Below, piece after piece: positions 1-64,000 of a DNA stretch of 64,000 nucleotides. Where the stretch lies: positions 1 through 64,000 of IMG/VR virus record IMGVR_UViG_3300028840_003924; one strand, given 5' to 3'. The first letter of the stretch is position 1; the number at the start of each line of letters is the position of its first letter. A model generated the notes under the pieces. That model was not told where the DNA came from. It worked only from the letters and a program-made list of their open reading frames with translations, and did no database searches. The DNA comes from a virus. The translations under genes and the position numbers were made by a program.

Positions 1-1
1 C

Positions 2-850
2 GGGCCTACCGGCGTAACAGGCCCGACTGGACCTCAGGGCGCACAAGGAAATCAGGGAGCAGCAGGAGCTACGGGAGCTACCGGGCCTACCGGCGTAACC
101 GGACCTACAGGGCCTCAGGGCGCACAAGGAAATCAGGGAGCAGCGGGCCCAACCGGAGCTACCGGACCTACAGGGCCTCAGGGCGCACAAGGAAATCAGG
201 GAGCAGCGGGAGCTACGGGAGCTACCGGGCCTCAAGGACCGCAGGGCAATCAAGGTGATACGGGACCTACTGGACCAACAGGGCCTCAAGGACCTCAAGG
301 CAATCAAGGCGACACAGGACCTACGGGACCAACAGGGCCAACGGGACCTCAAGGTAACCAAGGTGACACGGGACCAACCGGGCCTACAGGGCCAACGGGA
401 CCGCAAGGAAACCAAGGCGACACAGGGCCTACGGGACCTACGGGACCTACTGGGCCTACCGGACCTCAAGGACCACAAGGAAACCAAGGCGACACAGGGC
501 CTACGGGACCTACGGGGCCTACTGGACCGCAGGGCAATCAAGGCGACACAGGACCTACGGGACCAACAGGGCCAACGGGACCTCAAGGACCGCAAGGAAA
601 CCAAGGTGATACGGGACCAACCGGGCCTACGGGGCCAACGGGACCGCAAGGAAACCAAGGTGATACGGGACCAACAGGACCTACGGGACCTACCGGGCCT
701 CAAGGACCGCAAGGAAACCAAGGTGATACGGGACCAACCGGGCCTACGGGGCCAACGGGACCGCAAGGAAACCAAGGTGATACGGGACCAACAGGACCTA
801 CGGGACCTACGGGACCTACTGGGCCCACCGGACCCACCGGACCTACTGGT
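2..850 (+). repeat. Tandem Gly-X-Y coding repeat
   Basis: Low-complexity DNA made of nine-base steps encoding Gly-X-Y. In the first 240 bases a longer unit of roughly 90 bases, containing GGCGCACAAGGAAATCAGGG, recurs three times almost unchanged, which indicates recent slippage or unequal recombination. It lies wholly inside the fibre gene. Confidence 0.85.
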
Positions 851-1195
851 GACGATGCAAGAACATGTGCAACAACAACGACAACGGACAATACACCTAC
901 TACGATTGTGACTATACCTTTGACCGACAACACATCGTATGTTATCACTTCGACAACGGTGGCCTTTAGAACAAATGGATCAGATCAGGCAGGATATGGG
1001 CGAGACGGTGTATTCTACCGACGTGGCGGGGGTGCAACACAAGAAGGCGTAACAGATACGTACTTCACAAGAGAAAGTTCTAACTACGATGTCGACTTCG
1101 TCACATCGGGTAATAATGTTCTTATCCAAGTAACGGGCCGGGTAGGTCACAATATGAGTTGGAGAACCTGTTATACGATAACGGAGATATCATAA
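2..1195 (+). CDS. Collagen-like tail fibre protein, 5' end outside window
   Basis: The reading frame is open from the left edge of the window, so the start is missing. The first 283 codons are uninterrupted Gly-X-Y triplets rich in [12 protein letters not shown] and GNQ, giving a collagen-like triple-helix stalk. About 110 residues follow that do not have the triplet pattern, beginning with a Thr-rich linker, and form the likely C-terminal knob. This tail has the look of a phage fibre tip domain ([20 protein letters not shown], then a short beta-rich end). The stop TAA at 1193-1195 overlaps the ATG of the next gene (TAATG), so the two are probably translationally coupled. The product is very likely a trimeric receptor-binding fibre on the virion. 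The exact position in the tail is not known. Confidence 0.8.
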
Positions 1196-1842
1196 TGGCA
1201 ATCATAGGATCAACAGATAGAGGCCGAGGCCGATATGAACTAACATTGACTCACGATCCTGATAGTGTCGCCACCGTTGGACTTACGGGCTCTACAGCAC
1301 ACAATGTGGACAACGACACCCTTTGGCTCAAGTTAGATGATGGCGAGACAACAAACTGGATCAACCTTGGCTCATCTGCCAACATCTCCACCACTGGTTT
1401 TACCGGCAACTTGAACGGAATAACAGATGCTCAATCAGCATTGGATTTCCTCGACACTTTGACTTGGGATGGCTTACCCGGAGCGAAAACATACTTCACA
1501 GTAGGTTTTCAAGATAGCGAAAAACCATATGTCACATTCAACAGCACATCGTGGACAGGTTTCTCGAATATAATTTTCCCTGGCACTTCTACGTACTCGG
1601 TAGGTGCTTTCAAGGTTATCGCATCCAGAACGGGCACTAATGGATCATGCGATATTAGGCTATACGATTTGACAAACTTGAATGCAATCGGAACGGTGAA
1701 TTTTTCCTCTGATGTTGTACAAATTATAACACAAAGTACGTTAACTAACTTACCGGTTGGCGAAGCAATCTTTGAAGTCCAAGCCAGAAAATCGGCTGGC
1801 TCGGCTAGTTCCGGTAGATTACACTCGATTGCAATAGCGTAG
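1195..1842 (+). CDS. Putative fibre-associated virion protein
   Basis: The 215-residue product starts at the ATG that overlaps the stop of the upstream fibre gene; a GGAG lies about 10 bases upstream. The last 120 residues (from about 98) are a beta-rich domain with the pattern PYVTFNSTSWTGFSNI and ending in FEVQARKS. The same domain is the C-terminal half of the next gene ([16 protein letters not shown], ending FEIQAKKG), so the two genes are partial paralogues. The N-terminal half contains a DGETTNWINLGSS segment of the sort seen in phage fibre proteins. There is no signal peptide or membrane segment. It is inferred to be a tail-fibre tip or accessory adhesin; function is not established. 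Confidence 0.65.
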   Translation: MAIIGSTDRGRGRYELTLTHDPDSVATVGLTGSTAHNVDNDTLWLKLDDGETTNWINLGSSANISTTGFTGNLNGITDAQSALDFLDTLTWDGLPGAKTYFTVGFQDSEKPYVTFNSTSWTGFSNIIFPGTSTYSVGAFKVIASRTGTNGSCDIRLYDLTNLNAIGTVNFSSDVVQIITQSTLTNLPVGEAIFEVQARKSAGSASSGRLHSIAIA

Positions 1843-1851
1843 CAGGACAAA

Positions 1852-2514
1852 ATGGCACAGTACATTTACAGAGTATATTGCACTACAGAAGCAGCGTATG
1901 TCAGAACTGATTGGATATCTGATCCGCCTACCGAATGTCCTAACAATTCCGAACATGAAATAGACACGGATAACATTGTTATTGTTGAACTAGAGGCTTC
2001 TATAACCGGCCCAACAGGAGCAACAGGCGATACAGGTGATACAGGTCCTCAGGGATGTAGTGGGTGTACTGGACCTACAGGCCCAACTGGGCCACAGGGC
2101 AATCAGGGGGAAACTGGCCCACAAGGTAATCAGGGCGTGCAAGGAGCAAACGGCGGAAGCGAAAATTATTGCTCCTTCATTCTATATGATGAAACATCCA
2201 AACCATACTTAGAAGTGAGTAACGTTACCTGGACGACCCTTGCTAGCTTTGTTTATGACGGCAGCAGTACCTATAACATCAGCGAATTAAAGGCTGTAGT
2301 TTCAAGAAGCGGCTCTTCAGATACATCATATCTAAGAGTCCGTGACATAACAAATACTAATACCATAGCAAGTATAACCTGGACGAACTCAAGTCAACAT
2401 GTAGTTACAGATTCATCATTAACAAATGTACCAAGCGCTCAAGCCATTTTTGAAATACAAGCGAAGAAAGGGTCTGGCGACAACACTAGAGTTTGGGCCA
2501 TTCAATTAAAGTAG
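1852..2514 (+). CDS. Short collagen-like virion protein
   Basis: The 220-residue protein has three parts. An N-terminal module (about 1-47) with the motif [12 protein letters not shown] recurs in the next gene. A short Gly-X-Y stretch (about 52-100) includes a CSGC insertion that could form interchain disulfides. The C-terminal beta-rich domain is shared with the upstream gene. AGGA lies five bases before the ATG. Gene order and shared modules indicate a fibre or fibre-adaptor protein. The shared N-terminal module could be the part that docks to the virion. Confidence 0.7.
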
Positions 2515-2522
2515 AGGGCAAT

Positions 2523-3530
2523 ATGGCAACAGTTTACAAGTATAGCATCTATTGCGAAACAGAGGCAACAACGGTATATGCCTGGAGCGAGGCGGAACCC
2601 ACCACTTGTCCTAACAATACTGGCCACACAATAGACACCGATTCTATCGCCATCGTAGATACGGTAGCCGAAAACCACGTTTACCTGGACGATGTCTCGA
2701 AAACGAGCGACAACTTCCTCCAAACGGTTGAACAGCCGAGAGAGGGTGATGCACTCAACTACTATTCTCCGAACTTCTGTGATAAGACGACGTGGTACGA
2801 AGGTGCAACTGCTGTCAGCGAGTTCTCAATGAACGATTCTGGCGATTTGACTACTTGGAACACAGATGGCACTCATCCTGGCCCCTGGATCGACCTTACG
2901 CATGGCAAAATCTTCAAAGAGGATGACACACTAACCGCAAACCCAACATGCGCTGTTGTGGTGGAGGTTAGCACAGATAGCGGCTCAACATGGACGGAGA
3001 AGACGGAGAACACGTTTGATGATACAGACGGCGATTACAGTGTCAATTATGACAACGGAACGGTGACGTTCAATAGCGCCCTTTCCTCAGGCGATCAAGT
3101 ACGGGCCAGTTTCGCCAAGGCTCCCTCCACCATGACTTGGACCGTAGCACCCGCCTCGGGTAAGCGACTCAAACTCATGTACTGTGAAATTCAACTCACC
3201 ACCGATGCCGAGTTCACATGTGACTTCGTGTACGAGACCTGGGCCTACAACCCAGCCGATCTGCCCAACAAGATGAAGATCAACGAGTTTAAGTACAAAA
3301 GCCTCTCGGATGTTCTATACGAAAGCACTGGCGTCTATCCTAAGATTCCGGCCCTCGGCGGCACGGGGCCAAGGGGACTGAACAAAGAGGTCGTGATCTT
3401 CCCGTTCAACTACAACACTTGCCGAGACATGAAAGCCAGCCAGGGTGTGGAGGTACGAGTCAAATGCGATTCGGCACACACAGGCACGATGGCCACAACA
3501 ACATTCTATTGCCTGTGCGAAGATGAATGA
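2523..3530 (+). CDS. Virion structural protein with shared N-terminal module
   Basis: The 335-residue product begins at 2523, preceded by AGAGGG; an upstream in-frame alternative at 2493 lies inside the previous gene. Residues 1-45 repeat the CPNNTGHTIDTD module of the upstream collagen-like protein. The rest has no Gly-X-Y repeats and is predicted to be beta-rich, with motifs such as STDSGSTWTEKTENTFDDTD. It is in the same plus-strand cluster as the fibre genes, so a role in the tail or fibre attachment is likely. I do not recognise a named family. Confidence 0.6.
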   Translation: MATVYKYSIYCETEATTVYAWSEAEPTTCPNNTGHTIDTDSIAIVDTVAENHVYLDDVSKTSDNFLQTVEQPREGDALNYYSPNFCDKTTWYEGATAVSEFSMNDSGDLTTWNTDGTHPGPWIDLTHGKIFKEDDTLTANPTCAVVVEVSTDSGSTWTEKTENTFDDTDGDYSVNYDNGTVTFNSALSSGDQVRASFAKAPSTMTWTVAPASGKRLKLMYCEIQLTTDAEFTCDFVYETWAYNPADLPNKMKINEFKYKSLSDVLYESTGVYPKIPALGGTGPRGLNKEVVIFPFNYNTCRDMKASQGVEVRVKCDSAHTGTMATTTFYCLCEDE

Positions 3531-3548
3531 TGCATGACTAAATAGTAC

Positions 3549-3833
3549 ATGGCATCACAAAACACAGAAGGCGCAGGACACGGATCGGCAGAAGGACCCA
3601 TCAGGCAACTGAGTCTCCTTCCCAAGGTCGATTTACATGAAGAATCACTTCCAGCCTTCGATATGGATGATGAGACCATCCAAAACTCTCTCGTGATCCC
3701 CAGCACGTCCACAGACAATCAATGGACAGGGAAGCAGTCCTTTGACGAGTACGTACTGGGACGATCTGCGAGTACCTGTGAATGCCACAATCAGGGGCGG
3801 TTCCAAAGACCCAACTTTCGCCAAATGGCTTGA
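3549..3833 (+). CDS. Uncertain small ORF overlapping the next gene
   Basis: A 94-codon frame starts at ATG 3549 without a clear ribosome site. Its first 65 residues (including STDNQWTGKQSFDEY) look protein-like, with a phage-adhesin-like QWTGxQxF motif. After about 3742 it runs out of frame over the next gene and its composition stops looking natural. The two frames may be parts of one protein joined by a frameshift near 3736-3745, or this may be a separate short gene. The sequence alone does not decide. Confidence 0.35.
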   Translation: MASQNTEGAGHGSAEGPIRQLSLLPKVDLHEESLPAFDMDDETIQNSLVIPSTSTDNQWTGKQSFDEYVLGRSASTCECHNQGRFQRPNFRQMA

Positions 3834-4299
3834 CAATGGTGCTGGAAGCCAGGGCGTATTCCTGTATTTTTTCAGTCCGACCATCGAGGAAGAGCTATAC
3901 TTCGCAGCACAATTACCACATAGTTGGAAAGAGGGCACAGATATCCATGCCCACTTACATTGGATTCCGAAATCGAATGGAGCCGCAGGACAGAAGGTGT
4001 CGTGGGGTTTGGAATACACATGGTTCGATGTCGGAGCAGTAGCGTCCAATACCAGTATCGTCTATGGCGACACAACGCACATTGATGAGGATTTGATTGC
4101 CAACAAACAGTACATCACCTCGTTTGGAAGTCTTTCCGGCAGCGGCCTCTTACTTTCCAGTATGCTGGCTTGCCGAGTATTTAGGGATGCTACCGGGGCT
4201 GGTGGTACAGATAGCTATACCGCTGATGCGGGTCTGTTGGAGGTCGACTTCCACTACGAAATCAACACACCCGGCAGCCGACAGCCCTTCATCAAGTAA
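3742..4299 (+). CDS. Conserved phage virion protein
   Basis: The 185-residue product reads from a TTG at 3742, with CAGGGAAG seven bases upstream. The frame is closed by a stop at 3694-3696, and there is no ATG before the conserved start region TYWDDLRVPVNA. The segments SQGVFLYFF, ELYFAAQLPHSWKEGTDIHA and HWIPKSNG resemble a widespread uncharacterised phage protein family that begins with WDDLR(V/F)P. It is beta-rich and is probably a tail or fibre-associated structural component. It is followed directly by a strong hairpin, so it ends this plus-strand unit. Confidence 0.65.
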   Translation: MTSTYWDDLRVPVNATIRGGSKDPTFAKWLDNGAGSQGVFLYFFSPTIEEELYFAAQLPHSWKEGTDIHAHLHWIPKSNGAAGQKVSWGLEYTWFDVGAVASNTSIVYGDTTHIDEDLIANKQYITSFGSLSGSGLLLSSMLACRVFRDATGAGGTDSYTADAGLLEVDFHYEINTPGSRQPFIK

Positions 4300-4304
4300 T
4301 TCTC

Positions 4305-4339
4305 AACCTCCTCCTACTCCTTTGGAGTAGGAGGAGGTT
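4305..4339 (+). terminator. Hairpin terminator that also contains the next gene's ribosome site
   Basis: A perfect 16-bp stem (arms 4305-4320 and 4324-4339) closes on a TTT loop and is followed by TTCTT. The right arm contains GAGGAGG, seven bases before the ATG at 4345. The same element can therefore end the virion-protein transcript and mask the start of the glycosyltransferase gene. Confidence 0.75.
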
Positions 4340-4344
4340 TTCTT

Positions 4345-5886
4345 ATGCAACTATCTGTCGTAATGATCGTCAAGAACGAGGAAGAGGTACTAGGAAAGTG
4401 CCTGGAAACCGTCAAAGACGCCGATGAAATCGTGATTCTCGATACTGGTTCTGAGGACAAAACAAAAGAGATCGCTCAGAGATACACCGCCAGATTCCTT
4501 GAGAATGTATACACTTGGTGCGACGACTTTGCCGGGGCCCGAAACGAAGCGAAGAAGTACGCCACCGGCAACTGGATTCTGAGCATCGACGCTGACGAAA
4601 CCCTGGAGCCGGGCGGTATCGAGAAGCTCAAGAGGGACATCGAGGTAGCAGAGAAGACCGGATGCGATGCAGTCGACGTAGTCATGACGTGCATCAACAA
4701 CTCCTACTACTACCCACGTTGCTTTAAGAACGATCCTGAAATCCTCTGGAAGGGTCCGATTCATGAAGTCCCCAATGCAAAGAAACGGGGGGTCGGCACG
4801 GTCAAGATCACATACGGCTATAGCCCGGCACATAAGAAGGACCCGAATCGATCACTAAGGATTCTGGAGAAGTACGTCAAGGACAACCCAGATTGCAAGC
4901 GTGAGGTCTATTATCTGGCCCGAGAATATACCTACAAGAAAGAATGGGAGAAGGCTGTCTATTGGTTCAACCAATATATTGAGCGGGCCGTCTGGATACC
5001 CGAGAAGACTGACGCCTTCTATCTCTTGGCAAAGTCCTACTGGAACCTCAGTCGGGGAGATGACGCCAGAGACGCCTGTCTGAAGGCGATTCTGCTCAAC
5101 CCCAACTTCAAGGAAGCTATCCGCTTCATGAGTGATATCGTTTGGCCACGCCAGAAGAAGCGGTGGCTCGAAATGGCCGAAGGGGCAACCAACGAGGGTG
5201 TGCTCTTCACCAGAGATTCAGAGATCAAGAGAACGACCGAAACAAAAGCCCGGCTCGATTTCCTGATTGTTGGCCACCCCCGTTCTGGAACCCGATACAT
5301 GTCTGAACTCTTCACGTCTTTCGGCCTACAAGTTGGCCACGAGAAGTACGGTAGGTACGGCACCTCTTCCTGGCTCCTCGCCGTTGAGTCTGAAGAGTAC
5401 CCACAGTTCTACTGGCAAAGCAATGGCGAGCCGTCAAACAACCCAAAAGACCGCCGAAGCGACTTCGATTACCGCCACATCATTCACGTCGTGCGGGACC
5501 CCTTGAAAACAATCGCCTCTACCATGCATACGGAGGACTCCGTAGAGCCTTCGATACGCTTCCGTAAAAAGTACGCCACCATGTACGGTAATCCGTACAT
5601 GGTGGCTACTTTAAGCTACCTGAATTGGAACCGGATTATACAGGCGCAGAATCCGTCTCTGGTAGTGAAAGTGGAAGAGTCGGCAGCCCAGGTATTCGAG
5701 TTCCTGGTCAAGACAGAGTACGTGAATGCCGCTGCCAACCTAGAGAAATTCCAGTTGCCGAGTAAGCAGAGCAATAGCCGTCCGCACGATGCGCTCGACA
5801 AAGCAACTCTTCGGGCAAACTTGCCCGAAGAGTTGTGGGATGAATTGGTGGCATTTTCGCATGAGTATGGTTACGATCTGTCTTAA
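4345..5886 (+). CDS. Bifunctional GT2 glycosyltransferase-sulfotransferase
   Basis: A 513-residue fusion. Residues 1-150 form a GT-A family 2 glycosyltransferase: MIVKNEEEVLGKCL start, ILDTGSEDKT, and the metal-binding SIDADE at 80-85. Residues about 170-270 are helical and TPR-like (ALAREYTYKKEWEKA-type pattern). From about 303 there is a P-loop sulfotransferase: GHPRSGT at 310-316 (PAPS 5'-phosphosulfate loop) and HVVRDPLKTIAS from 381 (3'-phosphate site). The product should add a sugar and transfer sulfate from PAPS, in the host cytoplasm. It sits between fibre genes, so the Thr-rich collagen stalks are the likely targets; this is inference. The start has a strong Shine-Dalgarno site buried in the preceding hairpin. 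Confidence 0.85.
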   Translation: MQLSVVMIVKNEEEVLGKCLETVKDADEIVILDTGSEDKTKEIAQRYTARFLENVYTWCDDFAGARNEAKKYATGNWILSIDADETLEPGGIEKLKRDIEVAEKTGCDAVDVVMTCINNSYYYPRCFKNDPEILWKGPIHEVPNAKKRGVGTVKITYGYSPAHKKDPNRSLRILEKYVKDNPDCKREVYYLAREYTYKKEWEKAVYWFNQYIERAVWIPEKTDAFYLLAKSYWNLSRGDDARDACLKAILLNPNFKEAIRFMSDIVWPRQKKRWLEMAEGATNEGVLFTRDSEIKRTTETKARLDFLIVGHPRSGTRYMSELFTSFGLQVGHEKYGRYGTSSWLLAVESEEYPQFYWQSNGEPSNNPKDRRSDFDYRHIIHVVRDPLKTIASTMHTEDSVEPSIRFRKKYATMYGNPYMVATLSYLNWNRIIQAQNPSLVVKVEESAAQVFEFLVKTEYVNAAANLEKFQLPSKQSNSRPHDALDKATLRANLPEELWDELVAFSHEYGYDLS

Positions 5887-6191
5887 ACGTCGGAAGCGCC
5901 GTCGTAATCATCAAGCGTCTTGAGGTACTCGTAACTACGCTCGACATGATTCTGGTCGACTGTGTCAAGCACACTATTGGCGTAGTAAGTCGTATAATCT
6001 GATCCTGCGACTCTGTAAGATGCGGACCCAACAGGAGACTTATCAGCGGCTTTCGCTGCTGCGTCTTTGTAGATCGTTACATGGATCATCATCCTGTCGC
6101 TGACCCTATTATGACTCAAGCTAGTTATCTTATGATACGCAGACGAGTGAGTTACACCGGTCGGGGCTTCGTATGATAGTTGTAGTGACAT
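5883..6191 (-). CDS. Small conserved phage protein
   Basis: A 102-residue product with no recognised domain; residues 30-60 look like a beta-strand region (MMIHVTIYKDAAAKAA). AAAGGAG precedes the ATG. Its stop overlaps the stop of the convergent glycosyltransferase gene by four bases (TTAA). A GAATAAATAG motif just upstream may be a late promoter. Its place next to the fibre genes suggests a virion or tail role, but the function is unknown. Confidence 0.6.
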   Translation of the reverse strand: MSLQLSYEAPTGVTHSSAYHKITSLSHNRVSDRMMIHVTIYKDAAAKAADKSPVGSASYRVAGSDYTTYYANSVLDTVDQNHVERSYEYLKTLDDYDGASDV

Positions 6192-6207
6192 TGGTTTCTC
6201 CTTTAGT

Positions 6208-6217
6208 CTATTTATTC
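6208..6217 (-). promoter_or_regulatory. Possible late promoter (GAATAAATAG)
   Basis: Read on the minus strand, GAATAAATAG matches the ATAAATA core of T4 late promoters. It lies about 17 bases before the ATG at 6191, so the leader would be unusually short. This is the weakest of the ATAAATA sites listed here. Confidence 0.35.
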
Positions 6218-6220
6218 ATG

Positions 6221-7021
6221 TTAGAGGGTTTTCCAAAACAGAGATTCTCTTACATATGCATGAGCCGCCTGTCCCAAAATTTCTGGATGTTGCGGCGGTT
6301 GTGGTTCTACTTTTGACCGTATCTTATGTAACGGGACGCCAAAGCCATGTACACTATCGTCTTCGGTCGTTACTTGTTCCACATAGTCAAAATTGTGCTT
6401 AAAGGGCTCCAAACCCAAGAACTCATAAATACTTTCAAGAGTTTCGTCTGGCTCTCGGCACAAAATGTCGTAGTCCACGAAATGCATCCTATCCTTAAAA
6501 CCACGGGCAACAGCATCTTTGATTCTATTAACCGCTAACCCAACAACCTCCGCTTCTTCACACCAGATCGCAAGACGATTCTCCAGCTTCTGGTATCGTA
6601 TGTAGTTGTCCCGTTCAGTCGGAGTCTGCCGGGATTTTGATCCCGCTCTCCACAGCTTCTCGAAACTGGCAAGGACATCTCTCAAATCCCGTACCGGCAC
6701 GATCACTTTGATTTCCCCGTCGAGTATCCATTCCAACATTTCGATATGAGCTAACCAACCACGAGATTTGTCGACCACGATAGGTTCTTCAATGCCCCAG
6801 TAGTAATTTTCGAGGATTCCCTTAAGCACATGCCGTTTGGCTTCCTCCAATGGGTGGGCCTTATGCTCAATAATGTCATCCCAACAATTCCGTAGCTTAA
6901 AAAGGACTTCCAAACAACCACTTGTATGGGTAGCATAAATTTCTGGGTTCTGCGCTAGAATGTTGCAAAGCAGTGTTGAGCCTGCCCTTGGCAAACCCCC
7001 TAAGAAATAGAACTTCCTCAT
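6221..7021 (-). CDS. Sulfotransferase
   Basis: The 266-residue product is a stand-alone PAPS-dependent sulfotransferase. The N-terminal P-loop is FLGGLPRAGSTLLC (about 6-19), and the 3'-phosphate-binding segment is VPVRDLRDVLASF (about 108-120). Length fits the family. I chose ATG 7021, which has GGAGG six bases upstream; a GTG at 7036 in frame would sit before that site. It would transfer sulfate to a sugar or a tyrosine/other hydroxyl in the host cytoplasm. The genome already has a sulfotransferase domain 1 kb away, so the phage encodes two close to its fibre genes. Confidence 0.85.
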   Translation of the reverse strand: MRKFYFLGGLPRAGSTLLCNILAQNPEIYATHTSGCLEVLFKLRNCWDDIIEHKAHPLEEAKRHVLKGILENYYWGIEEPIVVDKSRGWLAHIEMLEWILDGEIKVIVPVRDLRDVLASFEKLWRAGSKSRQTPTERDNYIRYQKLENRLAIWCEEAEVVGLAVNRIKDAVARGFKDRMHFVDYDILCREPDETLESIYEFLGLEPFKHNFDYVEQVTTEDDSVHGFGVPLHKIRSKVEPQPPQHPEILGQAAHAYVRESLFWKTL

Positions 7022-7072
7022 AGCCTCCACCTCCACTTCTAGGTATAAACTAGTTTGCGGTATGCAAAAGGA

Positions 7073-8887
7073 TTAGGATGCTGAGAAATCTACCAAAGTA
7101 ATCGTTTTGGTGGTATAACCATCATTCACCTTCATCATTATGTCGCCATCATCCCCACTGCCCGAACCATTAGATTGCCACATTACAAAGCTATCAGATG
7201 GCGGATTATTTGGGTCATAACTGGTCGCAGCACTCAACAAGAAGCCATAGTTGGCCCTGACGCAAAACTGATCTGATTGGTTGGCGTAGAAGCTACTGTA
7301 GGCAGAATCGGCGAAGATAAATACGCCATCGTAATAGCTAGTCTTTGCGTTACGACCCATAGCGACCGAATAATTTCCATCAGCAGTACAATTTCGCCCA
7401 CCTGGGACGGTAGCGTAGTCCCCACTTGCCGAATTATATCTTCCGCCCCCAATGGTAGATGATGTGCCCGATGCACTGTTGTAATAACCCCCACCGACAG
7501 TCGCATACGTCGATCCAGCATTGTTGTTGCTGCCGCCTCCGATAGTGGTATAGTTGTATGACGCACTGTTACCGCCGCCGCCACCGATGGTAGCCCCCGA
7601 ATAGCTGGCAGAATTACTCTGTCCGCCACTAACTGTTGCATTCGACCCAGTGGCATAATTATAGTAACCGCCACCAACAGTCGCATACCCACTTGTGGCT
7701 TGATTGTTTTTCCCACCTCCAACAGTTGCATAGCTTGAGCTAGCGGTATTACTTCTACCGCCTCCAACAGTTGCGTAATAAGCACTCGCCGAATTACTTT
7801 GTCCGCCCCCAACAGTAGCACATGTGCCCGCCGCACTATTGTAGCGACCACCACCAACAGTATCGCCTTGATAGCTCGCAGAATTGCTGTAGCCTCCAGC
7901 AACCGTTGTATGTACTTCAGAAGCTTGATTGTACTGACCACCGCCCACCGTTGAATGGGCGAATCCCGAATAGGCTCCTGATGCCGTGTTATTCCTACCA
8001 CCACCAACTGTACTGTAATGAGAGCTAGCGGTATTAGAGACCCCGCCACCAACAGTGCAAGCCAGTTGTGACGCCGTGTTAAACTGACCGCCCCCTATAC
8101 AACCAACGTCGCCATAGGCGGTAACCTGATTTCCACCCCCTCCACTAATAGTGCCATATTGAGCACCTACACTATTAGTCTTGCCACCACCAACTGTAGC
8201 AAGAATGGCTGACGACGTATTGTCAGAACCTCCACCAATGACAGAGCGTGTGCCAGATGCGACCATGCTGGATGAGTAACGATCTGTTTGTAAGTCAACA
8301 GAATGTTCACCCCTAGCATTACCCGCTGTTGATCCAGTTGCGCTAGCTCCTTCATCAGCAGCACGTATGTTATAGCTGTTACCATCTGTGCCCTGAACCG
8401 TACCGCCACTACCACCGCCACCACCGGTTGGCCCGGTGGGACCCGTAGGCCCTGTGGCTCCTGCTGCCCCTTGAGCGCCTTGAGCGCCTGCCGCACCCTG
8501 AGGCCCAGTAGGACCGGTAGCCCCTGCGCCAGTTGGTCCTTGGGCACCCGTATCACCTTGATCGCCTGTCGCACCCTGAGGCCCAGTAGGACCGGTAGCC
8601 CCTGCGCCAGTTGGTCCTTGGGCACCCGTATCACCTTGATCGCCTGTCGCACCCTGAGGCCCAGTTGGACCGGTATCCCCAGCCCCGGTTGCGCCTTGAG
8701 CACCGGTATCTCCCTGCGCACCAGTATCGCCATCAGCCCCTTGGGCTCCCTGAGTCCCTTGCGTTCCCTGAGCCCCAGTATCACCTTGGGGTCCGGTAGG
8801 TCCGGTTACATTGTCAAAGTTACCGAAAGAGCCAGTTGCCCCGATTGATTCAATTTGATTTGTGGTATGATCAAACTTAAGTGTCAA
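7073..8887 (-). CDS. Collagen-like fibre protein with long beta-roll repeat
   Basis: A 604-residue protein. Residues about 28-155 are Gly-X-Y triplets. Residues about 180-515 are some 20 repeats of about 14-15 residues with the pattern ATVGGGxxNxAS, typical of the YadA-head / trimeric autotransporter left-handed beta-roll. The end ([20 protein letters not shown]) is the closing segment often found after such repeats. There is no secretion signal or membrane anchor, so this is a virion fibre and not an autotransporter. The start is TTG 8887 with GGGGAGGGG directly upstream. Unlike its neighbours it lacks the shared C-terminal knob. Confidence 0.8.
7340..8260 (-). repeat. Beta-roll (GGGxxNxAS) coding repeats
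   Basis: About 20 imperfect repeats of 42-45 bases inside the fibre gene; each encodes one turn of the pattern (T/A)(V/I)GGGxxNxA(S/T). The period follows the codons and the divergence is codon-wise, so they are protein repeats and not CRISPR. Confidence 0.8.
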
Positions 8888-8909
8888 TGCCCCTCCCCGA
8901 TTACAGTAT

Positions 8910-8993
8910 CTATGCGGGGTAGTTCACTTCTATCGTCCGAACATGCGCAACCCACCTAACCGTATCACCGCCAGTGTCCGTATCCTGCACCTC
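8910..8993 (-). pseudogene. Remnant of a fibre-gene 3' end
   Basis: In the gap between two fibre genes, the minus strand reads EVQDTDTGGDTVRWVAHVRT followed by IEVNYPA and a stop at 8910-8912. This matches the C-terminal end of the neighbouring fibre protein ([26 protein letters not shown], stop). No start or upstream domain remains. It looks like the leftover tail of a deleted or recombined paralogue. Confidence 0.6.
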
Positions 8994-8995
8994 TT

Positions 8996-10873
8996 CTATG
9001 CATAGGTCACTGACGATGCTCTAACTGTACAAACCCATCTAACTGTATCGCTCGATGCTCCACTGTCAGACACTTCGACCAAGAAATAGTTGGATGATCC
9101 CGACAATCTGGCATCAAAATTGGCATCATCTTCATGGAGGGTTGTTACGGTTCCTGTATTGATGATTACATTAGTCGCACCGTCATTTTCGGCTGAAAAA
9201 TCAATCCTATATGACCAAGTTTTAGCCATTCCGCTTGTCGCACCAGAAAGCCAAACAGTCCCAGTCCAAAGAGTGTCAGTTGGAATAACAATGCGAAGAC
9301 CACCCGGTGTGCCATCAGCCGTTAGGTAATACCAACTTGTGGTTGTATGGGCCACTTCCCTTCGCCCGGTCCAAAGAACGGTTTGAGCGTCACCAGTAGA
9401 GGCAAATCTACCAGATGCTCTTGCCTCTTCGCCATATCCCGCCGCTTTAGCATAATAGCCACTTGCCATCGAGAAACTTCCTGTTGTATTACAGGATTGT
9501 CCTCCGGGTATTGCACTACTTGTACCAGTGGCTACGTTAAGATAACCCCCGCCAATACTGATATAATCATTGGTAGTTATTTGATTTTGTCTACCCGCAA
9601 CGATACAACTATAATCGGCAGAAGAACCTACTGAATTTGTGTTGCCTGCACCGATAAAATTATAATTATTCGCTACTGTGTTATCGTATCCTCCCGCTAT
9701 TACTCCATGAGTACCAGTAACATTGTTAGAAAAACCACCACCAATAAATCCACTGCTGCCTGTAATGCTGTTGGTATTACCCCCACAAATAGTTCCATAG
9801 CTTACGGATACAGTGTTGCTTGTACCTCCACATACCACTGTGTGAGTGTGAAACCCAGTGCTAGAAGCGTTGCTTTGCCCGCCACCAATAAAGTTATATT
9901 GTGCAGACCCATTGTTGGTGTTACTTGCACCGCCGCAAATCACAGAGTTTGATGCATTACAATCGTTTGCATTGCCGCCACCAATAAACGAATATGCATT
10001 ATCAATTTGGTTGTTATATCCAGCGACAATTCCACTGTAAAACGATGTGACCGCAGCCCCAACATCATTAAGTCTTCCACCACAAATCACTGCATAATCT
10101 GTATTTGAGCCTACACCTATAGCATTACTGGTGCCGCCACCGATAAAGCAACGATCTGCATTGGTGGGCAAAGAATTTTGTTCACCACCACAAAGGACGT
10201 TATAAGTACCGTTACCAATAGTGTTAAAATATCCACATAGTATCCCGCTATAACTGCCAGAACCGACAGCGTTCCGGCGACCTCCTGTAATGACCGCTCC
10301 TGTTCCAGCAGCTACTTCTGTTGCAAGTGATCGATAAGTTTGAAGATCAACCGAATACTCGCCCCTAGCGTTACCAGCTATCGTAGTTCCTACATTCCTT
10401 GATCGGATATTGTAGGTATTACCATCGGTTGGTTGAACAGTGCCCCAAAGAGGACTTGGATTTGGACCTGTAGGCCCTGTTGCGCCATCATTGCCTTGTG
10501 GCCCTGTTGGTCCTGTAGCTCCAGCATCGCCTTGAGCGCCTTGTGGTCCTGTTGGTCCTGTAGCCCCGGCATCGCCCTGGGCTCCTTGAGCGCCTTGTGG
10601 CCCTGTTGGTCCTGTAGCTCCAGCATCGCCTTGAGCGCCTTGAGCGCCTTGTGGTCCTGTTGGCCCTGTAGCTCCAGCATCGCCTTGGGCTCCTTGAGCG
10701 CCTTGTGGTCCTGTTGGCCCTGTTGGCCCTGTAGCTCCAGCATCGCCTTGAGCCCCTTGCGCTCCAGTTGGCCCTGTAGCCCCAGTTATTCCCGATGGAA
10801 CGACACCGTCAATCGTTAACGCACCGCCATCCGCCGAGATGTCTTCTGCTACATTATCATAACTGATCGCCAA
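8996..10873 (-). CDS. Collagen-like beta-roll fibre protein
   Basis: A 625-residue protein built of four parts. The N-terminal head (1-28, [13 protein letters not shown]...LTIDGVVP) is shared with the next three genes. A Gly-X-Y stalk (about 30-140) follows. Beta-roll repeats (about 190-460) have the pattern IxGGxxNxxxxxY. The C-terminal knob of about 115 residues ends in [18 protein letters not shown]. The start is TTG at 10873 with AGGGGGA upstream. The head probably docks each trimer to the virion and the knob trimerises the end. A duplicated remnant of the knob coding lies just downstream. Confidence 0.8.
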
Positions 10874-10914
10874 CGGTCCCCCTTATTGTTCTCCCCAACT
10901 ATCCTCCAATATCA

Positions 10915-12816
10915 TTATGGTGGATACGACACCGATGTAACGGACACTCTTGAAACCCATTTAACGGTGTCGGTTGCCGATGTTGTTCTAACTTGGACGG
11001 CTGGATTAAATGACGCCAAAGCAACTAGTCGTACTTCGTAACTAGTATCCGATTCGTACAAAACCGTAACGGACTGCCCTGGAAGAACTATGCAATTTAA
11101 CGCAGCCCATTTGAGAAAGCCGCCCCTAATGCGATACGCCCATCGCTTTGCCGCACCAGAGGTTAGACCCACAATCCACACGTCTACATTCCAGACGGTA
11201 TATAGTGGATTCCACAAATTCGTGCTGGTCCCATCTTCCCAAAGTTCATACCATGTGTTGGCAACATGTGTAACTTCTCTTCTTAAAACATGTTCACTTA
11301 GTTGCGAGTCCCCAGCAGTAGCAAATTTCCCTGCCGAATGCCATAGACCTCCCGGTTGTTGGACAAAAGCTTCTTTGCCAATCGCCATCGAATGATCTTT
11401 ATTGATTCCGATGTCATTGTCATAACCACCAGGAATACATGCGTAGTCGCTGGAAATGTTGTTGCTGAAACCGCCACCAATAAATGAATACTGGCCGATA
11501 CCGGAACCACCAGTAATCGAATTGCTGCGGCCAGCCATAATAGCGGCGTTAGGAGTGTTTCCTATGGAGTTATCTTGCCCACCACCAATAACGGTTGTGA
11601 TCCCAGCATTGGTGTTGTTGTTTCCGCCACCAATAGCATTAGCCGTGGCACTGCCCGACATTTGGTTTGAAAAGCCGCCTAGAATAGCTCCGTATACCGT
11701 ATTCACAGTGACAAGCGTATTGTCCCTACCGCCACCTATCACACCGTAACCACCCGTACTTTGAGCAAGATTATTTTGACCTCCAAAAACAATACCATCG
11801 TTTTCACTTACTGTGTTTTCCGCACCACCACCAATTACCGATCTAGCACCACTAGCAACTTGCGTTGCGGCTGTTCGATAAGTTTGGAAATCGTTAGAAT
11901 TTTCACCCCTGGCGTTTCCTGCCGTCGCACCTTCGTTAACAGGTTCTAAATCGTATGTGTTGTCTGTTCCCTGATTAACACCACCTGTAGCTCCCTGTGG
12001 CCCGGTAGGTCCAGTAGGACCTGTAGCTCCCTGGGGGCCAGTAACGCCTTGAGGTCCTTGTGCGCCTTGAGGGCCTGTAGGATCAGAGCCCGTCGCACCT
12101 TGTGCTCCCTGGTTTCCCTGAGTGCCCTGAGGCCCTGTTGGGCCGTTAGGCCCAACAGGGCCGTTACTTCCCTGCGAACCTTGTGCGCCTTGGTTTCCCT
12201 GAGCACCAGTTGGACCGGTTGGACTTGCGCCGGTAGCTCCCTGGGCCCCTTGGTTACCTTGAGGCCCAGTGGGGCCAGTTGGACTTGCGCCGGTAGAACC
12301 CTGAGCCCCCTGAGCCCCCGCATCTCCTTGAGGGCCAGTGGGACCAGTTGGACTTGCACCGGTAGAACCCTGAGCCCCCTGAGCCCCCGCATCTCCTTGA
12401 GGGCCAGTGGGACCAGTTGGACTTGCACCAGTGGCTCCTTGGGCACCTTGAGCGCCGGAAGGTCCGGTACTACCTTGGGCACCTGTGTCACCAGTAGGTC
12501 CAGTAGGTCCGGTTGGACCACCCGCTCCAGTGGCACCTGTGTCACCAGTAGGTCCAGTAGGTCCAGTTGGACCGACATCACCCTGTACACCTTGTGTACC
12601 AGCATTACCTTGGTTACCCTGTGAACCTGTAGGTCCAGTTGGACCCGTTCCAGCAGCACCCTGTGCTCCCGTTGGACCATCTGGCCCTGTGTCTCCCTGC
12701 GAACCCTGTGGCCCCGTAGGACCAGTAGCACCCGTACCCGGAATAATACCATTGATTGTTAGATCAGTCGTAGCATTACTGATATCACTGGAAACATTGT
12801 TGTATATGATGCCCAT
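10915..12816 (-). CDS. Collagen-like beta-roll fibre protein
   Basis: The 633-residue product follows the same plan as the genes on either side. Head: [19 protein letters not shown]. Stalk: Gly-X-Y at about 30-280, the longest in the array. Beta-roll: about 290-475, GGGxxN pattern. Knob: from about 500, ending [20 protein letters not shown]. The ATG at 12816 has GAGGA upstream. The junction motif [20 protein letters not shown] at the stalk/roll boundary is conserved across the array and would be a good crossover point. Expected to be a trimeric virion fibre. Confidence 0.8.
12131..12162. repeat. Perfect 14-bp hairpin inside a fibre gene
   Basis: The arms 12131-12144 and 12149-12162 are perfect reverse complements around a GTTA loop. 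It is in collagen-coding DNA, where Gly-Pro codons are partly self-complementary, so chance is a fair explanation. Confidence 0.5.
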
Positions 12817-12829
12817 AGTTCCTCATGTG

Positions 12830-14737
12830 TTATTGTTCCACTATCGCCGCTTGTACCCTTGCAACCCAACGCACAGTATCGGTGGCCGATGTAGTTCTTA
12901 CTTCAACGTCTATTCCGTCTGTTGCCCCACCCCACATATCCAGTTGTACTTCGTAACTGGTGTCGCTCTCGTACAACGTGGTGATAGATTGCGCCAGAAT
13001 AGACGTAACGGCCCCATCATTCATTCCCAAGCCTTCTATATTGTATGCCCACCTTTTTGCAGCACCCGATGTTTGACCTACAATCTGAACATACAAAACC
13101 CACAAACTATCAATGGGCATCGCAAGTCGTGTACTGCTTCCATCCAGGTAAAGGGTATACCAAGTGTTTGCTACGTGCGTTATGCTTCGCCGCATTGTCC
13201 AAACACTGGTTTGTGCATCGCCCCTAGTAGCAAATTGACCAGATGCGTGAGTTAATCCACTACCAACACCATTCGCCTCTTTGCCGAATACCATTCCGTA
13301 TAACAACTCCCGGTTATCATCTCCACCGACGATGCAAGAAGAGTTGCCACCAGCACCAGTAATGTTATCTTGACCACCACCAATAAAAGTATAAGCCCCA
13401 TTATTTCTATTGGTGTGTCCTCCAATGATAGTACCATCACTACTGTTGTTATAATTGTCTGTACCACCACCAATGAACCCAAAACCAGAGGTGTTATACC
13501 AGTTGGTATTATTGTCTCCGCCGAGAATGGTTCCATACGGATTGCGTGTCAAGTTAGAGTTGCCACCGCCGACCACCTGCCAGTCGAAGTCGTACTCAAT
13601 TTCGTTATCCAGACCACCACCGATAAAACTATAAAGTGCTTGGTTGGAGGCGTTTAGATAATCGATCATATTGTTCCTACCACCGCCAAGAACATTGTAG
13701 GCATTCCCAGTATTGTCGATTGTGTTTTCCCAACCACCAAGAATTGTGCTGTAGTTGCCTTTAGTAATTTCAGCAGCGGCAGCCCTCCTGGTTTGCAAAT
13801 CAACAGAAAATGTACCTCTAACACTGCCAGCGGTAGCACCTTCATTGGCCGGTTGTAAATCGTAAGTGTGATCTACACCTTGCAAGACACCCGCACCTAC
13901 TCCATCAGGTCCGGTAGGGCCGGTAGGGCCATCAGCACCCGTAGCGCCTTGGGGCCCGGCATTACCAGCGTCACCAGTAGGACCGGTGGGCCCAGTAGTT
14001 CCGGCAGGTCCAGTGTCGCCTTGATTACCTTGAGTTCCTTGAGGCCCGGCAGCGCCGCCAGCACCCGTCGCACCGGTAGCTCCCGTATCACCTTGGTTAC
14101 CCTGCGTTCCTTGGGCACCGGTTGGACCAGTTGCCCCAGTGTCACCGGCTGGTCCAGTGGTCCCTTGAGTTCCTTGAGGACCAGTAGGTCCTGTTGCTCC
14201 AGTAGCACCTGCCACACCGGTATCGCCCTGTGCTCCCTGTGAGCCTTGAGGTCCTGTAGAACCAGTTATTCCGGTTGGCCCCGTTGCACCGGTATCACCT
14301 TGCGAACCTTGTGATCCTTGAGGTCCAGTAGGTCCAGTAGGTCCAGTTACACCAGTAACACCTGTATCACCCTGTGGACCTTGCGATCCCTGAGCACCAG
14401 TATCTCCAGTTGCGCCTGTTGGGCCCTGTGGGCCTTGTGGCCCTGGTCCGGTATCGCCCTGTGCTCCCTGCGGGCCAGTTGGGCCGGTTGGCCCGTCGCT
14501 ACCCTGGTTACCTTGGGCACCTTGAGCGCCCTGTGTTCCTGTAGGGCCTGTGGGGCCTGTAGGACCTGTGCCATCATCTCCGGTTGGTCCCTGAGCACCC
14601 GTATCCCCCTGAACCCCAACATCGCCCGTGGACCCGGTAGGTCCGGTATCACCCTGCCCTGGAAGTATGCCGTTGATCGTTAGATTGCTTGTATCATTAG
14701 TGATGTCGCTAGCAACATTGTCATATAAGATGCCCAT
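12830..14737 (-). CDS. Collagen-like beta-roll fibre protein
   Basis: A 635-residue paralogue. Head: [19 protein letters not shown]. Stalk: Gly-X-Y from about 30 to 285. Beta-roll: about 300-480 with xxGGGxxN repeats. Knob: [20 protein letters not shown] onward, ending [15 protein letters not shown]. The ATG at 14737 has GGGGA upstream and lies 27 bases from the end of the preceding gene. The knob is closely related to those of the genes on both sides. The repeats differ more, as expected of receptor-contact surfaces. Confidence 0.8.
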
Positions 14738-14764
14738 TGATCCCCGCTTATGTTAAACCTATTA

Positions 14765-16666
14765 TCATGCGTACAATACAGCGGCTACTTGCATACGGCA
14801 TGTCCACCTAATTGTGTACACAGTACTAGTTGTCCTTACCCTAACAGTTAAGCCATCTGTTGCGCCGCTCCAAACATTCAGTTCTACTTCATAATCTGTA
14901 CTGCCCTCAAATAACGTCGTGATAGATTGTGCCAATAGTGATGTCGTCCCGCCATCGTTAACTACGACACCCTCGATGTTATAGCCAAAAGCATAACTAC
15001 TGCTACTTGGACTCTGTCTCGAACCTACGATCTGGCAAAATACATTCCATGTACTATCCTCTGGAATAACTGGCAAGTCACTACTACCGTCTGTGTAAAG
15101 GTCATACCACGTATTAGCAACATGTGTAATTTGTCGTCGCATTACCCAAACATGAGTCTGGGCATCTCCACGAGTGGCAAACTGCCCACTGGCATGGCAT
15201 AGCGTTCCATACCCTGGCGAAGCTGCTTCTTGACCAAAAGCCAGAGCGTAGTCATGTTCTACTCGGCAGTCGTCGCCGCATGGGATGGTTGCATAATCTG
15301 CCGCAATATAATTGTCCAAACCACCACCAATAACCGAATACTGAGAAGCACTTGTAATTTCGTTGTTAGAACCGCCACCAATGGCATTCCAAGGCCCAGC
15401 AATCGTGTTGTCCCGGCCACCACCTATAAAGCCACAACCACTTGCGTCGGCAGAAAGGGTATTGGTATCACCACCTACAATAACCCCATAAGGTTGGTCT
15501 ACTGTGTTGTCGAAACCTCCACCAATAACTTGATAATCATAAGTATCAGAAATTAAATTACTGCTACCGCCCCCAATAAACGACCAGTCAGCCGCCGTTA
15601 GTATTTGATTGGCAAAACCACCAGCAACAGCACTGTAAGTAGATTCAACTTTGTTGTTGTGTCCACCAAAAACAGATGAAAAATTACCAGATGCAACTCG
15701 ATCAGCAGCCGTCCGACTGGTTTGAAGATCAACGGTGTTTTCGCCACGAGCATTCCCCGCCGTGGGTCCTTCTAAAGCCGGTTGAATGTCGTAAGTATGA
15801 TCTACGCCCTGTAAGAGTCCACCGCCTACTCCAGTTGGTCCGGTCGCTCCCGTATCCCCCGTGGGCCCTGTAGCTCCCTGTGCCCCAGTAGTACCTTGAG
15901 GTCCAGTAGCTCCAGTTGGTCCATCATCACCAACAGGTCCAACGTCACCCTGGTTACCTTGACTTCCTTGAGCCCCTGTTGGACCCGTTGGACCAGTTAC
16001 GCCCTGTGGTCCAACATCGCCAGTATCACCCTGTACACCTTGTGGACCCGTTGGCCCAGTTGGCCCGGTTGCGCCTTGAACTCCAGCATTACCTTGAACG
16101 CCTTGAGCGCCAGTTGCACCCGTAGGTCCGGTCGCTCCTTGAGCACCGACATCTCCAGTATCACCTTGAGCACCTTGAGCGCCAGTTGCACCCGTAGGTC
16201 CGGTCGCTCCTTGAGCCCCAACGTCGCCCGTATCACCTTGGGCACCTTGCGATCCAGTTGCACCAGTAGCTCCGGTTGCCCCTTGGGGACCAACATCACC
16301 TTGGTTTCCTTGAGCCCCTGTTGGACCGGTGTCACCCTGTGGACCGGTATCACCCGTCGCTCCTGTTGGACCTGGACCTACATCTCCTGTTGGGCCCGTT
16401 GGACCGGATGGTCCAGTATTGCCGTCGTCACCCTGTGTACCTTGCGTACCCTGAACACCCTGTGCGCCTTGCGGACCTGTAGGGCCCGTTGGACCTGTAC
16501 CGTCATAGCCGGTTGGCCCCTGTGAACCAGTAACGCCCTGAGCACCTGTTGCCCCTTGTGCCCCTGTTGGTCCGGTCGCCGCCGCACCTGGAAGAATGCC
16601 GTTGATTGTCAGATCACTAGTATCATTAGTGATGTCGTCTATGACATTGTCGTAGATGATGCCCAT
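14765..16666 (-). CDS. Collagen-like beta-roll fibre protein
   Basis: A 633-residue paralogue and the first of the four near-identical-plan fibre genes after the promoter motif at 16734-16743. Head: [19 protein letters not shown]. Stalk: Gly-X-Y from about 30 to 285. Beta-roll: about 300-480 with (V/I)xGGGxxN. Knob: about 520-633, ending [17 protein letters not shown]. The ATG at 16666 has GGGGA upstream. It probably heads a transcript covering the downstream fibre genes, which are separated by only 12-108 bases. Confidence 0.8.
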
Positions 16667-16733
16667 GTGTCCCCACTATGATTGATTAGATGTCACCGAT
16701 TCGATTCAATTTCGTTGCTGCATTCGGTTCAAT

Positions 16734-16743
16734 CTATTTATCC
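16734..16743 (-). promoter_or_regulatory. Late promoter candidate (GGATAAATAG)
   Basis: On the minus strand, GGATAAATAG lies 68 bases before the ATG at 16666, in a 142-bp intergenic gap. It has the ATAAATA core of T4-type late promoters. The surrounding DNA contains three related copies of ATTGAAyCGA(A)T, which could be a binding-site array; otherwise the gap (16667-16808) holds nothing I can identify. Confidence 0.55.
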
Positions 16744-16808
16744 GTTCAATCTGGTAATTTTGGACATCGGATAAGCTTCATTGCTTGCGGCGTAATGTTG
16801 TAAAGTAT

Positions 16809-18845
<2,037 letters not shown>

Positions 18846-18874
18846 GCGGGAATCCCTCTCGGTTGTCGCTATAA

Positions 18875-18885
18875 GCTATATATGC
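18875..18885 (-). promoter_or_regulatory. Possible promoter (GCATATATAGC)
   Basis: On the minus strand GCATATATAGC lies 30 bases before the ATG at 18845, overlapping the last codons of the methyltransferase gene. It is a one-base variant of the ATAAATA core. Supported only by sequence similarity and position. Confidence 0.35.
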
Positions 18886-19427
18886 GCCCGTTCCCACTTA
18901 CACCAGAAGTGGCCAGATTCCGGCACACATAGTTGAGGTTGCAAGCGTTCTATCACATCTTCCTGCGTTTCAAACACTTGAAGGTGTGCAACGTATGGCA
19001 TGTTGATCGGAACGGAGCCGATCATTACGCCACCCGCCGATAACTTAGATAGGGCAAGCCCAACCAGTTTTGATGGTTCTTCTAGGTGCTCTAAGACCTC
19101 AAAGCAAGCGATGGTATCGAATAAAGTCTCAGAATGGCTCATATAGGCCCACACGTCCTCACACACGAGCGCAACGTCCGGATAGGTAGTTTGAGCCATC
19201 TTGATCCTACCCTCGCTGTAATCGACGCCTGTGTACGTTACACGGTATTTTCTCAAATCCCCATACAAGCGAGCGTCCCCACAACCAAGGTCTAAGACTG
19301 AGCCCCCAGGTAGGATGCGGGTGCCCAACTTCTCCAAGATTTCTTCAAGTTTGATGTCGTCTAATGACGATGCATACGATAGGTGGCTATCGTAATGGCC
19401 AAGTAGATTTTTCTCTTTCTCATACAT
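18876..19427 (-). CDS. SAM-dependent methyltransferase (class I)
   Basis: A 183-residue Rossmann-fold methyltransferase. SAM-binding motif I is VLDLGCGDARLYG at 44-56, followed by the acidic strand-2 residue in YTGVDYSEGRI. The post-motif region reads FDTIACFEVLEHLEEP (motif IV), as in small-molecule, lipid or sugar methyltransferases. There is no DNA-methylase NPPY or cytosine-methylase motif, so a DNA target is unlikely. It is divergent from the next gene by only 14 bases. The placement beside the fibre and glycosylation genes suggests sugar O-methylation, which is inference. Confidence 0.8.
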   Translation of the reverse strand: MYEKEKNLLGHYDSHLSYASSLDDIKLEEILEKLGTRILPGGSVLDLGCGDARLYGDLRKYRVTYTGVDYSEGRIKMAQTTYPDVALVCEDVWAYMSHSETLFDTIACFEVLEHLEEPSKLVGLALSKLSAGGVMIGSVPINMPYVAHLQVFETQEDVIERLQPQLCVPESGHFWCKWERAHI

Positions 19428-19441
19428 GTGCTAATAGAGCT

Positions 19442-19957
19442 ATGACACGAAAATACCTCAACGACCGTTGGTGTGTTAGATGCAACCGTTTGGGTCCGAC
19501 TCCTTACTTGAAAACACACTGGAAGAAGTTAGTCCCCGAAGACAAGGACAGTTGCATCGTTGATATCGGATGTGGAAACGGCAGAAATGCCACGTTCCTA
19601 AAAGGGCAGGGTTACAAGAACGTGAAAGCTTTCGATATGGCCAACGACTACGGGGTGAAATTGGTCCTCGGAGCAGAACCATTTCCGATTCCAGACAAGT
19701 CTGCTGATGTAATACTAGCGAACTACGTCTTCATGTTCCTCGACAAGAAGGAGAGATCACAGGCAATCAGGGAGATCAAGAGAGTTGCCAAGCCGGGTTG
19801 CACGATCATGGTCGAACTCTACCCAGCCAAAGACAGTCACGCAAAGAGCGAAGCGGCTACCGCCAAGTTGCAAAAGCAGCTTCTGAAGGCACTAGGGTGG
19901 GATGCGTTGCGCTTCAGCAAAAACCGCTTCATCGCTAAGCACAGTTGTGGTGACTGA
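19442..19957 (+). CDS. SAM-dependent methyltransferase with N-terminal CxxC
   Basis: A 171-residue class I methyltransferase starting at ATG 19442. WCVRC (10-14) is a half zinc-knuckle, motif I is VDIGCGNGR at 40-48, then KAFDMAND (motif II acidic) and ADVILANYVFMFLDKKERSQ (motif IV region). The 3' end overlaps the convergent gene by 23 bases. It may act on a small molecule or glycan. It is less related to its divergent neighbour than to generic methyltransferases, so the pair is not a recent duplication. Confidence 0.75.
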   Translation: MTRKYLNDRWCVRCNRLGPTPYLKTHWKKLVPEDKDSCIVDIGCGNGRNATFLKGQGYKNVKAFDMANDYGVKLVLGAEPFPIPDKSADVILANYVFMFLDKKERSQAIREIKRVAKPGCTIMVELYPAKDSHAKSEAATAKLQKQLLKALGWDALRFSKNRFIAKHSCGD

Positions 19958-20153
19958 AGTGACATCGCCGACTGTGCAGATAAGCAGCCAAGCCACAAGG
20001 CAGATGCTTTTTCAGCGGTTCAGGCTCGACCTCTGGTTTCGGCTGGCGAGCCCGATAGTCCTTGAAAAGTCGTTGCACGAGAGCGGGATTGTTCACCGCA
20101 AATGCGATTTGCATGATCTGGCGTTTTGAAAGCATGCGGTATGTATCCCGCAT
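19935..20153 (-). CDS. Truncated paralogue of the downstream repeat protein
   Basis: A 72-residue product (MRDTYRMLSKRQIMQIAFAV...) whose residues 7-40 match the start of the upstream neighbour (KAQIMQIGMSLKNPALTARM versus KRQIMQIAFAVNNPALVQRL). It has none of the HRxDGPA repeats, so it is the conserved N-terminal module alone, either a truncated copy or a stand-alone adaptor. The ATG lies two bases after the stop of the upstream gene. Function unknown. Confidence 0.55.
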   Translation of the reverse strand: MRDTYRMLSKRQIMQIAFAVNNPALVQRLFKDYRARQPKPEVEPEPLKKHLPCGLAAYLHSRRCHFSHHNCA

Positions 20154-20155
20154 GC

Positions 20156-21172
20156 CTATGGATTCTTCGGCGCAAAGCCTGAACCAGAGGGTGAAGCTGG
20201 TGGCACGCCATGGCAGGTACAACCTTGCAATGCGGTGACTTGCAATGCGGTGATGAGTGCGGCGTTCCTACCATCACGACAATCCTCGCATTCGTCGTTG
20301 CCGCAGTTGCAACCTTCGTATTTCTTCTTCTGCCACATCTTGTAACCCTGTTCGGTAAGCTGCCTGCCATGGACGTAATACAAGTCTTTCTGGCTCTTGT
20401 CGAGATGGACAACTGCTGGGCCGTCCTCCCGGTGAAATACCCCGTATAGGAACCACGCCTCGTAAGCTTTCGTGATAACGGCGGGCCCCTTTTCATTATG
20501 TCGCTTCCCCTCAAACCAGAACTCCTGGTCGCCATTCTTCTTCAAGATTGCGGGCCCATCTGCCCGGTGTATCTGCCCACGCATACACCATCGTAGATAA
20601 TCCCCGCCTCTTCTGGAAGGCTTATCACCATCACGGTGTTCCTGCCCGTTAACACACCAAACTTGCACACCGTCGTACCGTATGATAGCCGGGCCATCAA
20701 GCCTATGCAGTCTGCCATGTTGATAGTACCGCTTGGCCGGGAGCATGTAAGAAAACCTTTTACGGTCTCGATCTTCCCAAATAGCGAGGTATCGTGGCCT
20801 CCCGTTAGTAAAGGCCCTGATGGCTTCGTAGCCCTTGATATCAAGGGCGGGTCCACCGTCTCGGTGTAAGCGACCATCAATATACCACCCTTCGCTACCC
20901 TCCTCCCAAATAAGCGCAGGCCCGTCTGTTCGATGCAGCCAACCTTCGGCGTTCCAGTGGGAGGTTCTATGCGGCCTGCCATGGTAGAAATAGCGGACGA
21001 CCCAACCGTCCCCATTACGCTGCTGAGTGTAAGTGAAACCTTCCCCACATTTCACTTCGGGCGGCTTCCGATGGCAGGACTGGCGGGCGTTGTAATCTTT
21101 CATCATCCGGGCCGTGAGAGCCGGATTCTTAAGCGACATTCCAATCTGCATGATCTGAGCTTTGGTGGGCAT
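20156..21172 (-). CDS. HRxDGPA-repeat (YwqK/MORN-like) protein
   Basis: A 338-residue protein beginning at ATG 21172 (AGGAG eight bases upstream); an in-frame ATG at 21208 has no ribosome site. After a short N-terminal module (KAQIMQIGMSLKNPALTARM), seven repeats carry the core LHRxDGPA or a variant with W-Y/F-x-x-G-x turns between them. This repeat is related to the YwqK/MORN-variant beta-hairpin proteins. Those are found in toxin-immunity loci and in many phage genomes, with no fixed activity. The end, RNAALITALQVTALQGCTCH, is Cys-containing. A paralogue is at 23385-23930. Confidence 0.75.
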   Translation of the reverse strand: MPTKAQIMQIGMSLKNPALTARMMKDYNARQSCHRKPPEVKCGEGFTYTQQRNGDGWVVRYFYHGRPHRTSHWNAEGWLHRTDGPALIWEEGSEGWYIDGRLHRDGGPALDIKGYEAIRAFTNGRPRYLAIWEDRDRKRFSYMLPAKRYYQHGRLHRLDGPAIIRYDGVQVWCVNGQEHRDGDKPSRRGGDYLRWCMRGQIHRADGPAILKKNGDQEFWFEGKRHNEKGPAVITKAYEAWFLYGVFHREDGPAVVHLDKSQKDLYYVHGRQLTEQGYKMWQKKKYEGCNCGNDECEDCRDGRNAALITALQVTALQGCTCHGVPPASPSGSGFAPKNP

Positions 21173-21221
21173 GATAGGACTCCTGGGGTTCGGAACCCAT
21201 TTTATCATAAAATATCCCAGG

Positions 21222-21650
21222 TCAAAAGTTCACTTCAAAAGGACTCCGCTTCGTTGTCACTAGGATATCCAAACCCATCATCAAAGGGGGTGGAAGTTCA
21301 TCCCAAGAGAACCAGTCCCAGCACTCGCACTTCTTGGGCTCTTTCACCTCTGCCTCACCGGAAATCCAGTCCGATACCATGAACAAGACAACATAATGCT
21401 TCTCTTCATCGTAGAAACGTGTATTTACCGCCGTCCAGAATTTAGGACTGGTGACAGTCATCTCTTTGCCAGCTTCTTCGTACATCTCACGTAGAGCACA
21501 TATTTCCCAAGTCTCCCACTTCTCAAGATGACCGCCTGGAAAAGCCCACGTACCGGGCGAATGATTACCTTTTCGTTTATGAAGCAATACTTTGCCATTT
21601 CGTCTAATACAGAGCGCCACACCAACCTGCGGATAATCGAACCTAGACAT
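21222..21650 (-). CDS. Nudix hydrolase
   Basis: A 142-residue Nudix protein. The Nudix box GX5EX7REUXEEXGU is intact at residues 40-62 (G40, E46, R54-E55, E58-E59, G61). The protein hydrolyses a nucleoside diphosphate linked to another group, such as an oxidised nucleotide, NADH or a nucleotide sugar. The flanking WAFPGG and length resemble the MTH2/NUDT15 group, so nucleotide clean-up is plausible. GAGGTGAG precedes the ATG. It is eight bases downstream of the next gene in the same operon. Confidence 0.85.
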
Positions 21651-21658
21651 AACTCACC

Positions 21659-22351
21659 TCAAATTAGACCTTCAATAAGTAGTTTGATACACTCCCTCCA
21701 ACCTTGAGGGACAATGTAAATTGCATTCCACTCAACGGACTGTTGATAAACTCGCCAGCGATCTTGTAAGACGCCTAAGAAACAACCCGTCACATCATCT
21801 TCAATGTAACCCCCTTCATCACGAATGAAAATATCAGTCTTGTCAAGCAAGACAAACATCTCCTCAGAAATGATAAGGTAGCAACCTCCCTCAAAGCCCC
21901 GCCATTGTAAATCATGAGACATATCCGTTATCGCCCTGTGTAGCGACAGAATGTTGTCAGTGACATCCTCAGTCTCAGACCAATGAAAACCCGCAACCAT
22001 GAGAGGTTCTAACAACTCACAATCTAAGGGTTGGTAGCAAGGGTCAAAGTCGTACTCAACTGTCACCCGCACCCGCTTTGGCGGCGAATCGAGCCATCTG
22101 AGCACAAGCTCACCCTTAAGAGTGTCGCATCGACACTTCTCACAAACGAAATATTCATGGGGTTCATGACCTCCCGAACCCTGAAGATAGAATTTCCCCC
22201 AACGGTCGACATCGAAGTAGGCGATCTCTTCGTCATCAACCGAGACCTCTCCCCAGAAAGTTACTGGATCAACCATTGGATGATCCAGCAAGATCGTGGA
22301 CTCTGTGGACGCTCGCTTGGCGGCGACCCTTTTTGTTTCCTTGACTAGCAT
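21659..22351 (-). CDS. Unknown 230-residue protein with CxxC cluster
   Basis: No family recognised. Residues 64-76 have a Cys pair CEKCRC (a possible zinc knuckle), and the middle is rich in aromatic and acidic residues. No ribosome site is visible before ATG 22351, but the stop of the upstream small frame lies two bases before it (TAACGATG), which suggests translational coupling. It is co-directional with the Nudix gene. Confidence 0.55.
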   Translation of the reverse strand: MLVKETKRVAAKRASTESTILLDHPMVDPVTFWGEVSVDDEEIAYFDVDRWGKFYLQGSGGHEPHEYFVCEKCRCDTLKGELVLRWLDSPPKRVRVTVEYDFDPCYQPLDCELLEPLMVAGFHWSETEDVTDNILSLHRAITDMSHDLQWRGFEGGCYLIISEEMFVLLDKTDIFIRDEGGYIEDDVTGCFLGVLQDRWRVYQQSVEWNAIYIVPQGWRECIKLLIEGLI

Positions 22352-22353
22352 CG

Positions 22354-22493
22354 TTAGCGAATGAAGTTACAGACCGTTAACTTTGCGCACTGACCCTTGT
22401 CAGGCCCGGTGCAATAATATCCAGATTCGCCGAACAGGGTGACCCTTGGTGAATGCTGTATTCGTCGTCCAATGGGAATTGTTGGTTTTTCAT
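22354..22493 (-). pseudogene. Small Cys-rich peptide, frame broken at an A-run
   Basis: An AAAGGAGATAGA site precedes ATG at 22493. The zero frame gives a 38-residue product that stops at 22377. If one base is added, or the ribosome slips -1 at the AAAAA run just after the ATG, the frame gives a 46-residue peptide. It starts MKKPTIPIGRRIQHSPRVTL and contains GYYCTGPDKGQCAKLTVC; the stop is two bases before the next gene. The shifted product looks much more like a protein. This could be a real programmed shift, a recent mutation or an assembly error. Confidence 0.55.
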
Positions 22494-22593
22494 TCTATCT
22501 CCTTTGCTCTTGTATAAGAGTTAGATCGACAGAAAGAGCCACAAACTTGAGATGAATCGACTAGATTAAGATAACTCTTAACTAGGAGGTTCA

Positions 22594-22956
22594 ATGGACC
22601 ATATCGACAACACCTACCTCGAAGGCATTATCAGCCGATTCGACAAAACCAATGATGAAGAAGACGGACAAAAAGTAGCCGCTTGCTTCCAAACCATCGC
22701 AGAGAAGATAGTTCAAGTTGCGGCATTCCCGCCTGTCACTCTAGGCGCAAAAGATGATAAGGAGGTTGCGAAATGGCTTGTCTTGATCTCCTTTCACCGA
22801 CTTCACCACTACAACTCAGAAAAGGGGAAGGCGTTCAACTACTTCGCTACGGTGATGCTGAACTATCTCCGCAAAGAGCACCAACGGTGGCAGAAGCGCA
22901 CAAAGCTAGAGCAGATGTACGGTCGATATGTTGATGGTAATACGATGGAAGAGTGA
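22594..22956 (+). CDS. gp55-like late RNA polymerase sigma factor
   Basis: A 120-residue protein with a TAGGAGG ribosome site. Residues about 88-106, GKAFNYFATVMLNYLRKEH, match the core-binding helix of T4 gp55-type late sigma factors, which are small region-2-like proteins that direct host RNA polymerase to TATAAATA promoters. There is no separate region 4. Candidate ATAAATA promoters at 6208, 16734, 28194, 30978 and 60618 fit its expected target. It is convergent with the next small gene, the two stops adjoining at 22956/22957. Confidence 0.65.
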   Translation: MDHIDNTYLEGIISRFDKTNDEEDGQKVAACFQTIAEKIVQVAAFPPVTLGAKDDKEVAKWLVLISFHRLHHYNSEKGKAFNYFATVMLNYLRKEHQRWQKRTKLEQMYGRYVDGNTMEE

Positions 22957-23130
22957 CTACTCGTCCTCGTTGTCTAGCAGCCACATGTGATAGACTTTAT
23001 CGACATGTTCGCTAAGATATTTATCAATAGCACCAGCGTTAAAACGCTTGATTTTCTCTAGTAGATGCTCAATCTCTGCCTTGGTGTAAGTCTTTTCTGA
23101 CTCGCCCCAAATCATATCCCAAAATCCCAT
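22957..23130 (-). CDS. Small helical protein
   Basis: A 57-residue product (MGFWDMIWGESEKTYTKAEI start) with an excellent AAGGAGGTACC ribosome site before ATG 23130. It is mostly amphipathic helix (LLEKIKRFNAGAIDKYL) with an acidic end. Its stop adjoins the stop of the sigma-factor gene. No domain recognised. Confidence 0.7.
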   Translation of the reverse strand: MGFWDMIWGESEKTYTKAEIEHLLEKIKRFNAGAIDKYLSEHVDKVYHMWLLDNEDE

Positions 23131-23149
23131 GGTACCTCCTTGTAAGTAT

Positions 23150-23353
23150 TTAGGGGATGTCGTGGAAATACTCTGGGTAGTTGTCCTTGTTGTTCATGAA
23201 CGGAAGATGTGCGACCTGATAAGGGTTGCGGCACTTCTTCTTGTATTCCTCTGCTTCTGCTTGATCGAGGAAGTCTCTGGTGAAAACGTAAGGTCCAATT
23301 TGGCGTCCGAAGATATCTTCGTAGATTACCCATGCTTTAGTTGGTGAAGTCAT
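23150..23353 (-). CDS. Small protein of unknown function
   Basis: A 67-residue product preceded by GAGAGGAAAGC. Charged and tyrosine-rich, with VIYEDIFGRQIGPYVFTRDF then a Lys-rich helix. It lies 19 bases upstream of the next gene in the same operon-like run. No family recognised. Confidence 0.6.
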   Translation of the reverse strand: MTSPTKAWVIYEDIFGRQIGPYVFTRDFLDQAEAEEYKKKCRNPYQVAHLPFMNNKDNYPEYFHDIP

Positions 23354-23384
23354 GCTTTCCTCTCTTTCTTTGCCTAATAGAGGG

Positions 23385-23930
23385 TCATTCTTGGTTTTTC
23401 AGTTGCTCTTTGAGATCGGCGATGAGTTGATCCTTTTCCTTTTCCCTGATCTCCTTATCGATCACGAACTTGTTTACGACGCACCCCTTTCGCCAGTATT
23501 GTTCCGAAAGCCTACCAGCGGAGATAATTGCTGGGCCATCGAGCCGATGTAACTCACCCTTCACAAACCACGATTCTGCTCCGTGAGGATCAGTGATGGC
23601 TGGTGCGCCTTCACGGTGAAGCTTACCATCCTTATACCAATGCTTCTCGCCGTCCTCGTAGATGATAGCTGGTTCATCGCCATCACGATGTATCACGCCG
23701 TGTCTAAACCAAGTTTCGGTTCCATCGATAAGAAACCTTGCCGGGCCATCCTCTCGGTGAGGCTTACCATCTTTATCACGGTATTCGAGTCCAATTACGC
23801 CATCTACATGACAGAACACAGCACCGGGCGGACGGTCTTCAGATGCGATGAGAAGAGAGCGAAGGTCTTCATCAATATGGGTAGCGGCAAGCAGCCTTTT
23901 GGTCAGTCGAAATGTTTTCTTCCCGGCCAT
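23385..23930 (-). CDS. HRxDGPA-repeat (YwqK/MORN-like) protein
   Basis: A 181-residue paralogue of the protein at 20156-21172. It has four repeat cores (PHREDGPA, IHRDGDEPA, LHREGAPA, LHRLDGPA) separated by W-F/Y-x-x-G-x turns. The N-terminal module is different (MAGKKTFRLTKRLLAATHID) and the last 30 residues are a charged helix that could form a coiled coil. Beta-solenoid or hairpin-repeat fold is likely; a binding or scaffold role is inferred. Confidence 0.7.
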   Translation of the reverse strand: MAGKKTFRLTKRLLAATHIDEDLRSLLIASEDRPPGAVFCHVDGVIGLEYRDKDGKPHREDGPARFLIDGTETWFRHGVIHRDGDEPAIIYEDGEKHWYKDGKLHREGAPAITDPHGAESWFVKGELHRLDGPAIISAGRLSEQYWRKGCVVNKFVIDKEIREKEKDQLIADLKEQLKNQE

Positions 23931-23981
23931 TAACGTGTTCTCTTTGAGAGCCGGAAGTATGTACGTTGGGATGTAGTTATT

Positions 23982-25532
23982 TCACTTTTTTGATTGGTAC
24001 TTTTCATTAGCTTCTTTACGGCGACATTTTTTGCATCTGGACGCCAAACCATCTGCCCTCGACTTATCTTTACCAAATTGGTCGAACTCCAAGATTTGGT
24101 TACATCTGGCACACATTTTCTTACCGTCTTTGGCATGCGGGTTGCCTTTGTTTGGACTTGGATTCTTACCGGCGATATGCCCTCCCTCTCGACCGCATAT
24201 GTAACGACCATTTCGGGTAACATTCTTTTCGTAGGTTTTGCGTAATGGTGTGTGTGTAGTGCCACAGTACTCACAGACTACCTCTACCTTATCGACAGCA
24301 ATACGATTTTGATAGTGGCGTTTGGCACGCTTCCTGTTGTTTTCTTTTTGTTTTTCGAGCCATTGTACATCACCATTTGTTTCTGCGATGTACTTTTTAG
24401 CCCATTGGATGATCTCTTTCTCACCAGCCAAGGACGAATCTCGTTCAGTCCAAACCTTGAAGTTGAAACCATTTTCTTTTGAGTAGTGCTTTGTCTCGGT
24501 GATCTGCTTGGTCACTTCCGGTTCCCGCAAACGTTTCATAGGCTTCACTTCGATAATTTCAACAGACCCATCTTGGTAAGTAGCTTGAATATCAGGATTC
24601 CGCCATTTTCCATCTCGATCTTTGAAAGTACCAGCCCTACAGAATGACTTCGCCGTCCGTTCCAACAAGTATAAGCAGCGCAATTCGTAGGAAGAACCGT
24701 AATAGACTTCTGATTGGTTTATGTCAGACCAGAAATATCCACGAATATGTGAGTGTTTGAAGGTGCCAGTTGCATGTTGCTTAGCGCACCTGTAGGATAA
24801 TGCTTCCCGCCACGACATCTCCTGGTGTAAACAATAGACCCACCTCTTTTTACCACGATCCCACACCCTTTCCAGACCTCTCACTTTCGCCCAGTCATAT
24901 TCTGTCATCCCTTTAGGACATTTGGCCGAGGACTTCTTCTGACTTTGCTTGCTCAGTCTAACCAGCGGATCATTCGTATCCACGTAAGAATAATCTGGTT
25001 TGTACTCCTTCTCCAAAGTAAAGCCCAACACCGAATAGACACCACCTTGGGTCCAACGATTATCACTGAAACTGATAATTTCATCATAGTGATGGGTTTT
25101 TGCCCACTCAACGCATGCCTTAAATAGCTTGCTAGCGCCACCCCGCACGCAGATATCAGTGCCGAAGCATAGGCGATCTAACACAATTCGATTCTTTGAA
25201 ATTTGCCTACTATGGCGACCTAACGAAACAACACCTACTAACTCGTCGTCATGGAGCAACCCAAAGTAAACAACAGCAAGACGGTTCGGACCTTGAATGT
25301 GGTTTATATCGATAAACTCTCTGGCACTAGACTGATCCAGTACTCTGACGAGGCACTTTCGGGCATGGAGCTTTCTTCGAGATTCCCCCCTGGCGGCAAT
25401 GATGAGGTTATTACATTGCATACGACGAGCGTGCCACTCATCCGAGAAGAATAAAATGCCATTATCTGGCCAATCTCGACGATTGTAATTGGCGGGATCA
25501 AACAAATCGACAATGTGAACTGTAATGGCCAA
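23982..25532 (-). CDS. Putative endonuclease: GNAT-like domain plus PD-(D/E)XK and zinc fingers
   Basis: A 516-residue protein starting at TTG 25532 (no ATG in frame before the conserved region). Residues about 60-200 resemble a GNAT/Mom-like fold (SSAREFIDINHIQG, DDELVGVVSLGRHSR, VRGGASKLFKACVEW), as found in phage free-standing homing endonucleases. Residues about 270-345 have E in YGSSYELRCLYLL, D in NPDIQATYQDG, and EVK, the PD-(D/E)XK pattern. The C-terminus has a CEYCG and a CARC...CKKC zinc-binding region. It is located right after the capsid gene terminator, a typical homing site next to an essential gene. Function is inferred from domains. Confidence 0.6.
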   Translation of the reverse strand: MAITVHIVDLFDPANYNRRDWPDNGILFFSDEWHARRMQCNNLIIAARGESRRKLHARKCLVRVLDQSSAREFIDINHIQGPNRLAVVYFGLLHDDELVGVVSLGRHSRQISKNRIVLDRLCFGTDICVRGGASKLFKACVEWAKTHHYDEIISFSDNRWTQGGVYSVLGFTLEKEYKPDYSYVDTNDPLVRLSKQSQKKSSAKCPKGMTEYDWAKVRGLERVWDRGKKRWVYCLHQEMSWREALSYRCAKQHATGTFKHSHIRGYFWSDINQSEVYYGSSYELRCLYLLERTAKSFCRAGTFKDRDGKWRNPDIQATYQDGSVEIIEVKPMKRLREPEVTKQITETKHYSKENGFNFKVWTERDSSLAGEKEIIQWAKKYIAETNGDVQWLEKQKENNRKRAKRHYQNRIAVDKVEVVCEYCGTTHTPLRKTYEKNVTRNGRYICGREGGHIAGKNPSPNKGNPHAKDGKKMCARCNQILEFDQFGKDKSRADGLASRCKKCRRKEANEKYQSKK

Positions 25533-25662
25533 CTGAATATTTGTACCCTATCATTGACACCCCATCGGGGGGAAAGTAAGTTTATGCCCTCTTTATGTGT
25601 TATCGGCACCCTTCACATTGAATCTTGATGTTAACCTGGGTAACTGAGGCATTATGCCAAAG

Positions 25663-25694
25663 AAAAACGCCCGGCATAAACCGGGCGTTTTTTT
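25663..25694 (-). terminator. Terminator of the head-gene operon
   Basis: An 8-bp GC-rich stem (ACGCCCGG, loop CATAAA, CCGGGCGT) flanked by A-run and T-run, so it can end transcription from either side. It lies 25 bases after the capsid-gene stop in the minus direction. The remaining DNA to 25532 holds nothing I can identify. Confidence 0.85.
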
Positions 25695-25718
25695 GTCTAA
25701 CCCTACTAGGGGGTAACG

Positions 25719-27146
25719 TTAGATTACAAAGTTGGCAATCGTCATACGTGCGTAGAACTTAGCCCCCTCACGGAGGAGTTTCTTGCCGTACCTAGTGAGT
25801 ATACCCTTCCGGGGGCAGAAGCTCTCCGGATCGAGTACCACTGGGGTCTGGGTCAAGGGCACGTATGGGCAGTAGAAGTAGCCGCTATCCATGTAAGAAT
25901 CACCCTTGTACCCGAGCAAAATCTGGTTGGTCGGGAAGAGGGGGTCCTTGTATAGACGCCAACGAGCAGCGACGGTGCCTACGTATTGGATACCAATACT
26001 GGAGGTGAACGTCTCACTCGGTTGGGGGGCAAAACCTGCGGTGGCGGTCTCGAAGATCGAGGCAACTTCCGGAGAAGTTACAATCCAGTTAGCCCCACCA
26101 CGGAGGGTCTTCCTATGCACCACATTGGAGACCTCTACGATCTTGACGTAGAGACTCTCATACTTCTCCTTGATTGTGTCGCCCAACGCCGTGTTGAAGT
26201 CCCAGGCGGCTACTGTACCGGCGTTCAGTCGCAGGTCAGTAAGAACCTCTCGGTCGATCTCCAAATTGACCTCTTGGGCCAATACAGCGGTCAGTTCGGC
26301 TTCAGCATCAAGGTTGTGCTGCGAGCGGAGGTCCTGCTGGGCCTCATAGCTCCAAGCTGCCTTCAACTTACGAGTCTTCGCAACGATCTCTTCGTTCTCG
26401 ACTACGAGGTTCACCTCTGGGAGGTCCTGTTGGCACTCAAGGTTGTATTCGTAGTTAACGGTGATCGAGTTGCTACCTGGGTCAGCGTTCCAGGTAAGGG
26501 TCATCACACCCGTTACCAGATCAATAGCACCGGCAGTTACGAGAGTAGCTGGGGCACCAATGCTGGTGAATGTGAAAGCTCCGTTTTCGTCAACGACAAA
26601 CGTCTGGATGTCCGTTGCCCCGTCAGTGATCGTACCAGTGATGGTACCAGCCAGAACAGGAGTCTTCTCCAACGTGTAAGTGAGGCTCGTGCCACCACCA
26701 GCGTTAGATTGGGTCTCGTTCTGAACAAACTGATGAGTGAACCAGATGTCCAGGTTTGCGTCACCGGAAGCAAGCTGTTGCAAGCTAAGTGCGTCGTCGC
26801 CGGGGAATCCAGGCTGAGTTGCACCACGAGTTGCACCCTTGTTACTTGCATAACGGAATCGCAGGTAGTACACCAAACCTGCGGGACCGAGTAGCGGTTG
26901 TACGCTAACGATCTTATTTGCGATAAGCTGAGGATAAATCCTTCTTACCAACGGAATCGAAATTCGCTTGAATTGTGCAATGTCGCTTGTGTCAGTGGCA
27001 ACCTCGTTCATTAGACGCTGGTTTTCCAGCAGAACGGCGGTTGTAGCACGGGTAAAACGATCTTTGATACCATCAAGCAACTTTGTCTCAGCCCAGAGTG
27101 ATTCAAGCTCTTTGGCTTCATTGAGCAATCTTGCATTAAAGTTCAT
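25719..27146 (-). CDS. 23: Major capsid protein (T4 gp23-like)
   Basis: A 475-residue protein with the gp23-family hallmarks. The region FKRISIPLVRRIYPQLIANK then VSVQPL corresponds to the T4 segment ahead of GVQPM. The end (GILTRYGKKLLREGAKFYAR) corresponds to the gp23 C-terminus. An insertion at about 165-245 (GTITDGATDIQTFVVDENG...) is like the extra domain of other jumbo-phage capsid proteins. The N-terminal ~50 residues (MNFNARLLNEAKELESLW) is the likely propeptide removed by the protease. That segment recurs in the small gene at 53145-53318. AAGGAG precedes the ATG; it is co-transcribed with the scaffold eight bases upstream. Confidence 0.92.
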   Translation of the reverse strand: MNFNARLLNEAKELESLWAETKLLDGIKDRFTRATTAVLLENQRLMNEVATDTSDIAQFKRISIPLVRRIYPQLIANKIVSVQPLLGPAGLVYYLRFRYASNKGATRGATQPGFPGDDALSLQQLASGDANLDIWFTHQFVQNETQSNAGGGTSLTYTLEKTPVLAGTITGTITDGATDIQTFVVDENGAFTFTSIGAPATLVTAGAIDLVTGVMTLTWNADPGSNSITVNYEYNLECQQDLPEVNLVVENEEIVAKTRKLKAAWSYEAQQDLRSQHNLDAEAELTAVLAQEVNLEIDREVLTDLRLNAGTVAAWDFNTALGDTIKEKYESLYVKIVEVSNVVHRKTLRGGANWIVTSPEVASIFETATAGFAPQPSETFTSSIGIQYVGTVAARWRLYKDPLFPTNQILLGYKGDSYMDSGYFYCPYVPLTQTPVVLDPESFCPRKGILTRYGKKLLREGAKFYARMTIANFVI

Positions 27147-27154
27147 GTTACTCC

Positions 27155-28090
27155 TTAGTCATTTTCCTTAAGACCGGCCAATACCTGCCATTGCTCGGTA
27201 ATGGTCTTCTCTTCATCATTGACGGGCTCTTGACCGTCAGTTGCGGTGCTACCAACAGTTTCACCAAGCAGTACTTCACGTTCCGGCTCGGATACCGTTT
27301 GTCCACGACCCTCTACATTGCTTGCTCTTTCAAGTCTTTCGTTCTGTTCGTTAAGAACATTCTTCTCAATCAATTCTTTAGTCTCTTTCAGATAATCGTG
27401 CATCTTGTTATTCTCAGTCATAAGACGCATATTCTTGCTTTCAAGCTGACGCTTCGTCACTTGAACACTTTCGAGTTGACGCTCTAAGTCCTCAACACGA
27501 GTGTTAGTGTTCAGCATGATGTCCTCGTCAGACAGGTAATCCTTGGCCACATCGAGCACTCGCTCGAATGCTAGGCGATGATCAAGCAGACATGGGTCGT
27601 TAAGAACCTCACGTCGTGCCATCTCGTAGTACTCGTCTCCCTGCTGTGCCAGGAACTGGTCAAGCTGCTCGACCATGTATTCTTTCATAGTCTTAAGCTT
27701 CTTGTCGAACTCCTCATACAGCATGTCATGCAGACTCTCATTCTTCTGCCGTTCAGCTAGAATCATTTGATAAGCACTTTCGTACTCCTCTTCGAGTGTC
27801 TGCTGGAACTCCTCGTCCTGGCGTGCAAGGCGGGCCCTAAGATCAGCGATTACGTCATACGCTTGGCGGTAGCCTTCTTCAGCCGTCTGCCAATCTTTCT
27901 CTCGCTCGGCGGTGATGGTCTTATAGCCTTCTTCCAACTTTTCGTTGTACTCGGCTTCCATCTCTGACCTTAGATCGGTGACCGCTTCGTCCAGAAGAGA
28001 AGTTACAACGGCTGCTACTTTGTCCCTCGCCTCTTCGGGTATTAGACCCGCTAGGGCTTCTAGGATTGTGTTCTGTTTAGTATTTGCCAT
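27155..28090 (-). CDS. 22: Prohead scaffold/core protein
   Basis: A 311-residue, almost entirely helical, acidic and coiled-coil protein. Residues 35-260 are continuous heptads (EAEYNEKLEEGYKTITAERE, LERQLESVQVTKRQLESKNM). It sits between the prohead protease and the capsid gene, where T4 has its scaffold gp22, which is degraded by gp21. There is little sequence conservation in this family, so the assignment rests mainly on order and composition. Gene symbol by position. Confidence 0.75.
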   Translation of the reverse strand: MANTKQNTILEALAGLIPEEARDKVAAVVTSLLDEAVTDLRSEMEAEYNEKLEEGYKTITAEREKDWQTAEEGYRQAYDVIADLRARLARQDEEFQQTLEEEYESAYQMILAERQKNESLHDMLYEEFDKKLKTMKEYMVEQLDQFLAQQGDEYYEMARREVLNDPCLLDHRLAFERVLDVAKDYLSDEDIMLNTNTRVEDLERQLESVQVTKRQLESKNMRLMTENNKMHDYLKETKELIEKNVLNEQNERLERASNVEGRGQTVSEPEREVLLGETVGSTATDGQEPVNDEEKTITEQWQVLAGLKEND

Positions 28091-28107
28091 CAGTATCCTC
28101 TCTCGCT

Positions 28108-28857
28108 TTAGAATCTCTTATGGTTTTTGATCTCTTCGGCGTGTTGCCGAATAATGTGTCCCAAATAAGCTACGTAGGCATCGGGATTGTTAACCTTATT
28201 TATCCTTGTAGCTTCATTTTTGTCCGTCGAAGTACACCCTTCGGCGGAAGCGCCCGTCAAAATAGGCTCCCCGGCGATGTTCTCATGTCGAGAATCACCG
28301 GTTACCACCTTCTGATAGGCAGCGAAGGTGGATGGGTCGGCAACGGCGTCAAACGTGATGAGTTTGTAGCTCTCGCCAATAACTAACACGCCTTCGCTGT
28401 TAACCTGTCCGTTTCCAACACCCCTGCTACTAATACCCACTCGGACGCCTGCTTTGATAAGCGCATCGAGAATCATGCCGTGAGGCGTGGGAAGAATCTC
28501 GCCTTCGCCCATCAGAACGTCGCCATCCCACCAAAGGTCGGTGATAACATGGCTACATTTGTCGAAGTGGATAATAGAGTCGGTAGGGTGATCCAACTCT
28601 CCTACAAGACCCCTGGACTGGATCGTCTCCATGAGACGAACTTTATTTTGCTCAAGGATGTCGTAACTGTAGAGTCGTTTGTTCTTATTCTGCTTGTTGG
28701 CCTCTTGGAACTTGCCTCGAAACTTAGTTGGGCCTGACGTGGCTTCCTCTGCGAGGAACAGTTCCGCACTACCGACCGAATCAAGGAAGAGCATCTCTCT
28801 TCCCTGATTCGGTACAATGAGTTGTGAGACCGCTTCGTGAAAATCACGCTGGTCCAT
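28108..28857 (-). CDS. 21: Prohead maturation protease (T4 gp21-like)
   Basis: A 249-residue serine protease of the assemblin/gp21 fold. The catalytic His is in GELDHP (residue 90) and the Ser in GISSRG (141-146), with the expected spacing. It matures the scaffold, capsid protein and internal proteins inside the prohead. The ATG at 28857 has AGGAGGT upstream; an in-frame TTG at 28860 is in the way of that site. It is nine bases from the upstream gene, and its 3' part carries a promoter for the scaffold and capsid genes. Confidence 0.85.
   Translation of the reverse strand: MDQRDFHEAVSQLIVPNQGREMLFLDSVGSAELFLAEEATSGPTKFRGKFQEANKQNKNKRLYSYDILEQNKVRLMETIQSRGLVGELDHPTDSIIHFDKCSHVITDLWWDGDVLMGEGEILPTPHGMILDALIKAGVRVGISSRGVGNGQVNSEGVLVIGESYKLITFDAVADPSTFAAYQKVVTGDSRHENIAGEPILTGASAEGCTSTDKNEATRINKVNNPDAYVAYLGHIIRQHAEEIKNHKRF
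28194..28205 (-). promoter_or_regulatory. Late promoter candidate (GGATAAATAAGG)
   Basis: The minus-strand 12-mer GGATAAATAAGG lies inside the protease gene, 104 bases before the scaffold ATG. It is identical to the site at 60618-60629. It would drive the highly expressed scaffold and capsid genes separately from the portal end, as T4 does. Confidence 0.6.
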
Positions 28858-28865
28858 CAAACCTC

Positions 28866-30836
28866 CTATCGGGTGCTAATTCTCTGATCCAGGTCTGAGG
28901 TTTGGCTCAGCCCAACTCTGCTTTCTACATCGTCGACCCTATTAGGATCGCTGACGTATTTCTTCACGGATTGCGGCACGTATGGGTTGCTCAAATTTGG
29001 CCAAGTGTCGCCACTTCCCCACTGACCGGTTGAATCACCAGTCGTCTTGTCAATTCCCTTTTCGCCCTTCATAGTCCAATCACCGGACTTCAGAACGTAA
29101 GGATTGCCAAGAGTTGGGTAAGTTTCCTTGCCACCTTCGTTACCCCAAGATCGGTTCCTCATTTCGTCTTCGCCGCCACCGAGGTAGTTCTTACCATCGC
29201 TTACGGGCAGCTTACCCCAAGCATCTACAGCTAAGTCACGAGACGGAGCGTACTGATGCGCAGCCTTTTTGGCCATATCAGGATGTTCTCCAACGGTTGT
29301 ACGATAAGGTTTCTTGGCAACCTGCCATGGGCGGGTCTCAAGATTCGTTTCAACCAAATCGGCCAAGTATAGGCCAGCTTCCTCAGCAAGACTGAGATTC
29401 GGGCGAACAGAACCGTTCAGAACCTCTTCGATCTGTGCCAAGTAGTTTGATGCCTGCTTACGGACGAGGTCATCATTGATCTCAAGGGCTTCAGCACGGA
29501 CATCTGCAAACGTGTCGTAGAGGTCCTCAAACACCCTCATTTCAATAGCGATTTGCTCGTCAACATGCGGGAAGAAATAAGCCATAGTGTCTTGGAAGAC
29601 GATGTACGGGTCTTCTCCCTCATGAATTGGCGGGGCACCTGCTAGCGAAGCCAAACGGCTTACTCGCTCGGGATATGAATCAAATGCTACTCGCAGAATA
29701 CCTTCGGCGATAAAGGTGCAAACCTCATCGTCGTAGTTAGTAGCACCGTTGTTAGCGAGGGATTCAGCAACTACCTTCGCCAACTCACCCTGTGTTAAGT
29801 ACAGAACACTGGGGAACGCACTCACAAGGCTGTTTAGTGTTTCTTCAAGCTGATCGTTGTCAGCAAGGTTGTTCAATCTCTTGATGCTCGATACGAGCCT
29901 CTGGAAGGATTCGTCAACGGAAAGTCGCATAGCCTGCTCTCGCAGAACCTTAACGTCCGTCTTCAGAGTGTCCCACTTGAGGGCAAGCAACTTACCTTCG
30001 TTGCGGACTCTTGTTGTCGGAACACGGGCACCGATGACGTTATCCAAGTCATCTCGCTCAATGGCTACTTCAGCCAAAGATGGACCTGACATAACGTGGT
30101 CGATGTACTCAAGAACGTTAGCGCCAACGACGGCCCAGTCCTCGATTCGTTCCGGCTTCAGTCGCTCGCCCGGCTTTGCAATCCCAGCCTTCTTACGTCG
30201 CTTGATCTCCTCAGCGGCTCTTCGGCGAAGGGGGTCTTTCTTAGCCAATTCCTCTTGTGGCTTGTGCCTTCTACGAGTCTCAACGGCCTTTTTGCGGCTG
30301 AATGGTGCGGCCCGCTTTGCCGCCAAGGATCGTCTGAGATTCTTTCCCTTTGGCTTCTCGATTAGACTCTCGAATGCCTCTTTCACCAAGTTGGTCTTAT
30401 CGTTTGACTTTCGTTTGCCGATAACACTTTTTTCGTTGCACTCACTCTTAGAGTACTTCATTTTGGGAGTAGTCATCTCCAAGTACTGCTTGTAGAGTTC
30501 GCCTGCTTTTTCCTCATTCTTGTCAACTACCGCTTCCAGCATATCCGCAATAATGGCACGACGTGCCTTATTGTGGGTCCTTTCGTCAATAACGATCTCT
30601 TCGATGTTATCAAAGCGGATGTCCCTCTCATTCAACACGTAGTTTGCACGGACGAAGTTGCCATCTCCCTTCTGGTAGTAGACGTTGCCCTCGTCGAAAC
30701 AAAACATTTCGACGGCTTCGGTCTCCAGAACATCACGGAGAATGGGTTCGGCTTCGATTAGCTCATGTGCGGCGTTGGACAAAGACCCCTTCTTGATCTC
30801 AGCAAAGTGATCATAGCTAATAAGCTGTCTTTTCAT
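28866..30836 (-). CDS. Candidate prohead core protein
   Basis: A 656-residue protein between portal and prohead protease, where T4 has core proteins gp67 and gp68. Residues about 155-225 are very basic (RRSLAAKRAAPFSRKKAVET). The middle (about 240-510) is helical. The C-terminus has two copies of a short repeat, YPTLGNPYVLKSGDW and WPNLSNPYVPQS. No enzyme motif is present. I infer a core or head-internal role from position and composition; no family is recognised. ATG 30836 follows a promoter motif at 30978. Confidence 0.6.
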   Translation of the reverse strand: MKRQLISYDHFAEIKKGSLSNAAHELIEAEPILRDVLETEAVEMFCFDEGNVYYQKGDGNFVRANYVLNERDIRFDNIEEIVIDERTHNKARRAIIADMLEAVVDKNEEKAGELYKQYLEMTTPKMKYSKSECNEKSVIGKRKSNDKTNLVKEAFESLIEKPKGKNLRRSLAAKRAAPFSRKKAVETRRRHKPQEELAKKDPLRRRAAEEIKRRKKAGIAKPGERLKPERIEDWAVVGANVLEYIDHVMSGPSLAEVAIERDDLDNVIGARVPTTRVRNEGKLLALKWDTLKTDVKVLREQAMRLSVDESFQRLVSSIKRLNNLADNDQLEETLNSLVSAFPSVLYLTQGELAKVVAESLANNGATNYDDEVCTFIAEGILRVAFDSYPERVSRLASLAGAPPIHEGEDPYIVFQDTMAYFFPHVDEQIAIEMRVFEDLYDTFADVRAEALEINDDLVRKQASNYLAQIEEVLNGSVRPNLSLAEEAGLYLADLVETNLETRPWQVAKKPYRTTVGEHPDMAKKAAHQYAPSRDLAVDAWGKLPVSDGKNYLGGGEDEMRNRSWGNEGGKETYPTLGNPYVLKSGDWTMKGEKGIDKTTGDSTGQWGSGDTWPNLSNPYVPQSVKKYVSDPNRVDDVESRVGLSQTSDLDQRISTR

Positions 30837-30918
30837 TTGTCACTCCAATTATGTGATTGTTTTGATTTGTTGTGTGCCCATTTACAAGAGCGGCTCACCT
30901 CATTTTCTCAAACGGTGA

Positions 30919-30933
30919 GGGTATATACCTTAG
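30919..30933 (+). promoter_or_regulatory. Possible promoter (GGGTATATACCTTAG)
   Basis: A plus-strand 15-mer 81 bases before the gene at 31014. It matches the site at 41157-41172 except for one inserted T. Both have a TATATA core preceded by GGG. Confidence 0.35.
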
Positions 30934-30977
30934 CCAGTAGTTGGCGTTACGCTGAGTGTATGAGGCTAACAACTGTT

Positions 30978-30987
30978 CTATTTATGC
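30978..30987 (-). promoter_or_regulatory. Late promoter candidate (GCATAAATAG)
   Basis: On the minus strand GCATAAATAG lies 142 bases before ATG 30836, in the divergent gap between the core-protein gene and the small plus-strand gene. It would drive the core-protein and protease genes. Confidence 0.5.
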
Positions 30988-31013
30988 ACCAAAGGGCTAA
31001 AAGGGGAGTGAAA

Positions 31014-31313
31014 TTGAGAAGTTTCAAGCAGTACAGAGAGGACAGGGATGCACAGGATGTCGGCCCAGAACCTATGGGACCCGGTATGGAGCAGAGCGAT
31101 CCCGATAAACCCGACAAGTCGAATGACCTTATTAGCGCCTTAGAAGATATCGTATCAATCGCTAATAGGGCCTTGAGTTTAAGAAACAAAGGTCTGGGTG
31201 ATCTCAGCGGTAACGGCAAACCTAACGAAGAAGAGTCAGACGACGCCAGCTTAAACAAGACGATTGCACGTCCGAAGTCAGATAATGCCGAAGGTATGTT
31301 TGGTGGTGAATAA
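31014..31313 (+). CDS. Small protein with capsid-targeting-like start
   Basis: A 99-residue protein. I chose TTG 31014, five bases after AAGGGGAG; GTG 31008 or an upstream ATG at 30960 are alternatives. It opens LRSFKQYREDRDAQ, like the leaders of five other genes in this window, then a Pro/Asp-rich stretch and a helix ISALEDIVSIANRALSLRNK. The leader resembles the capsid-targeting sequence of T4 internal proteins. A head-internal role is inference. It is convergent with the portal gene. Confidence 0.55.
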   Translation: MRSFKQYREDRDAQDVGPEPMGPGMEQSDPDKPDKSNDLISALEDIVSIANRALSLRNKGLGDLSGNGKPNEEESDDASLNKTIARPKSDNAEGMFGGE

Positions 31314-31320
31314 CACCTTA

Positions 31321-33954
31321 TTACTCGTCGCCCTCTGATTCGCCGACATCAATTTCTTCCTCGTCAACCTCTTGACCAGCATCTTCGATCTCCAGGTCGT
31401 ACTTCTTGATGTCTTCCTCTTCAGGCTTAGGCAATCTTCCAGCACCCGTCGTTTCTGGACTTGGCGCAGCAGCCGGTCCTCCTGCTGGCGATCCAGGTGT
31501 CGCCTCCGGTGCTGGCGAACCTTCGGCTCCTGCTCCTGCGGGCGGTGCGCCCTCGGGACCTCCAAGTGCTCCCTCGGGACCTCCTGGCGCTCCTTCAGGC
31601 CCAGGTAATGCCCCAGCAGGCCCACCTTCGGGCGGACCTAACATAGGCGATGGCCCACCAGCACCAGCACCAATTTCCGTTCCTTGCTGTGCCATAGGTG
31701 TCAAACCAAGCATTTCGGGATTCTGCCCCATGGCTTGCAATCGCAAGTCGTCCACCTGCTGGGCTTTAACTCTGGCGACCATTTCACGGGCCTCATCTTC
31801 TTCATAACCCAAAATCTGGACCAAAGCGTCGTATTTGGACATGAGTTGTGAACCGAGGACGGTCGCAGCACGCCCATAAAGAACTTCGGTTACTTCATTG
31901 CGATTGATTTGTCGCCAATCAGAAGGTGGGGTCAATCGAATTTCAAGATCATCATACGTATCAGGCGGAAAGCCTCGAAGCATGAGGTGCCTCTTCGCTA
32001 TCTCAAGGTAGGCCCTAGCCAATGGCTTTTGAAGCCTTTCTACCAATCGTGCGAAGCGAACATCCTGTTGGGAAAGTGTAAGTCGAGTCGCCTGCGGGTC
32101 CTCGTTGGTGAGGTAGTTCTTTGGGAACTGAAGTGCCGTGAAGAGTCGTTGTCTGAAATACAAAGCATCATCGATCTCCCCCAAATTTTCGGCTCCTGGT
32201 AGGGTCTCGATTCGAGTTTGACTATTTGGTCGAACTGGAATGAAGTAATCCTCATCCGGGCCCATCGGGTTCCATCGTTCTTCTACGGCTGAAGCGCCTT
32301 GGGGACCACCACTTCGCTTACGACTGTAGACCTTCTTCTTCCGGAACTGGTCCTTAACCCTGTCAACAAACGCCTCGGCACGGGGTGGTGCGATTGTTCC
32401 GACATCGACGTAGAACACACGTCGTTCTGGGGCTCTAGTCAGTCTGTAAACCAACATTGCGTCCTCCATTAGTCGTAACTGATGGGCTGGACCACGGGCG
32501 GCTTCGATTACAGAGATGCCGTATGGGTAGAATGTTTTACGATCATCGCCGATCCTTGCATGTACGATTTGTTCTGGATGGAATCTCAAAGCTGTCGCCT
32601 GCATCAACTCGGCTTGCGATGCTCTAGTGATCTCCGTTCTTGCTAATGCATTGTAGTCGGGACCTTCTTGGGATTGCTGGAACTCATAGAGGCGACCCTT
32701 GATCGTTTCAATGCGATACATGCTATCTGCTGGGAGCGACTGAACTTTGATAACGCCACGTTTCGGGTCCTCCGGGTCAATAACAAGCTCGAAGAAGTGA
32801 TCGCCCAACTTACAGAGGCTTCTTTGGATGCCCCACGATCTATCATCTAGCTCAAGAAGCCTGTGCATCAAGAACTCGATCTCTTCTTTCACGTCGTGAT
32901 TCTCTGTCCTGACCTTGAAAACTCTACCATCATCATCTGTCTGGCAGTTGTGAACAATCGTTGCGTCAGTAGCAAAGTTAGCATGGTCCTCCACAGATAG
33001 GTCGTAGACCTTTCGTCTCCTATTTTTCGAGACACCCACAACAGTACGCTCTTCAGGGTATCGTTTACACAGAGTTTGAATTTCGCCAAAAGTGAACCCG
33101 TGCCTCTCCAAATGGGCTATGATCATCTGGCGGTAGTGGCCAATAGCCTTTTCGACCTGCCTTACACCTAAGCCCTTTTGGATGAATCGACCGATCTTGT
33201 TTAATCGCTTGTATTCGTCAATATCCTTGTCTAGCTTCCACTCGTCGATGAACTGCCGCTCGTGAACCCAACCCTTGTTGTAGGTGAAAATCCTTGGGAA
33301 CTGAAGTGTCTTCAACTTCTTCTGATTCTCATCAGCCTGAATACGGTAAAATGGTTTGAGTTTATCACCATGTTTCAGGTCACCCGCTTCTCGCCATGTC
33401 CCATCCATCATTAGGAATCGGTGGTCGGGAGTAACCAGATGTCGCATCCCGTTGTCGAATTTAACTTCTACAGTCTTCGCTTCCCTCACGAAACGAGGGT
33501 TGTAAGCCCAACCCAAAGTGAAGTCGTTCTTCTCGAAATCCCAACAATACACCAGGAAACGTTCTTCGGGGTCCTTCTCTTCAGCCAACTCTTGAATTGT
33601 GAAGAATCCCATGGGTGTAGCAATCTTTGTGCTACCAGATAGACATGCTTCATCAGCAAAGGTATTCAGCGCAGTGTGGATTTCCGGAATGTTCTCCAGA
33701 CGCTCATACTCCTTGTAGCGACTTTTTCTGTTGGTAACCGTACTGAGGTCAATAAAGTCATTACTATCACTGGTTTGTATCCTCATCGGCGACTGAGCGC
33801 CACCCCACATGTTACTTCGGATGTCCCACCGTGCGTCAGGCGACGTAACACCGACACCTTCAATATGCTCATCCTCTTGATTTGCTTCTATCGGGCCCGG
33901 TTTCGTGGCGTAATAGAACAACTTGTATATGTCTGAAAAGAACGGTACAGCCAT
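31321..33954 (-). CDS. 20: Portal protein (T4 gp20-like) interrupted by an intein
   Basis: An 877-residue precursor. Residues 1-103 and 337-877 are the portal: NRKSRYKEYERLENIPEIHT is the conserved gp20 entry motif, and the C-extein has MYRIETIKGRLYEFQQSQEG and QFPKNYLTNEDPQATRLTLS, typical of the family. Residues 104-336 are an intein. After splicing the junction is DEA|CQTD, giving about 644 residues. The C-terminal 120 residues are Gly/Pro-rich then acidic. The portal forms the 12-mer DNA gate at the head vertex. The ATG at 33954 has GGTGG upstream. Confidence 0.9.
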   Translation of the reverse strand: MAVPFFSDIYKLFYYATKPGPIEANQEDEHIEGVGVTSPDARWDIRSNMWGGAQSPMRIQTSDSNDFIDLSTVTNRKSRYKEYERLENIPEIHTALNTFADEACLSGSTKIATPMGFFTIQELAEEKDPEERFLVYCWDFEKNDFTLGWAYNPRFVREAKTVEVKFDNGMRHLVTPDHRFLMMDGTWREAGDLKHGDKLKPFYRIQADENQKKLKTLQFPRIFTYNKGWVHERQFIDEWKLDKDIDEYKRLNKIGRFIQKGLGVRQVEKAIGHYRQMIIAHLERHGFTFGEIQTLCKRYPEERTVVGVSKNRRRKVYDLSVEDHANFATDATIVHNCQTDDDGRVFKVRTENHDVKEEIEFLMHRLLELDDRSWGIQRSLCKLGDHFFELVIDPEDPKRGVIKVQSLPADSMYRIETIKGRLYEFQQSQEGPDYNALARTEITRASQAELMQATALRFHPEQIVHARIGDDRKTFYPYGISVIEAARGPAHQLRLMEDAMLVYRLTRAPERRVFYVDVGTIAPPRAEAFVDRVKDQFRKKKVYSRKRSGGPQGASAVEERWNPMGPDEDYFIPVRPNSQTRIETLPGAENLGEIDDALYFRQRLFTALQFPKNYLTNEDPQATRLTLSQQDVRFARLVERLQKPLARAYLEIAKRHLMLRGFPPDTYDDLEIRLTPPSDWRQINRNEVTEVLYGRAATVLGSQLMSKYDALVQILGYEEDEAREMVARVKAQQVDDLRLQAMGQNPEMLGLTPMAQQGTEIGAGAGGPSPMLGPPEGGPAGALPGPEGAPGGPEGALGGPEGAPPAGAGAEGSPAPEATPGSPAGGPAAAPSPETTGAGRLPKPEEEDIKKYDLEIEDAGQEVDEEEIDVGESEGDE
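32947..33645 (-). other. Intein in the portal protein
   Basis: A 233-residue Hint-type intein. It starts CLSGSTKIATPMGF (block A), has HLVTPDHRFLM (block B, TxxH) and ends in VYDLSVEDHANFATDATIVHN with the +1 residue Cys. All splicing residues are canonical: Cys1, His penultimate, Asn last, Cys+1. The linker of about 100 residues between the blocks has no LAGLIDADG motif, so it is not a standard homing endonuclease; a helical degenerate or unrecognised nuclease is possible. Confidence 0.9.
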
Positions 33955-34050
33955 TTTCCACCAAATCCTTTGCCTATAATCTAGTAATATGTATCTATCA
34001 TTTAATGACCAAAGTCGTACTCTACTATTGTGTCACCTTAGGAGATGAAC

Positions 34051-34659
34051 ATGCATCACGATTACGTTTTCCTTATCACCCACCTTGGCGCAGATACCAA
34101 TCCGCTTGTCGGGTCAATGAATACACATCCTGAAATCTCGGTCACAATGAACCAACTCGTGTATGCCACACCTCCCGACCTGCTTTATCTACGAGCGGCA
34201 TGCGAACAAGTTAAGCCAGCTAGGATTTACGTTGCAACTATTCTGCAAAATCATACCTTTAGGTGTCCATCGTTGTATTACCAGTGTAAGTTCATCTACT
34301 TTCTCGATGAACCAAATAGTACAATATCAGCGATCTTAGAGACGCAGTATAAGCCTGAAACTATCTTGAGCTACTATGCCTTTCGGTTACAACGAATTGC
34401 ACAAATGGCAAAAGAGACGACGAATGCCATGCTGATAACGTGGAAGGATATCAACCCGGAATGTGGAGAGAAACTGACCGAGTTCTTGCACCTGAAGAAA
34501 CCACTATCCGTATTCTGCGGTGCCGAAAAGGAAATACCCGAAATGACGACTCTAGGTGAACAATCCCACTCAATCTTTAACAAGTACTTCTCTAAGATTG
34601 AGGCGGTTTTTGCTCCCGAACATTCTCCTCAACTTTCCGAAGAGCAGCAGCCTTCTTAG
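34051..34659 (+). CDS. Degenerate sulfotransferase-like protein
   Basis: A 202-residue product starting at ATG 34051, with TAGGAG six bases upstream. The segment YVFLITHLGADTNPLVGSMN followed by THPEISV lines up with sulfotransferases (VFLxGHPRSGTTLLxxxLxxHPEI), but the P-loop is lost (THLGADT in place of GHPRSGT). A later segment KFIYFLDEPNSTISAIL sits where the RDP motif would be. It would not bind PAPS in the usual way. It is on the opposite strand within the head region. It overlaps the next gene at its end. Confidence 0.5.
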   Translation: MHHDYVFLITHLGADTNPLVGSMNTHPEISVTMNQLVYATPPDLLYLRAACEQVKPARIYVATILQNHTFRCPSLYYQCKFIYFLDEPNSTISAILETQYKPETILSYYAFRLQRIAQMAKETTNAMLITWKDINPECGEKLTEFLHLKKPLSVFCGAEKEIPEMTTLGEQSHSIFNKYFSKIEAVFAPEHSPQLSEEQQPS

Positions 34660-34882
34660 CGTCTTCGGCGATTTGCTTTAGCCACTTCTCGCTCTTCTGT
34701 TTGGCTTCTTTTTGGAATCGCTCTACGAACTCGTTACGCTTAGTCCGTTTCTTACCAACGGTCCCAAGCGAGGTGAGTGCCTTGTTCAACAAGGCACTCA
34801 CCTCGGCCAAGGCATAATCCTGGCCACATATCTTAATAGCTGCTCGAATGAGTGATTCTGCTTTTAGGTGCGTCTTTTTCAA
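34592..34882 (-). CDS. Small helical protein after the terminase gene
   Basis: A 96-residue, Lys-rich, mostly helical protein. It starts at a TTG that overlaps the terminase stop (TTGA), so translation is coupled. Its 3' end overlaps the convergent plus-strand gene by 68 bases. It is not recognisable as a small terminase, which would normally lie upstream. Function unknown. Confidence 0.55.
   Translation of the reverse strand: MKKTHLKAESLIRAAIKICGQDYALAEVSALLNKALTSLGTVGKKRTKRNEFVERFQKEAKQKSEKWLKQIAEDAKKAAALRKVEENVREQKPPQS
34769..34805. repeat. Perfect 18-bp hairpin inside a gene
   Basis: The arms 34769-34786 and 34788-34805 are perfect reverse complements with a single C between, so the effective loop is a few bases of the arms. 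It is in the middle of the small helical gene and has no U-tract. Confidence 0.75.
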
Positions 34883-36564
34883 AAGCCAAACTCCTTCAGG
34901 AGACTGTCATTGGGCCGGTCGATTGGCAGCACGATACCGGGAAGAACCTCGTCCTGTTCCCATGGCTCCTTCTCTGTTAGTTCTTTTCTGAAGATATCGT
35001 CAGGACTACTTTCCTCAATCTCTTTCCTGATTTGTTCGTAGCGGAACGACCCTTGTGCATCCGCTAGATTCGGTGGAACCTCCAAACCCATTGGGACTTC
35101 ACGCATGTGCTTATCTCGTGCGTACAGAGCGATTGCGAAAGCCATCACGAGATCATCGTGCTCACCCTTTTTCGCCTCGGCCCTTTTCTTTGATCGGTCG
35201 AAAATGAATGTTTCGAGTTCACGCACCAATCGGGTACTACAAATTCTCACCACATGGTTTTGCATATAGTCTTGCATCGTCTCTAAGAGAACCGGGCGGG
35301 TCGTGCGGTTTGAAACAATCCCAGCCTTCTCCGTCGTTCTCGTTCGCTGATAGTAGAGGTTCTCGTAATATAGACTGTGTTGCAACTTGTCAATAATCGC
35401 CAGACCTGGACCTGCATTCTCAACAGCAACCAGGGCGGTGTTGTAATAGAGGCCAATCTGGTTGAGGATCATGGCGAAGACGTTTGGCGGACACGTATTG
35501 CTACAGAACTCGGCAACCTGATCCATCGTGGTCATGTCGAAAATTTGAAAGGCGCTATTGTCTCCGTCGTCACCGACACCCTCTGCGGCATCGACACCGA
35601 CTACGTACTCGTGCCCATCCAACGGCTCCTGCCAAATCCACAGAGCACCCTTTTCCCAGGTGTGGAGGTCCGGATCGTCGCTGGGGTGAAGCTCAAATAG
35701 CCGCTGATCGCTGTCCCATTCGGAAAAGAGCCTTTTCAATACTCTCTTGTCCCTCGTTTCTTGATCCGCCCAACTCAGAACGTCGGCCTTTAAGTAACTG
35801 TCGCCCGAATCAAGGAAACTGCCTTCAAACTCCTGTGCCCATTTACGAGGACCTAGGTTGGCTTTCATTGAACGCTGCCACTTTTCGTCCCGATAATCAG
35901 GGTGTTCCTGATATTGAATGTTGACAACGTTGAAGTCATTTCGTGCCGCTTCGGCATCCCGATACATACGCTCGTACCAGTTACCAACACCATTAACCGT
36001 GGAAATTACGATTACGTTTCCACCGGTTGCAACCGTTGGGTACATACCGGCCCACGCATCTTCCATGTTTTGGATGAACGCCGCTTCGTCAATGATAACA
36101 TAATGAAGAGCCTGACCACGAGCACGGGCTGAACTTCCAAATTCCACCTCACTCTTGGTATCCAGAAACGTTGTAACATGCTTACTCTCTGTACCCATTC
36201 TCGGATAAAGGAATGGGTAGTCCTCACGGATAACATCCAAAGCTCGCTTAACGATCTTACCCGCCTTAATCGCTTCCATGTCTGTCTTCGAGATCACTAG
36301 AATTTGCTTGTTCGTCCTGAACATACACATCCAGAGACTCCAAAGGGTGGCGAGCGTAGTCAAACCACCTTGTCGAAACTTTCGCAAAATGTTGAATCTA
36401 TGAGTCTCAAATTCTCGCAACACACGTTGCTGAAACTCATATAGCTTAAACTTAACAGCCCCGTGTTTCAAACTACGAATTTCAATGTAGTTCGCAGCAA
36501 AATACTCGAAACTACGAGCACACTTCATCCACTCTTCCTCGTGCCATGGCTCGGTAAAGTTCAT
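34879..36564 (-). CDS. 17: Terminase large subunit (T4 gp17-like)
   Basis: A 561-residue DNA-packaging motor. The ATPase domain has Walker A RKFRQGGLTT at 61-70 and Walker B YVIIDEAAF at 155-163, with ISTVNGVG as the coupling motif (about 188). The nuclease domain begins near 320 with VVGVDAAEGVGDDGD and has the expected acidic residues. AGGAGGACAA precedes the ATG. It pumps DNA through the portal and cuts concatemers. A T4-like layout for the family length (about 560-610). Confidence 0.92.
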   Translation of the reverse strand: MNFTEPWHEEEWMKCARSFEYFAANYIEIRSLKHGAVKFKLYEFQQRVLREFETHRFNILRKFRQGGLTTLATLWSLWMCMFRTNKQILVISKTDMEAIKAGKIVKRALDVIREDYPFLYPRMGTESKHVTTFLDTKSEVEFGSSARARGQALHYVIIDEAAFIQNMEDAWAGMYPTVATGGNVIVISTVNGVGNWYERMYRDAEAARNDFNVVNIQYQEHPDYRDEKWQRSMKANLGPRKWAQEFEGSFLDSGDSYLKADVLSWADQETRDKRVLKRLFSEWDSDQRLFELHPSDDPDLHTWEKGALWIWQEPLDGHEYVVGVDAAEGVGDDGDNSAFQIFDMTTMDQVAEFCSNTCPPNVFAMILNQIGLYYNTALVAVENAGPGLAIIDKLQHSLYYENLYYQRTRTTEKAGIVSNRTTRPVLLETMQDYMQNHVVRICSTRLVRELETFIFDRSKKRAEAKKGEHDDLVMAFAIALYARDKHMREVPMGLEVPPNLADAQGSFRYEQIRKEIEESSPDDIFRKELTEKEPWEQDEVLPGIVLPIDRPNDSLLKEFGF

Positions 36565-36634
36565 TTGTCCTCCTAACTTATGTACAAGCTAAAAGAGTAA
36601 AAGCTGCCCTAGATAGCTTAACTGGAGAATGAAC

Positions 36635-37327
36635 ATGTTCAAAACATTCAAGGAATACGTGCAATATCGTGAGGCGGTAACGCCTGTTGGGCGAAAAGGG
36701 CCACGTATATATAAGGGCGCAGAAATCCTCGGTAAGGGGCCCGAAGCAGAAGCGGCGTATCGCTCAGGCAGAACCGCTCATGAAAGGCAAACAGGTATGC
36801 CCGCACCACAAAAGGGAAGAGTCCTTGTCTCTGGTGATCCACAACTTGCGAAGAGGGCTTATGAAATCGGTAGTCCGACACCAGCACCAAAACACCCTAC
36901 TACAGGTGGCCCACCCATGAAAGCAACTTGGGAGTTTCCGCAACAACAACTCGGCGACCCTCGTTTAGCGAGACCCGGCGAACTACCCAAACCTAGCCCA
37001 TGGGCCGATAAACCTCACGATCTCGATCCTTTTGGTGATGATGACGATTCTTCTTCTTGGATCGATCTTGGCCCACCACTTAGCGATTTGCCAAAAGAAC
37101 CAACCGCCGAAAAAGGTGCAGATGCCTGGACCCAAACAGTTAATCAGGTTGGAGATCAACTCCTTCGGCAATATGGATCATCGGCTCTAGCTAGCGTACC
37201 TTTAACTACCATAGCAAAACTGCTGCCCAAAGGATGGACACCAGACCAATATGCCGATGCCGCAGATCAAATCGGGAAGTGGGCCCGGCAGCTAAGACAG
37301 GCCCAACAAGGAAGCCAACCCGCTTAA
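36635..37327 (+). CDS. Protein with capsid-targeting-like start
   Basis: A 230-residue protein read from ATG 36635 (GGAG seven bases upstream; ATG 36629 is too close to it). It begins MFKTFKEYVQYREAV, like the T4 internal-protein leader MKTYQEFIAEA. The rest is Pro/Gly-rich and low-complexity (PTPAPKHPTTGGPPMKATWE), with a helical end GWTPDQYADAADQIGKWARQ. It has no recognised enzyme motif. A head-internal or packaged protein is plausible. Confidence 0.55.
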   Translation: MFKTFKEYVQYREAVTPVGRKGPRIYKGAEILGKGPEAEAAYRSGRTAHERQTGMPAPQKGRVLVSGDPQLAKRAYEIGSPTPAPKHPTTGGPPMKATWEFPQQQLGDPRLARPGELPKPSPWADKPHDLDPFGDDDDSSSWIDLGPPLSDLPKEPTAEKGADAWTQTVNQVGDQLLRQYGSSALASVPLTTIAKLLPKGWTPDQYADAADQIGKWARQLRQAQQGSQPA

Positions 37328-37345
37328 TCTGAAATTCACTCAAGT

Positions 37346-37392
37346 TCTCCGTATTAGATGCCGATAACAATGAAAAGCACCTAATACGGAGA
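37346..37392 (+). promoter_or_regulatory. Inverted repeat covering the ribosome site of the next gene
   Basis: Two 12-base arms (37346-37357 and 37381-37392) are perfect reverse complements around a 23-base loop. The right arm contains CGGAG, the ribosome site of ATG 37398. Folding would hide it. Confidence 0.5.
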
Positions 37393-37397
37393 TTCTC

Positions 37398-37796
37398 ATG
37401 TCACCAGATTTTGTTGATAAACTGAATGACATCATTGCGGATTTGTACGGAGGTTGGCATTTCTACACGCATGCAGCCATCGTTGTCGAGGGGCATGAAC
37501 GACTATCGCTTCAACAAGGTTTCCGGAATTTTGCCGCAGCAAACACCCTGCACATCGCACAACTAGGCGACCTGTTGCTCTTTGTTGGCGGATTCCCCAC
37601 AACCAAAGTTAATGGATGGCGATCCGACGTTACCGACCTACGACAAATCGTGGAACACGCCTCGACCAAAGAACAGGCTCTTCAGATCAAAATTGGAGAG
37701 GTGATAGCAACACCCTACCACATGAGGTTTCACGCCTTATCTGACTGCTTGATCTCTCGAATTGTGCATTTGCACCGGCTGATTGGGAGATCGTGA
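37398..37796 (+). CDS. Ferritin-like protein with incomplete metal site
   Basis: A 132-residue four-helix protein resembling bacterioferritin/Dps families. Helices GGWHFYTHAAIVVEGHERLS and FAAANTLHIAQLGDLLLF align with helices A and B, followed by GG(F)P at the loop. In helix B the usual EExxH is NTLH, so the bridging Glu is lost while the His remains. It is therefore probably not a working ferroxidase. ATG 37398 has CGGAG eight bases before it. Role unknown. Confidence 0.55.
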   Translation: MSPDFVDKLNDIIADLYGGWHFYTHAAIVVEGHERLSLQQGFRNFAAANTLHIAQLGDLLLFVGGFPTTKVNGWRSDVTDLRQIVEHASTKEQALQIKIGEVIATPYHMRFHALSDCLISRIVHLHRLIGRS

Positions 37797-37798
37797 AA

Positions 37799-38377
37799 AT
37801 GCCGATAGAAAATGAGCTAAAGTTTGTGCTCAAAAATGCCGATAGTATTCAATATGAGGCAATGGAAGCTTCATACGAGTGCCTAAAAATCGACCAAGGA
37901 TATGTCGAGGCGGGGACTGACCTGACCGTCAGGGTTCGCAAGGTACTCAACAGGGAAGGAATTATTCGCCACTTCTTGCAGGTTAAAACGGATAGTAACC
38001 GTGGACGAATAGAGGTATCGACTTTGATCTCTGAAAAGGATTTCACTGTTTTTTGGAAAAAGGCTAAAGGAAAGCTCTTCAAAATCCGATACCTGATAAA
38101 GAGCAAGACACACGACTATCATGAGGACCATGATGGTCATCTATGGACGGAAATCTGGGAGATGGACTTCTTGAAGACAGGAGATAATGTGACATACTTC
38201 TCGGTCTCAGAAGTTGAACTGCCAGAAGGAGTGAAGGAACCACTCTTTGAGGTTCCTGATGTGATCAGGAATAATACCGTGTTTAGAGTCCCACCGGGGG
38301 ACTCTCGGTTCTCAAACAGTCGCTTGGTAGACGTAGGATACGCTACCGAGTTGTACAAGTCACTGTTCGCCACGTAA
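37799..38377 (+). CDS. CYTH-domain protein (class IV cyclase/triphosphatase family)
   Basis: A 192-residue protein starting at ATG 37799; GTG 37793, overlapping the previous stop, is an alternative. The CYTH signature is ENELKF (E4, E6, K8), with charged beta strands (TVRVRKV, FLQVKTD, TEIWEMDFL) forming the tunnel. Members hydrolyse triphosphates or make cAMP. It is coupled to the ferritin-like gene upstream. Confidence 0.7.
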   Translation: MPIENELKFVLKNADSIQYEAMEASYECLKIDQGYVEAGTDLTVRVRKVLNREGIIRHFLQVKTDSNRGRIEVSTLISEKDFTVFWKKAKGKLFKIRYLIKSKTHDYHEDHDGHLWTEIWEMDFLKTGDNVTYFSVSEVELPEGVKEPLFEVPDVIRNNTVFRVPPGDSRFSNSRLVDVGYATELYKSLFAT

Positions 38378-38393
38378 GTAGTGAGGTAAGAAC

Positions 38394-38648
38394 ATGCAAG
38401 TACCAGAAACGGTTTACCCCGTCATTCGCAACAAGCCCGTTGCGAAGTTCCGTTACAAGGGTTCGCACACTAAGCCAGTGCGTCGAACCGTCCTTTTGAC
38501 GGAAATCAAGCAAGCAACCCTAACGGGTTACGAGCTTCGTGCGGGAAACGACACCCGTGATCCTGAGGATGAAGTTATCCGGTCGTATAGCCGAGACGAC
38601 ATCCTCGATCTGGAACGCTTCTCGTGGGCTGATTGCGACAACGTCTGA
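38394..38648 (+). CDS. Small protein of unknown function
   Basis: An 84-residue product with GAGGTAAG before the ATG. The middle (LLTEIKQATLTGYELRAGND) is beta-rich, then an acidic end (RSYSRDDILDLERFSW). A small SH3-like or WYL-like beta fold is possible, but no family is recognised. It is followed by a strong hairpin. Confidence 0.55.
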   Translation: MQVPETVYPVIRNKPVAKFRYKGSHTKPVRRTVLLTEIKQATLTGYELRAGNDTRDPEDEVIRSYSRDDILDLERFSWADCDNV

Positions 38649-38665
38649 CGACAGTAAGGAACATT

Positions 38666-38698
38666 GCCCACCGTCCCGGCTTCGCCGGGACGGTGGGC
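38666..38698. terminator. Strong GC-rich hairpin after a gene end
   Basis: A 15-bp perfect stem (GCCCACCGTCCCGGC, loop TTC, complement) right after the 38394-38648 gene. It has no U-tract. Short outer arms (ACAGTA/TACTGT) extend it. It may terminate or protect the transcript. Confidence 0.6.
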
Positions 38699-38784
38699 TG
38701 ACCTACTGTCCCAAAGCGTTCTGATCTTGATAGGTCAGGACAACGAAACGAAAATGAAACGAAAGCATCTTAATGGAGTTTAAC

Positions 38785-39324
38785 ATGAAATGTTGCCATG
38801 AACACAATGACCAAAACTGTGACCTCACTGAGCCAGTACAGGGTCTGCGAGTGAAAGAGCGAGTCGTCAAGGATGTACTCGATGACGGCTCCAAGCAGTG
38901 TATGCACGAAACCTACGAGGAAGTCGTGCCAATGAGACTCAGCAAACGAGTCATAAGAAAAGTTGCGGATGTGCCCATCGAAGAAAAGGTTGAAGTGTTC
39001 GGTGAGGATGGATCAATCGATACAACCGTCAGAACTCTTTCACCTGACCAACTTGATCTCGATCACCAACCTACAACTTTGGAGAGTATCGAGTCCGAAC
39101 TGCATGCCCTTCGCAACGATATGCAAGGTGCTCGTACCTGCAAATCGAAGCCTGCGAAGAAGCACATGTTCATGAAGAAGGCACAAACTCGTTATGGTGG
39201 GGCTCCTGCTGAGCAGGAAATCCAGGTTTCAACTGGCTCAAAGGGCGAGTTGCTGATCACCGCCATTTCGTGGGCCGTCTTCGCCATCGCAGCCGGTCTC
39301 CTTACTTACATGGTGATCACCTAA
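38785..39324 (+). CDS. Membrane-anchored Cys-rich N-terminal protein
   Basis: A 179-residue product read from ATG 38785 (GGAG six bases upstream; ATG 38773 overlaps it). The N-terminus is Cys/His-rich (MKCCHEHNDQNC). The C-terminus has one membrane segment (LLITAISWAVFAIAAGLLTY), so it is tail-anchored. The middle is charged with beta-hairpin-like repeats (VKERVVKDVLDDGSK). It would face the cytoplasm. Function unknown. Confidence 0.6.
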   Translation: MKCCHEHNDQNCDLTEPVQGLRVKERVVKDVLDDGSKQCMHETYEEVVPMRLSKRVIRKVADVPIEEKVEVFGEDGSIDTTVRTLSPDQLDLDHQPTTLESIESELHALRNDMQGARTCKSKPAKKHMFMKKAQTRYGGAPAEQEIQVSTGSKGELLITAISWAVFAIAAGLLTYMVIT

Positions 39325-39385
39325 CCCGATCACCATTGTCGATGCAGCCGTTTCACTGCCGTCGTGGTCGTTCCATGCCCGGTTC

Positions 39386-39415
39386 AAAGCCTCGGTCCAT
39401 ATGGACCGAGGCTTT
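39386..39415. terminator. Bidirectional hairpin terminator
   Basis: A perfect 15-bp palindrome (AAAGCCTCGGTCCAT and its complement) between convergent genes. Both ends carry AAA/TTT, so it can serve both strands, though the U-tract is short. Confidence 0.65.
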
Positions 39416-39416
39416 G

Positions 39417-39893
39417 TCACTCTCTACATGGCTGGAATGATACCTGCTTGCGAACCTTGTCCCAATCCTTATTGGGATGTTCTTTTGAGAAATATCGCCT
39501 CGCCAATTTGTCAGCTTCCGCTGCTAGTTCTTCTCTCCATTCTTCATGTTCACAAGCGCTTTCGATATAACCGAGTGAATCCGTCTGTGGGCCCGAACCG
39601 AAGTCCAACATGATCGTTGCTTCAAAACGATGTAACGGCGCTGAAGACTCTTCGACCACCTCTTCCTCGTCGGCATACGACCAACCGATATACGCTTCGA
39701 TGAAGTTCAAAGCAGCCTCTTCACTCTCGAAGCCAAGGGTGGTCGCCTCCCCATCAAGGTAGAGTCGCTCGTCCGCAGCAGTTGCGACCTTCTTCACATG
39801 ATGGGTATGTTCGGTGCCAGCGGGGGCCGGATAAACCAGAACACCATGTTCGGACAATTCCTTGTAGAACGCTGCTCGTTCCTGACTATTCAT
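39417..39893 (-). CDS. Small acidic protein of unknown function
   Basis: A 158-residue product from ATG 39893 (GGAG six bases upstream; ATG 39905 overlaps it). Acidic, with a middle stretch EAYIGWSYADEEEVVEES. No recognised domain. It ends two bases from the palindromic terminator. Confidence 0.55.
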   Translation of the reverse strand: MNSQERAAFYKELSEHGVLVYPAPAGTEHTHHVKKVATAADERLYLDGEATTLGFESEEAALNFIEAYIGWSYADEEEVVEESSAPLHRFEATIMLDFGSGPQTDSLGYIESACEHEEWREELAAEADKLARRYFSKEHPNKDWDKVRKQVSFQPCRE

Positions 39894-39905
39894 CAGAATC
39901 TCCAT

Positions 39906-40100
39906 TCATATAAGCGGCCACTTACTGACAAGAGCTATGAATCCGCACACCAAACACTCGATTACCCGGCGTTCTCCAGCTTCGTGCTTGGAGTTCCAAA
40001 GATTGACATAGACGCAATATTCGCCTTGGCATGCTTTCATTTCGTCGCCTGCCTCTTTGAGCTTGGATTTGCACTCTGGGCACGTCATAATGGCTGCCAT
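39906..40100 (-). CDS. Small zinc-ribbon protein
   Basis: A 64-residue protein preceded by GGAGGT. Cys pairs CPEC (7-10), a CQGEYC pair in the middle and CLVCG near the end suggest a zinc ribbon with a possible additional ligand. It likely binds a nucleic acid or a protein partner. It precedes the acidic protein, in the same direction. Confidence 0.6.
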   Translation of the reverse strand: MAAIMTCPECKSKLKEAGDEMKACQGEYCVYVNLWNSKHEAGERRVIECLVCGFIALVSKWPLI

Positions 40101-40126
40101 GAGACACCTCCAGTTTCATTGATAAA

Positions 40127-40678
40127 TCACACGCCCCAGTTTTTGCGGAGATATTCAAACAACCGCTTCATACGGCCCTGACCTTCCTTGTCTTCTTCCG
40201 ACTTTTTTTCCTTCTCCTGTTCCCGGTTGCGCTTCTGGGCGAGGCGATAGAATGATTCGATATGTGGTTCCCATTGTTCTGAGGGTAGATAACAGGTCAC
40301 CTGTCCTCTTATTTCCCGATATACTAGGATACCATCAAACGTCACTTTGATCAACTCCTCATTTTCTCGGTAAAAAATCTGAAGGTTGAGCCCACTGCTC
40401 AGGGCGTCAAAATACCTTATTCCAGTCCCCGTTCCCGCATCCAAATCCGCAACAGGCAGACCTTCCACTGTATCGTCACTCAAATCCCACTCCCAACCCT
40501 CCGAAAGTTGTGGGCTAGTGCTATGGGCGTAACCGCCTTCAAATGCTGACCCGCTTCCACCCTCTGATCGCACAGCGAATCCGAGTGCCTGAATGATAAG
40601 TTTGAATTTACGGGAGAGGTTTTTTCTCGAAGCTTCAGCCTGCCGCTCCTCAACGATCTTCTGGATATTCTCTTGCAT
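40127..40678 (-). CDS. Unknown protein with charged C-terminal tail
   Basis: A 183-residue product with TAGGAGGT upstream. The N-terminus is helical (KIVEERQAEASRKNLSRKFK), the middle is beta-rich (LQIFYRENEELIKVTFDGIL) and the end is a Lys/Glu-rich helix (REQEKEKKSEEDKEGQGRMK). No family recognised; the charged tail resembles phage head or core proteins but that is weak. Confidence 0.5.
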   Translation of the reverse strand: MQENIQKIVEERQAEASRKNLSRKFKLIIQALGFAVRSEGGSGSAFEGGYAHSTSPQLSEGWEWDLSDDTVEGLPVADLDAGTGTGIRYFDALSSGLNLQIFYRENEELIKVTFDGILVYREIRGQVTCYLPSEQWEPHIESFYRLAQKRNREQEKEKKSEEDKEGQGRMKRLFEYLRKNWGV

Positions 40679-40686
40679 CCGACCTC

Positions 40687-41151
40687 CTAAAGGACACGCA
40701 CGATACTGTCGCCGTTGTGAAGAATGATGCCAAAGATGTAATCCCTGATGGGGACCATATCATTATACTGCCAGCGTGTTGGCAATAAGGTGTTCGCTAC
40801 CCTTTTCCAGAACGGTAACTTACGTTGAACATTGCTGTTATCCACGATCTCCAATATCTGTTCATGCGTTCGCACCGGCATGTCATACCACGCTCTGGCG
40901 GCGAGTTGAAAACGGTTGTAGCGACGAAGAATAATGATAGGAGCGATGATGCGAACAGCGGGTTCCTTAGGTCCTGTCGCCAAAGCATAAATCCGTGGCC
41001 AAGAGGCATTCGATTCAGAGTAATCAAATTTGAAGAAGAACTCATTACCCCGATGACCGATTCGTTTGGGGAAGTTGTAAATCACTTTACTCCCTGCGAG
41101 TCCCCACATTCTGTACGCCTCTAACCGCAGTTGTCTTATATTTGTACACAT
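40687..41151 (-). CDS. Unknown basic protein
   Basis: A 154-residue, basic, aromatic-rich protein (KFDYSESNASWPRIYALATG, ARAWYDMP). It is co-directional with the next gene downstream at an 8-base gap. The ATG at 41151 has no clear ribosome site. No family recognised. Confidence 0.5.
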   Translation of the reverse strand: MCTNIRQLRLEAYRMWGLAGSKVIYNFPKRIGHRGNEFFFKFDYSESNASWPRIYALATGPKEPAVRIIAPIIILRRYNRFQLAARAWYDMPVRTHEQILEIVDNSNVQRKLPFWKRVANTLLPTRWQYNDMVPIRDYIFGIILHNGDSIVRVL

Positions 41152-41156
41152 AGCAG

Positions 41157-41172
41157 GGGTATATATCCTTAG
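41157..41172 (+). promoter_or_regulatory. Possible promoter (GGGTATATATCCTTAG)
   Basis: Nearly identical to the site at 30919-30933. It overlaps the AGGAGG ribosome site of ATG 41182, so it would give a very short leader; position makes it a weak candidate. Confidence 0.3.
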
Positions 41173-41181
41173 GAGGTGGTA

Positions 41182-42681
41182 ATGGGCTTTATGAACCTTT
41201 TCAAGCTGTGGGGGACCTACATCAGTGACCCCACTAAGAAAGTAACATCAACGAGAGATGTGAAAGTGAAACGCACGAAAAAGCAACAAGTCATGCGATA
41301 TCTGCTGAATGATCCTGCTACGCCCAACTTGGTATTGGACCGTAAGTCTAATCGTCTTCCAACGGTCTACCCACCTTTTAGTGTACGTGGCTATGTGGGT
41401 AACCGAATCCAAATGTGGACGCCCGAGTGGCGTGCTGCGCAGATACACCATGCCTTTGTCGATACATTGCATACTATGCAACCGGCTTTCAAAAAAGCCC
41501 CTCGACGTTGGCCGGGGACACGCCAACTAAAACTGATTCCGAATGCCGGTCGTGACTTCAACGCTTACTATGATAGGCACCACCTGTGCTTCTTCCATGA
41601 TCTTGATCCGGTAAAGAAGAAGATGGTTTACAGCGGCGAATCGGTAGACATCGTTGCCCACGAAGCTGGGCACGCTTTACTCGATGCTATTCGCCCGAGA
41701 TTCTGGAATATGCAAGCGTTAGAGATATGGGCGTTCCACGAAGCGTGGTCAGACATCGTTGCCCTTCTTACAGTTATGAAGCATGACAAAGTGCTAAAGC
41801 ATGTACTGAATCAAACCCAAGGCGATTTGACAAAGCCAAACATAGTAGCGATGCTTGGTGAAGAGATGGGCACCGGAATCTACCACGTCGCCCTTGAGGG
41901 ATATGGCTACAAGCCAGGGCGGCTGCGAGATGCCAACAACAAATTCGTCTACAAAGCTCCAGAAAAGCTTCCTAAGGACGCTCCCGACGACAAGTTAGCT
42001 CGTGAGTGCCATAGCTTTGGCCGGGTTTTCTTAGGAGCTTTCTATGAAATCATGACGAAGGTCTTTCGCTACGAAGTTAACGATGGCCACGATTCTATGG
42101 AGGCCCTACGTCGAACTCGACATGTATGTGCCAAATTGATTGCTAGGTCTGCGCAAGCTGCACCAGCTACACCTCGTTTCTACGACGCAGTGGCCAGAAC
42201 CATGCTGGGTGTCGACAAAGGTCTCGGTGGAAAATTCGGCCATATCTTACGACAGGTTTTCAACTCCAGAAAAATTCTGAGTCGGCGAAGTATCAAAGCA
42301 CAAGCTGCCGTGAAGCTCAACGAAGTCGAGATTAAAGAAGGCGATAACGTAGATGAATACAACGAGTTCACCACTATCACCAAACAGTCGGTCAAAACTG
42401 TAAAACTGGCTGATCACTTTGGTGTACGAGCGCAAGGTGATAACCCACTCTACGAGTGCGAAATTGAAGTGCCAAATAGCACATACATGGAGTTCGATGC
42501 CGAAGGCAACATGGTGAATAGTGTCGCTACTTCGCCACGCATTGCAATCAATTCGGCTCGTGACTGCATCAATTTCTTGCACGATAAGAATATGGTGGGC
42601 GAATCATCGGTCGTGCCGGATGTGGCAGGCCCGCAATTTTCAGTTGTCGATGGAAAATTAGTCAGGAATTTCTTCATCTAA
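41182..42681 (+). CDS. Thermolysin-like (M4-type) zinc metallopeptidase
   Basis: A 499-residue protein from ATG 41182 (AGGAGG five bases upstream). The zinc site is HEAGH at 160-164, and the second motif HEAWSD at 186-191 matches the NExxSD Glu of M4 (gluzincin) peptidases. There is no signal peptide, so it works in the host cytoplasm or the virion. The last 140 residues are a separate helical/beta region of unknown role. It could trim virion or host proteins; target unknown. Confidence 0.75.
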   Translation: MGFMNLFKLWGTYISDPTKKVTSTRDVKVKRTKKQQVMRYLLNDPATPNLVLDRKSNRLPTVYPPFSVRGYVGNRIQMWTPEWRAAQIHHAFVDTLHTMQPAFKKAPRRWPGTRQLKLIPNAGRDFNAYYDRHHLCFFHDLDPVKKKMVYSGESVDIVAHEAGHALLDAIRPRFWNMQALEIWAFHEAWSDIVALLTVMKHDKVLKHVLNQTQGDLTKPNIVAMLGEEMGTGIYHVALEGYGYKPGRLRDANNKFVYKAPEKLPKDAPDDKLARECHSFGRVFLGAFYEIMTKVFRYEVNDGHDSMEALRRTRHVCAKLIARSAQAAPATPRFYDAVARTMLGVDKGLGGKFGHILRQVFNSRKILSRRSIKAQAAVKLNEVEIKEGDNVDEYNEFTTITKQSVKTVKLADHFGVRAQGDNPLYECEIEVPNSTYMEFDAEGNMVNSVATSPRIAINSARDCINFLHDKNMVGESSVVPDVAGPQFSVVDGKLVRNFFI

Positions 42682-42732
42682 AGGGTCCGAAAAGCCGATA
42701 AAGGTAAAAAGGACTCTTATGGAGAAATCAAG

Positions 42733-43047
42733 ATGTTGGAATTGACCAAAGCAAATTTCAAAGAAGAAGTACTGGACTCCGATAAGCCCGTTCTGGTGGA
42801 TTTCTGGGCCCAATGGTGTGGCCCGTGCCGTCAACTGGCTCCCACTATGGAGGAGATCGATGCCGAATTAGGCGATAACGTCAAGATCGGTAAAGTCGAC
42901 ATCCAGAAACAAATCGAACTAGCCCAAGAGTGGAAGGTTTCCGCCATACCAACCGTGATCATCTTCCAAGATGGCAAAGTAGTAGATAGCGTGATTGGGC
43001 TTCAACCAAAAGCGGCTTATGTCGAACACGTTCAATCGCTTCTATAG
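42733..43047 (+). CDS. Thioredoxin
   Basis: A 104-residue thioredoxin of canonical length with the active site WCGPC at 28-32 (preceded by DFWAQ) and the conserved cis-proline motif IPT. TGGAGAAATCAAG precedes the ATG. It supplies reducing power in the cytoplasm, possibly for a phage ribonucleotide reductase not in this window. Its 3' end overlaps the convergent lipoprotein gene by 16 bases. Confidence 0.92.
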   Translation: MLELTKANFKEEVLDSDKPVLVDFWAQWCGPCRQLAPTMEEIDAELGDNVKIGKVDIQKQIELAQEWKVSAIPTVIIFQDGKVVDSVIGLQPKAAYVEHVQSLL

Positions 43048-43463
43048 CGATTTAAGCGATCCGGCATTTCCCGATAGTCAATAATGTCCAGTTGGTCTTG
43101 TAACTCAGTGAAGATCAGATCGGCGTATGGTTTATCTCCCATGAAGTTGACTCGTATACTGACTTTTGAAATGAAGGGCTCGATCTTCACCACATTGATC
43201 TTAAACCGGTCATTTTCGCCGACTTCAACATAGTAATCGCCGTCACCCTTATCCTCGTCGGCGTGAACGGGATACTCAAACTTAGCCACTGTTCGCTTGA
43301 CAGCCTTGTATGCGGTTCTACTATCCGTGGCGAAATAGGCGTGTCCCTCCCCAGCCCTCCAAGCTACGTAAGCATTAACCGCAGGGCCGAATATCGGTAT
43401 TATCTCACAACCGGCAAAGGCTAGAGGAAGCATCATCATCATACAAACCAACGCTTTCTTCAT
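43032..43463 (-). CDS. Lipoprotein
   Basis: A 143-residue protein with a signal (MKKALVCMMMMLPLAFAGC) and lipobox ending in Cys. The mature part (EGHAYFATDSRTAYKAVKRT, DRFKINVVKIEPFISKVSI) resembles small periplasmic lipoproteins of the DUF3568 type. It would be anchored in a bacterial membrane, perhaps involved in superinfection exclusion or lysis. Function inferred only from the signal. Confidence 0.6.
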   Translation of the reverse strand: MKKALVCMMMMLPLAFAGCEIIPIFGPAVNAYVAWRAGEGHAYFATDSRTAYKAVKRTVAKFEYPVHADEDKGDGDYYVEVGENDRFKINVVKIEPFISKVSIRVNFMGDKPYADLIFTELQDQLDIIDYREMPDRLNRYRSD

Positions 43464-43517
43464 TTCTTATCCTACTGCTACTAGATAGTGGTAACCACAA
43501 GTTAAGAGAGTAAGATT

Positions 43518-44591
43518 ATGAGACGATTTGATGAGTGGTACGACGAATATCTCTTACAAGAGGCCGATCCGACTGTTCTTAGCCCCCCACCGGGCCCACC
43601 CGGTGGGCCACCAAAAGCAAAAGCACCATCGTCTTTCGGCCAATGGGCAGCACAACGACAAACGGTACCGCAAAAAATAGCCCAAACTGGGCTATCCATG
43701 ATTGGTAAGGGGGGCGACCCGAAAACTACCTTGCGACAAGGGGAAGAAGCCCAACGTCTAGCAGCCCTAGGATACCAGTATGAAGACTTTGGCGACTATG
43801 TCGCCCGAGATGTTCAAGATAGAAAATCAAAGGAACTTGCTCAAGCCCTTTTCGATACCTTCAAGCGAAAAGCGCCATCTGCAAGCGCAACCACCGAAGC
43901 AGCGATGGCTGAAGCAGCTAAACAAACAGCAGAGCTTATCACTAAAGGTGGCGAACTCGGGGCAGAATCATTTACCGATATGCTTACAACGGTTCATAGG
44001 GATACAGCCATTGACGATCAAACTAAGTCGCAAGCATGGCCAGACCATTTGACTGTCTTTACGCAAATGGTAAGCCCAACTTTCCTCGCAAGACCAGATT
44101 TGTGGTATAGACCCTATATTAACGATCCCAAACAACGACTACACACCGCAGCCTCTGTCAACAACGGTAGCTTTTCCGCTTACGACGAAAAGTGGGAGAA
44201 GGATGAAAGAAATGTGGCAGCGAAAGTCGCTCAGGCAGGTGAGGAGATCGACGTTATTAACACTGTGGCATCTTCCGTTCCTGCGGGTACCGTCCCTTAT
44301 GATCTGCTGAAATTATTTGCCGACCGTACCTACCAACAAATCGAGAAACAGGGAGGGAAGCCAAAATATGACCGATATGATGCCGATAGTCGCTTATGGG
44401 CGCTCTCTATGGAATACGCCCAAGGGCAACCTAGACCACCGACACCACCCCCTGTATCGCCACCACCGGTAACACCACCACCACCACCACCGGTAACACC
44501 GGCACCACCAGGGGTACCGGGAGGACCGGGAGTTCCGGCGCAACCACCGGGAGTGCCGGTTACGGGAACTAGAGGTTCAAGACTTCCCTAA
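43518..44591 (+). CDS. Pro-rich protein with capsid-targeting-like start
   Basis: A 357-residue protein starting MRRFDEWYDEYLLQEADPTV. The leader with LLQE|A fits the T4 capsid-targeting and gp21 cleavage pattern (L/I-x-E). After a PPPGPPGGPP linker the middle is helical (AAMAEAAKQTAELIT), and the C-terminus is PPPV/PPVTPP-rich. AGAGAGTAAGATT precedes the ATG. Its stop overlaps the convergent small gene by four bases. Candidate internal head protein. Confidence 0.6.
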   Translation: MRRFDEWYDEYLLQEADPTVLSPPPGPPGGPPKAKAPSSFGQWAAQRQTVPQKIAQTGLSMIGKGGDPKTTLRQGEEAQRLAALGYQYEDFGDYVARDVQDRKSKELAQALFDTFKRKAPSASATTEAAMAEAAKQTAELITKGGELGAESFTDMLTTVHRDTAIDDQTKSQAWPDHLTVFTQMVSPTFLARPDLWYRPYINDPKQRLHTAASVNNGSFSAYDEKWEKDERNVAAKVAQAGEEIDVINTVASSVPAGTVPYDLLKLFADRTYQQIEKQGGKPKYDRYDADSRLWALSMEYAQGQPRPPTPPPVSPPPVTPPPPPPVTPAPPGVPGGPGVPAQPPGVPVTGTRGSRLP

Positions 44592-44758
44592 CGTTTCTTC
44601 ATACGTTTCTTCATACCACGAGATGGTAGTTCAACTACAGGAAGAGCTTGCGGTCGACCACGCTTGGCGTCATCACGATGTAAAGCAGCTACTCGGCCCA
44701 CGGAAGGGGTCGGTTCTCTCAAGCCTTCGTTTTGTAATAGCCAGTCTTTGAATCGCAT
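44588..44758 (-). CDS. Small basic protein with capsid-targeting-like start
   Basis: A 56-residue product starting MRFKDWLLQNEGLREP and ending SRGMKKRMKKR. The leader is close to that of the 43518 and 49208 genes; the basic tail would suit binding packaged DNA. AGAGTAAGATC precedes the ATG, the same upstream string as the 43518 gene. A candidate internal head protein. Confidence 0.6.
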   Translation of the reverse strand: MRFKDWLLQNEGLREPTPSVGRVAALHRDDAKRGRPQALPVVELPSRGMKKRMKKR

Positions 44759-44804
44759 GATCTTACTCTATATATGGCAGTGATCCCAAACATGAGAGAA
44801 TCGG

Positions 44805-45314
44805 ATGAACAAGAAACCACAGCTTTTGACCCTTTTGGAAGTCAAGCACTATCGTGACGGCAAATGCATCTGGGAAGAACACAATATCCCCAACACATGG
44901 CACAACGAAGGTCAGGAGTTCGTTTTAGCGAACAGTTTCGATACCGACTTCGGCACCTCAATACCGGATTACTACTACCTTGCCCTCGATAATCGCACCA
45001 CGCTTTCAGCTACTGACACTATGGCTAGCATTACAGGTGAGCCCACTAGTAATGGTTATGAACGTGTGGCCATTAGTTCGTCCGCAGGATTCGTAATTGG
45101 TGCTGAGTCTGGGGTAGTAGAGGCCACAAGTGCTATCGTCACTTTCGTCGCAACCATCGGTTCCTGGGGCCCGGTACGGAACGCTTTCTTAACAACACGG
45201 GATGACAATGGTGGTTACCTAATTGCTAGCGCTGCCCTCAGTAGCATACGCACCGTGAATCCTGGTGATTCCATCACCATCAGAATCAACCTATCATTAG
45301 CTGGTTGTTCCTAA
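44805..45314 (+). CDS. Conserved phage virion protein
   Basis: A 169-residue, beta-rich protein. The segments NTWHNEGQEFVLA, YYYLALDNRTTLSATDTM and GEPTSNGYERVAIS resemble a phage structural family usually annotated as hypothetical or tail protein. It lacks a signal peptide. Its end overlaps the stop of the convergent gene by four bases. A tail or head decoration role is likely. Confidence 0.55.
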   Translation: MNKKPQLLTLLEVKHYRDGKCIWEEHNIPNTWHNEGQEFVLANSFDTDFGTSIPDYYYLALDNRTTLSATDTMASITGEPTSNGYERVAISSSAGFVIGAESGVVEATSAIVTFVATIGSWGPVRNAFLTTRDDNGGYLIASAALSSIRTVNPGDSITIRINLSLAGCS

Positions 45315-45742
45315 ACCAACGTCTTGAGTAAGACTTCCGAATCACTGATGTTGACGAAGTTCAAGACAGGGTAGATAGTTTCTTCGATCTCCCACTTACC
45401 CTTGTATACGAAATTCACGGAAGCTGCGCCAAGGTCTTTCGGATCAAGCAACTTGCCACGAACATTCTTACTTATCAAGCTTAAGTAAAAGCCAACCTCT
45501 TCGGGCTCGATAACTGCGCTTCTCTTCTTGTTGGTCACTCTATAACGACAGATGATCTCACTAGCAGGCTCATCAGTAGTGGAATTTCGGCGATTTTTCT
45601 TGGGCAATCCGCTGCTCCAAACGGGAACATACCAACCGGTTGTCGTGATCAAAGTGCCGTCAGAATTGTACAAAGCATACCGCTCACCTCTATCGAGGAA
45701 AATGTAGTGCGAAATCACAAGACAAATCGATTTGGAAGCCAT
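45311..45742 (-). CDS. Unknown 143-residue protein
   Basis: A product with GGAGAT before ATG 45742. Beta-rich with no recognised domain (SEIICRYRVTNKKRSAVIEP, VNFVYKGKWEIEETIY). Convergent, with a four-base stop overlap with the upstream plus-strand gene. Confidence 0.5.
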   Translation of the reverse strand: MASKSICLVISHYIFLDRGERYALYNSDGTLITTTGWYVPVWSSGLPKKNRRNSTTDEPASEIICRYRVTNKKRSAVIEPEEVGFYLSLISKNVRGKLLDPKDLGAASVNFVYKGKWEIEETIYPVLNFVNISDSEVLLKTLV

Positions 45743-45752
45743 TCAAACATCT

Positions 45753-45766
45753 CCTATATACATTAG
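45753..45766 (+). promoter_or_regulatory. Possible promoter (CCTATATACATTAG)
   Basis: A TATATA core 23 bases before ATG 45789, similar to the sites at 30919 and 41157 (TATATA-C/T-xTTAG). Weak on its own. Confidence 0.3.
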
Positions 45767-45788
45767 ATCGTCAATTCGGAGATTCGGC

Positions 45789-46754
45789 ATGAATGATTTT
45801 GGGCGTTTACGCTTCGCTATCACCCTCTTTGCTATTTTTGCACTTAGCTTCGCCCTTACTCTGGACCTCAAAAAGTCGCCGATAATGCCCCCAACAATCA
45901 TTGAACTGGGTCCTAAACTTGGCATGCCGGTCATAAAAGTCAACCTCCCAGAACTGAACGGGCGTGAACCAATCGCTAAGCGGTCCACACGGTTTGAAAC
46001 TTACTTACAATGCTCTGTCAAGATTCATGTCAAACAAGGAATTGGCTCTGGGACCATTTGCTACTATGACGAAGCAACCAACGAAGCATACATCATATCG
46101 TGCGGACATCTTTTCAAAGGTACGAAGAAACCCAACCAGCGAACTTCCGACTATGCCAAGATCAACGTCTTCTACAAGAATGACTATAAACTGGACACTC
46201 CACAACAGTTTGATGCAAAAGTTCTCTGTTATGACCAAACTACCGACTTGTCGCTATTGATGTTCAAACCCGACTGGCCGATCCAGAGCTACTTCCCCAT
46301 CGCACCACTCGATTACCCAATTATCTGGGGAGAGGACCTCGAATCCACCGGTTGTGACGGGGACACACCCCCAGCAGCATACACCGTGTCCATGGTCGAG
46401 GAGGATGAGGGCAACTTGATCTCAAAAGACAATAGCCCCCGACCCGGTCGATCCGGAGGCGGTTTGTTTAGCCCAGATGGTTACCTGATTGGTGTTGTTT
46501 GGGCTACATCTGACGTATCGGGAACGGGCTATGGTTTCTATATTCCATTATCTCGTATCCACGCATACCTATCGCAGTTTGATGAGGTGGCGTGGCTTTT
46601 GGAAGGTGGGGAACAATGGAGCATTATCAATACGCTGCCGCTTCAAAAGCCGGATGGCCGCACCGGCAACTTGCCGCCAAGGTACCTCCCATTACCTCAG
46701 AGTCGCTCAACGATCTTTCGGGAACATTCAGGGTCGGCGATGCGTAGGAATTGA
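45789..46754 (+). CDS. Membrane-anchored trypsin-like serine protease
   Basis: A 321-residue S1-type protease from ATG 45789 (CGGAG upstream). An N-terminal membrane or uncleaved signal segment (FAITLFAIFALSFALTL) is followed by the catalytic triad: His in ISCGHLFKG (107), Asp in QTTDLSLLMF (153) and Ser in PGRSGGGL (222). The domain lies in the periplasm or outside the cell. It may degrade a host surface protein or process a lysis or fibre factor; target unknown. Its 3' end overlaps the convergent gene by 58 bases. Confidence 0.8.
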   Translation: MNDFGRLRFAITLFAIFALSFALTLDLKKSPIMPPTIIELGPKLGMPVIKVNLPELNGREPIAKRSTRFETYLQCSVKIHVKQGIGSGTICYYDEATNEAYIISCGHLFKGTKKPNQRTSDYAKINVFYKNDYKLDTPQQFDAKVLCYDQTTDLSLLMFKPDWPIQSYFPIAPLDYPIIWGEDLESTGCDGDTPPAAYTVSMVEEDEGNLISKDNSPRPGRSGGGLFSPDGYLIGVVWATSDVSGTGYGFYIPLSRIHAYLSQFDEVAWLLEGGEQWSIINTLPLQKPDGRTGNLPPRYLPLPQSRSTIFREHSGSAMRRN

Positions 46755-47035
46755 AGGCATTTCATCGAAGTGTCGAAATCACCACAGCACTCGTAAATCT
46801 TGTCCGCCTTGTCAACATATTCTTCAACAATGTCAGATACCACCGTAGGTCCGAAGAGGACTTCGTATCGTTCTTCCGCATCGAAGTAAGACAAGAACAA
46901 AGAGGCGGCAATGCGACGTAAGGCTTCTTCCCGTCTTGTTCGGGGCGTGTCCTTTGTCTTCCGCACGGCGAATAGCTTCTCTACCGCATCTCGCTCAGCC
47001 TGTAGCTCCACATCAGTTTGAGTAAGGTGTGTCAT
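46697..47035 (-). CDS. Small helical protein
   Basis: A 112-residue helical product with AAAAGGAG before ATG. It contains a Cys pair (YECCGDF) and a charged helix (TRREEALRRIAASLFLSYFD). No family recognised. It overlaps the end of the convergent protease gene by 58 bases. Confidence 0.55.
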   Translation of the reverse strand: MTHLTQTDVELQAERDAVEKLFAVRKTKDTPRTRREEALRRIAASLFLSYFDAEERYEVLFGPTVVSDIVEEYVDKADKIYECCGDFDTSMKCLQFLRIADPECSRKIVERL

Positions 47036-47077
47036 ACTAACTCCTTTTAGACTAAGAGAGTTAGATATAGCGATTTA

Positions 47078-47665
47078 TCAATAACCAGCAGCAACCAGGG
47101 CATTGCTAAGATAGGCATCTATAACTTCCCAAAGGCCAATCCTCTTTTCATCATAGGGGTCATTTTTGAGAATGACTTCATTTAACCTACGGGCTTGTGA
47201 CAGGTCGATTGGTTGGTTACTGAAGTATTTCATATTTAGGAAGGCATCTTCGTGGTGAGTTGCCAACTCACCATCTACACTCACCAAGGGCTCTTTCTCA
47301 GCCATGTGAGACCCTTTACCATCATAGAACTCCCTCCACACACGGGTAGCCTCGGGATTCATCTGAGTTCTTACACGGTTGGGGCAAAGGCCGTTGGGCG
47401 ACAACTGCATACCGATAAGGTAGATGATTGGTCCGAAACCGTGTTCCGCAGCCACCCCCTCTGTCTCTTGGCAGTCATATCTTGCATTGTAACGAGTCTG
47501 AAGTGCCGCAACGACACCCTCATCGCTAAACTCGGTTCGCCGCAAGAGCATATTCCGTACCGACTCAGGACGATAGAGTCCGATCAGGCCGTCTGCCTGG
47601 AATAAAGCCAGACCATGGATATTCGGTAAGTTGGCTTCGGCATAGAAGTATTGGGCAAATCTCAT
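47078..47665 (-). CDS. Conserved phage protein with capsid-targeting-like start
   Basis: A 195-residue protein starting MRFAQYFYAEANLP, close in pattern to T4 MKTYQEFIAEA. Residues about 70-150 (HGFGPIIYLIGMQLSPNGLC, PNRVRTQMNPEATRVWREFY) match a recurring jumbo-phage domain with a (Y/F)GPxxYxxxM motif, which I take to be a conserved phage protein of unknown activity. It ends 11 bases ahead of nothing else on this strand. Confidence 0.55.
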   Translation of the reverse strand: MRFAQYFYAEANLPNIHGLALFQADGLIGLYRPESVRNMLLRRTEFSDEGVVAALQTRYNARYDCQETEGVAAEHGFGPIIYLIGMQLSPNGLCPNRVRTQMNPEATRVWREFYDGKGSHMAEKEPLVSVDGELATHHEDAFLNMKYFSNQPIDLSQARRLNEVILKNDPYDEKRIGLWEVIDAYLSNALVAAGY

Positions 47666-47668
47666 GCC

Positions 47669-48463
47669 CTATTTACTGAATCTGTTGCACAAAAATGGAC
47701 AGATTTCGTTGTATTCACACCTCTCACATTGTCTACCGACCCAGGCATGAACATTATCAGCATTGGCGAGTTCGATTTCTTTATAGGTCACTAGAAGTTG
47801 TTTCTTAGTTTGTTCCAAAACCTCTTCTGTGAATGGCGTGCCTACGAAGTGATTGTAATCGACGTACATGAGACCAGCAACGATGTCCTTCACATCTACA
47901 CCCAACTTCTCGTGAACCACCATCGTATAGCATTGCAACTGAAGGTCTTCGTCTACATCCTTCTGGGTCTTACACCAACGGCTCTTTTTGGTAGTCTTGT
48001 AATCGATAATCCAATGCTTTCCTTTCGACTCCACAATCCGGTCGATGAAACCATAGACGCATCGATTGTTGGGTGGGTCGAGATCGTACTCAAACCCCCA
48101 TTCGCATATGCCGCCGAAGCCGAACTTCTTTGTAAGAAGCAACACAGACCTCAAGTGCTTCGTGAGCTTGCTGGTATACGACTTTGGAAGCAACTCTATT
48201 GGCGGTTTGGGTGGTTTTTCGCCCTCAGCCAAGTCCTCCAATAGGATAACACCATCGAGACATTGACGGCGAATCTCATTGATGTCTTTCTCGCCCTCAC
48301 CTTTGACATACTCTTCGGCGATTTTGTGTACAAGCTTACCATACAGAAAGTATGGTGGGTCTGGTCGTGGTGGTGGCACCTTCAGGTGATATCGAAATTT
48401 GTACTTTTGTCTACACTCTTCCCACAACCGATGGCGGGATACGGACATATGATCAATATTCAT
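47669..48463 (-). CDS. PD-(D/E)XK nuclease, Cas4/RecB-like
   Basis: A 264-residue nuclease from ATG 48463. The family's conserved His is in KLVHKIAEEY (residue 46), followed by YGFIDRI and WIIDYKTTKK (the D-x-K). A Cys at 17 plus CERCEYNEIC near the C-terminus can bind an iron-sulfur cluster as in Cas4 and AddB. It may process DNA ends during recombination or degrade host DNA. Divergent from the macro-domain gene, 70 bases away. It ends three bases before the start of the downstream gene. Confidence 0.8.
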   Translation of the reverse strand: MNIDHMSVSRHRLWEECRQKYKFRYHLKVPPPRPDPPYFLYGKLVHKIAEEYVKGEGEKDINEIRRQCLDGVILLEDLAEGEKPPKPPIELLPKSYTSKLTKHLRSVLLLTKKFGFGGICEWGFEYDLDPPNNRCVYGFIDRIVESKGKHWIIDYKTTKKSRWCKTQKDVDEDLQLQCYTMVVHEKLGVDVKDIVAGLMYVDYNHFVGTPFTEEVLEQTKKQLLVTYKEIELANADNVHAWVGRQCERCEYNEICPFLCNRFSK

Positions 48464-48533
48464 ATTAGTGTTATCGACATATCGGCCTGATATCTTAAGG
48501 CAAAATACTCCTTTAGGCTTTAAGGAGGGTGAA

Positions 48534-49211
48534 ATGAAGATTTTTCTACGAGACCGGAACCCAGGAATGATCAGCGCCTGGAAGAAGCACTTCTCAGAGT
48601 GTAATGATGTTGATATCTCATTGGGAGATATCTTTGAAGGCTTCAACCACAAGGTAGACGCCATCGTCAGCCCGGCCAACAGTTTTGGCTTCATGGATGG
48701 GGGAATCGATTACGTCTATAGCATGAAGTTTGGTTGGGAGATGTCTGAGCGGTTGCGTAAAGAGATTCTCGCTATCTACGGCGGCGAGCTTCTTGTGGGC
48801 TCGGCCCACGTCATCGAAACGGGCAGCGAGGACATTCCTTGGTTGATCTGCGCCCCCACGATGCGGGTTCCCATGGATGTTTCTGACACTGTAAATGCCT
48901 TCCTTGCTTTCAGAGCCGCCCTCTACGCTGTAAACCTCCATAATTGGCGAGCCGAAAACAAGGACAAAGAACTCCAAAAAATCGAATCTATCCTTTGCCC
49001 CGGTCTCGGAACTGCCGTAGGTGAAATGCCTTATACGATTTGCGCACAACAGATGCATATTGCATACCGACATTGTATCCAGAAAAATATCCCAGTCTAT
49101 GAGAACTTGGGAGATGCATATCGGGTGCATTACATGATGGTGGGAGCGATGGGCCAAACGCCTCAAACCGCAATCAAATTGGCCATTCCAAAGACCGATG
49201 ACGAAGCTTAA
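48534..49211 (+). CDS. Macro-domain protein
   Basis: A 225-residue protein from ATG 48534 (AAGGAGG upstream). The ADP-ribose loop SPANSFGFMDGGID at 46-59 and a second loop PGLGTAVGEMPY identify a macro domain. Such domains bind or remove ADP-ribose, or hydrolyse ADP-ribose-1''-phosphate. It might counter host ADP-ribosylation or NAD-based defence; that is inference. Its stop overlaps that of the convergent gene by four bases. Confidence 0.85.
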   Translation: MKIFLRDRNPGMISAWKKHFSECNDVDISLGDIFEGFNHKVDAIVSPANSFGFMDGGIDYVYSMKFGWEMSERLRKEILAIYGGELLVGSAHVIETGSEDIPWLICAPTMRVPMDVSDTVNAFLAFRAALYAVNLHNWRAENKDKELQKIESILCPGLGTAVGEMPYTICAQQMHIAYRHCIQKNIPVYENLGDAYRVHYMMVGAMGQTPQTAIKLAIPKTDDEA

Positions 49212-50089
49212 CCGGCAAACATCTCATCGAAGCCATGATCTACAGCCCATTTAGCTAACTCGTAGACTGCCTTTGCGGCTCTTACGATACGCCCTGCGTC
49301 AAGTCCGCCCTGGTAAATCCGAGGGCCTTCACTCTCGGGGTCAGGACCCTGAGGCTCTTTGGTATACATCGTGGCCCAGTTGTAGATATCGCCTCCCATG
49401 CGATCATAAGCTCGAATGTAGTCCGAGGCTTTGAAGTTGTAACCCCGCCACTCCCCCTCCTCTTCAGGAGGCTCTTCACCGGCCAACTGTGAAACCACAC
49501 CTTGCACTGGGTCAGGACCAGCCGAAGGTAAGTCAAACAAGTCTTCAAATAGCGCTTTCGCCGTTGGGAATCCCATGTTGACATCGGGCGGCATATCTGC
49601 TTTCTCGATTGCCTGTGGATCGAGCTTAATAGGAATACGAATGACACGGGTTTTGTCTAGTTGACCACCGCTCGCCCCAAGGTACTCTCTCTTGATATCC
49701 TCGTCCGACTCGGGCCATTTTCGCAAATCTCTTGTTAGAGCATCCGCATAACTTTCTTCTCTCGGCTCACCCATTGTACCACCCACCTTTTCCACGTATT
49801 CCTTAATCTTCGTAAGGATCGGTCGAATCATATCGGGTGGGATTTCAGAATTGGGTCTATTCATATAGAGATTGACAATGCCCTCAAGGTTGAAGTGGTC
49901 GTCGCCATCTGGAGAGATTTGTTCGTATCCCATTGGTACTATTGGATGAACTGCTCGCATCAACTCATTCGTTAGACTCAGTAAATCTTCAGGAACCCGC
50001 CTAGCATGTAACTCTCTCCATTGGTCTTGGGTCATCGAAACACCCACATCCACACTCTCATTCAGTTTTACCCATTCTCTAAATCGCAT
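49208..50089 (-). CDS. Protein with capsid-targeting-like start
   Basis: A 293-residue product starting MRFREWVKLNESVDVGVS; L-N-E|S fits the gp21 cleavage pattern. The rest is acidic and Pro-containing, with a helical end (AGRIVRAAKAVYELAKWAVD). GGAGGTACA precedes the ATG. No enzyme motif. Candidate packaged or internal head protein. Confidence 0.55.
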   Translation of the reverse strand: MRFREWVKLNESVDVGVSMTQDQWRELHARRVPEDLLSLTNELMRAVHPIVPMGYEQISPDGDDHFNLEGIVNLYMNRPNSEIPPDMIRPILTKIKEYVEKVGGTMGEPREESYADALTRDLRKWPESDEDIKREYLGASGGQLDKTRVIRIPIKLDPQAIEKADMPPDVNMGFPTAKALFEDLFDLPSAGPDPVQGVVSQLAGEEPPEEEGEWRGYNFKASDYIRAYDRMGGDIYNWATMYTKEPQGPDPESEGPRIYQGGLDAGRIVRAAKAVYELAKWAVDHGFDEMFAG

Positions 50090-50153
50090 TGTACCTCCGC
50101 AGAATTACTATATTGTATTCAAGTTTGGCGTCATTTCTGCCGATACTAGAAAT

Positions 50154-51182
50154 ATGCGAGTAGATCACGATAGATTCATCGAATGGGCCGAAAGGCACTT
50201 TGACGGGGTCACTGAAAAAGGATACCAAGTCTGGGTGAATGATCCATGGTGGGAGAATGAATACGGTCTACCCGATAGAGATCGCAAATGTGGCATCAAC
50301 ACAGATAAGGGCTGCTTCAACACCTTCAAAAGCGAGCGACACGGGAACATCGTTGAATTTGTGATGTTCATCGAAGGTTGCGATTGGGAAACCGCTCTGG
50401 AGATTCTCGGTGACGAGAATCTCCAGAGCTTCAATGCCAAGGTCGCTGAATTTATCCAAGGGGAGGAAAAAAGGGAACAGGAGGAGAAGCCTCCGGTCAC
50501 CCTTCCTGAAGGTAGCTACCTAATCGAATCATTAAGTCTCAACAACCAACGACGCACCTGGGCTGAAAACTATCTGAAAAAGCGGAAGATTAAGCCCACG
50601 GGTTTGATGATAGCACTTAAGAGCAAATATAGGGATCGTATCGTTATTCCTTACTATGATAAAGAAGGAAAGCTCATCTACTTCAACACCAGATCACTCT
50701 CTGGGAAGGATAAGCTCAGGTACTGGGGACCGAAGAAAGAAGAGTTCGGTGTCGGAAAGACCGATGTGCTATGGATGGGTAAATGGCCACTACAAGGAGA
50801 GACCGTCTACTTGACCGAGGGCGAGTTTGACGCCATGAGCCTTATCCAATGCGGTTTCAACGCTGCTGCCTGTGGTGGAAAGATTCTCTCCGACACTCAA
50901 ACAGAAATGCTTGCACCCTATCGAATCGCCTTGGCCTTCGATGCTGACAAAGCGGGTGAGGACATCTACGAAATCTGGCAGAAGTTGAACAATACAGAGT
51001 ACAAGAAGTTAGACAAGCGACGTAGGGTTACTATTATTCGCCCGCCCGAAGAATACAAAGATTGGAACAACTTTCTCGTCAAACACAAACCGGGACTCAT
51101 CCAGTGTTACATCGAAAGGTTTGAGGTTCCATGCAACGAAGATACGTTCACGACGAGAATGTACAAGACAAAGAAAATCTAG
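50154..51182 (+). CDS. DnaG-like DNA primase
   Basis: A 342-residue primase. N-terminal CHC2-like zinc region with C46, C54 and H63 around GINTDKGCFNTFK. The Toprim domain has LTEGEFDAMSL (about 222-232) and LAFDADKAGED (about 261-271), with the expected Glu and DxD residues. Shorter than bacterial DnaG. It makes RNA primers for the phage replisome, whose helicase and polymerase are outside the window. No clear ribosome site before the ATG. Confidence 0.85.
   Translation: MRVDHDRFIEWAERHFDGVTEKGYQVWVNDPWWENEYGLPDRDRKCGINTDKGCFNTFKSERHGNIVEFVMFIEGCDWETALEILGDENLQSFNAKVAEFIQGEEKREQEEKPPVTLPEGSYLIESLSLNNQRRTWAENYLKKRKIKPTGLMIALKSKYRDRIVIPYYDKEGKLIYFNTRSLSGKDKLRYWGPKKEEFGVGKTDVLWMGKWPLQGETVYLTEGEFDAMSLIQCGFNAAACGGKILSDTQTEMLAPYRIALAFDADKAGEDIYEIWQKLNNTEYKKLDKRRRVTIIRPPEEYKDWNNFLVKHKPGLIQCYIERFEVPCNEDTFTTRMYKTKKI
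50394..50429. repeat. Perfect 16-bp hairpin inside the primase gene
   Basis: The arms 50394-50409 and 50414-50429 are perfect reverse complements around GTGA. It is in the zinc/Toprim linker region of the coding sequence and has no U-tract. Confidence 0.7.
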
Positions 51183-51189
51183 GAGTCAC

Positions 51190-51600
51190 ATGTTATCAGA
51201 AGAGCTTACTGAAGAGCTACAATACTTTGTTGGAAAGGTTTGTACCGTCCTTACCGGACCAATGGCAATGCCGGTGGACGACAAGAGTCTTAGCACTTGG
51301 TTTACGATGCAAATCGATGGAGTTGACGGCGAGGCTATTGTCGGCACCGACATTCGACGTGGAACAAAACAAGTGTTCTTCCACCCAGTAATAGGCATCG
51401 TCGAAGAAGAGGTCCTCACAGAGAGTGATCCACGCTATGAAAAACTACAGGAGCAAGCGAAATCTGCTGTACTACAAAAACAGGCGCTACAGGCGGCGTC
51501 AGCAGAAGCCAAAACGGTACAAATAGATCAACTACAAGAACAAGCTGCGGCCATGAAAAGTAAGTGGTCGACAGCCCCAACAGAAAGAGAAAAGAAATGA
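51190..51600 (+). CDS. Small protein downstream of primase
   Basis: A 136-residue product from ATG 51190 (TAGGAG upstream), eight bases after the primase gene. The N-terminal half is beta-rich; the C-terminal half is helical coiled-coil (EQAKSAVLQKQALQAASAEA). The stop overlaps the next ATG (ATGA). Possibly linked with replication by position; no family recognised. Confidence 0.55.
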   Translation: MLSEELTEELQYFVGKVCTVLTGPMAMPVDDKSLSTWFTMQIDGVDGEAIVGTDIRRGTKQVFFHPVIGIVEEEVLTESDPRYEKLQEQAKSAVLQKQALQAASAEAKTVQIDQLQEQAAAMKSKWSTAPTEREKK

Positions 51601-51968
51601 ACGACAAGAACATCATCGAAACCACTCTCATCCCGTTTAAGGTGAGTGACGATCTAAACGAAACCCTTTGTAGCATGCGTGCCGGAATCGAACAAGTCGT
51701 CCGTGAAGATGAAGTGCTTCACTACGACTACCTAACCATCAAAGGTCGCCAGTTGTTTGAATTACTCTTAGTCAACTGGGCCATTAGCGCCACGGCAGCG
51801 GATCAGTTAGAGATCAACAATCGTGAAACTCTGGCCGAATGTGAGGAGCTTCTCGACGACGCAAACGAGATATTCTGCGAGCAGCTAAAACAACAAGAGA
51901 AAGATGTCTATGCAAAGGCCCGTAATGACACGATCCGTTTCCTCGCACAAAATAACCGCTCACGATAG
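51597..51968 (+). CDS. Unknown helical protein
   Basis: A 123-residue, mostly helical, acidic protein coupled to the upstream gene by ATGA. It contains LLLVNWAISATAADQLE. No family recognised. Confidence 0.5.
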   Translation: MNDKNIIETTLIPFKVSDDLNETLCSMRAGIEQVVREDEVLHYDYLTIKGRQLFELLLVNWAISATAADQLEINNRETLAECEELLDDANEIFCEQLKQQEKDVYAKARNDTIRFLAQNNRSR

Positions 51969-51977
51969 TGAAATATC

Positions 51978-52838
51978 ATGGATAGAGATACTTGCACCTT
52001 TTGCCTTGAAGGCCAGAAAGTCTACAAGGACCCGTACTCCTGGTCATGTGATGTCTGCGGAATGAACGGTAACGACGAGTTTCCGGTACTTGGTATTGAA
52101 GAGATTGCCACAACCGAAGAGTTGGAACTACCAAATTTCGCAGCACTACCCCCGCAAGGTATACCAGGGTCTTATGGCATCTTCGGATCGAGCAGTAAGC
52201 CAAAGAAGAAGAAGCTGAAAGCTAAATGGACACGGGAAGCTATGGAAGATATCCAACAGTTCCACAAGATCGATATGTCGAATGGGATGGATGGGTTCGT
52301 TTCGGGAGAATTTCCCAAAGAGGATACTAATTCGTTAGACCAAATGGCATCGGAAGATTTACCCACTATCACCCAGATACTATACCCAGGACCTCCACAC
52401 GGAAACAGCGGCCACCGGTATACCATGTACCAAACGAGCCACCGGATTAAACGAGGTACGCTTGCTGGTATAATCGCAAGGCGTGGCCACCCACTTGTGA
52501 TGCTTGGCCAGTTCATAGATGACCCCAAAGACCCGCTCGAATCGCTCTCGTTCACAAGTGATTGTGCAATGAGTGGGCGCATTTGGCATAGCTCTGGATT
52601 TATTGAAATCAACTGGGGGCACCGCCTGCCACCAATGCATTGTATCTCGGTCGACTATGCACGAGCGCAAGGTAAGAAAGCGTTTCACCCGCCCTATAAA
52701 TGGAAAGTCGAAACGACCGCTGGGTCATCGTGGGTCTTCTATACGACCAGCAGCGCTAAAGGCGATGCAATTATACACTTGATTCGAGCATTCAAGTTAT
52801 CGTCAGATAAGATCAAGAAGCTTCAGCGAGTAGTGTAG
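51978..52838 (+). CDS. Zinc-ribbon protein of unknown function
   Basis: A 286-residue protein. The N-terminus has CTFC and CDVC pairs (about 6-27), a zinc ribbon. Positions 90-285 are a mixed domain with HKIDMSNGMD and FTSDCAMSGRIWHSSGF. No enzyme motif is evident. The gene is followed by a strong hairpin. Position near primase suggests a nucleic-acid role, which is inference. Confidence 0.5.
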   Translation: MDRDTCTFCLEGQKVYKDPYSWSCDVCGMNGNDEFPVLGIEEIATTEELELPNFAALPPQGIPGSYGIFGSSSKPKKKKLKAKWTREAMEDIQQFHKIDMSNGMDGFVSGEFPKEDTNSLDQMASEDLPTITQILYPGPPHGNSGHRYTMYQTSHRIKRGTLAGIIARRGHPLVMLGQFIDDPKDPLESLSFTSDCAMSGRIWHSSGFIEINWGHRLPPMHCISVDYARAQGKKAFHPPYKWKVETTAGSSWVFYTTSSAKGDAIIHLIRAFKLSSDKIKKLQRVV

Positions 52839-52846
52839 CCCCGCCA

Positions 52847-52879
52847 GCCACCACCCGCCGCAGTGCGGCGGGTGGTGGC
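52847..52879. terminator. GC-rich hairpin between convergent genes
   Basis: A perfect 15-bp stem (GCCACCACCCGCCGC, loop AGT, complement) after the 51978 gene. There is no U-tract on either side. It may end both transcripts. The rest of the short gap holds nothing else. Confidence 0.65.
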
Positions 52880-52911
52880 ACTTTGATCTGCCTGCACTAC
52901 CCTACACACCT

Positions 52912-53148
52912 TCACGCCGACTTTATGTAGTGCGGCAGTTTCTTGAGCGCCATAATGTGGGAATCAAATTCATGGTATGGGCTGTTCGGGTACTCAAAGA
53001 CAGCTTCGTTGAAAGCTTCTTCGTCTTTGTCGAGTACGTCGAAATAGAATATCTTACCTTTACGTCCAACGACTGTAAAGCCATGCATTCGCAGATAGGC
53101 TGCTACCCCAAGGTCTTCAATGCTTTTTCGTACTGTATTTTCACTCAT
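52912..53148 (-). CDS. DUF5659-like small protein
   Basis: A 78-residue protein with AAGGAG before ATG. The sequence AAYLRMHGFTVVGRKGKIFY is typical of a short DUF5659-type family found in phages. Acidic C-terminal half. Its ATG overlaps the upstream gene's stop (ATGA), so it is coupled to the small capsid-like gene. Confidence 0.65.
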   Translation of the reverse strand: MSENTVRKSIEDLGVAAYLRMHGFTVVGRKGKIFYFDVLDKDEEAFNEAVFEYPNSPYHEFDSHIMALKKLPHYIKSA

Positions 53149-53318
53149 TCAGTTTTCTCCTTCTTGGATCGTTTCTTCTTCTCGTTGGCCAATCGCTCAC
53201 TCTCCAACGATATCGCTTTTTGGTAGACTTTGTAGAACTCATAATCCATAGTAGAACGTGTCTCCCACAGTTTCTCTAGCTCCTTAGCTTCTGCTAACAA
53301 CTTTTCATTGAAGTTCAT
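53145..53318 (-). CDS. Small protein copying the N-terminus of the capsid protein
   Basis: A 57-residue product. Its first 18 residues (MNFNEKLLAEAKELEKLW) are 14/18 identical to those of the major capsid protein (MNFNARLLNEAKELESLW), while the rest is a Lys/Glu-rich helix (KKKRSKKEK). It lacks any other capsid domain. Translation is coupled at both ends (ATGA with the upstream gene at 53315-53318 and with the downstream gene). If the capsid N-terminus is a propeptide that targets or delays assembly, this protein could compete with or assist it; the function is unknown. Confidence 0.65.
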   Translation of the reverse strand: MNFNEKLLAEAKELEKLWETRSTMDYEFYKVYQKAISLESERLANEKKKRSKKEKTE

Positions 53319-55615
53319 ATATCTCTACCTCTAGGCGGTATGTAGTTATCATCAGCTAGTTTCACCAAGTGCGCCCTGACATACGGAATCTGCATGTCCC
53401 GAAAATAGTCACCAGGGAAGTGGTTCACAAGTCTGTTACATTGGAACTTAACCGGCGTTCCAATGAATCGGGCGTAGTTCCTATTGGTATAGTACCAGAA
53501 GCTGTTACTGTTCCAGAACGAATTTCCGCTCCACAAGACCCGCCCATTACGTCGGGTCATTACCACATGGTGTTCTGGCACTGTGATACAATATACTTTA
53601 CCTTTGTAATCCACCACCTCTTTCTTACGAGGCAAGTAACTTTCTTTTGATTTCGACACGCAGACTAAGTATATGTCATGCTTAGCCCGATAATCGGGAT
53701 TACAAGATACGGACTTCCCCATTCTATCTTCTTTACCAACTGTGGCACGATAACCGCACTTAACTGCCACCTCCTGCACATCTTTTGCCAACTGGGAGGA
53801 TGTAGTTGCGTATGTAGATGACTTTGCACCATTCTTAGTGCCATCACCTAATATCAACGTGGTCAAAAGCCGTTCCAATAAACTAGGATGAAGCTGTTTG
53901 ATTGAAACAGGGATATACTTCTCCCATGACTTACCCAATTTGGATAACCACAAGGCCAGGAACTTGTCGTTGAAATACCACCCATTCTCTGTGCGGCATG
54001 GTTTATATCCCATCTCCCTCAATGTCCGCCCAATAAGATCAAACTTCTCCTTGTTAGCCTTTTCAGATTGATGGACTTGAATGCGATAGAAGTTATATCG
54101 GCCACCTTCTTCGATACTACTATTGATAGAAACGCAACCTTCCGAAATGTACCACCCTAAGAAGTCTACAAATGACCCTATAGGTAACCTCACGGTGTCA
54201 TTTGCAAAACCGCCCTGCGGATTAGAATGCAAAGTGAGCCGGGACCCTGGTATTTCAAAGTACTCGGGATAATCGCCATCAAATTGAGCATTTGATGGAA
54301 TCCGCAAAGGACTGGCATACGTCAACGTTTCTGAAGCATCCATTCTCCGGAATCGTGTTGTTTCATCCGAACTTCCAACGATCATCCCGTGATTAGGGGT
54401 TACCAAGGCATCAATATGACGCCCTTTGTAGTGAATCATATCGCCATCATAGTCGTAAGAGTGTACATGTTCGGCGGGAAGCTCAACCACCCGATCAGTT
54501 TCCGGGTCGAGCACATGGAATAATTCCGTGCCATCTAGGTCTTGAAAGCGAACAAAACCTTTAGTTGTAAAGACTTCTGTTTGCTCATCATGACAACAAT
54601 GCGTCGGGTCCTGAAAAGCACCACGACCATCTGTACTAGGCACATCAATCAAGAACCAACCATTGGGTGCGAGGCATCGCCACGCCTCCTTCATCGTATG
54701 GATTGGGTTCTTGAGATGCTCAACAGCATCTTTCGCACGGAAGACGCCCACACTATTGTTCTCGAATGGCCAAGCGTAATCGAGATCGGCCTTGATTGTC
54801 GCCCCGGCACAATATTTGTCTACACCGATATATCCCGGTGGGGCACTCTCGCCACAACACAAGTCCACCTTCTTAAGACCTTCATCGTCACACCACTTAG
54901 CCACCATGGGTTCGATATACTGATCGTGTAATTCACGGGTAACGTGCTGAATCTTCTTATTCTTATCACCGTAGCAAGTGTTATCACCTACATTGTAGTT
55001 GTATAGCGGAACTGGTACCCGCACGCACTTCCCATGAATGTATGTGCGACAAAGAAGTTCGTGGTCATCCGCTACGTCATAATTGGAATTATGACCGCCG
55101 ATCCTGTCATAGAAACTCTTACGCCACGCACGAACATGATTTGGCGCAAACCAGATGTAGGAGAAAGCTAAGGGGTCAGGATCAAATGCACGAGTCACAA
55201 CTTGACCGCCCTGCATGTTGTACTTCCATCCGAATTTCTCGGAGAAAGGTCGAACTGTCTTGCCATCCCTCCATTCAAACCAATCTGAATAAGCGAAGTC
55301 TACACTTGGGTCTTCAAAGGCTTGCGATAACGCTTCTAGGCAGTTCGATTGGAGCCAATCATCATGATCAAGTTCAACCAGGACATCACCCGTAGCGTAA
55401 CCACAGGCGACCTTCTTAAGTTCGCCAATAGAGTCTGTGTCTTTGTCAAGGACATGCACCTTGATCTTTCCGGTACCTTCAACATTCTCAGACTTACCTT
55501 TACCATTTACCAATACAACCCATTCCCAATCCAAATAGGTTTGAGCCAACATACTCTCACGAGCCTTAGCTAATTTCCAAGGCTCGTGAGTCGGTGTGAT
55601 AACAGAAAACTTCAT
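53315..55615 (-). CDS. GT2 glycosyltransferase-methyltransferase with intein
   Basis: A 766-residue precursor. Residues 1-215 are a GT-A family 2 glycosyltransferase (SVITPTHEPWKLAKARESML, metal motif LDHDD at 82-86). Residues about 225-340 and the last 68 form a methyltransferase-like domain (VDLCCGESAPPGYIGVDKY, DVPSTDGRGAFQDPTH). The intein interrupts the conserved segment DPTHxSFWNxxSFWYYT. Spliced protein is about 408 residues. It likely adds and methylates a sugar; target unknown. ATG 55615 lies just after the stop of the upstream gene; GGAG is eight bases before. Confidence 0.8.
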   Translation of the reverse strand: MKFSVITPTHEPWKLAKARESMLAQTYLDWEWVVLVNGKGKSENVEGTGKIKVHVLDKDTDSIGELKKVACGYATGDVLVELDHDDWLQSNCLEALSQAFEDPSVDFAYSDWFEWRDGKTVRPFSEKFGWKYNMQGGQVVTRAFDPDPLAFSYIWFAPNHVRAWRKSFYDRIGGHNSNYDVADDHELLCRTYIHGKCVRVPVPLYNYNVGDNTCYGDKNKKIQHVTRELHDQYIEPMVAKWCDDEGLKKVDLCCGESAPPGYIGVDKYCAGATIKADLDYAWPFENNSVGVFRAKDAVEHLKNPIHTMKEAWRCLAPNGWFLIDVPSTDGRGAFQDPTHCCHDEQTEVFTTKGFVRFQDLDGTELFHVLDPETDRVVELPAEHVHSYDYDGDMIHYKGRHIDALVTPNHGMIVGSSDETTRFRRMDASETLTYASPLRIPSNAQFDGDYPEYFEIPGSRLTLHSNPQGGFANDTVRLPIGSFVDFLGWYISEGCVSINSSIEEGGRYNFYRIQVHQSEKANKEKFDLIGRTLREMGYKPCRTENGWYFNDKFLALWLSKLGKSWEKYIPVSIKQLHPSLLERLLTTLILGDGTKNGAKSSTYATTSSQLAKDVQEVAVKCGYRATVGKEDRMGKSVSCNPDYRAKHDIYLVCVSKSKESYLPRKKEVVDYKGKVYCITVPEHHVVMTRRNGRVLWSGNSFWNSNSFWYYTNRNYARFIGTPVKFQCNRLVNHFPGDYFRDMQIPYVRAHLVKLADDNYIPPRGRDI
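53522..54595 (-). other. Intein with LAGLIDADG homing endonuclease
   Basis: A 358-residue intein. It starts CHDEQTEVFTTKGF and ends in PEHHVVMTRRNGRVLWSGN, with Ser+1. Two endonuclease motifs are intact: FLGWYISEG and LTTLILGDG. The penultimate residue is Gly, not His. The junction after splicing is DPTHC|SFWN. The endonuclease should spread the intein into vacant copies. Confidence 0.88.
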
Positions 55616-56290
55616 TCATTTACTCCGAAGATGGCATCGCTGCCACCATTTCTTTGGTTTCTTCTTTTCTTCTTCTAGCTGCTTTGCCAGTTCATCACTG
55701 GTCATAAAGCCGCACAGGACTTGGGAATCTGGTGTAACCCACTTGGCTACCGACTTCCTCCATCGCTGCCTTTCCTCTTCTCTGAGTTGTTCTGGCGTTT
55801 TCTCCTTCTCTTGAAAGAGTTTCTTGAACCAAGACCGCCACCTTTTCCATAGCTTTTTCTTGGGTTTTTGCTTTTCGGGCTTAGGTGGTGGTGGCCCAAC
55901 ACTCTTCAAGCCAGCCGTCCCGTACCTCTTGTACTGACTGTCAGCAAAGTGGTGTAGCTTGCTCTTCCGCTCCCGCTCGTAAGTCATAATGCCCTCTCGG
56001 ACGGGCCTTACGTGAAGCTTTCCACCATCGTCTTCCAAATCGTGCATGATTCTCGAAAGCAGTGGGTCCTTCATTGGTTTTTGTACTGGCAAACTTACCT
56101 GCACGTCCTTAATCTTGCGGGTCTTGCTGACGCTGATATCCAACCGAGGTTCAATATTTGGTACGCCATGCGTCCGCATCAGGTACCGTCGCATACGATT
56201 CTTCATGTGGGCCACGAGGGGAGTCGTAGCGATTTGGTCCTTGTACATCTTTGCAATTCGATTCAATCCGTTAATCATGTTAGAGTTCAT
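55616..56290 (-). CDS. Very basic protein of unknown function
   Basis: A 224-residue protein with GGAGAT before ATG. The C-terminal half is strongly basic and aromatic (KKKLWKRWRSWFKKLFQ). No domain recognised; DNA binding or membrane contact is plausible. It is in a close-packed run with the actin-like and glycosyltransferase genes. Confidence 0.55.
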   Translation of the reverse strand: MNSNMINGLNRIAKMYKDQIATTPLVAHMKNRMRRYLMRTHGVPNIEPRLDISVSKTRKIKDVQVSLPVQKPMKDPLLSRIMHDLEDDGGKLHVRPVREGIMTYERERKSKLHHFADSQYKRYGTAGLKSVGPPPPKPEKQKPKKKLWKRWRSWFKKLFQEKEKTPEQLREEERQRWRKSVAKWVTPDSQVLCGFMTSDELAKQLEEEKKKPKKWWQRCHLRSK

Positions 56291-56300
56291 CTCTATCTCC

Positions 56301-57317
56301 TTATGGGGCTTCCGGGCCCTCAGCCGCTTCGGCTGCCACTAAGCAGCCTCTCACTACGGCGTAGAGATGATCACTTGGCCGTTTGATATCGCCAATCTCA
56401 CACGGAAAGCCAATCTCTTTGACCGTCTTCCGAACAAGCTTGTCGAAACCGGGTGGCGATGCGCAACCGCCTGCAAGGATTATGTCGATAGGATCATCAG
56501 TAGGAATCTTATCAGAGGTCTTTTCCAAACCCTGCTTGATACCTTTCATGGTCTTGCGGATCATGATCTGGTATTGTGTGATGATTGCTCGCTCGATCTC
56601 GTTCTTGGGTTGGGCAAGGAGGTCGATCTTCATCTTCTCCTTGTTAATCCGTGTCTCCGAAACAGCAGCAGCTTTTGCCGCTTGGCGATCAATCCAGTCA
56701 CCGCTGTTTACCAGGGAGAACTGAAAGACTGGGACTGCGTGATTAGCGAAGCAGAGATTGACCATCCCGGCACCAAAGCTAATCCCAATTCCGGTGAGGT
56801 CCTTGTGTTCGAGTTCCGCATAGACAAGTGCGAGACCCTCATTGATTGGATATGGGACGACTTTCTTGTTGTTGTATTCGTACTTCTCGAATATCTGCCT
56901 GAGAACCTCTCGGTGGTAATCGATGTCTGTCTCTTCGTTCAGAGCGTTTGCCGGAACGCTGTAACAGAGCACCTCCTCGTCACGCTCGATCTCACCGATA
57001 AGGCTGTGGATCATCGTAGCGAGGATATCGTAACCTTTCTTTTCTCTGGCATTTACACAACCCTCTTTCATGGGTCGTCGTAACTCTTTGTTACCCATTG
57101 TTTGGGCAATGCTCACAGCATTCTTTCCCACGGCATAAGCAACCCTATCACGCTCAATCAAAGCGACTTTCGCCCTCTTCATCATGTTGAATGTAAAGCG
57201 ATCTTCCAGAGGTATCTCGAAAAATGCATTCACTTCACCCACGATTTCAGGCTTATCATCTTTGCCCTTCTTAGCGCAAAACAAGTTGTATGTTCCGCAA
57301 TCAAAACCTAATGGCAT
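56301..57317 (-). CDS. Actin-like ATPase (ParM/archaeal-actin type)
   Basis: A 338-residue actin-fold protein. Phosphate-1 motif GFDCGTYNL (4-12), connect-1 near YHREVLRQIFEK, phosphate-2 GIGISFGAGMVNL and adenosine motif ILAGGCASPPGF are in order. Phage-encoded filament formers of this type move or centre DNA. The partner gene 57317-57571 overlaps its start by TGATG, as in ParM/ParR-like pairs. AGGAGG precedes the ATG. Confidence 0.75.
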   Translation of the reverse strand: MPLGFDCGTYNLFCAKKGKDDKPEIVGEVNAFFEIPLEDRFTFNMMKRAKVALIERDRVAYAVGKNAVSIAQTMGNKELRRPMKEGCVNAREKKGYDILATMIHSLIGEIERDEEVLCYSVPANALNEETDIDYHREVLRQIFEKYEYNNKKVVPYPINEGLALVYAELEHKDLTGIGISFGAGMVNLCFANHAVPVFQFSLVNSGDWIDRQAAKAAAVSETRINKEKMKIDLLAQPKNEIERAIITQYQIMIRKTMKGIKQGLEKTSDKIPTDDPIDIILAGGCASPPGFDKLVRKTVKEIGFPCEIGDIKRPSDHLYAVVRGCLVAAEAAEGPEAP

Positions 57318-57571
57318 CAGTCCTCCACTTTCTTTCCAAACTGTATTATCCCGTCAGGGTTAATGTCGGGAACGATGAGATCAACATCGTCATCGTCATC
57401 CTTAGTTAAGTACTCTTTCATGAGTTTCTTACTATGGGCGGGGCCAGCCTCTGTTGAAACTGATAGGCCCTCGCCATCCAACTTAATCGTCAGTATCAGA
57501 TTGACAGTGATTTCGCCCCCAGTTTGAACAACATGGGTTACTGTCTTCTCTGTTCCACTTCTACCCGACAT
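57317..57571 (-). CDS. Small partner protein of the actin-like ATPase
   Basis: An 84-residue product from ATG 57571 (GAGG upstream); GTG 57583 in frame is inside the previous gene. It has an acidic stretch (KDDDDDVDLIVPD). It is coupled by TGATG to the actin-like gene. Possibly an adaptor; no family recognised. Confidence 0.5.
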   Translation of the reverse strand: MSGRSGTEKTVTHVVQTGGEITVNLILTIKLDGEGLSVSTEAGPAHSKKLMKEYLTKDDDDDVDLIVPDINPDGIIQFGKKVED

Positions 57572-58538
57572 GAGTACCCTCACACGGCCAAATTCTCATC
57601 ATTCTTTCTACCGCCTCAATAACTTCTTGAGGGGTTATTTCCGTAATGCACGGCTTTCTAGGGCCGTCAATCTTCCTAGGACACTTGTGCCACAAGTAAC
57701 ACGGTCCACAGTCCCAATCTCCATCGTCACGGTGCCGTTGTATGAGAATGAACTTCTCAAACCAGCGACCGTAAACCTTGCCGTCAGCCCACGAGAAAAT
57801 CGCTACCATCGGCTTCTTGAGACCGCCTGCCGCATGAAATGTGGCGGTGTCAACCGTCACTATATAGTCTGCTGCGTTAATAAATCCGAGGAAGTCAATA
57901 ACACTCTCCGCAGAAATTGTGGGAGCATCCACACCTTTCAACTCAGACTTATGTAAACATGCCACCGAACATCCTATCTTCCGCAACCCGGCAATGATCT
58001 CATTCGACTGCTTTTCATCCAGGTCTTTGCTAGGAATCGCCGATACGGGCGACAGTAGAACAATAGGTCCGCCCCCCAACGTCTCAAGATAGGCCCTACA
58101 AGCTCCCGTGACGCCCTCTGGGACGCTCAAATGCATATCATGGTATTCCAGGTCTATTCCACACCGATGAGCCCAGATGTCGCTCCTATGCTTATCTGCT
58201 AATGGTGCTACACGCCTCTCATGCTTCCCGCACGCCGTGCTCACGTTGTAACTAAGCATAAACTCGGACAATTCCACATATCTGGCGTCAATCACCTCAT
58301 CAATGTAAGGGTGATCTCTCACGGCATCGTGGTACTGAAGCGGACAAGCTAACACGATATAAGCGTCAGGCATGATCCGTTTGAAGTCCTCAAACATCAT
58401 CCGGAGCATGAGAATGTCGCCCAAACCACCAGTATCTCTAATCACCAGCACCCTATTTCGCTTGGCGTAGAACTCCTTTAGAGAGATATCTCTCGGTTTT
58501 AGGACCTCTGCAACCTTCAAACTCTGGATTCCCGACAT
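57561..58538 (-). CDS. Glycosyltransferase family 9 (heptosyltransferase-like)
   Basis: A 325-residue GT-B protein resembling ADP-heptose:LPS heptosyltransferase. DTGGLGDILMLRMMFEDFKR is the family's G-x-GD start, and the C-terminal donor site is VTVDTATFHAAGGLKKPMVA with IFSWADGKVYGRW. It might modify host LPS during infection or build phage-specific glycans. The 3' end overlaps the next ATG by 11 bases. Confidence 0.75.
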   Translation of the reverse strand: MSGIQSLKVAEVLKPRDISLKEFYAKRNRVLVIRDTGGLGDILMLRMMFEDFKRIMPDAYIVLACPLQYHDAVRDHPYIDEVIDARYVELSEFMLSYNVSTACGKHERRVAPLADKHRSDIWAHRCGIDLEYHDMHLSVPEGVTGACRAYLETLGGGPIVLLSPVSAIPSKDLDEKQSNEIIAGLRKIGCSVACLHKSELKGVDAPTISAESVIDFLGFINAADYIVTVDTATFHAAGGLKKPMVAIFSWADGKVYGRWFEKFILIQRHRDDGDWDCGPCYLWHKCPRKIDGPRKPCITEITPQEVIEAVERMMRIWPCEGTHVG

Positions 58539-58631
58539 GCTTAATTCGCCAATCTCTCATTTCTATTAAAGTTTCCACCTCTCCGATTCCGATACAAGGA
58601 ATAGGGGACAACAGAGAAAAAGGAGCAGTTT

Positions 58632-59018
58632 ATGGCAAAAGCAGAGATTGTATTCGTTGCCTCGCCATTGCGAGCCGATATACCCGACGTTTCAGAAGAG
58701 GTGATGGCCGAGAATCAGGCTTTCGCACGAGACTTTTGCAGAAAACTATGGAAGAAGACTGGCGAGATACCAATCGCTCCACACCTCTATTTCCCGCAAT
58801 TTTATGACGACAGAATTGACGATGAGCGTGAGGCCGGAATTATCGGTGGCCAAGCGATGCTTACTCACATTTGCAAGAAGTTATACGTAGTTGGACCTCT
58901 TATCTCGGAGGGCATGCAATATGAGATTGACCTTGCCCAGAAACTAGAAATCCCGATAATCTATGTGGAGAGCCCCGATGAGTTTTTTACAGAAAAAAAC
59001 GGGGTCGGTTCTGAATGA
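58632..59018 (+). CDS. Nucleoside 2-deoxyribosyltransferase-like protein
   Basis: A 128-residue protein with AAAAGGAG before ATG. The N-terminus VFVASPLRADIPDVS, the middle IPIAPHLYFPQFYDDRID and the end ISEGMQYEIDLAQKLEIP match the phage/bacterial deoxyribosyltransferase-like family (DUF4406/DUF7768). It may swap or cleave nucleobases. Its 3' end overlaps the membrane gene by 41 bases. Confidence 0.75.
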   Translation: MAKAEIVFVASPLRADIPDVSEEVMAENQAFARDFCRKLWKKTGEIPIAPHLYFPQFYDDRIDDEREAGIIGGQAMLTHICKKLYVVGPLISEGMQYEIDLAQKLEIPIIYVESPDEFFTEKNGVGSE

Positions 59019-59316
59019 GGTGTACTTCCTGATATGCTTCCTCATAATCTTTGGAGTCGCCGCTCGTGACGTTTACTGGTCGGTTGCACTGCAAGAACAC
59101 CTGTATAACAATGAACTGAATCCGGTTGGCCGATGGCTGATTCAAATGGACAACGGCAGCGTGGCCCTTTTCATGTCGCTAAAAGCGTTTGGGATGTCAT
59201 GCGCAGCATCGCTGTTGACATATTTGCACCTATCGACTTGGCGTCTTACGAACATCGTCCTGACCATCATTGCAATAATTCAAATCTGTCTGCTCTGCTT
59301 CCTCGAACTGGGGTAG
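58978..59316 (+). CDS. Small multi-pass membrane protein
   Basis: A 112-residue protein from ATG 58978 (GGAG seven bases upstream), nested in the end of the upstream gene. It has three membrane segments: VYFLICFLIIFGVAA, LFMSLKAFGMSCAASLLTYL and IVLTIIAIIQICLLCFLEL. The NELNPVGRWLI motif is DUF5658-like. Host inner membrane. Function unknown. Confidence 0.65.
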   Translation: MSFLQKKTGSVLNEVYFLICFLIIFGVAARDVYWSVALQEHLYNNELNPVGRWLIQMDNGSVALFMSLKAFGMSCAASLLTYLHLSTWRLTNIVLTIIAIIQICLLCFLELG

Positions 59317-59909
59317 AGCGAAAATACTGTCCTGGTTGTTACCGATTCAAAGATATCGGTGACTTCTTTTCTCCGCTAACCACGGCAGAATGGAGCCATT
59401 GTATAGCTTGTCGTAACCGGGGAAAAGGCGGTGAACTTACTTTTGATAAGACAAAGCTCCCCTCAGCCGACAAGAAAATCATCGTGGTACGGAAGACTAG
59501 AAAGAAAAAAGGACCTTCCTTCTCCGAAGTTGACATCGAAGATGATTTGCGAGTTGACCCGAAAGCCACACACGAAGACCCGTTACTAGATGGCGAAAAG
59601 ATTGTGACATGGGAACGCCTCAGCCGCACAAAGAGAACCACCAAAACACTGAAAAACGTCCGTAAGAAAAGGCGTCGTCGACGCAAAAACAAGAACCCGC
59701 CCTGGCGCTATAGCCGTGATCCAGCATCTCGTTACGAAGAACTATTAAGGCTGGAATATGAAAACCTCTGGCGTCAAGGGCGAGACGAGTGCATCCCCCT
59801 CCCCCTCGTAGATCAACGAAGCTGGATGGCCTTCTGGGTAACACATAGCCAAACAGATGTTGCTAAGAAAAACTTGGCTAAAGAAAGAGAACGCCGGGCC
59901 AGCCGCTAA
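59199..59909 (+). CDS. Basic zinc-ribbon protein
   Basis: A protein of about 236 residues. The start is uncertain: I take ATG 59199 (GGGA upstream); ATG 59133 is an alternative, but the true start may lie near 59300 after the membrane gene ends. CPGCYRF and CIACRN form a zinc knuckle and are followed by KKRRRRRKNK and another basic region. A DNA- or RNA-binding role is likely. It ends just before a hairpin. Confidence 0.5.
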   Translation: MRSIAVDIFAPIDLASYEHRPDHHCNNSNLSALLPRTGVERKYCPGCYRFKDIGDFFSPLTTAEWSHCIACRNRGKGGELTFDKTKLPSADKKIIVVRKTRKKKGPSFSEVDIEDDLRVDPKATHEDPLLDGEKIVTWERLSRTKRTTKTLKNVRKKRRRRRKNKNPPWRYSRDPASRYEELLRLEYENLWRQGRDECIPLPLVDQRSWMAFWVTHSQTDVAKKNLAKERERRASR

Positions 59910-59917
59910 ACAACACC

Positions 59918-59945
59918 ACCCCCGGCGTGCGCACGCCGGGGGTGA
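59918..59945 (-). terminator. Hairpin terminator after the 59976-60566 gene
   Basis: A perfect 13-bp stem with CG loop (CACCCCCGGCGTG and complement). On the minus strand it is followed by GTGTTGTTT, a weak U-tract, about 30 bases after the gene's stop. Confidence 0.65.
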
Positions 59946-59975
59946 CATTCAACCTTAGAAAAGGAGGAAAGGTGT

Positions 59976-60566
59976 TTAGTCCTCGGACTGAATCTGGATC
60001 GCAAACAGAACCTGAATAGTCGCATCAACCGCACCACTTTCGTTGTTGCAGAACGCAAGTGATGTGATCGGAAGATCGCTATTGTCAAAGGTCTGTGAAC
60101 CTGCGGCTATGTCGAGGTCAGCTTGGCTGTCGCCATTGAGTCGAACCTTGACATCCTGGTCAGTTACGATTTGCGTGAACAATGCCACTCCACCGTAGTC
60201 ACCAAGAACGTCAATCTGGTTGGCTTCAACAGCCCAACATGTGCCAGCGGCAACGACGAGGTCAACAACTCGTGGAAACTTGTTGACTGCCGGATTCGTG
60301 TCACTCCACGGTGAGCCGTCATCACTCACAATGTGAATGAAGGCAGTCTCATCATCGGCCCAACTTCCACCCTCAGAAACTGGTGCATAGCGCTTCCAAT
60401 AGTTGGTGCTATCGAACTCTTCGCCATCATACAGCTTACGGAAAGTGAGATTCGGACCCGTGACCCACATTGTCTTCTGGATAGACTCACCACTTACGGT
60501 TGCCGTATCCTCAACAATGCCAGCGCCTCGGTTACTGGGGACCAGTCGTACTTGAAATGTACTCAT
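59976..60566 (-). CDS. Probable abundant virion protein in its own transcript
   Basis: A 196-residue, beta-rich protein with AGGAGATACCA before ATG. Segments such as VTGPNLTFRKLYDGEEFDST and FTQIVTDQDVKVRLNGDSQA have the look of a phage structural protein; no named family is certain. It has its own late-promoter candidate at 60618 and a terminator at 59918, so it is probably a strongly expressed single-gene unit, such as a decoration protein. Confidence 0.6.
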   Translation of the reverse strand: MSTFQVRLVPSNRGAGIVEDTATVSGESIQKTMWVTGPNLTFRKLYDGEEFDSTNYWKRYAPVSEGGSWADDETAFIHIVSDDGSPWSDTNPAVNKFPRVVDLVVAAGTCWAVEANQIDVLGDYGGVALFTQIVTDQDVKVRLNGDSQADLDIAAGSQTFDNSDLPITSLAFCNNESGAVDATIQVLFAIQIQSED

Positions 60567-60617
60567 TGGTATCTCCTGTTAATCTTATTTGAACGTGTGA
60601 TGTCCCTAAGTCTTCAT

Positions 60618-60629
60618 CCTTATTTATCC
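60618..60629 (-). promoter_or_regulatory. Late promoter candidate (GGATAAATAAGG)
   Basis: The same 12-mer as at 28194, 52 bases before ATG 60566. Good spacing for a late promoter. Confidence 0.6.
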
Positions 60630-60646
60630 CGCAAGGACTGTTTTTG

Positions 60647-61270
60647 CTATATTCTCAGGATTTCACCCTTGGGAAAGAGGCCCTCATACAGCTTGGTCCC
60701 GACACCAGTCGGGACCAAGCTGGTGCGTTTCCCCTGCACCGCAGCCTCAAACAAAGAGATGTTCTCGACCCCTATCACCCACCCAGCTTGCTTTGTTGTA
60801 TTGTGATCCGTGGTAACTCGCACATGGTATCCTTGAAACTGGGCCATTTCTGTGCATGCCTCGATCTGCTGGGCTGTCATTCGCTTAGTAGGAAGCGAGC
60901 CCTCGGGATTGATGTAACATAAGCGGCAATCGGTTGTAACATGATTACATAAGGTGGGAATTGGTAAGTCGGATTCCGTGAAGAGTTCATAGATGGGATG
61001 TGGGCCCTTCATCTTCCCCCGAATCTCTCGAATGTATCCAAACTCAGCATGTCGTTTCTTTAACACCGATCTCGAAAGAGTTTTGCGATCTCCATCGAGT
61101 AAATACATGAAGTCATCTCGACAGGCGAGATGAATATCTAAGTCTGGAAACTGTTGCGTAAGAACAGGCCGCACGAGCTTCAAGAGGAAGACATACTCTT
61201 CACAATGGCCCGCATACATAATGCAATAGCGATCCTTAATCTTGGCGTAATAGGGAAGTGAAATACTCAT
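60647..61270 (-). CDS. Glycosyltransferase-like protein of unknown function
   Basis: A 207-residue protein. It has the pattern YCIMYAGHCEEYVFLLKLVR and, near the end, VENISLFEAAVQGKRTSLVP, resembling the acceptor/donor parts of GT-B enzymes, but no complete domain can be confirmed. No ribosome site is clear. It is divergent from the plus-strand gene by 18 bases. A hairpin of 15 bp (60689-60722) lies near its end. Confidence 0.5.
   Translation of the reverse strand: MSISLPYYAKIKDRYCIMYAGHCEEYVFLLKLVRPVLTQQFPDLDIHLACRDDFMYLLDGDRKTLSRSVLKKRHAEFGYIREIRGKMKGPHPIYELFTESDLPIPTLCNHVTTDCRLCYINPEGSLPTKRMTAQQIEACTEMAQFQGYHVRVTTDHNTTKQAGWVIGVENISLFEAAVQGKRTSLVPTGVGTKLYEGLFPKGEILRI
60689..60722. repeat. 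Perfect 15-bp hairpin near a gene end
   Basis: The arms 60689-60703 and 60708-60722 are perfect reverse complements around ACCA, inside the last 80 bases of the upstream gene. No U-tract. Confidence 0.65.
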
Positions 61271-61288
61271 ATAGTAAGGTAGTATGAC

Positions 61289-61522
61289 ATGAAGCTATCA
61301 CAGCAAAAGGAAACTGAAGAGGTCCACGCAGCATTCAAAGTTTTCTTAGATCAGCTAGGACCAAATAGTGTCTACAAAGAGGCGCTTCTTGACGTGCTAT
61401 TGGAGATAATCTATGAAAAAGAACCAGGAGACAATCTTCATTTATCTGGTGAAGAGGAACAAAAAGGGGCTAAGACTCCTCTGCAAGGCGGGACGAGGGA
61501 AGTGTCTCCCAACAAGACTTGA
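61289..61522 (+). CDS. Small acidic protein
   Basis: A 77-residue product (MKLSQQKETEEVHAAFKVFL) with AAGG before ATG. Its last 36 codons overlap the next gene by 110 bases in another frame. Helical and acidic; no family recognised. Confidence 0.45.
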   Translation: MKLSQQKETEEVHAAFKVFLDQLGPNSVYKEALLDVLLEIIYEKEPGDNLHLSGEEEQKGAKTPLQGGTREVSPNKT

Positions 61523-61793
61523 GGATGTTGACAGGCTTCAAATAAGTTACGATATCACAGCTAAGCTCAAAAGTTCCATCCATAACAATCGCATCGATTG
61601 GGAACCTTGGATCGAGAGTGCTAACTCATTCGCAGAATTAGCGAGTAAGCTGAAAAAGCGGGGTTACACACGTTTGCCTATGGCCGATAAATGCGAAATA
61701 TCATCGCCTAAGCAACCGGTTTCAGAAGCCGCAATTCGATTGCTACCCAATCAAACCACTATGGTTAGAAGGCGAAGCCGACAATCAAGATGA
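61413..61793 (+). CDS. Small basic protein
   Basis: A 126-residue, basic product with TGGAGATAATCT before ATG 61413. It begins MKKNQETIFIYLVKRNKKGL and ends with a basic stretch (TMVRRRSRQSR). Its strong overlap with the previous gene is unusual. Its end overlaps the convergent gene by nine bases. No family recognised. Confidence 0.45.
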   Translation: MKKNQETIFIYLVKRNKKGLRLLCKAGRGKCLPTRLEDVDRLQISYDITAKLKSSIHNNRIDWEPWIESANSFAELASKLKKRGYTRLPMADKCEISSPKQPVSEAAIRLLPNQTTMVRRRSRQSR

Positions 61794-62129
61794 TGGCTTC
61801 GTGTAAATCTTAGGAAGAGCAAAAGTCGCCCCCGACCTTAACTCAATAATCAGAGCAAGGTCTGCCACATCTTTCACTAGGCCACCACGCTCTTTGAAGA
61901 CACGAGCACGTTTCTCGACTATGTCTGGGGTCAACTCGGGATTGTGAGATGTGATTTGGCTTTGCAGTCGTACTAAACCTAGTCGAGACTCGACCATGTT
62001 ACCAATAAGGTCAGACAGGACGTTGCTTTTCTTCGCATCGTCAAATGAACAGCTAAATTCGGGTTGTTTGGCCAACCAAGATTTGAACTCGAAAATCGAA
62101 AAACTAGGGTCCTTGCTAGGTCTGTTCAT
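61785..62129 (-). CDS. Small helical protein
   Basis: A 114-residue product from ATG 62129 (GGAG upstream), overlapping the end of the upstream gene. Helical; no domain recognised. Confidence 0.5.
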   Translation of the reverse strand: MNRPSKDPSFSIFEFKSWLAKQPEFSCSFDDAKKSNVLSDLIGNMVESRLGLVRLQSQITSHNPELTPDIVEKRARVFKERGGLVKDVADLALIIELRSGATFALPKIYTKPSS

Positions 62130-62982
62130 CAAAAAACTCCAAAAGACTATCCGCTTCTATATAGGGTGCGTTGTCATAATTCGGGCCACTTGAGTGATCG
62201 GCAATTTTGATATCCAGGTCTTCTTGATCCTTCAACCAGTGGAATAAGCCACCAATCACCTCGTGCGTAACAGCATGTTGCGGATACATCCAGAGATTAT
62301 TTGGTAAGCTAACCGCTGCTGGACGCTCGTCTCGAAATGCATCATCGCAGCAAAATAGCGCCAGTCGCCTGACTTTACACCTTCGAGCCAAGCAAATAGC
62401 TCCGCATATTGGATTTCGATAATCGTCAAGTAGATGTGATATACCCATTTTCGTCCCAAATGCTTTATTCCCCGTGGGAACATAGTAAAAGCATGTGCCC
62501 TTGTACCGTTTGATGAACTTGGGATAAGTTCTTACGGAGCAAACACATCGGGGCCTATAAGTGTGTAAGGGGAGATAAGACATGCATTGCTGATAGGGGT
62601 TGTTGACGAAGTAGAAATCCATCCGGCGCTTTACTATACCTTCACTATCGACGTGCCACTTTGCCAAACTTCGGTTCGTACCAATAATGCACACATCTGC
62701 TGGTAGCTTGTGCAACAAGTCTCTCTCTTCATTGAACCGATAACCGTCTGAGACAATCAAAACTTTGGACAACGTAGGCAGAAACTCTGAACCAATTTCT
62801 GGAATGTGCTGACTACGGATGTCAATCTCATTCTCCATCAGAAACTTATATTCAGACCGATCTATGAATCGATTTAGATCAACCGGCGAACACTTCTGGT
62901 TGAAATCACGTACCCATAAACCGCTCTTCGTGAGAAGGTAGTTGTTACGATTACGATGTCTCTTAATGAGAAGCTTTGACAT
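62116..62982 (-). CDS. DUF115/MptE-like or glycan-related protein
   Basis: A 288-residue protein. LPTLSKVLIVSDGYRFNEER then ICIIGTNRSLAKW-like strands suggest the DUF115 (6-hydroxymethylpterin pyrophosphokinase MptE-like) fold, which in bacteria is tied to flagellin glycosylation. The match is partial, so the family is tentative. Cys-rich middle (GAICLARRCKVRRLALFCCD). No clear ribosome site. Confidence 0.5.
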   Translation of the reverse strand: MSKLLIKRHRNRNNYLLTKSGLWVRDFNQKCSPVDLNRFIDRSEYKFLMENEIDIRSQHIPEIGSEFLPTLSKVLIVSDGYRFNEERDLLHKLPADVCIIGTNRSLAKWHVDSEGIVKRRMDFYFVNNPYQQCMSYLPLHTYRPRCVCSVRTYPKFIKRYKGTCFYYVPTGNKAFGTKMGISHLLDDYRNPICGAICLARRCKVRRLALFCCDDAFRDERPAAVSLPNNLWMYPQHAVTHEVIGGLFHWLKDQEDLDIKIADHSSGPNYDNAPYIEADSLLEFFDEQT

Positions 62983-63008
62983 GATCTAACTTAGTAACCA
63001 AGAGGTAA

Positions 63009-64000
63009 TTAGGGTTTGCAGGGCACCAAAGCGAAGCAGTATTGGCCATCTTCCCCTTCACTCATTAGTTTACTGGTATCCAACTGTATTTTGACTTCAG
63101 CAGGCTCGACAACGAAGGTGAGGTCTTCCGGGTTCTCTACCCGAAGTGGGATATGGTCAGGTATACCCTCAACACTAATTGTGCTCACCATTCCTTCCAC
63201 CTCAATGACGGATGGAATGTCATGCTCAACTTGGATCACGGTCGGCACATTTGCCGCATCGATACTAAGAATACGAGGAGCATCGCCCCATTCCACTGGC
63301 AGATTATTGGGTAGCGAACTGGCGTCAACCTGTATCATTGGCCATTCGGATGGCACCTGGACTTGGATTTCAGACGGCATCCTTTCGACGCCCCGCACGT
63401 CAATGATACTCGGAATGGTGGGGCTGTCCAAAGTGATCTTTGTAGGCAAATCATGTTCAAGCTGTACAGGCGAGATTTTGGGGACCTCAAGTTGAATCCT
63501 TGACGGAATACCTGTTATATCGTAATCGACTCCGACACCCGGCTGGGCTAGGGCAATGTCTTCGTCAAAGTCATAATAACCATCTTCCACAAGCTTACGC
63601 ATAAAGGGCTGCATCGCTGCGCCGCCGCCACCTGTTGCACTGGAGCACTGGCATGTCACCTCGCAACTGATGATCGGGGGGCTACCCCATTCTATCGAAA
63701 TAGCCGATGGGAAATCGCAACACCCCTCTATACTGATTACAGACGGTAGATCACAACCCACCAAACTGATGACATCAGGTAAATTATCTTGCACGATAAT
63801 CGGATTGGGAATGTTGTCATTAACACTAAGTGTGTAAGACAACCCATCTTTTACACTGATTGTGTAGCTCAAGCCACTATAGACACTGATCGTCCCCTTC
63901 CCCGAGACCAGCCCCGAAACCTGGACCACACTGGGTATTCCATCCAAGACGGAAATTGTGTAAGACAAGCCATCTTTCACAGAGATGGTCGTTGGGATAT
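63009..64000 (-). CDS. Repetitive beta-repeat protein, 5' end outside window
   Basis: The frame is open to the right edge of the window; the start is missing. At least 323 residues are made of short repeats with the core (I/L)PxxIxV, such as SYTISVKDGLSYTLSVNDNI and IPSVIEVEGMVSTISVEG. In the middle is a Gly-rich linker with a Cys cluster (CEVTCQCSSATGGGG). The repeats may form a beta-solenoid or stacked sheet, as in phage tail and baseplate proteins. It ends GQYCFALVPCKP. Confidence 0.65.
   Translation of the reverse strand, partial: IPTTISVKDGLSYTISVLDGIPSVVQVSGLVSGKGTISVYSGLSYTISVKDGLSYTLSVNDNIPNPIIVQDNLPDVISLVGCDLPSVISIEGCCDFPSAISIEWGSPPIISCEVTCQCSSATGGGGAAMQPFMRKLVEDGYYDFDEDIALAQPGVGVDYDITGIPSRIQLEVPKISPVQLEHDLPTKITLDSPTIPSIIDVRGVERMPSEIQVQVPSEWPMIQVDASSLPNNLPVEWGDAPRILSIDAANVPTVIQVEHDIPSVIEVEGMVSTISVEGIPDHIPLRVENPEDLTFVVEPAEVKIQLDTSKLMSEGEDGQYCFALVPCKP

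Follow-up and report, generated by a model that had tools for sequence, protein, structure and literature searches.

A 57-residue phage protein with the propeptide region of the major capsid protein: a possible capsid-targeting signal

N-terminal propeptides direct the internal proteins of bacteriophage T4 into the prohead core, and the protease gp21 cleaves after L/I-x-E. The first 10 residues suffice for targeting, as in the case of IPIII; residues 4 and 7 matter for targeting and residues 8 and 10 for processing (PMC9026906). Past this capsid-targeting sequence (CTS), the T4 internal proteins are not conserved (PMC9026906, PMC3012670). IPII, for example, begins with MKTYQEFIAEA and has the cut layout IAE/A (here and below the slash marks the cut). 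Other N-termini, read from the T4 record, are those of gp24 (MAKINELLRES), gp22 (MLKEQLIAEAQ) and gp21 itself (MNEPQLLIETW).

Here we analyse an open reading frame (ORF) of 57 aa which begins like the major capsid protein (MCP) of the large T4-like phage that carries it. It lies in a 64,000-nt stretch of DNA (positions 1 to 64,000 of IMG/VR record IMGVR_UViG_3300028840_003924), referred to below as the window and belonging to a 136-kb genome. The ORF, its neighbours and the head genes are as follows:

53145-53318, minus strand: the 57-aa ORF, MNFNEKLLAEAKELEKLWETRSTMDYEFYKVYQKAISLESERLANEKKKRSKKEKTE (ATG start; similarity to the MCP; AF2 model)
53265-53318, minus strand: codons 1-18 of the ORF, the MCP-like N-terminus
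53286-53297, minus strand: candidate site for an S77 (gp21-type) protease in the ORF, L8-A9-E10/A11 (L/I-x-E rule)
53181-53216, minus strand: second MCP-like block of the ORF, AISLESERLANE, counterpart of MCP 37-48, AVLLENQRLMNE
53148-53180, minus strand: basic tail of the ORF, KKKRSKKEKTE, not in the MCP (net charge +5)
53328-53332, minus strand: Shine-Dalgarno-like AGAGG, from sequence, 9 nt 5' of the ATG of the ORF
53315-55615, minus strand: upstream gene, GT2 plus methyltransferase, with a LAGLIDADG intein
52912-53148, minus strand: downstream gene, 78 aa, DUF5659-like
25719-27146, minus strand: MCP, Gp23 family (Pfam PF07068 from residue 56, E=1.5e-84; phrog_138; T4 gp23 structures)
27155-28090, minus strand: probable scaffold/core protein, from gene order (gp22 position, in the interval between protease and MCP); no family match in Pfam or PHROG
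28108-28860, minus strand: prohead protease, Peptidase_S77, gp21-type (Pfam E=1.2e-23)

The ORF was correctly located by the first-pass annotation, about 26 kb from the MCP gene. Its description as lying among glycosyltransferases holds for the gene upstream, a GT2/methyltransferase with an intein, and not for the downstream one. Both neighbours overlap it: its ATG overlaps the upstream stop and its own stop overlaps the ATG of the 78-aa ORF, each time as ATGA, and these overlaps together with the AGAGG make a good gene-like setting. The T4-type late promoter TATAAATA does not occur in the 64-kb window. AF2 models the product as a pair of helices spanning residues 3-20 and 26-56 (mean pLDDT 80), and a structure search with this model gave no match. 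The ORF is also without a PHROG or Pfam match, and tblastn gave no phage match. Net charge is +3 over residues 11-57 and +5 over residues 47-57.

The MCP begins with MNFNARLLNEAKELESLW. Alignment bears out the earlier count of 14 identities between the first 18 residues of the ORF and those of its own MCP. The likeness had been thought to end there; the tblastn alignment in fact spans residues 1-47 (47%, E=1.1e-6). A profile scan of the phage's own genome recovers the ORF at E=1.7e-7, against a best value of E=0.26 for reversed-ORF decoys. Chance similarity is ruled out by shuffling (Smith-Waterman score 93 against the MCP, shuffle maximum 54, n=20,000) and by a genome-wide scan of start codons, in which the next best match to the 18 residues among 8,193 open start codons of the 136-kb genome is 7/18. 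A second block, A(I/V)xLExxRLxNE, aligns ORF residues 35-46 with MCP 37-48, and the portion past residue 18 is significant against the MCP by itself (10/20,000 shuffles). The ORF thus includes nearly the whole MCP propeptide region but lacks the HK97 fold of Gp23, being only 57 aa long, with two helices and no Pfam match. Helices occur at similar places, residues 3-19 and 30-50, in the N-terminus of an AF2 model of the MCP. That model is poor outside the N-terminus and an Ig domain (mean pLDDT 54), so that the MCP segments discussed below could not be placed in the structure.

The start of the ORF, MNFNEKLLAE/A, has the layout M-x5-phi-L-x-E/A of the T4 head propeptides. Only two ORFs of the 136-kb genome, the MCP and the 57-aa ORF, fit the pattern M-x4-6-[FLIM][LIV]-x-E-[AS]. 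A propeptide of about 10-19 residues ending in L/I-x-E is therefore present as a candidate, judged from sequence only, and the same genome encodes a gp21-type (S77) protease (28108-28860). L8-N9-E10 and W18 are the same in all of 27 diverse family MCPs.

A profile of MCP and mini-protein N-termini was run through 36 whole records and recovered the MCP in each. Its non-MCP matches were a 98-aa protein of genome G004 (L109 5462-5758), in which the MCP-like N-terminus is followed by a CPRC...CPGC zinc ribbon, a 65-aa protein of genome G002 (L110 5133-5330), in which it is followed by a short tail, and the contig that is the twin of the window. In G047, a frame of 160 aa (L234) matches MCP 5-73. 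The segment, whose presence in many unrelated phage proteins would have spoken against a special relationship, turned up nowhere but in MCPs and these few mini-proteins of the same family. L8, E10, A11 and W18 do not vary in an alignment of the three mini-proteins with MCPs; position 9 is occupied by A, E or N in the mini-proteins and varies only there, not in the aligned MCPs. A free residue 9 between a fixed L8 and E10 is as expected under the L/I-x-E rule.

Over codons 1-18, synonymous differences between the ORF and its own MCP are saturated (pS 0.88; pN 0.17) yet 14 of the 18 residues are identical, and the peptide therefore appears to be under selection. The MCP is also constrained, so that this contrast does not by itself prove selection on the ORF; a segment kept over such a distance would nevertheless not be expected of an unconstrained ORF. 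Recent duplication of the MCP as the origin of the ORF is ruled out by the same saturation. Of 105 MCPs compared, the one most similar to the ORF comes from a close relative (L008; first block 15/18), and F3, L7 and L17 of the ORF are marks of its own MCP clade, the wider family having mostly MNANxxFLNEAKELExRW. Elsewhere the ORF occurs in one further contig, identical over the ORF, and none was found in GTDB genome contigs. It is consequently an orphan apart from an identical copy, and its own selection is not measurable from relatives.

These properties lead us to favour, tentatively and at slightly less than an even chance, a small structural or head-core protein which would use an MCP-type propeptide as a capsid-targeting sequence. 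We infer targeting, cleavage, presence in the head and a role for the basic tail along the following lines. The N-terminal helix MNFNEKLLAEAKELEKLW would bind a scaffold-core or inner-shell partner, the same one as the MCP propeptide, and binding during prohead assembly would make the 57-aa protein part of the prohead core. Next, the S77 protease would cleave behind E10 (LAE/A) and perhaps also behind E46 (ANE/K). This would release a short, basic, mostly helical peptide, either kept with the DNA or lost, a fate that we liken to that of T4 internal proteins and core peptides. Such use accounts for the conserved layout, for the differing cargo that relatives attach to this N-terminus and for the tie with the MCP of its own clade. 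Several observations speak against it: the possible second site, A-N-E, deviates from L/I-x-E; the gene is 26 kb from the head cluster, in a glycosyltransferase operon, with no T4-type late promoter in the window; the ORF is an orphan; and other MCP-segment ORFs of the family hold parts outside the propeptide.

The first-pass annotation knew of no described system of this kind. T4 capsid-targeting sequences explain the N-terminus at least as well (PMC9026906). Its link with head assembly is borne out by the propeptide region and the T4-like layout, while nothing found here shows the decoy, size or timing roles that it proposed. Like IPI, IPII, IPIII and Alt, the ORF starts with a short peptide ending in phi-L/I-x-E/A at residue 10, and it shares with T4 CTS proteins a small basic product (predicted here), a family-variable cargo behind a conserved N-terminus and an S77 protease in the genome. 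Unlike in the T4 CTS proteins, its peptide is the MCP's own, running to residue 47 with the second MCP block. The gene, again unlike those of IPI, IPII, IPIII and Alt, is single and part of a glycosyltransferase operon, targeting and cleavage here being putative. Past the motif, PHROG, Pfam and tblastn gave no homology to any known internal protein; since T4 internal proteins are unconserved past the CTS, this bars filing the ORF as a homologue, not the mechanism.

The capsid and core proteins of T4 provide further comparisons. gp24 (MAKINELLRE/S) has the layout of the ORF, and MCP 11-48, with W18 and LLENQ, resembles a gp23-type propeptide (compare the MCP of G048); unlike in gp24 and gp23, no capsid fold follows the propeptide of the ORF. 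The core proteins gp22, gp67 and gp68 are likewise small and helical, and gp22 starts with MLKEQLIAE/A, but the ORF is related to them by motif only and its gene lies outside the head cluster. Inh, the T4 inhibitor of the gp21 protease, would offer a functional parallel should the protease be the target of the ORF. It is ruled out as a homologue of the ORF, having no significant match to it, to gp23 or to gp24. CTS-bearing proteins are already known, and a protein that takes its CTS from the propeptide of the MCP would be a variant of them. If targeting is true, an MCP propeptide can act as an address label for unrelated cargo, and head-packaged proteins of large uncultured phages could be found from sequence alone.

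Three further ORFs of the window are weakly MCP-like:

51978-52838, plus strand: 286-aa ORF (Pfam Gp23 E=0.014; segment HMM E=0.0022 and 0.04; weak)
22377-22493, minus strand: 38-aa ORF like MCP 111-136 (segment HMM E=0.0025; weak)
21659-22351, minus strand: 230-aa ORF like MCP 142-236 and 324-402, in MCP order (HMM E=0.0075; weak)

The 286-aa ORF, which adjoins the operon of the 57-aa ORF, has a zinc-ribbon-like start followed by likenesses to MCP 258-286 and 112-130, in an order reversed relative to the MCP. Outside the window, a DUF3008 ORF at 74840-75277 (minus strand) has a FEEWLKER stretch and then a match to MCP 45-76 (E=2.6e-7).

A search with the whole MCP through the same records found short ORFs with other MCP segments. 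G004 (IMGVR_UViG_3300049215_000771, 532 kb) has seven, corresponding to MCP 1-57, 53-105, 255-309, 305-447, 314-368, 398-443 and 435-461, and more are present in G002, G003, G005, G015, G024, G039, G047 and LR756511. Hits in other ORFs that fall in MCP 128-240 were left out, since this region looks like a shared Ig-type domain. Many of these ORFs end with KK-YRSIDDPW or a variant, e.g. HRSITDPWEVSRFD, and this shared C-terminal tag is encoded by differing codons. Exact YRSIDDPW occurs in 7 IMG/VR contigs, with most copies in G004; the pattern read backward had zero matches in the 36 records, and neither YRSIDDPW nor RSIDDPW occurs in the window's own genome. About a dozen small G004 proteins carry KKYRSIDDPW at or near the C-terminus (L184, L185, L186, L187, L203, L207-L215, L219, L227), with bodies that include MCP segments, a protease copy, a piece of a 656-aa head protein, a gp32-like piece, a zinc ribbon and unknowns. 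The tagged protease copy (L208) is 43% identical to the window's protease and has ELGPV for ELDHP and GFKMVG for GISSRG, so that it lacks the counterparts of the presumed active-site His and Ser. Also tagged are a piece similar to the C-terminal end of the 656-aa head protein and a protein with a weak gp32 match (E=0.014).

Compared with their own MCPs, the fragments are near synonymous saturation (pS 0.62-0.98) with 45-87% protein identity, two more distant ones having 32-34%. Most are no nearer their own MCP than others (own rank 7-93 of 105 MCPs). The sets vary between phages, each combination being unique to one phage. Highly conserved stretches of the MCP are often where the segments lie, and some fragments stop shortly past the match. 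Within a genome, the fragments tile the MCP with little overlap, which is suggestive only, the test being weak and partly post hoc (P=0.034 for the five tagged ones of G004, P=0.056 for the window's own genome, 0.18 for G047). That every gene is fragmented alike is ruled out by the same search with terminase and with the 656-aa head protein, neither of which yielded scattered pieces across 35 records (LR756508 has one terminase paralogue). For the protease it gave two extra partial copies (G004, LR756511), the match to LR756508's own protease being split within one frame. Pseudogene decay is rejected for G004 304-433, G015 and G024, where the stops flank the open stretch of the match; in the LR756511 match to 47-125 the stops are truly internal.

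Since these other ORFs hold non-propeptide parts of the MCP, targeting is not the whole story for the set. They suggest a broader head-associated family, or mimicry in capsid assembly, the phage's own or a competitor's. It is possible, though doubtful, that dispersed and selected mini-proteins, each combining one MCP segment (at times one of the protease, of another head protein or possibly of gp32) with small modules such as the C-terminal YRSIDDPW tag or a zinc ribbon, form an undescribed mimicry layer that would control or interfere with capsid assembly, the 57-aa ORF being its propeptide member. As far as the literature searched goes, mostly outside subscription journals, a dispersed, tagged set of MCP segments is undescribed, and no account of scattered capsid fragments in phages was found. 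If functional as such, the set would be a new means for a phage to control, or attack, capsid assembly; it gives a concrete gene list and a tag motif for testing.

For the 57-aa protein itself we consider it unlikely that a free propeptide-like helix acts as an MCP mimic, competing with the MCP for scaffold, protease or chaperone, and thereby governs when, how fast or at what size heads are assembled, as one of a set in which each member occupies a different MCP interface. The recurrence of other-segment ORFs in the nine genomes named above, their saturated synonymous sites at 45-87% protein identity, and the tagged protease copy without the residues aligned to the catalytic His and Ser all agree with such competition. 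T4 has an annotated assembly inhibitor, Inh, as a precedent, but one without significant similarity to gp23, gp24 or the ORF. The ORF also keeps a cleavage-site pattern, for which a pure competitor has no need.

Host sensors recognising phage structural proteins are known. The set could accordingly be directed outward, as dominant-negative poisons of rival capsids or as decoys for such sensors, which we regard as quite improbable. Fragments mostly no nearer their own MCP than other family MCPs, segments often within highly conserved stretches and sets differing from phage to phage would fit this. The set has, however, no link to defence or competition, and the 57-aa ORF is nearest to MCPs of its own clade (L008), with the clade-specific F3, L7 and L17, a closeness that fits use with its own assembly machinery. 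Very improbable, finally, is a leftover, either a partial MCP duplication that has drifted and has no function or a piece of a broken-up capsid paralogue: the small overlap of one genome's fragments, their ends shortly past the match and their phage-specific combinations would suit it, but the tiling test is weak, protein identity is retained despite synonymous saturation, and the tight gene overlaps, the AGAGG site and a common tag with differing codons point to a kept protein function.

Several other features of the window and its relatives were observed. N-termini of the form MxxF-x-[EKQD]-[WYF], recalling the T4 CTS, are present at 36629-37327 (plus), 43518-44591 (plus), 44591-44767 (minus), 47078-47665 (minus) and 49208-50089 (minus); small ORFs near the MCP of G002 (L110) contain similar FKEWLxER stretches. 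The portal protein (31321-33954, minus) holds an intein (Pfam Intein_splicing E=8e-13). Directly downstream of the MCP, a 516-aa ORF (23982-25532, minus) has Mom-like/GNAT and TnsA-like endonuclease domains; G002 too has a nuclease-like ORF downstream of its MCP (L110 5766-6707). Long proteins with collagen-like GPTGPQG repeats, which are probably fibres, follow one another over 7073-18845 (minus), and repeated 'G..HREDGPA' units (MORN-like) are found in two proteins, at 20156-21208 (minus) and 23385-23930 (minus).
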